DNA from: a virus
Length of the DNA: 20,145 bases
IMG/VR virus record: IMGVR_UViG_3300007734_000429
Location: 1 to 20,145 of that record
Direction: 5' to 3' (one strand)
Within the stretch, counting starts at the first letter, position 1. The number at the start of each line of letters is the position of its first letter. Positions 1 through 20,145 of the stretch are shown one piece after another. The notes beneath the pieces were generated by a model. It searched no databases. It was not told the origin of the DNA and saw only the letters and a list, made by a program, of their open reading frames with translations. The position numbers and the translations under genes were made by a program.

Positions 1-253
1 GTGGTTGTCTCCAAGGGCTTCTAATACGATCTTCTTCTGTTATTGGAATTGCCTCTTCGCGCGGAGCGTCTGGGATAGGAACATCTGCCAAAAAATTAGA
101 CCACGTTGATGTGTTTTGTTCATCTTTTGGGGTTGTTTTGTAAACTTGAGCTTTATTGTAAAGTTTAGATGATTCATTATTAATTTCCTGCATTGTCATT
201 CCGTCGGGAAAATTAACAGCCCCAACGTCAGGTATGTTTACGGTTTGCGGCAT
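1..253 (-). CDS. Partial phage virion protein, N-terminus only
   Basis: Open from an ATG at 253 to the window edge, giving 84 residues with no stop, so the C-terminus lies outside the window. The first residues read MPQTVNIPDVGAVNFPDGMT and are followed by MQEINNESSKLYNK. From family knowledge, a short VNIPxVGxVxFPDxM module followed by a helix is common at the N-terminus of phage internal virion proteins and other large structural proteins of short-tailed phages. The remainder visible here is polar and acidic, with no catalytic motif. It begins 23 bases after the stop of the preceding gene in an AT-rich gap with no clear Shine-Dalgarno sequence. Its place at the end of the ejection-protein genes makes a large internal virion protein the best guess, but the diagnostic part is missing. 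Confidence 0.7.
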   Translation of the reverse strand, partial: MPQTVNIPDVGAVNFPDGMTMQEINNESSKLYNKAQVYKTTPKDEQNTSTWSNFLADVPIPDAPREEAIPITEEDRIRSPWRQP

Positions 254-276
254 GAATTATTTTATTTAGATTGTTT

Positions 277-1587
277 TTATCGTTTAGGTGTGGGATTAAA
301 ATTGAAACTTCCGTTTGCGCCCGGTGTTAAATTACCAGCTCCAAACGGAATAGCATTGGTAGGATTAGTAATGTCTGGAGGGACATTATTGTTACCAATA
401 CTCTTCCACTGATTTATTACTCTTTGCTGATTTTCATATTGTTCTTTCTGGGCTTTTATTGCCTGTGGATCTGTTAATTGACCTGCCAGTGCCGTTGTAA
501 AGGGATTACCAATTGAACTTGGTTGAATAAGGTGTCCAGTGTCAAGGTCTCTCCACATGTTTGGCATTACTTCTCCGGCAATAGTATAAGCTTGAACAAA
601 ATTTCCTTTGCTTTTTGGCGATATTTCTGTCTGTGTTCCGTTAAAAAATAAATATTTCTTGCCGTCAAGTGTTTTTACCTCAGGCATATTCCTGTCAAAA
701 TTTTGTGCAATTGATAACATTTTGCCTCTTACGTCCCAAGGAACAGGAGTTTTTATGCCGTCAAGAATTCTTGTATAATATGTAGTTTGTGATTCGCCTG
801 ACTTTTGAGGATTTGACGCAAGTTCTTTGGAAAGTGTATTGCCTGAATCAATTTCGTTAATAAGTTGTTTGGATTGTTCTTCGGCATTTTTAAAAGAAAT
901 TTTCCACATAGAATTATGTTGTTGATTTTGTTCTTTTTTGGATTCTCGATCAAATTTTGAATTAGCAATGTTTTCTTCAACACTTTTTGTTTGATTGATC
1001 ATTCCTTGGGTTTCTAAACCAACTCTAAGCCTAGCTACTTCATTAGCTTGTTGCGCATTTATTCTAGCTTGCTCAGCCGCAGTTTTATTTGCTTCAATAT
1101 TTGCCGTTAAGCCTGCTTTGCTTAAATTAATTTGTTCCTGTTGAAAATCTACAGCTTGTTGTTCTTTCTTTTTTGTGTCGTAAACGCCTAAGCTGTGAGT
1201 AAGTCCAAGTATTTCAGGGGTGCTAGCTTTTCCATCTTGAAATTTTTTCCAAGTTTTTTCCCCAACAACATTCATGATGTCTTTTTGTCGGTCTTGGACT
1301 TGCCCCAAATACCTGTCTCTTACCATTTCGTCCTGTTGTCCTGCTTGACGTTGAGGCAAATTGCTTAGCCCTAAATATTGAGCAACGGCTCCTTCCGCAG
1401 CAGCTTGTGCTCCAGCTTTTTCTTCCTTGTTTTTGTAATATTTGCCAATTCCTTCAGCAATAGCATTGCCAGCAGACTCAAGACCAGCCCCAATATTGCG
1501 ACCAGGTTGCATCAAGGCATTCAAATAACCTTCAGGCAATGCCGCACCAGTGCCTCTATACGGAGCAGAGTAATTATATTCGCCCAT
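277..1587 (-). CDS. Putative internal virion (ejection) protein, 436 aa
   Basis: A 436-residue soluble protein with no signal peptide or membrane segment. The N-terminus (MGEYNYSAPYRGTGAALPEG) is followed by a glycine/alanine stretch (residues about 25-50). A long helical region rich in Gln, Glu, Lys and Ala follows (about 60-250), probably coiled coil. The C-terminal third is less helical and ends in an Asn/Pro/Gly-rich tail (NPTPKR). No enzyme motif is visible. It lies between a 294-residue protein of the phage internal-protein type and the partial virion gene. That is the position of ejection proteins in short-tailed phages, so the role is inferred from context and composition rather than motif. 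The ATG at 1587 is preceded by AATATGATATATT, with no Shine-Dalgarno sequence, 12 bases after the upstream stop. Confidence 0.6.
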   Translation of the reverse strand: MGEYNYSAPYRGTGAALPEGYLNALMQPGRNIGAGLESAGNAIAEGIGKYYKNKEEKAGAQAAAEGAVAQYLGLSNLPQRQAGQQDEMVRDRYLGQVQDRQKDIMNVVGEKTWKKFQDGKASTPEILGLTHSLGVYDTKKKEQQAVDFQQEQINLSKAGLTANIEANKTAAEQARINAQQANEVARLRVGLETQGMINQTKSVEENIANSKFDRESKKEQNQQHNSMWKISFKNAEEQSKQLINEIDSGNTLSKELASNPQKSGESQTTYYTRILDGIKTPVPWDVRGKMLSIAQNFDRNMPEVKTLDGKKYLFFNGTQTEISPKSKGNFVQAYTIAGEVMPNMWRDLDTGHLIQPSSIGNPFTTALAGQLTDPQAIKAQKEQYENQQRVINQWKSIGNNNVPPDITNPTNAIPFGAGNLTPGANGSFNFNPTPKR

Positions 1588-1599
1588 AATATATCATAT

Positions 1600-2448
1600 T
1601 TACTTGAACAATCCAGAAACAAATCCACCAGCAGGCGCACCAAGGAAACCGCCAGCAATTTTTCCAATTCCACCAATTATTCCACCTGTTAAAGCAGAAC
1701 TGTTAGCAGCACTAGCAGTGTTTGCCGCAAGTTGTCCTTGGTAATTTTGATTGTAAATGTCTCCTGCATATTGAGATTCAGGGTTAAACAATTGTCCAGG
1801 ATTAAACGATTTAGACGCTCCGGCAAACCCTCCAGTCATACCAAACGATTGGCTAGGACGACCTAAAACTTGTTGGAACACATCTCCATACAATGCTTGA
1901 GACGCACCCATTGCCCCCGTAGCGTATTGCGCTCGTTGTTGTTGCACTCCACTGCCAGCATATGCACTATTAAGAGCTTCTAACATAGCTCCAGAGGCTT
2001 GTCCATTCATACCCCTAGCTTGCAAGCCTGCTCGTGTTTGTTGTTGAACCATGCGCTGTTGATCTGGTGTTAATGCGCTACCTGCCATCATTCCAGAATT
2101 AGCTTGTTGAAGCATTGAATCAACAATTGACGCTTGCATTGGATTTGCTCTTCGTGCCGCTGCCATTGCTTCTGGCCCCAGTCTTGAAATGTCCGCAATG
2201 TCTGAACTTCTAGATTGTGATCGAACTTGAGATTCAACTTGTCCTAATTGCGGAGCATAAAGGTTATACATCTCCATCATTCCAGGAGCAGCTTGTCTCA
2301 TCAAATCCATTTGAAGCTGTTGGTATAATGGAGCGTATTTCAACTCTCCAGCATAACGCTGTGGAGCTAACTCAAGTTGCGCTCTAAGCGTGTCCCTTGT
2401 TTCACCGTAATAATCTCTTGGCGGCGGTGCTTCTACTTTAGTTCCCAT
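1600..2448 (-). CDS. Putative internal virion / DNA-ejection protein with membrane-active C-terminus
   Basis: 282 residues from the ATG at 2448 (MGTKVEAPPPRDYYGETRDT). An upstream in-frame start at 2484 would lie inside the preceding gene. The chosen ATG is one base after that gene's TAA and has AGGA six bases upstream. The middle is helical and rich in Gln, Ala and Met, with AAPGMMEMYNLYAPQLGQVE, then DIADISRLGPEAMAAARRANP and LTPDQQRMVQQQTRAGLQARG. I associate this pattern with a family of virion proteins in short-tailed phages of Gram-negative bacteria. The last 30 residues are a Gly/Ala/Ile/Phe-rich segment with a single lysine (GGIIGGIGKIAGGFLGAPAG onward), resembling membrane-inserting peptides. 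Ejection through the cell envelope is an inference from this tail and from the neighbours. Confidence 0.6.
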   Translation of the reverse strand: MGTKVEAPPPRDYYGETRDTLRAQLELAPQRYAGELKYAPLYQQLQMDLMRQAAPGMMEMYNLYAPQLGQVESQVRSQSRSSDIADISRLGPEAMAAARRANPMQASIVDSMLQQANSGMMAGSALTPDQQRMVQQQTRAGLQARGMNGQASGAMLEALNSAYAGSGVQQQRAQYATGAMGASQALYGDVFQQVLGRPSQSFGMTGGFAGASKSFNPGQLFNPESQYAGDIYNQNYQGQLAANTASAANSSALTGGIIGGIGKIAGGFLGAPAGGFVSGLFK

Positions 2449-2449
2449 A

Positions 2450-2851
2450 TTATTTCCTAGCTTTTTTATAAACCGACATAACATTTTTGTAACGTCTCAT
2501 AGAACCATTTCTCATTCCAACAGATGGCATAACTGCTGATTGAGGATGAGCCAAAAAGAATGTTGCGGCAACAGCCATTGCGTCATTAGGAGAATTGGCA
2601 GCAAATTGATCCCAATACCAATACTTACCATTAGGATCAGTTTTCTGCCAATTAAAATTTACCATCTCTGTGCTATCTTGTTGCCATCCAACAAGGACTG
2701 CACTTACTTCCATTGTCATTAAATTACATACACATTTTAACGTCTTTTGTTCCATGTGGAACATTACGTAATCTTCAAGAGCTTCATCTGTCCAACCAAC
2801 AAAACCTAACGGAAGCTTTTTACGAAGATATTCTGATATGATTTTTATCAT
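2450..2851 (-). CDS. Conserved-looking phage protein of unknown function, 133 aa
   Basis: 133 residues, compact and mixed alpha/beta, with many Trp and Met residues (GFVGWTDEAL, VLVGWQQDS, KYWYWDQFAANSP) and a basic C-terminus (RNGSMRRYKNVMSVYKKARK). It begins with an ATGA overlap with the stop of the preceding fibre-like gene, so translation is probably coupled. T7-like phages have a small GNAT-like protein (gp13) between the tail hub and the large internal proteins. This protein has a similar size and position, and the alternation of strands and helices would allow a GNAT-type fold. I cannot identify the acetyl-CoA binding motif, so that link is only a suggestion. No membrane segment is seen. 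Confidence 0.65.
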   Translation of the reverse strand: MIKIISEYLRKKLPLGFVGWTDEALEDYVMFHMEQKTLKCVCNLMTMEVSAVLVGWQQDSTEMVNFNWQKTDPNGKYWYWDQFAANSPNDAMAVAATFFLAHPQSAVMPSVGMRNGSMRRYKNVMSVYKKARK

Positions 2852-3642
2852 ACAGGAAGTTCTTCTAACGTAATAGCTGGAAGGCTAAAATTTATAAAAT
2901 GTGAATTATACGGATAAATACTGTCTGGCTCCGCAAAAACTCCCACTGCATATTTTAATTCTAAAACAGTGTCTGCATACCCAGTCCTTAAAAACCAACT
3001 ATACGTGTATTTGCCTAAATCACTTGCGTTGTCAATATACTCAATTGCTAAATTGGTACTCCCTTTAGAAACTGCTAAAATGCCAGATCTTAAAAATTTA
3101 GAGTCATTTCCTGAGCTTCCAATTTCAGTAGTATTATTGTTAAATGTTCTTTTTAACACAATGCTGCAGCCATCATAACTTGTGTAAAAGTCAAAATTTG
3201 CGTTAATTAAAATTTTAGAGTTGTTGCGAATTGTGGTTATTGATGAATATAACTCAATTAACGGATATTCGCTGTAACTTATGTTACTTCCACTAGTGTG
3301 TGTAATTTGATCAGCTTTAATTTGAACAATATTTGGTTTCCAATATATATTTGAAACATCAGTGTAAATTCCAGAACTTGCAGCAAGAAAAGCATTGGTA
3401 ATTCCACCAGTTCCTCTTCCAATAACAGAGTTTGCATTTATTGTTGCAATTTTTGGCAATGTAATATTAGTGTCAATAATATCAGTTGTAACAATGGAAC
3501 TTTTTGACAATATTAATGACCCTGAATCAATTGATCCAACAACGCTAACACTTGGTTGAGCAATTAAATTAAGTAATGCTGCGTCAACTTTAACATTATC
3601 GCTTATTTGAATACCTGGAGCTACTGTTACAAAAAGTGGCAT
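2848..3642 (-). CDS. Tail fibre-like protein B (paralogue of the upstream gene), 264 aa
   Basis: 264 residues. The first 108 align without gaps to the neighbouring 255-residue protein, with about 80 of 108 identical by my count. This shared stem contains NLIAQPSVSVVGS, then TLPKIATINANSVIGRGTGG. The latter matches a recurrent motif in phage tail fibres (LxKIAxxSVxGRxxxGxG). The C-terminal half (about 110-264) is beta-rich and differs strongly from the paralogue, but keeps an LKR..TEIGS segment, a YIDNAS..KYTYS segment and the terminal ITLEELPV. That layout resembles C1q/TNF-like jelly-roll tips of fibres. A receptor-binding role is an inference. The ATG at 3642 follows the upstream TAA by three bases (TAAATTATG), with no Shine-Dalgarno sequence. 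Confidence 0.75.
   Translation of the reverse strand: MPLFVTVAPGIQISDNVKVDAALLNLIAQPSVSVVGSIDSGSLILSKSSIVTTDIIDTNITLPKIATINANSVIGRGTGGITNAFLAASSGIYTDVSNIYWKPNIVQIKADQITHTSGSNISYSEYPLIELYSSITTIRNNSKILINANFDFYTSYDGCSIVLKRTFNNNTTEIGSSGNDSKFLRSGILAVSKGSTNLAIEYIDNASDLGKYTYSWFLRTGYADTVLELKYAVGVFAEPDSIYPYNSHFINFSLPAITLEELPV
3533..3587 (-). repeat. 55-base identical repeat in fibre-like gene B
   Basis: Identical to 4304-4358 and in the same orientation. It lies in the shared stem of the two fibre-like paralogues (encodes the LNLIAQPSVSVVGS region). The wider homologous block covers the first 108 codons of both genes. Confidence 0.85.
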
Positions 3643-3645
3643 AAT

Positions 3646-4413
3646 TTACGTTGGCATTTCTTGCAATATAATAGACGACATTCCAAGAGAAATACCACTT
3701 CCAGTTAAATCCAATCTATTTTTGCCTATGCAATATTGAGCACCAGAAGCAAGAGTATATGTATATATAGAAAGAGAATACGTGTGTGTTGCAATTGATC
3801 CAGGCGCATCAAGATAATGTATTTTTATTTGACTAGTCCCTAAAGGTGCTGAAGCAATTCCGTAAGTAGCATTTGTGTAATTCAAATTATTGGCAGCACT
3901 TCCAATTTCAGTTCCATTTCTTTTTAATATAAAACTTAATCCGGTAGGGTTATCTGTAACCATTGTAATTACGCATCTTATTAAAACATTGCTTGTTCTT
4001 GTTGTTGTTATTGGGCAATTAAATGATGTTAGGACTGTTGGAGATGTCCTAAGAGTTGAAATGGTAGCAGCGGCAGTTGGAGCAACTTGAATTTGAACAA
4101 TATTTGGTTTCCAATATATACTTGAAGCATCAGTGTAAATTCCAGAACTTGCAGCAAGAAAAGCATTGCTAATTCCACCAGTTCCCATTCCAATAACAGA
4201 GTTTGCTGTAGCAAGTTCAATTTTTGGCAATGTAATATTAGCGTCAATAATGCTAGAAGTTCCAATAGACCCCGCTCCTAATGTTATTGATCCACCGTCA
4301 ACTGATCCAACAACGCTAACACTTGGTTGAGCAATTAAATTAAGTAATGCTGCGTCAATTAACGTGTTGTTATTTACTTGAACTCCGGGAACTACTGTTG
4401 CAAAAAGTGGCAT
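3646..4413 (-). CDS. Tail fibre-like protein A (paralogue of the downstream gene), 255 aa
   Basis: 255 residues. An N-terminal stem (1-108) carries the repeated-looking segments DGGSITLGAGSIGTSSIIDA and NSVIGMGTGGISNAFLAASS, shared with the next gene. The C-terminal domain (about 110-255) is Thr/Ser/Ile-rich and beta-predicted, with LKRNGTEIGSAA, IHYLDAPGSIATHTYSLSIY and the final SSIILQEMPT. These features fit a trimeric fibre stem plus a jelly-roll tip. There are no enzyme motifs. It follows the tail hub gene by three bases (TAATTTATG), with no Shine-Dalgarno sequence. Its place right after the hub supports a role as a tail-attached adhesin. That it binds a host receptor is inferred and not shown by the sequence. 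Confidence 0.75.
   Translation of the reverse strand: MPLFATVVPGVQVNNNTLIDAALLNLIAQPSVSVVGSVDGGSITLGAGSIGTSSIIDANITLPKIELATANSVIGMGTGGISNAFLAASSGIYTDASSIYWKPNIVQIQVAPTAAATISTLRTSPTVLTSFNCPITTTRTSNVLIRCVITMVTDNPTGLSFILKRNGTEIGSAANNLNYTNATYGIASAPLGTSQIKIHYLDAPGSIATHTYSLSIYTYTLASGAQYCIGKNRLDLTGSGISLGMSSIILQEMPT
4304..4358 (-). repeat. 55-base identical repeat in fibre-like gene A
   Basis: Partner of 3533-3587. Together the stem regions could serve as a recombination platform for exchanging fibre tips. Confidence 0.85.
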
Positions 4414-4416
4414 AAA

Positions 4417-7400
4417 TTAAGAATCTATTTTTCCAAACAATCTAAAAGGAACTCCACGCACTTCGCAAGCTAAAACATCAACGCTTCCTGTTGTGGTGAT
4501 TAGCTTTAATTGAATGCTAGCACTATGTTTTTTTAATCTCGCTTTGTGCAAAAACGATTGTTTAATTTTTAATTTTAAACCGTTTAACCCAAGCTTTAAC
4601 CGATTGGCCCCTGTTGTTAACGAAACAGAATAATCTTCTCTGTAAGGGTTTAAAAAATCATCTTTTGAATTACTAACATCATAATCGCTTGTTCCGTATG
4701 TTAAATATTTTATTTTATTTCTTGTTTCTGGAACAAGTGTTATTTTTTGAATTTCGTTTACTCCGTCAAACAATGCTTCAATGCTGTAAGTTGGATTATT
4801 TGTTAATAGTTCAATACTTACATCTGTCCACTGTTTATAAGCAAGTGTTTTTCCTGAATAGCCTCTAAACTCAACAAGTGTTGCAATTTCTTTTGTGGTT
4901 CCATTAGAAGCCCTATCTACAAGCGATTCCGAATCAAAATATCTAATAAACCCTGCAGAATCAACCCACGCCAAACAATTTTTTTTGTTAATCAATAGTT
5001 TTACCCAGTATTTAGGAATAAGCATATCGCCTTCCCAATATCCTTCCCATTCTTTTAACACAAAATTAAAAACAACAGTTCTAGTGTTTAACCCTTTTAA
5101 AGACGCATTACTTGACAATATTGGAATAGATAAAAAATATCTATTTTCAAAATAAATGCCGCTTGAATTTGAGGCTTTTTGTGGATCTATATCTTTTATA
5201 ATTTCTTCAATTTTTGTAGATAGCGGCATTGTTACAGATTGAGATATTCCAAATTCTGTTTGCTTTAATGAAACAATACCACGTTGCGATAAAAATAAAA
5301 CATCTGATCCTGTTCCAGCAATAGAAAGTGGTGCAACGCATCCATATTCACGAGTTATTTCCGTTAAAACAACTTGCGACAAATCACCTTGAATGTTTGA
5401 AATTGAAAAAATTGATTTTTCTTTAAATATAATTATTGTTGTTGTGTTAAACGGATAAATAGCAACAACATTATCTGATCCAACATTGCTTAATTTAAAC
5501 ACTGAAAGAACTGGAGAATAATGCAATGGGTCTAAAATGTCACTTACTGCCAAATTGTCAGGCCCAAACAAAACTAGCAACCTTCCTTGAAAATAAATTC
5601 CGTCTCTGCCTGTTGGAACTGGCTGAGCATTTGCTCCAAATTTTTTAATTGTTGCAATAACTTGTTGGGTTCCCTTAATGTCAATAAGAGAATTAGGCAT
5701 TTCAAAAACTAAAGGGCTAGCTGATGTTAAAGAACCAGAAACTGAAGCAACTTTTCCGTCACTTATAACAGATGTTAATACCGTTAAAGTTGTATCTGTA
5801 GTAAGATTTCCAGCTCTAATTGCTGGAGGTGAAGTATATCCGCTTCCAGCTTTTAAAACTTTTACAGAATAATTTGACTCTAAAGTTCCTAATGCCCTTG
5901 AGCTTTTAGTTAATGAATCTTCTTGGGCTGATGTTCCAGTCCTGTTTTTGTAAAGACTTAGAGTATTGGAATCAATTGGATAAACGTAAAATGTATAATC
6001 AGATGTAATTTGTAAATCGTCTAACGCATCATCATTGTCAAAACCGTGCCAAAATTCAATGCCTGAAACATTTGAAATAACAACTTTGTCTCCAGCAACA
6101 AATCCGTGATTTGTAACAGTTATTGTGTCTAAAGCAGCATCATATTGACTAATATAATTGGATGCAGGAATACGTTTAAACCCTTGTATTAAAGACGATC
6201 CTGTTACTGTTTGATCAAATGGTTGCATCATGATTGGAGGTGCATCGTTTTCCCAATCATCTACACGTTCGTTAATAGAAGACACTGAAGAATTTTTTTG
6301 AAGTTCAAAAAAATAATTATTGGAAGACACTGTTGAACTGGCTTTAAAAATTAAAGCACTTGTTTGAGACCTGGCATTTGCAGCCGTAGAATGCAGAGAT
6401 ATTCGATTTCCTTGAACATTTGCATAAAATGTTGATATGGAGCTAGCCAAACTTAACGTGCAGTTACCATTTGTTAATCCAGTAATAGCAGATCCACCTT
6501 GCGACAACGATAAACTAAACGTGTCAACATTTGTAAGCAATACAAAATAATTATACCCAACAGTTATTCCAGATCCTGTATACGTTATTATTACAACTCT
6601 ATCTCCAGCAGCAAATCCATGTGCAATTTTTGTAAAAACAGAATTTGAAGATATTACTGCTGTTATGTTTTTATATTCCCACAAAGCTTTTGAATTGCCT
6701 ACTTGCCCAACAGATACTAAATCACCAGTTTCAAAATCTGCCAATGTGTTTAATTTAATATAACCACGTTGAAACGTAACTGGATTTGAAGATAGGTTTA
6801 AAGAGAGATTATAAAAAAAAGCTGAAGTTGGGTTTGCTGTTGTTGATAAATAAAAAGCATTGGAATCTGAAACAGTTACATAATACAAGGTGTTTGCAGC
6901 TACAGGGTTATTTGTTCCAGAAATTGCAACATTTGAATAAATAAAGTCACCAGTTTTAAGTCCGTGATTTGTTGAAGAAAATATTGTAATAAAAAGAGTT
7001 GTGTTATGTGAAACAAAAGTAACTTTTACAGCACCAGCTTCTCCGTTAAAATATGAACGCAAATTTCCAGGTCTCAACAACACAATACTTTCAGCGCATT
7101 GAATAAATTTAACATTGTCGTAAAAATCATATCCGTTTGTTGTTATTTCGTATGGAGGTTGTGAAGGTGAAACAAAAAAAATTCGACCATTTCCACCGTC
7201 ACTTCTGGCTTCATTTACGGCAATTAAAAGACCATCAGTATCATTTGGCGAATAATTATATGGCAAAACGCCTACAATATCAGAAAACCCAACTGTTGAA
7301 TTATAGGTAGCAAGGGAGGTGGTTGTTGAAGAAATTGGCATTAATGTACTTTTGTCTATTACTAAAGTAGTTCCATTATCTGAAACAACGCGAGTTCCAG

Positions 7401-7740
7401 ATTGAATTATTAAATTAGCAGTAGAAGTAGTTCCAAAACGCCATGAAACATCTCCAGTTATAATCCTGTTTGCGGCATGAGGGTAAAGTGTTGCAGAAGC
7501 TCTGGTAAGTGTTTTAACATTAGTAGAAGCTGAGTTAAAATTTCCAGCTACATTTTCTCCCCATACACCACCCCAAACTGGCTCAATAATTCCCCAACGA
7601 TTTGTAATTGCATTGTTATCAAAAATACGATTTACAGCATTTGAAACATATCCGCTTGGAATTAAATGAGGAGCAAGTTTAGAATTAACCCCAACAAAAG
7701 CATTGTCTCCGTCAACTGTTTGCAAAAGATTTGCTGGCAT
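4417..7740 (-). CDS. Large tail hub protein, gp12-like, with FCCH-like insert repeats
   Basis: 1107 residues, the largest protein here. The N-terminus (DGDNAFVGVNSKLAPHLIPS, then GYVSNAVNRIFDN..NRWGI) matches the opening of short-tailed phage hub proteins related to T7 gp12. Residues about 710-900 look like beta-propeller blades: GRLLVLFGPDNLAVSDILDP, IIIFKEKSIFSISNIQGDLS, then REYGCVAPLSIAGTGSDVLF and LSQRGIVSL. Between these lie at least three HGxxxGDxVxx modules (about 248-300, 365-412, 537-598), each ending in a DxNxFxLS-like strand. They resemble the E1 FCCH-type beta domains known from phage tail proteins. A GSGYTSPPAI motif is near 632-641. The gene sits directly after a gp11-like adaptor, as in T7 (11 then 12). 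It would form the lower tail and the DNA channel. The start follows AACAGGTAATAT, a weak AGG site. Confidence 0.8.
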   Translation of the reverse strand: MPANLLQTVDGDNAFVGVNSKLAPHLIPSGYVSNAVNRIFDNNAITNRWGIIEPVWGGVWGENVAGNFNSASTNVKTLTRASATLYPHAANRIITGDVSWRFGTTSTANLIIQSGTRVVSDNGTTLVIDKSTLMPISSTTTSLATYNSTVGFSDIVGVLPYNYSPNDTDGLLIAVNEARSDGGNGRIFFVSPSQPPYEITTNGYDFYDNVKFIQCAESIVLLRPGNLRSYFNGEAGAVKVTFVSHNTTLFITIFSSTNHGLKTGDFIYSNVAISGTNNPVAANTLYYVTVSDSNAFYLSTTANPTSAFFYNLSLNLSSNPVTFQRGYIKLNTLADFETGDLVSVGQVGNSKALWEYKNITAVISSNSVFTKIAHGFAAGDRVVIITYTGSGITVGYNYFVLLTNVDTFSLSLSQGGSAITGLTNGNCTLSLASSISTFYANVQGNRISLHSTAANARSQTSALIFKASSTVSSNNYFFELQKNSSVSSINERVDDWENDAPPIMMQPFDQTVTGSSLIQGFKRIPASNYISQYDAALDTITVTNHGFVAGDKVVISNVSGIEFWHGFDNDDALDDLQITSDYTFYVYPIDSNTLSLYKNRTGTSAQEDSLTKSSRALGTLESNYSVKVLKAGSGYTSPPAIRAGNLTTDTTLTVLTSVISDGKVASVSGSLTSASPLVFEMPNSLIDIKGTQQVIATIKKFGANAQPVPTGRDGIYFQGRLLVLFGPDNLAVSDILDPLHYSPVLSVFKLSNVGSDNVVAIYPFNTTTIIIFKEKSIFSISNIQGDLSQVVLTEITREYGCVAPLSIAGTGSDVLFLSQRGIVSLKQTEFGISQSVTMPLSTKIEEIIKDIDPQKASNSSGIYFENRYFLSIPILSSNASLKGLNTRTVVFNFVLKEWEGYWEGDMLIPKYWVKLLINKKNCLAWVDSAGFIRYFDSESLVDRASNGTTKEIATLVEFRGYSGKTLAYKQWTDVSIELLTNNPTYSIEALFDGVNEIQKITLVPETRNKIKYLTYGTSDYDVSNSKDDFLNPYREDYSVSLTTGANRLKLGLNGLKLKIKQSFLHKARLKKHSASIQLKLITTTGSVDVLACEVRGVPFRLFGKIDS

Positions 7741-7743
7741 ATA

Positions 7744-8652
7744 TTACCTGTTAAACACTTCAATTTGATTAAATGCAGGGCTTTCTCTTACTGTTTTGTT
7801 TACTTCTTCAACAAGAACGGCAGCAGCAGCGTTTGTAAATTCAATACCCATTTCAATTTTTCCGTCAACCGTTAACATTTTACCACCTGCAAAATATGTG
7901 CAATAATTAGAAAAACGATAAGGAATAGTTGTAACAGCATAACCAAGATCAGTAATTAAAGGTGGAGATTGTGTTCGTTTTAACCACACATAAGGAATTT
8001 CGTCGTCAACTACAATTCCTTCACTTGTGTAAGAATAATTAACATTTGTATCTGTAACTAAAAGGCGAGGGTCAAAATGAGTAATGCTTAAAACTTCACC
8101 TATTTCATTTGTTCTTACTACTCCTTGAGCGTCATGAGTTAAACTTAAAGTTCTGTAAAACGGAATTAAAACAGACCAATAAGTTGGGTTACTAGGATAA
8201 TTTCCACCGCCAGTTGCGAGAACACATTGGTAGTAAAGTTCCGTTGGTGCATAAAATACTACATTGCCCGCAATATATGCTGATGCATTGCTATAATTTG
8301 AAGCATTAGTCCATTCGTTTTTAGCTTCAGCCCATTTACTGGCATTTAAAATGCCGTTTGTTGCAGGGTCAATACCGCTTCCACTAGTTCCTACACGCTG
8401 GTAATATTTTGCTTCAGTTGTAAAATAAACAAAGTTACCAACATTGTAATTTGTAGCATTGCCATAAGGTGAAGCAAAATATTCCTTGGAATACTCACGC
8501 ATTTCAGGCCAATCATAAAACTCCCAAGCTTGACGCAATGCTAGTCCAATATATGTTCTAAACATCGCAGATTCTTCAACTGTTGGTGGGTAAACACGCC
8601 CAGTTAATTCACACGATTGCTGTAATACCGTACTGTAAAGAGATGTTCTCAT
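7744..8652 (-). CDS. Head-tail adaptor-like protein, copy 2, with chitin-binding-like repeats
   Basis: 302 residues. The N-terminal helical part (LQQSCELTGRVYPPTVEESA, then LRQAWEFYDWPEMREYS) and the C-terminal helical part (IPYRFSNYCTYFAGGKMLTV, DGKIEMGIEF, AAAAVLVEEVNK) together resemble a T7 gp11-type tubular adaptor of about 190 residues. Between them are two tandem modules, YNVGNFVYFTTEAKYYQ (about 69-85) and YIAGNVVFYAPTELYYQ, with the Y-x-x-G-x-x-V-x(6)-YY pattern of CBM5/12 (ChtBD3) sugar-binding modules. It immediately precedes the gp12-like hub, the usual place for a gp11-like protein. It is a paralogue of the gene at 9994-9122. Its ATG overlaps the TGA of the lipoprotein gene (ATGA). 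The adaptor role is inferred from order and shape. Confidence 0.75.
   Translation of the reverse strand: MRTSLYSTVLQQSCELTGRVYPPTVEESAMFRTYIGLALRQAWEFYDWPEMREYSKEYFASPYGNATNYNVGNFVYFTTEAKYYQRVGTSGSGIDPATNGILNASKWAEAKNEWTNASNYSNASAYIAGNVVFYAPTELYYQCVLATGGGNYPSNPTYWSVLIPFYRTLSLTHDAQGVVRTNEIGEVLSITHFDPRLLVTDTNVNYSYTSEGIVVDDEIPYVWLKRTQSPPLITDLGYAVTTIPYRFSNYCTYFAGGKMLTVDGKIEMGIEFTNAAAAVLVEEVNKTVRESPAFNQIEVFNR
8489..8637 (-). repeat. 149-base direct repeat, copy in adaptor gene 2
   Basis: This stretch encodes residues of the N-terminal helical part of the adaptor-like protein. It matches 9828-9976 at 146 of 149 positions. The three differences are all A/G transitions on the coding strand; two are silent and one changes Val to Ile. 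It indicates a recent duplication or gene conversion. Confidence 0.9.
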
Positions 8653-8894
8653 GGATTGCTACGAGGCAAAGCATACCATCCTTCTGGGATTTGTATACGG
8701 TTCTTAGATCGAATTATTTGACCGGATGCGTCTTTGACCCAAACCCTGGAATAAACGCTGTCAGCAAGCCTTACAGGCTCACCGTGAAGCACATAGACAA
8801 CTCTAGTCGCGCAACCTTGGATCAGAAGCATTGATCCGATCATTAAGATCTTTGCGAAGCTCTGGATCTGGCGTTGCGTTAATAGATGTAACAT
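8649..8894 (-). CDS. Small lipoprotein, candidate outer-membrane spanin (o-spanin)
   Basis: 81 residues from the ATG at 8894. A lipoprotein signal is visible: an N-region with Arg8 and Lys15, a hydrophobic run ILMIGSMLLIQ, then Gly27-Cys28, where lipidation would occur. The lipobox is IQGC, with an unusual Gln at -2. The mature part is about 54 residues: RVVYVLHGEPVRLADSVYSR, then a VWVKDASG strand, then IPEGWYALP. This matches small phage lipoproteins I associate with lysis regions. It begins inside the 51-residue ORF in another frame and overlaps it by 92 bases. That resembles Rz/Rz1 nesting, in which the lipoprotein partner starts within the first gene. Its GC content is higher than that of its surroundings. 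A spanin role is plausible; a plain virion or superinfection-exclusion lipoprotein is the alternative. Confidence 0.7.
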   Translation of the reverse strand: MLHLLTQRQIQSFAKILMIGSMLLIQGCATRVVYVLHGEPVRLADSVYSRVWVKDASGQIIRSKNRIQIPEGWYALPRSNP

Positions 8895-8958
8895 CCGTTT
8901 TTGCTTCTGCTGTTAGCCATTTTAAAACGGCTGTAATCAGTTTACTAAACCAATCCAT
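8803..8958 (-). CDS. 51-aa small protein overlapping the lipoprotein gene
   Basis: 51 residues from an ATG at 8958 that shares one base with the TAA of the holin-like gene (TAATG). The first 16 residues (MDWFSKLITAVLKWLT) form an amphipathic or weakly hydrophobic helix. A polar region follows, with DPELRKDLNDRINASDPRLR, a pattern seen in short phage proteins next to lysis genes. Its last 92 bases overlap the lipoprotein gene in a different frame, and its stop is TAG. It could be a very short inner-membrane or peripheral partner of the lipoprotein, but it lacks the long periplasmic coiled coil of a typical i-spanin. Overlapping translation on both sides supports its being a real gene. Confidence 0.6.
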   Translation of the reverse strand: MDWFSKLITAVLKWLTAEAKTDVTSINATPDPELRKDLNDRINASDPRLRD

Positions 8959-9125
8959 TAACTGTCCTTAGCAATAATAAGTCCAACACCTGCCGTAATA
9001 GCAGCAAGGACAAGAGGAATATCAACATTTGTAGCTGCGTTACCGTCAAAAATTGCAACAAGAGCACCACCAATAGCAACGCAAATTGCACCAACACCAG
9101 CAAGACTAGTTTTCCAATTGTTCAT
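8958..9125 (-). CDS. Holin-like small membrane protein, 55 aa
   Basis: 55 residues, beginning MNNWKTSLAGVGAICVAIGG. Two hydrophobic segments are visible: about 7-26 (LAGVGAICVAIGGALVAIF) and about 36-51 (IPLVLAAITAGVGLIIA), separated by the short loop DGNAATNVD and ending in KDS. The MxNWKTSLxG opening and the GLIIAKD ending match a widespread family of two-helix small phage proteins that are often annotated as holins. The ATG overlaps the TGA of the preceding adaptor gene (ATGA), and the stop overlaps the next start (TAATG). It therefore belongs to a tightly coupled cassette with the 51-residue protein and the lipoprotein. No endolysin is in the window, so the lysis role rests on topology and company. 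Confidence 0.65.
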   Translation of the reverse strand: MNNWKTSLAGVGAICVAIGGALVAIFDGNAATNVDIPLVLAAITAGVGLIIAKDS

Positions 9126-9994
9126 ACTTTTTTTGTTTTAGAAACTTTAAGAATTTCTTTTGCAAGAATTCCCGAAGCCGTTGTTATAAGTTCAGCACCC
9201 ATTTCTCCTTTTCCGTCAACTGTTAACATTCTTCCACCTGCAAAATAAGAACAAAAATCAGAAAAACGATAAGGAACAGTAACAACACTAACGCCAAGAT
9301 CAGTGCTTAAAGGTGGCGACAATGTTCGCTTTAACCACACGGCAGAAATGTCATTGTCAATAACAATGCCAGCACTTGAATAATTGTAATTTACAACAGA
9401 TGTTTCAGTAATAAACAATCTGGGATCATTTTCCGTAATGCTTAAAACATCGCCAATTTCATTTGTTCTTAGTGTTCCGCCTGAATCAGTTGTTAAATTA
9501 ATAGTTCGCTGAAAAACAATTAATTTAGCAAATTTTGTAGTATCCGTTGGGAGGGTTCCTGCTGTTGGAGTTGCAGTCACATAATAATAATTTTTATTAG
9601 CCTCATAAAACACAATGTTTGCAACAGAGTAACTTGTTGCAGCAGAATAAATTAAAGCTGTTGGCCATTTATCTGCAGCAAGAACCCAATTGACTCCAAC
9701 AGTTGGAGTAGTCCCAGCAGCAATAGAGCTAATTTTTTGGTAATATTTTGTGTCTAAGTAATAATATACAATACTTCCAACGGAATAAGTAACTGTAGGG
9801 TCGTAATATGGAGCAAAATATTCTCTGGAATACTCACGCATTTCAGGCCAATCATAAAACTCCCAAGCTTGACGCAATGCTAGTCCAATATATGTCCTAA
9901 ACATCGCAGATTCTTCAATTGTTGGTGGGTAAACACGCCCAGTTAATTCACACGATTGTTGTAATACCGTACTGTAGTTTACTAATCTGCTCAT
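9122..9994 (-). CDS. Head-tail adaptor-like protein, copy 1, with chitin-binding-like repeats
   Basis: 290 residues, a paralogue of the 302-residue protein at 8652-7744. Residues about 8-57 are almost identical (LTGRVYPPTIEESAMFRTYI, LALRQAWEFYDWPEMREYS). The C-terminal scaffold is also shared (VPYRFSDFCSYFAGGRMLTV, DGKGEMGAEL). The middle has diverged but keeps two modules, YSVGSIVYYYLDTKYYQK and YSVANIVFYEANKNYYYV, of the CBM5/12-like Y-x-x-G/A-x-x-V pattern. It differs from copy 2 by a basic C-terminal tail (KEILKVSKTKKV). It starts 5 bases after the upstream stop, behind a purine-rich AAAGAAAGTAA stretch. A second adaptor, a decorated head-tail collar protein or a diversified adhesin are all possible. 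Which copy fills the gp11-like site cannot be read from the sequence. Confidence 0.72.
   Translation of the reverse strand: MSRLVNYSTVLQQSCELTGRVYPPTIEESAMFRTYIGLALRQAWEFYDWPEMREYSREYFAPYYDPTVTYSVGSIVYYYLDTKYYQKISSIAAGTTPTVGVNWVLAADKWPTALIYSAATSYSVANIVFYEANKNYYYVTATPTAGTLPTDTTKFAKLIVFQRTINLTTDSGGTLRTNEIGDVLSITENDPRLFITETSVVNYNYSSAGIVIDNDISAVWLKRTLSPPLSTDLGVSVVTVPYRFSDFCSYFAGGRMLTVDGKGEMGAELITTASGILAKEILKVSKTKKV
9828..9976 (-). repeat. 149-base direct repeat, copy in adaptor gene 1
   Basis: Partner of the repeat at 8489-8637, in the same orientation, with starts 1339 bases apart. Recombination between the two would delete the holin-like, 51-residue and lipoprotein genes and leave one chimeric adaptor gene. 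Confidence 0.9.
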
Positions 9995-9999
9995 ATTTT

Positions 10000-10185
10000 T
10001 TACTTTCTTTTATTTGTCAGCAATCTATATAGGAAAATCATTGAAATAACAGCTCCAATAATACCTGAGATTGCTCCACCAATTGATCCGCCAATTTGAA
10101 GATAATGCAGAAATGCCCCCCCTAATCCAAAACCCGCACCTCCAATACTATTTACAACAAGATTAGACGTTTCATTTGTGATCAT
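10000..10185 (-). CDS. Small glycine-rich membrane protein, 61 aa
   Basis: 61 residues from the ATG at 10185 (MITNETSNLVVNSIGGAGFG). A start 27 bases further upstream would overlap the preceding gene, whereas this one gives the recurrent TAATTATG junction. A polar N-terminus is followed by a Gly-rich region (GGAGFGLGGAFLHYLQIGGS) and a hydrophobic helix (GGAISGIIGAVISMIFLYRL) with a basic end (LTNKRK). The last part resembles the C-terminal helix of GlsB/YeaQ-type small membrane proteins. It could be a second holin or antiholin, since it lies one gene upstream of the lysis-like cassette, or an unrelated membrane peptide. Function is not determined. Confidence 0.6.
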   Translation of the reverse strand: MITNETSNLVVNSIGGAGFGLGGAFLHYLQIGGSIGGAISGIIGAVISMIFLYRLLTNKRK

Positions 10186-10187
10186 AA

Positions 10188-10550
10188 TTAAGCCCAGGGC
10201 AATGGTAAACAAGCAACTACAGGAGGCAATTCTTGCTGCTTAATGTTGTCTAGTAAATACAATTCGCATTCTTCTTTGTTAACCCCAGAAGCCCAGACCC
10301 AACTTAAAACGGTTTCTTCGTTAAGGTCAGCGTAAACAATAAAACTGTCAGGATCCGGCGGTTGAAAAGTAATGCTGTTATAAAGCGTTGATTGAAAATT
10401 GCCTTTAGTGGCGGTAACTCGCCAGCAAAGTCCAATGACAACTTTTTCAAGGGCACCACTTACCATTTGTGATGTTAGCTGTTCAATCTTCCAGGAAATA
10501 ACAGCTTTAGGTTCAACAACTGGAACAATAACTGAAGTTTTTGTTGGCAT
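10188..10550 (-). CDS. Small soluble phage protein ending in PPVV..LPW, 120 aa
   Basis: 120 residues with no signal peptide. The order of features is a beta strand with VVIGLCWRVTATKGNFQSTL, then a PPDPDSFIVYADLNEETVLS segment followed by WVWASGV, then a helix and the C-terminal tail QQELPPVVACLPLPWA. This arrangement (W-x-x-T-A near residue 45, PDPxxFIxYxDLxEExVLxW, and a final PPVVxxxLPW) matches a widespread small protein family in tailed phages whose function is not known to me. It lies two bases after the LamG protein gene, with the TAATTATG junction. In other phages, relatives sit near tail fibre or tail assembly genes, which fits here. No enzyme residues are recognised. Confidence 0.65.
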   Translation of the reverse strand: MPTKTSVIVPVVEPKAVISWKIEQLTSQMVSGALEKVVIGLCWRVTATKGNFQSTLYNSITFQPPDPDSFIVYADLNEETVLSWVWASGVNKEECELYLLDNIKQQELPPVVACLPLPWA

Positions 10551-10552
10551 AA

Positions 10553-12697
10553 TTAACTCGTTGTAATTGTTTTAATTGCACCAGTAGGTGTTCGCAATTT
10601 TAAAGACGTTGTAGTGTCAGTTCCATCCCAATAAACATAAGCAAGACCAGTGGCTCCTGCTGAAGAACTTCCTGCTGCAAATCCAAGAGCATTGTGAACA
10701 GTATCAGTATTAGTCACAGAACCGATAAGCACACTCCTTTGAGCATTGCCTGTTCCTGAAGTTATACTAACAGCAGCAACATTGGCTAAATTAGAAATGT
10801 TAGAATCGTTATTGCAATTAATCCTAACGTAATTATCCGTAAGAATAGTAGGCCCAGATGATGTTTCAATGTTATTTCTTCCGCTAACTGCATCTCCGTG
10901 ATACCTGCCAGATACATTGTTTTGAGCGTTATAAAGCGATGATTGAGGTCTTCCGCTTGGATTGGTTGAAGTGGGTGTTAGCGTTGAAGCAACCCCGATA
11001 GAATTTGGATTACCTTCAACGTAAGCAGACGACTGGGAACTAATTACTGTTCCTGTAGTATCATATTGACCGTTGTAGGTAGAAATTAGAGAAGTTGCAT
11101 TATCTTGAAACCTTTCATCGGAAAGATTAGGATTAAGAATTGCTCCAACCCTTGAAATCCTTAAATCAGTAAATGTAAATGATTGCGTATTAGCTGTTGT
11201 TGCAGAAAACGAAGTATTGCTTGTTGACGAAGTAACGTAAAGATTTTGAGTTTTAGCCTCAAATTCGTTAAAGAAATATCCAGTTGCACCATGAGCAATT
11301 GCAGTGCCTGTTATGGAATCTGTGTTTGGAAAAATTGGAGCAAATGGATTAGGACTTCCTGTATTTTGCCCGCTAGAAAAAATAAAATAAGATGCTTCTC
11401 CTGTATTGTTTGCAAACTTTGCACCAACACGATATCTTTTTCCAACTATAAGAGCACCTGCAGTATCGTTAAATGTTCGATATACTGACAATGAACCTGT
11501 TGCTGTGCTTTTTTGGGCTATATTACTCGACGAAATTACATCGAAAAATACATTTCCAGTAACGGTTGCGTTAGTTGGTGATGACCCGATAGTGGGTGTA
11601 ACACTAAACGATGTTGGCGTTGAATCTCTTACAAAATAAGTCCCAGCGGCAATCCCTCCTGAAGTAATTGTAACGCTGTCGCCATTAAGTAATGGATTTG
11701 GAGCTGTTACTGTAATAACTGGACTAAGATTTACTACCGTTCCTGTAGCGGCAGCAGTAATGGTTACGTTGTTAGTATTTGAAGCAGTAGAACTTGATGG
11801 AATTCCGTTCCACACTGTTGGATTGCCGTTAATATCAAAATTGATTCGATTGCCGCTACCATCAGCAATAGCCCTAGCCCATTGATCTGAATCATCAATT
11901 CCAAAAGCGTTAACTTGTTCAATGTCAGCCAAACTTAACGCACGACTGTAAACTGCAAAATTATAAAAAGTTCCCGACCACGGAACAGAAATAGTCCCAC
12001 CAGCAGAACCTACGCTTGTGTAAAGATTTCTAAGATAATGTGTAAGTGGAACGCTGTAATCTGGGGGAACAGGAGCATTACTAACACTTTGAGTAAGGAC
12101 TTCGCCATTTACATAAAACACCATGCTTGTTGATGTTTTAACAAGCGCAAAATTAATAATTTTGCCAGCATATTTACTTGAAAAATTAGCAGGTACAACT
12201 TGTCGATAAGTGTCTGCCCTAGTATTATACGATGGATTACTGTTTGTAGTAATTGTTGTAACTAACAGATTTCCAAGATTACCACTTGCATCAACCCCAA
12301 CACTAACTTCTAATGAATATTCACCTACTGGCGGAGTATTAGATGATGTTGAATCTGGTTTAAAAGCAAACAACCCTTTGCTTCCGTAAGCATTTCCGCT
12401 AAATGCAGGCATTTTAAACTTGGCGTAAACCGTAAAATCGCCATATCCAATTAATGCGTTTGCAGTAGTGTTATATTGGATTTTTTGACCTGGTGTTATA
12501 CCGTCAAAATATACACCTTTAGCAATTCCACTAGCTGCAACTACTGACGGCCCTTCAAGGATGTTCCGTTGAAAATCTTTTGTCGTGATTTTCGTAGTTG
12601 TTGCAGCACTAGCATCGTAAAGCGGAAGCAAATCCGCATTCAAATCAATAGTTGCACTTGTTAAAGCTGTTAACTCCGCAATTGTTGAATTAGCCAT
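10553..12697 (-). CDS. Tail fibre / decoration protein with LamG-type lectin domain, 714 aa
   Basis: 714 residues. The N-terminus (IAELTALTSATIDLNADLLP, LYDASAATTTKITTKDF) matches the attachment region of many phage fibre proteins. Residues about 57-262 look like a concanavalin A-like (LamG) sandwich: GVYFDGITPGQKIQY, GDFTVYAKFKMP, LVKTSTSMVFYVNGEV and the diagnostic end FYNFAVYSRALSLADIEQVN. Residues about 325-380 contain LLNGDSVTITSGGIAAGTYF and FSVTPTIG, an FCCH-like module as in the tail hub. The C-terminal part is Ser/Thr/Asn-rich and beta-predicted, ending in RTPTGAIKTITTS. It probably binds carbohydrate on the cell surface, as a fibre or a head decoration; the position between head and tail genes allows either. 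The start follows TAAACTTATG. Confidence 0.75.
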   Translation of the reverse strand: MANSTIAELTALTSATIDLNADLLPLYDASAATTTKITTKDFQRNILEGPSVVAASGIAKGVYFDGITPGQKIQYNTTANALIGYGDFTVYAKFKMPAFSGNAYGSKGLFAFKPDSTSSNTPPVGEYSLEVSVGVDASGNLGNLLVTTITTNSNPSYNTRADTYRQVVPANFSSKYAGKIINFALVKTSTSMVFYVNGEVLTQSVSNAPVPPDYSVPLTHYLRNLYTSVGSAGGTISVPWSGTFYNFAVYSRALSLADIEQVNAFGIDDSDQWARAIADGSGNRINFDINGNPTVWNGIPSSSTASNTNNVTITAAATGTVVNLSPVITVTAPNPLLNGDSVTITSGGIAAGTYFVRDSTPTSFSVTPTIGSSPTNATVTGNVFFDVISSSNIAQKSTATGSLSVYRTFNDTAGALIVGKRYRVGAKFANNTGEASYFIFSSGQNTGSPNPFAPIFPNTDSITGTAIAHGATGYFFNEFEAKTQNLYVTSSTSNTSFSATTANTQSFTFTDLRISRVGAILNPNLSDERFQDNATSLISTYNGQYDTTGTVISSQSSAYVEGNPNSIGVASTLTPTSTNPSGRPQSSLYNAQNNVSGRYHGDAVSGRNNIETSSGPTILTDNYVRINCNNDSNISNLANVAAVSITSGTGNAQRSVLIGSVTNTDTVHNALGFAAGSSSAGATGLAYVYWDGTDTTTSLKLRTPTGAIKTITTS

Positions 12698-12701
12698 AAG
12701 T

Positions 12702-12845
12702 TTACAAAATCAAAAAATCTACTCCGTTTATCAGCAAAAAACTCGCAGGGTCAGCACTAGCTACAATAATGAACGATGGAAGCCTAATCGATGTTCCATC
12801 AGCTCCAATCTTTACTCCACGCAATCCAATTGTTAACGGCCCCAT
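12702..12845 (-). CDS. Small 47-aa hypothetical protein
   Basis: A 47-residue ORF from the ATG at 12845 to TAA at 12702 that fits tightly between its neighbours: 6 bases after the preceding stop and 4 bases before the next start. It reads MGPLTIGLRGVKIGADGTSI, then RLPSFIIVASADPASFLLIN and GVDFLIL. It is short, beta-predicted and hydrophobic at the end, with no clear membrane helix or signal. I do not recognise a family. The packing, the TAAACTTATG junction downstream and the absence of any other candidate in this stretch support a real gene, perhaps a minor structural protein or a head-tail stop protein. Its start codon lies in one arm of a 7-base inverted repeat. Confidence 0.55.
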   Translation of the reverse strand: MGPLTIGLRGVKIGADGTSIRLPSFIIVASADPASFLLINGVDFLIL

Positions 12846-12857
12846 AACACGTTATGG
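12842..12857 (-). promoter_or_regulatory. Inverted repeat spanning a stop and a start codon
   Basis: CCATAAC and GTTATGG are perfectly inverted, separated by AC. In the minus-strand RNA one arm holds the TAA of the 85-residue gene and the other the ATG of the 47-residue gene. A small hairpin (CCATAA, loop CGTG, TTATGG) would hide the start until ribosomes arrive at the stop, which suggests translational coupling. The stem is only 6 bp and AT-rich, so it could be chance. Confidence 0.35.
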
Positions 12858-13109
12858 TCTGCGGTTGTAAATAATATAAACGCCAGTAGTGGAAACAATC
12901 GTTGTCCACGCTCCTGGCACATAAGTTCCTGCAAGAACCAATGAATCAGCAGCACCTGTCGTAGTAATATTTCCAACACAACTAGCCCACGTAATTGTGC
13001 AATCTGTAATAGTTAAAAATCCTTGATAACAACCGTTAGTAGTTTGTGCTCCAGATTTAAGGATCCCACCATATTCTCCACTTGCACCTCTTGTTGCTCC
13101 AATATTCAT
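12852..13109 (-). CDS. Small beta-rich head or tail protein, 85 aa
   Basis: 85 residues, rich in Gly, Thr and Ser, with alternating hydrophobic residues: GASGEYGGILKSGAQTTNGC, then YQGFLTITDCTITWASC, then SLVLAGTYVPGAWTTIVSTT, ending GVYIIYNRRP. Three Cys residues fall in the first two thirds. The pattern predicts a small beta-sandwich with no signal peptide. Its location two genes after the capsid protein would suit a capsid decoration or head-completion protein, but no family is recognised. It starts three bases after the preceding stop (TAACTTATG), with no Shine-Dalgarno sequence. Confidence 0.6.
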   Translation of the reverse strand: MNIGATRGASGEYGGILKSGAQTTNGCYQGFLTITDCTITWASCVGNITTTGAADSLVLAGTYVPGAWTTIVSTTGVYIIYNRRP

Positions 13110-13112
13110 AAG

Positions 13113-13481
13113 TTAAAGCTCTCCGTAATTCTTGCTGTATTTTTTAGCACTAGTAAATCCAAATTGCAACTTAGTTCCGCCGCATTTAACGCGAACTTCT
13201 GGGTTGTCACGTTCAACCTCTTTTAAAAATCCACTATCACGCCAGCAGTTATACCCATATTTCTGCCCCCAAGTGTGATACATACCATTATCAATACGCA
13301 TCCTAAGACGACCTAATCCTTCAACGCTTTTATGATCTGCTCTATTAACTTTTTCCATCCTAGCGTGGTTAATAGCAGATGTCGCCATTTCTTTTGCGTG
13401 ACCATCTTTAAGCTCTTTAATTACTGCCTCACGCAATTCTTGAGGCATATCATCACCAATCTCTGTTATAATGTTACTCAT
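13113..13481 (-). CDS. Conserved-looking phage protein downstream of capsid gene, 122 aa
   Basis: 122 residues, charged and mainly helical in the first half (MPQELREAVIKELKDGHAKE, then HARMEKVNRADHKSVEGLGR). A mixed segment follows, with MYHTWGQKYGYNCWRDSGFL and KEVERDNPEVRVKCGGTKLQ, and a basic C-terminus. No membrane segment or known catalytic motif is seen. The Trp/Tyr/Cys-rich centre looks conserved, and I associate similar sequences with head gene clusters of uncharacterised phages, but without a known function. Its ATG lies only six bases after a strong 13-bp hairpin that follows the capsid gene, so its expression may be lowered relative to the capsid protein. Confidence 0.65.
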   Translation of the reverse strand: MSNIITEIGDDMPQELREAVIKELKDGHAKEMATSAINHARMEKVNRADHKSVEGLGRLRMRIDNGMYHTWGQKYGYNCWRDSGFLKEVERDNPEVRVKCGGTKLQFGFTSAKKYSKNYGEL

Positions 13482-13487
13482 AGAAAG

Positions 13488-13518
13488 TGGTGGGAGCAGC
13501 CAATCGCTACTCCCACCA
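13488..13518 (-). terminator. Strong 13-bp hairpin after the major capsid gene
   Basis: In the minus-strand RNA, TGGTGGGAGTAGC pairs with GCTGCTCCCACCA around the loop GATTG: 13 continuous pairs, one of them a U-G wobble, with a GC-rich base. It is followed by CUUUCU and then the AUG of the next gene. The U-run is short, so it may be a partial terminator that lets some transcripts through, or an RNA-processing or mRNA-stabilising hairpin for the abundant capsid message. Confidence 0.7.
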
Positions 13519-13529
13519 TTGATTAAGAA

Positions 13530-14591
13530 TTACGCTGTTGCGTTAAACATACCAAACCCTGCTGGATTTTTTACAACTAATCCAGCAATAGCTTGAATTA
13601 ATTTAATAGGACCACCGCCAGCATCAGGAAGGTCTTTGACTTCTGGCAATTTAGCATAACGGATTTCTAGCATATCAGATGGAATAACATAACCTTTATG
13701 TGGAACAGCCACAAAAGCAGCACCATTTGCATTGTTTGTTACAAATCCACCAATAAACACATCGGGTTGAATCAATAGTCGTCCAAAATCCCCTTCAAAA
13801 ACGTCAACAGAAGATTTGTAAGTAGCATCACCTAGTTCCTTGTTAAACGTGCGAATAGCAGTAGCAGTATTACCAAGTGTTGCACTAATAGTAGGCCCAA
13901 TTTGCTTTGCATCAGCTAAATTTGTCATTGCACGACGAAGTGTAGTGCCGCAAATCATGTCGTAATCTCGAATAGTTCCAGTGTTAGAATAAATAGCACC
14001 CAAAAGATTTTGAACTGTAGTTTCTGTAAGGCTTGCGGTTGCAGTGGTGTCTAAAGATGCTCCAAAATTTAGAGGAGCTTTTCCAACAGTAGTTGCAGCA
14101 GGTGTGGTTTGAAGCGTATAACCCAATGATGCTGTAACGCTAGTTGTTGCACTTAGGTCTGGAGTAGTAGCAACAGATGCTGGCGAAGCATTTGTTAGGG
14201 ATAGGAATGTGCATTCCATATCTCGCTTAAGTTCCACAAGACGTTTTGCAATACCTTTAGCCGTTTCACTAGAAACTCCGGCAACATTGGAGGTTTCAGC
14301 AATAAACCCAGTGCGATGATTGCGGCGAAATACTTGAGCGTAATTGCTCATACGCGCTCGACTTGCTGAAGCGTTTGTGTGATCAGCACTAGCAACATCA
14401 ACACCATCACCAATATTTGACATTACACTAGCAGAATAGTTGTCTACCTGCCAACTAAACGTCATGTTTCCAATGTCTTTCCCCTTGGGAGCCATTGAAA
14501 CAAACGGCGTAGACTTTGCGTCTACAACTGCTACATAATCTGCTAACTCTTCACGAACACCAATCTGTGTAAAAGAACCTAATAGTGGCAT
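13530..14591 (-). CDS. Major capsid protein, SU10-like (HK97 fold)
   Basis: 353 residues. The N-terminus (EELADYVAVVDAKSTPFVSM, then APKGKDIGNMTFSWQVDNYS) and the segment MSNYAQVFRRNHRTGFIAET, followed by SETAKGIAKRLVELKRDME (about 81-126), match the SU10-type major capsid family (DUF5309-like). In that family the NY.Q.F....SG and K.L.ELKRD.E motifs mark the HK97-fold core. A Thr/Ala/Ser-rich insert lies about 130-190. The C-terminal half has RDYDMICGTTLRRAM, DVFEGDFGRLLIQPDVFIG and MLEIRYAKLPEVKDLPDAGG. It directly follows the scaffold-like gene, as expected for a capsid gene. AAAGGGA lies about ten bases upstream of the ATG, one of the better ribosome sites in the window, consistent with high expression. 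No prohead protease is visible nearby. Confidence 0.88.
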   Translation of the reverse strand: MPLLGSFTQIGVREELADYVAVVDAKSTPFVSMAPKGKDIGNMTFSWQVDNYSASVMSNIGDGVDVASADHTNASASRARMSNYAQVFRRNHRTGFIAETSNVAGVSSETAKGIAKRLVELKRDMECTFLSLTNASPASVATTPDLSATTSVTASLGYTLQTTPAATTVGKAPLNFGASLDTTATASLTETTVQNLLGAIYSNTGTIRDYDMICGTTLRRAMTNLADAKQIGPTISATLGNTATAIRTFNKELGDATYKSSVDVFEGDFGRLLIQPDVFIGGFVTNNANGAAFVAVPHKGYVIPSDMLEIRYAKLPEVKDLPDAGGGPIKLIQAIAGLVVKNPAGFGMFNATA

Positions 14592-14595
14592 AAAA

Positions 14596-15603
14596 TTACA
14601 TCCCTTTCAATAAATGAGCCAATTCATCTACTCCCCCTGAACTTAAAAAGCGTTTGCGACCGAATTCTGCTGTTGCTTTATCTTTATCCACTCGCCCCTG
14701 GCTTGCGCTAGGAGTTGATGGTTGCTTAGGTGCAACTTTAATCTGTGCGGTTTTAATGCCAGATTTCTTTGCTGCTTCCATTCTCATTTTGCGTCCCATA
14801 ATAAAATCTCCAACCAATATTTGGTAGTCTGGCATGTTAGCAATTGTTGGCAATTGCCGGAGCACATGTTGTGCTTCAGTGTATTCCACTGATGCCCGAT
14901 CCTTCCAAAACGGATATAGTTTTTCTACGGTAGGACGAATTTGATTATGTTCCTGAATAAATTGAGCGCGTTGAGGGATTTGCATATCAATTGCATCTTC
15001 AACTTTACGACGAATTGATTTGATGTCCTCATACGAATATTCTTTTCCATTCAGTTCAGCACCGTCCGAATTGTCTTCGCACCACCTTTTTAACTCACGC
15101 GCTTTTTGATATTCGGTTTGCAATTTTTGCATGTCCCAAACTTCACTAAACGGGTTGTTAGCATGTTGCTCAACATACGGAGGTTGTTCCTCAAGCTTTT
15201 GCAACTTAGATTTCGTTTCATTCAACTCTTGTTCTAGTGTTGATAGCCTTTCAGTAGCTTCTTTTTTAGCCCTTGTAAGCTTATCAATACGTTTTTGAAC
15301 ACCAGTTGATTCTTCGGAATCTACAGGTTCTTCCGCTTCTTCTTCTTTATCTTCAGAAAGAACAGACTCAGGAGACTCGTCCTGATTCTCAACCGTTTCT
15401 TCAGGCGGCTGATCCTCTGCAACTTCTTGCTCTTCTGCATCCGCAGCAGCAGGAAGTTTTTCTTCAACAGGTTCCGAGTTAAAGAGTTTACTCTCTAACA
15501 ATTTACTCAAAGCCAACTCGTCGAAGACAATTGGATTCAAGTTTACTTCTGACTCCGTGTTTTTAATGGGGTTCGCTTCCCCTTTATTGGATGTAACGGC
15601 CAT
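14596..15603 (-). CDS. Putative capsid scaffold protein, 335 aa
   Basis: 335 residues from the ATG at 15603 (MAVTSNKGEANPIKN). A TTG six codons upstream is less likely, and AGGGA lies about ten bases before the chosen ATG. Residues about 40-100 are strongly acidic (EEQEVAEDQPPEETVENQDE and so on). They are followed by a coiled coil (RIDKLTRAKKEATERLSTLE, QELNETKSKLQKLEEQ, about 105-142) and a helical, Trp-containing middle. The C-terminus is basic (KSGIKTAQIKVAPKQPS.., GRKRFLSSGG..LAHLLKGM), typical of scaffold ends that contact the coat protein. An acidic middle with a basic C-terminal helix, directly upstream of the capsid gene, is the classic scaffold arrangement in short-tailed phages. 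It lacks a visible protease motif, so it is called a scaffold only. Confidence 0.75.
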   Translation of the reverse strand: MAVTSNKGEANPIKNTESEVNLNPIVFDELALSKLLESKLFNSEPVEEKLPAAADAEEQEVAEDQPPEETVENQDESPESVLSEDKEEEAEEPVDSEESTGVQKRIDKLTRAKKEATERLSTLEQELNETKSKLQKLEEQPPYVEQHANNPFSEVWDMQKLQTEYQKARELKRWCEDNSDGAELNGKEYSYEDIKSIRRKVEDAIDMQIPQRAQFIQEHNQIRPTVEKLYPFWKDRASVEYTEAQHVLRQLPTIANMPDYQILVGDFIMGRKMRMEAAKKSGIKTAQIKVAPKQPSTPSASQGRVDKDKATAEFGRKRFLSSGGVDELAHLLKGM

Positions 15604-15672
15604 GCTATTTATTCCCTGCAAGTTGGGTTTCTAACACCAGTGTTTACACAAACACAGAAACATGATTAAAAC
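15604..15672 (-). promoter_or_regulatory. 69-base leader with stem-loop upstream of scaffold gene
   Basis: This is the longest gap between the genes. In the minus-strand RNA it can fold as GTGTTT-GTGT-AAACAC (6 bp, 4-base loop; plus-strand 15640-15655). An outer GTTTC/GAAAC pair (15657-15661 with 15627-15631) adds to the stem, with an 8-base bulge on one side. An 11-codon mini-ORF (MFLCLCKHWC) starts at 15663. No convincing -35/-10 pair is seen. It could be a processing site or leader that sets the dose of scaffold and capsid; the stem itself is weak. Confidence 0.35.
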
Positions 15673-15903
15673 TTAATTCGATTCTTCTTCTTTTGTCAAC
15701 TGAATGTTTTCAATTTCATAACGAAAATCTTTTAATGCTGCTGCTCGCCCGCAATTAAATGTTCTATCGTCAGGCGTTTGATTTGGCATAATAGCCGTTT
15801 CTAACGCCATCTTAATTGAATCTTCTAAAAACTCCATTAACGCAATAAAAACAGGGTCTTCAACGCTATTTCTAATTGCCTTTATTGATCTTTTTGTAAG
15901 CAT
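15673..15903 (-). CDS. Small conserved phage head-region protein, 76 aa
   Basis: 76 residues, mostly helical: SIKAIRNSVEDPVFIALMEF, LEDSIKMALETAIMPNQTPD, then FNCGRAAALKDFRYEIENIQ and an acidic end. The short FNCGRAAALKDF..EIE motif resembles small proteins found between portal and scaffold genes in many uncharacterised phages, where the role is unknown. It starts four bases after the portal stop (TAATAATATG). Its charge and length would fit a small scaffold partner or portal accessory protein, but no function can be assigned from the sequence. Confidence 0.65.
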   Translation of the reverse strand: MLTKRSIKAIRNSVEDPVFIALMEFLEDSIKMALETAIMPNQTPDDRTFNCGRAAALKDFRYEIENIQLTKEEESN

Positions 15904-15907
15904 ATTA

Positions 15908-17971
15908 TTAATTTGGTTGAACCCCTAACCTTCCAGTTTGTGCGTTCTGTTGTTGCGTTATACTAAACTGTAAATTTTCTGCATATTTCTGCATATTTTG
16001 CTGAAATAGTTGGTCTTGTTGCGATGATTGCTGATATTTTGGATTGCTCTGCATGATCTGCTGTAAAAATTGTAGTCTTGTGTTAGCTGTAGGATCGTTC
16101 TCTCGCAATTTTGGCGGGTTACCCAATGCAATCAATGCCATTTCTTGGTTTGTTTCATCAAACATTTTTTGTGCTGCTGGGCCTTGTTGAATTACTAGCT
16201 CTGTTGCAAGCGTTGGATCAATTGCCCTTAGTGCAAGCGTAATTAATTTTGTCCTATCAACAACTCCACCTGAATCTAGCGGCAAAACAAGCGATGATAT
16301 TGCTTTTAATTTTTCAGTAACCAAATCAGTGCTCAATTCTCGGATGTCAAACTTAAGCGTAACATCAAGTGTAGCCATATCGTGTTGTTCTGGACAACCT
16401 GTAATCCTAGAAATCTCTTCTGGCCCAACATATTGAACTGTTAACGCTAACACTTGACGAAATACAGCAGTCCAACCATGCAACCAGTTTGATACAATGC
16501 GTTGCTGACGCATCTGGGTGACGCTAGGAGGCACTTTTTCTGTCGGCCTGCCAAAATACCTGTCTGTTTGAGTTTCAATTGACTGAATCAAATTAAACGC
16601 AACATTAGGTTCGCGCGAAGGCGGTTGCATGAACGAAATTTCCCCTGGTCGCAACACTGGAATCTGCACTGCTGGGCCTAGCTTCAGTGTTCCACCCCTA
16701 GTCTTAGGCACTTGAATTGGTGGCAATGTAGATAACGACGTGTAATCAAAGATACTATCACGTTGCGCCTTAATTTCTTGCTGCCATGTTGCACAAATTT
16801 CTGGGACACCCCTACTTTCCGTAATTTTTCTGTGCAATGTCTCTGTCCGCCAGATAACAAACGGGTAAAGACCATGTGAATAGTCAATCAATTCAAATTT
16901 ACCCCAACTGTCATTGATTTTTGGGCTAAAAACAGTGCAAAATACTCCAGGCACATCATCTTCATCCAATGCTTTCTGGTAGGCATACACTACCTCAATT
17001 AAATTTGCTTTGTCATACGCACTGTTTGATGTAAACGAACCCAAAACAAACTCATCAGATCCAGATCCAGCTCTTTGAATTACTTCATCTGCCCATTTTT
17101 CATCCCATCCATCCGTTAACACTTTTTGTCTAACTTCCATCTCTGTTAAAAATGCACGACGAAAGATTACTCGCGCAGATTGCAAATCAGTTGTTTCAGG
17201 AGGAAACGAAATGTCATCCCAAGGTGCCAATGCTACTACTGATGGAGAGTTTTTTAAGATTGTAGGAATTGGAAAATCGCATTCTCCAGTTTTCCTCAAT
17301 TCACGAACTGCTTTTAATGCGCGTTTCTTTTTAATGCTAGGAAACACCTGCATAAAAATTTCAACAACGCGATCTTCAGATTCAGGATCAATAATCATGT
17401 TAGGTAACGTTCCTAACATTGTTCCTTCTCCTGCTTGTTGTGCCATTTGCACAATCTCTTGCATTGTCAAATGCTGATACTTTTGCCCCATCTCTTGTTG
17501 CCACGACACATGTGCTCCAGCCCATCCATATGTCCACAAATATTGCGCCAATAGTTCAACCTCTTCAGTAAGGTTGTTATACATGTTAGCGTTAAGTGTC
17601 CAATCCATCAAAGAAAACGCTGTAGACGCTTCTGTTTGGGTTTGAAAACTATTAGGACTAACCTTAATCATCGACCGCCAAAATGCTGTAGTAGTCAAAT
17701 CTACTAACCCATTAACAACCTCGTCAGCTAATGGAATCCTTGTGTCGCTAGCTCCGTCCCAAGGGAATGCTTGTTTTCCAGAAGATGTGTTTGCTGTCCA
17801 CTTTTTGCCATCTGTGCTTTGTCCATCCCATTGGCAAAATCGAGTCTCTTCATTTCTAGTAACCCTATTGTTTCCGCTGTTCTCACCTGTTGAACGTGCC
17901 AATTCTTTACACAATGAAATTAAATCTGGCTCAGCCCCAACTGTTGCCATTTCATCTTTATTTTCAAACAT
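15908..17971 (-). CDS. Portal protein, about 687 aa
   Basis: The twelve-fold portal through which DNA enters and leaves the head. The ATG at 17971 (MFENKDEMATVGAEPDLISL) lies seven bases after the large terminase stop. A GTG at 17995 in the same frame would overlap it and is less likely. Typical portal elements are seen: the wing start (FPWDGASDTRIPLADEVVNG, LVDLTTTAFWRSMIKV), the central segment LPNMIIDPESEDRVVEIF and VALAPWDDISFPPET, a stem-like WRTETLHRKITESRGVPEIC with ATWQQEIKAQRDSIFDY, and VPPSVTQMRQQRIVSNWLHG. The C-terminus is a Gln-rich helical barrel (QQIMQSNPKYQQSSQQDQLF onward). At nearly 690 residues it is large, like P22-type portals. The gene order between terminase and scaffold confirms it. 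Confidence 0.85.
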   Translation of the reverse strand: MFENKDEMATVGAEPDLISLCKELARSTGENSGNNRVTRNEETRFCQWDGQSTDGKKWTANTSSGKQAFPWDGASDTRIPLADEVVNGLVDLTTTAFWRSMIKVSPNSFQTQTEASTAFSLMDWTLNANMYNNLTEEVELLAQYLWTYGWAGAHVSWQQEMGQKYQHLTMQEIVQMAQQAGEGTMLGTLPNMIIDPESEDRVVEIFMQVFPSIKKKRALKAVRELRKTGECDFPIPTILKNSPSVVALAPWDDISFPPETTDLQSARVIFRRAFLTEMEVRQKVLTDGWDEKWADEVIQRAGSGSDEFVLGSFTSNSAYDKANLIEVVYAYQKALDEDDVPGVFCTVFSPKINDSWGKFELIDYSHGLYPFVIWRTETLHRKITESRGVPEICATWQQEIKAQRDSIFDYTSLSTLPPIQVPKTRGGTLKLGPAVQIPVLRPGEISFMQPPSREPNVAFNLIQSIETQTDRYFGRPTEKVPPSVTQMRQQRIVSNWLHGWTAVFRQVLALTVQYVGPEEISRITGCPEQHDMATLDVTLKFDIRELSTDLVTEKLKAISSLVLPLDSGGVVDRTKLITLALRAIDPTLATELVIQQGPAAQKMFDETNQEMALIALGNPPKLRENDPTANTRLQFLQQIMQSNPKYQQSSQQDQLFQQNMQKYAENLQFSITQQQNAQTGRLGVQPN

Positions 17972-17978
17972 AAAATTC

Positions 17979-19682
17979 TTAATAAGAACCGCCACTAACA
18001 GAGTTCATTCCACCTTCGCTTATATATTCCAATTTACTAACTATTAACATCCCTAAGCAATCTACAGGATCTTTACTAGCTCCCTTTTGCCCATCTCTTC
18101 CCGTATGTTCACTTAAACACCATATCAAGTTATAACAATCTTTATCAATGTAAAGATTTGGCTCATTCAACACAGTAATATCTTTTGTCGTGTCCCAGCT
18201 TAATTCACTGTTAATTGAAGCAATTCGTTGTTCTACTGGAATACCACTTGCCGCAACAAACGCCATCCCTTCATCTCCATTTAATTCACTTGGTTCACTT
18301 AACAACTCAATTAATGTTGTTCCTCCAGCTTCACTCATTGCTGCTGTCCCCCCAGATCGAGGATCAATAAGGCGCATTATAGGTTCTCCATATCCTAACT
18401 CTGCTTCTATTTGCCTAAACCTTTCTCGATACTCAGATATTCCACCTCCACTACCTAACATCTGTGCAGGGCCAACTTTACCATCTGCTTTTTCACTAGG
18501 TAATACCCATTCTCCATACCCAGCAAAATCAGGCCACTCTCGGATTATTACTTTCTTGCCATCTTCTAACGCTAACATCCACAAGCAAAACCAGTTGCGT
18601 GCTCCAGCAGGGTCAATAACCATATAAAGCGTTCCTTTTTTATCTTTATATTTCTCCCTATCTATTGTATGCACTTCTGCACGAAACCTTGAAAACGCTT
18701 TTCCTAAATTGTTTGTTGCCCATCCATATGCACGAGTTAATATTTGACCCATTGGTGCCCCAGCCAATTTCTTTTTCATCTCGTCCCACGGGTTATACGC
18801 ATTGTCTTCACTGAAGAAAAACAACGTCTTTCTTTCAGTTAATTGTTGCTTCATAACCCTAGGTGCTTTTCCTTTAGGCCACCCTTCAGATCCTACTTTT
18901 CCCGCTAACAACTCTCCTTCTCCCCATTTTTCTATTCTTGCTCCACTTACAAACTCTTTGTAAACACTTGCTACTCCTTCAATTGGCGTTTGTGTTACTA
19001 ACAGTTTTCCTCTTCTTGTAATTAAACGATACCTCAATGTCTCTACCCAACTCTGCGGCACTAACTCATCACACCATACTAAATCAGCTTCTCTTCCTTC
19101 AATAGTATTTTCACTCTGCGTATAGTTAATAAAGTCACACCTACTGCCGTTAGGCAATATAAAGCTTCCATCCGTAAACCCATTTTTCCTACTGTAGTTT
19201 AAATAGTGAATCTTTCCCTTTTTTGTCCCTCTTAATGCCACAGGCAAATAATTGTATATGGCAGGCTGTTGCACCGTAACACTAGTCGCATTGCTAGTGT
19301 GACAACATAACACCTGCGCGTTGTCTTTCTCTAACATTACCTGGATACACTTCCTCGCCGCCCACAACGTCTTCCCTGCCCTGTTTCCCCCACTTACAAG
19401 TATTTCACTTGCCCCATTCCATTCCTCATTTGCCATCTCCCAATGGTCTGGAATATACCCATACACATACGGATCAGCTTTTTCTAACTGACAAAGCTGA
19501 GTCCTTTTATGCCTTAATTCTAACGCTCCTTCCGTAGATGAATTTATCTTCGGAATAATTGGGTGTATCGGCTGATCATTCCACCAAATCCGATGACAGT
19601 CTTCACTGCAAAATGTATTCTTATTAACAGGGACAGGAACATTGCAAAGTACGCAAAAATTTAATTTTGTTTTACCTCTCAT
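17979..19682 (-). CDS. terL: Large terminase (packaging ATPase/nuclease) with N-terminal zinc ribbon
   Basis: 567 residues. The motor that pumps DNA into the head and cuts it. Walker A is SGGNRAGKT (97-105), Walker B is ADLVWCDE (199-206), and the coupling motif is LLVTQTP (227-233). The RNase H-like nuclease has candidate acidic residues in YMVIDPAG (D357), RLIDPRSGG (D440) and KDPVDCLGML (D538/D541). Ahead of the ATPase, residues 10-29 hold C10-x2-C13 and C25-x3-C29 (CVLCNV..FCSEDCHRIWW), a treble-clef-like zinc site not usual for TerL. The ATG at 19682 lies inside the end of the small terminase gene (11-base overlap), behind AAAGAAG. Stop and portal start are seven bases apart. The combination of motifs is definitive for TerL. 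Confidence 0.93.
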   Translation of the reverse strand: MRGKTKLNFCVLCNVPVPVNKNTFCSEDCHRIWWNDQPIHPIIPKINSSTEGALELRHKRTQLCQLEKADPYVYGYIPDHWEMANEEWNGASEILVSGGNRAGKTLWAARKCIQVMLEKDNAQVLCCHTSNATSVTVQQPAIYNYLPVALRGTKKGKIHYLNYSRKNGFTDGSFILPNGSRCDFINYTQSENTIEGREADLVWCDELVPQSWVETLRYRLITRRGKLLVTQTPIEGVASVYKEFVSGARIEKWGEGELLAGKVGSEGWPKGKAPRVMKQQLTERKTLFFFSEDNAYNPWDEMKKKLAGAPMGQILTRAYGWATNNLGKAFSRFRAEVHTIDREKYKDKKGTLYMVIDPAGARNWFCLWMLALEDGKKVIIREWPDFAGYGEWVLPSEKADGKVGPAQMLGSGGGISEYRERFRQIEAELGYGEPIMRLIDPRSGGTAAMSEAGGTTLIELLSEPSELNGDEGMAFVAASGIPVEQRIASINSELSWDTTKDITVLNEPNLYIDKDCYNLIWCLSEHTGRDGQKGASKDPVDCLGMLIVSKLEYISEGGMNSVSGGSY

Positions 19683-20133
19683 CTTCTTTTTCTGATTCTT
19701 TTAACTCAACCACTTCAACAGCATCATTAATTATTGGCTTTTCGCTTTTTGCTTCTTTTATATTTTTTAATAAATCTCTGTGTGTTAAAGTTACGCTTTG
19801 TATGTGTTGAATGCTTGTGGGTTGTCCTCTAATCAACAATAATTTGTCCACAAATACTGCCATTGTAAACGGGATGCTCTTTAGCTCTAACGTGTCCATC
19901 CCTCCCTCAGCCATCCTCTTTGCTCCTTTCCAAATCGCTACCTCCATCAAATGCTTCACACTCTGATTCCATCCCTCCTCATCTTTCGGATATCCAACAG
20001 GCAAATCTACCATAAGCTTATAATCATGAATGCTCCCAGCAGGCACTCCCGCTTTCTTTCCCATTATCTGCGCACCCTCTCCCTTCATAATACTATCAAA
20101 TATTTGATCAGCTTGTGCTTGATTACGCTTCAT
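19672..20133 (-). CDS. terS: Putative small terminase subunit, 153 aa
   Basis: 153 residues, ATG at 20133. Small terminases recognise the packaging start on the phage DNA and form a ring that feeds the large subunit. Here an N-terminal helix-turn-helix-like segment is visible (IMGKKAGVPAGSIHDYKL, about 23-41). A helical oligomerisation region follows (WNQSVKHLMEVAIWKGAKRM), then LKSIPFTMAVFVDKLLLIRG and QPTSIQHIQ, a motif common in phage small terminase-type proteins. The acidic C-terminus (ELKESEKEDER) is typical of the part that contacts TerL. The gene overlaps terL by 11 bases, which is the strongest support. Only 12 bases lie upstream of the start within the window, so its own promoter cannot be judged. 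A transcription regulator is a less likely alternative. Confidence 0.75.
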   Translation of the reverse strand: MKRNQAQADQIFDSIMKGEGAQIMGKKAGVPAGSIHDYKLMVDLPVGYPKDEEGWNQSVKHLMEVAIWKGAKRMAEGGMDTLELKSIPFTMAVFVDKLLLIRGQPTSIQHIQSVTLTHRDLLKNIKEAKSEKPIINDAVEVVELKESEKEDER

Positions 20134-20145
20134 TGGTAAATGTTA

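Follow-up and report, generated by a model that had tools for sequence, protein, structure and literature searches.

Adaptors of the T7 gp11 type, such as those of cyanophage A4, Carin1, GP4, KHP30, N4 and SU10, are proteins of ~180–240 aa in which a beta middle is flanked by helices at the N- and C-terminus, and their genes are located directly before the nozzle/tail gene. The CBM5/12 chitin-binding domain (ChiC/ChiB type) is a small beta domain known from phage adsorption proteins. Among lysis genes, Phage_holin_10 (PF23987), the family of Pam3 gp28, comprises proteins of ~55–65 aa with two hydrophobic stretches and a charged C-terminus. In the Rz/Rz1 spanins of lambda, T7 and P2, a small lipoprotein is encoded downstream of a holin-like gene and its gene overlaps the preceding one out of frame, where the i-spanin requires an N-terminal TM domain (PMC6139136).

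We have analysed a short-tailed uncultured phage of IMG/VR, record IMGVR_UViG_3300007734_000429 (~20 kb), in which two adaptor genes occur. The window hereafter means the whole stretch of 20,145 nt, and the functions named below are all read from gene context and predicted fold. Compared with the T7 gp11-type systems, the adaptor gene before the tail gene and the predicted helices around a beta middle are held in common. However, this phage has two adaptor gene copies instead of one, its adaptors are longer (~300 aa, with two carbohydrate-binding-like inserts), and the sequence identity is as low as 7–14%.

The operon is on the minus strand. It starts at the left border of the module with a DUF7936 protein (10188..10550; Pfam PF25590, E 6.7e-17), which has the same place in relatives, and continues with TM61 (10000..10185), the second membrane protein of the module. 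Then follow adaptor A (9122..9994, 290 aa), the two-helix membrane protein TM55 (8958..9125, 55 aa), the amphipathic small protein p51 (8803..8958, 51 aa), a lipoprotein (8649..8894), adaptor B (7744..8652, 302 aa) and a nozzle-type tail protein (4417..7740, 1107 aa), which comes directly after the adaptor as in relatives. Adaptor A and TM55 are joined by an ATGA overlap at 9122–9125, TM55 and p51 by TAATG at 8958, and the lipoprotein and adaptor B by ATGA at 8649–8652; p51 and the lipoprotein overlap out of frame by 92 nt (8803–8894). For the stretch from adaptor A to adaptor B, the initial annotation of this region had given the same order and joints, and its coordinates, where tested, all hold, as does the length of the overlap. 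It had also placed the small genes and the adaptors within the tail operon, and the gene order agrees. Its gene list was nevertheless incomplete, since TM61, a module member directly upstream of adaptor A, had been omitted.

In the collections searched there is one close relative, the record IMGVR_UViG_3300022305_000892 (L001), which is ~94% identical to the window phage from the packaging genes to TM61. In this strain TM61 is followed directly by TM55 with an ATGA overlap, and then by p51, the lipoprotein, a single adaptor and the tail gene. Adaptor A is absent, and the one adaptor present is orthologous to B (81% aa identity). As the closest strain has an intact module without A, adaptor A is the extra gene, lying between the genes of two membrane proteins.

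The wider group shows the same picture. Every locus fetched with an adaptor alignment has one adaptor (80/80), and so does every whole record examined (18/18). Of the 80 loci, 76 extend far enough upstream to be informative, and in 75 of these the lipoprotein comes before the adaptor. When loci were retrieved through the major head protein, a recurring order was found, namely DUF7936, a small soluble protein, TM56, TM55, p57, the overlapping lipoprotein, a gene of 81–90 aa, one adaptor and the tail gene, where the TM56 gene occupies the place of TM61 in the window. A scan of IMG/VR with TM55 gave at least 578 relatives, and nearly all of the 80 that were kept have p57-like and lipoprotein genes alongside. 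When annotated phages were searched at nucleotide and at protein level, no relative came up besides one weak tail match, and no A-type adaptor was found in IMG/VR when searching from the A protein. TM55, p51 and the lipoprotein thus form an old conserved module of an aquatic podovirus group, standing before a single adaptor in nearly all members. Since the module is upstream of one adaptor throughout the relatives, it is ancestral in the group, and its presence does not depend on an adaptor having been duplicated. As a separate observation, the 81–90-aa MINYKG protein (phrog_7595; L021:14144–14389 and equivalents) lies between the lipoprotein and the adaptor in most relatives, and it is missing at that place in the window phage and L001.

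These results bear on the origin proposed initially, in which the lysis genes had entered with, or had caused, a duplication of the adaptor gene. The comparison of related genomes suggested for it has now been made. The module turns out to be near universal and the second adaptor is absent from every relative sampled; nor do the relatives carry pairs of dissimilar adaptors, which had been named as the contrary outcome, but one adaptor each. The direction of the event is therefore to be corrected: an adaptor was inserted in the probable lysis module, and no lysis genes were inserted into an adaptor.

The two adaptor genes are homologous, as had been recognised, with 58% identity at protein level and 68% identity overall at gene level. 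The shared tract (9828..9976 in A and 8489..8637 in B, minus strand) was measured at exactly the reported 149 nt with 3 mismatches. It is located within a longer block of 239 nt at 85% identity, and a second repeat block covers the 3' gene parts (241 nt at 75%). At protein level, A and B are most alike in the N-terminal part (91% identity), followed by the beta part (64%), the C-terminal helices (54%) and the inserts (32–33%). For residues 8–58, dS between A and B is 0.10, while for the remainder dS is 1.04 and dN is 0.45. An identity tract like this was reached in 0 of 5000 codon shuffles of the A–B alignment, so that it is not due to chance. Between B and the adaptor of L001 the pattern is reversed, the tract having a dS of 1.77 and the middle part one of 0.20. 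Judged from these substitution levels, the 149-nt repeat is a later tract of conversion or recombination (~150–165 nt) between long-diverged genes, and no sign of a fresh duplication. Taken together, these values indicate that, in the lineage of the window phage, one of the two genes received its tract from the other. As B departs from its L001 orthologue exactly in the tract, a transfer from A to B would be the simpler reading; alternatively, the tract may have been replaced in L001. No match was found in IMG/VR for a 26-base piece of the tract.

Overall, we consider it moderately probable that adaptor A is an old paralogue that was added to the old module and whose tract was homogenised later, with TM55 acting as a holin and with both adaptors bearing glycan-binding-like inserts. 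The second adaptor gene sits inside the module, between TM61 and TM55, and since A is joined to TM55 by ATGA, the operon stays coupled. The age of the paralogue is seen from a dS of ~1 outside the repeat, the 5' parts of A and B having been homogenised afterwards. Adaptor A may have been acquired through recombination with a sister phage outside the sample, or it may have been resident and lost from the near strain; in either case it is an old sister copy, and the timing of its arrival is estimated from one close relative. In a tree of the scaffold (outside the tract and the inserts), A and B group with the adaptor of L001 at 100/100, and within this clade A falls outside B and L001 with weak support (81/60). 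The tree of the insert region gives A a very long branch.

The second of these routes, a duplication that took place long ago in a common ancestor of L001 and the window phage, followed by an exact loss of A in L001 and without any gain in the window phage, is a serious though less favoured possibility. The position of A as sister to B and L001 in the scaffold tree is in its favour, and nt 691–780 of the L001 adaptor match A at 75/90 positions and B at 67/90, possibly a trace of past contact. However, this putative trace is small, and since every other sampled relative has one adaptor, a gain is more parsimonious at the level of the group. Our search of the literature on adaptor duplication in phages found nothing relevant.

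As for the small genes, the evidence comes mainly from the slot before p57 and the lipoprotein. Among distinct loci, this slot holds a TM55-like protein in 106 cases and a Phage_holin_10-like protein in 20; none has both, and 6 have neither. Eight of the Phage_holin_10 slot proteins were confirmed, with Pfam scores of 60–65 against a cut-off of 27. TM55 resembles this family in its slot, in its length, in its two hydrophobic stretches (hydropathy peaks of 2.3 and 2.5, a holin-like layout of a small two-segment protein; alignment A1) and in its charged C-terminus, but it has no detectable sequence relation to the family and matches no holin model. Unrelated genes that exchange at one place usually share a role. 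By this analogy TM55 is most likely a holin, a role that we regard as quite probable. Of the six remaining loci, L103 and L209 have TM55-like proteins elsewhere than at the positions covered by the filter, and L014, L195, L251 and L235 carry a holin-type protein beside a TM55-like protein; the match to the holin family PHROG 2359 was confirmed in L014 and L251. In loci of the L014 type, a TM55-like protein of 60 aa adjoins the PHROG holin, so two membrane proteins can occur together in the slot.

Assignment of TM55 itself to Phage_holin_10 was considered and rejected (hhalign probability 0.7%, no Pfam match). No family match was obtained for TM55 in Pfam and PHROG, nor for its relative in Pfam, and scans of the small proteins of the window against PHROG and Pfam gave nothing usable. 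A probable holin role can thus be offered for a small family with at least 578 IMG/VR relatives and no annotation in the libraries searched. In addition, L176, L177, L178 and L002, which are phage-like contigs of other types, have TM55, the lipoprotein and an overlapping p51-like frame. In L002 and L177, these genes are preceded by a membrane protein whose tail is coiled-coil-like, with a weak Rz-like PHROG match in L002 (E 0.003).

The lipoprotein gene agrees with the Rz/Rz1 spanins in being small, in lying downstream of a holin-like gene and in overlapping the preceding gene out of frame. An overlapping frame is present in 65 of 66 distinct lipoprotein loci, and in the protein the Cys is nearly invariant and the C-terminus, GWYxLP, is conserved. 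On the other hand, it differs from them in not being proline-rich, in an upstream partner without TM helix and in a lipobox off consensus: this is IQGC in the window and mostly CLGC in relatives, against the o-spanin pattern [LVI][ASTVI][GAS]C. Deviating o-spanin lipoboxes such as LNGC and AWAC have been reported (PMC6139136). The structure model of the lipoprotein (pLDDT 72.7, pTM 0.38) is too uncertain for a fold search. From these sequence features, the lipoprotein could be an o-spanin. The maximum 17-residue hydropathy of p51 is 0.77 (median of its relatives: 0.46), with no TM segment. A classical Rz/Rz1 label is not supported for the pair, because p51 lacks the TM domain of an i-spanin.

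The small genes probably make up a lysis module, since known holin families are found in the slot of TM55 in relatives. The cassette of lysis genes recognised initially is thus retained as a module, while its interpretation as an Rz/Rz1 pair is not supported. In the proposed mechanism, TM55 would be the holin, the lipoprotein would act as an o-spanin-like outer-membrane partner, and the muralytic enzyme would be encoded elsewhere. No endolysin was found next to the module, and in MAG contigs with relatives of the module the neighbours are other genes, with no recognised adjacent endolysin. In three relatives an SLT-like candidate endolysin lies ~19 kb downstream, just under the Pfam cut-off, in a region that the window does not reach. 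In L209, a 146-aa protein with a Cys-Asp-Asp / His pattern (L209:2966–3406), possibly a lytic enzyme, and a small Cys-containing lipoprotein-like ORF are found between the TM55-like gene and the lipoprotein, with no family match.

The small genes might instead serve another purpose, for example as a membrane/lipoprotein set for superinfection exclusion or envelope stress in the tail operon. The lack of a TM helix in p51, the unusual IQGC lipobox, the helix and beta strands predicted at low confidence for the lipoprotein, and the missing endolysin nearby would all suit this reading. We nevertheless consider it rather unlikely, as two recognised holin families take this position in relatives, one of them strictly alternating with TM55, and as the module, unlike most exclusion genes, belongs to the structural operon and is found almost throughout the group.

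Returning to adaptor A, its presence could also be an artefact, if pieces of two co-existing strains had been joined in assembly through the 149-nt shared stretch. The record was assembled without known reads, the stretch is so short that an assembler could be misled, and the adaptor/tail region varies between strains. But both junctions of A, with TM61 and with TM55, are outside the repeat and retain a precise ATGA overlap, the reading frame of A runs unbroken through 290 codons, and joining at the repeat would still require a real molecule with the 3' part of A before TM55, so that we find a chimera improbable. The original proposal of a removable cassette that came with, or caused, the duplication is hardly tenable: although near-identical direct repeats flank three genes and make a deletion physically possible, the module stands before a single adaptor in nearly all relatives including the closest strain, the divergence of A and B long predates the repeat tract, and the IMG/VR searches gave no supporting evidence in the form of a deletion product (module lost, hybrid adaptor).

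The AlphaFold model of adaptor B is of moderate quality (pLDDT 73.5, pTM 0.51). It aligns with the adaptors of T7, A4, Carin1, GP4 and KHP30 at Z 9.8–12 (VIA-align) over residues 1–293, i.e., most of the chain; Foldseek alone gave weak matches. The predicted structure of B thus matches the T7 gp11-type fold, and A is assigned to it through homology to B. Adaptor B, directly upstream of the 1107-aa tail gene as the adaptor is in nearly all relatives, is the resident copy and the orthologue of their single adaptor, and adaptor A is not so placed.

The two CBM5/12-like inserts are at residues 59–164 in B (8161..8478, minus strand) and, by alignment to these, at residues 60–160 in A (9515..9817, minus strand). 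In the model of B, residues ~115–165 superpose on CBM5/12 chitin-binding domains with an rmsd of 1.0–2.0 Å over ~46 residues, at Z 6–7.4 (below 8) and 16–27% identity, and a profile match to chitinase A1 is weak (E 0.92). This structural match refers to the second insert; the first has a similar aromatic pattern and is assigned by motif alone. Compared with known CBM5/12, the domain here would be inserted in a predicted adaptor ring protein. More distant adaptors (254–256 aa) are ~50 residues shorter in the insert region. The differences between A and B are mainly within the inserts (32–33% identity, against 54–91% elsewhere). If the models are right, this is a case of a duplicated ring protein in which the carbohydrate-binding-like inserts differ and the assembly part has been made alike. 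In PMC9128512, carbohydrate-binding domains in structural tail proteins are described as helping adsorption, for instance the CBM-bearing evoDit proteins of Bacillus cereus phages.

A and B could both take the portal-facing ring position, with different glycan-binding surfaces and in mixed or alternative rings, and the shared tract might keep the ring-forming N-terminal helices compatible. It is a tentative idea, which we think doubtful in its full form, that the head-to-tail ring is built from two paralogues with differing glycan-binding decorations and a conversion-matched ring part, and that TM55 represents an unrecognised, very common holin family of aquatic phages. If true, the two-paralogue ring would be a system of virion-level diversity at the adaptor and not at the fibres.

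Some further observations were made in the tail region. Residues 756–853 of the tail protein (4417..7740) match phrog_5107, called amidase, at 1e-8; this label is probably misleading, the protein being a tail protein by its position. The post-tail (fibre-like) gene is present in tandem copies at 2848–3642 and 3646–4413, which are 82–93% alike in blocks, and relatives that have this gene carry one copy. Together with the second adaptor, this makes two duplicated tail-region genes in the window phage. Compared with L005 over 2443–20024, the window is ~94% identical in the head/packaging genes and strongly divergent in the adaptor/tail/fibre region, and at 2443–2862 the identity is again 99%, i.e., a mosaic.
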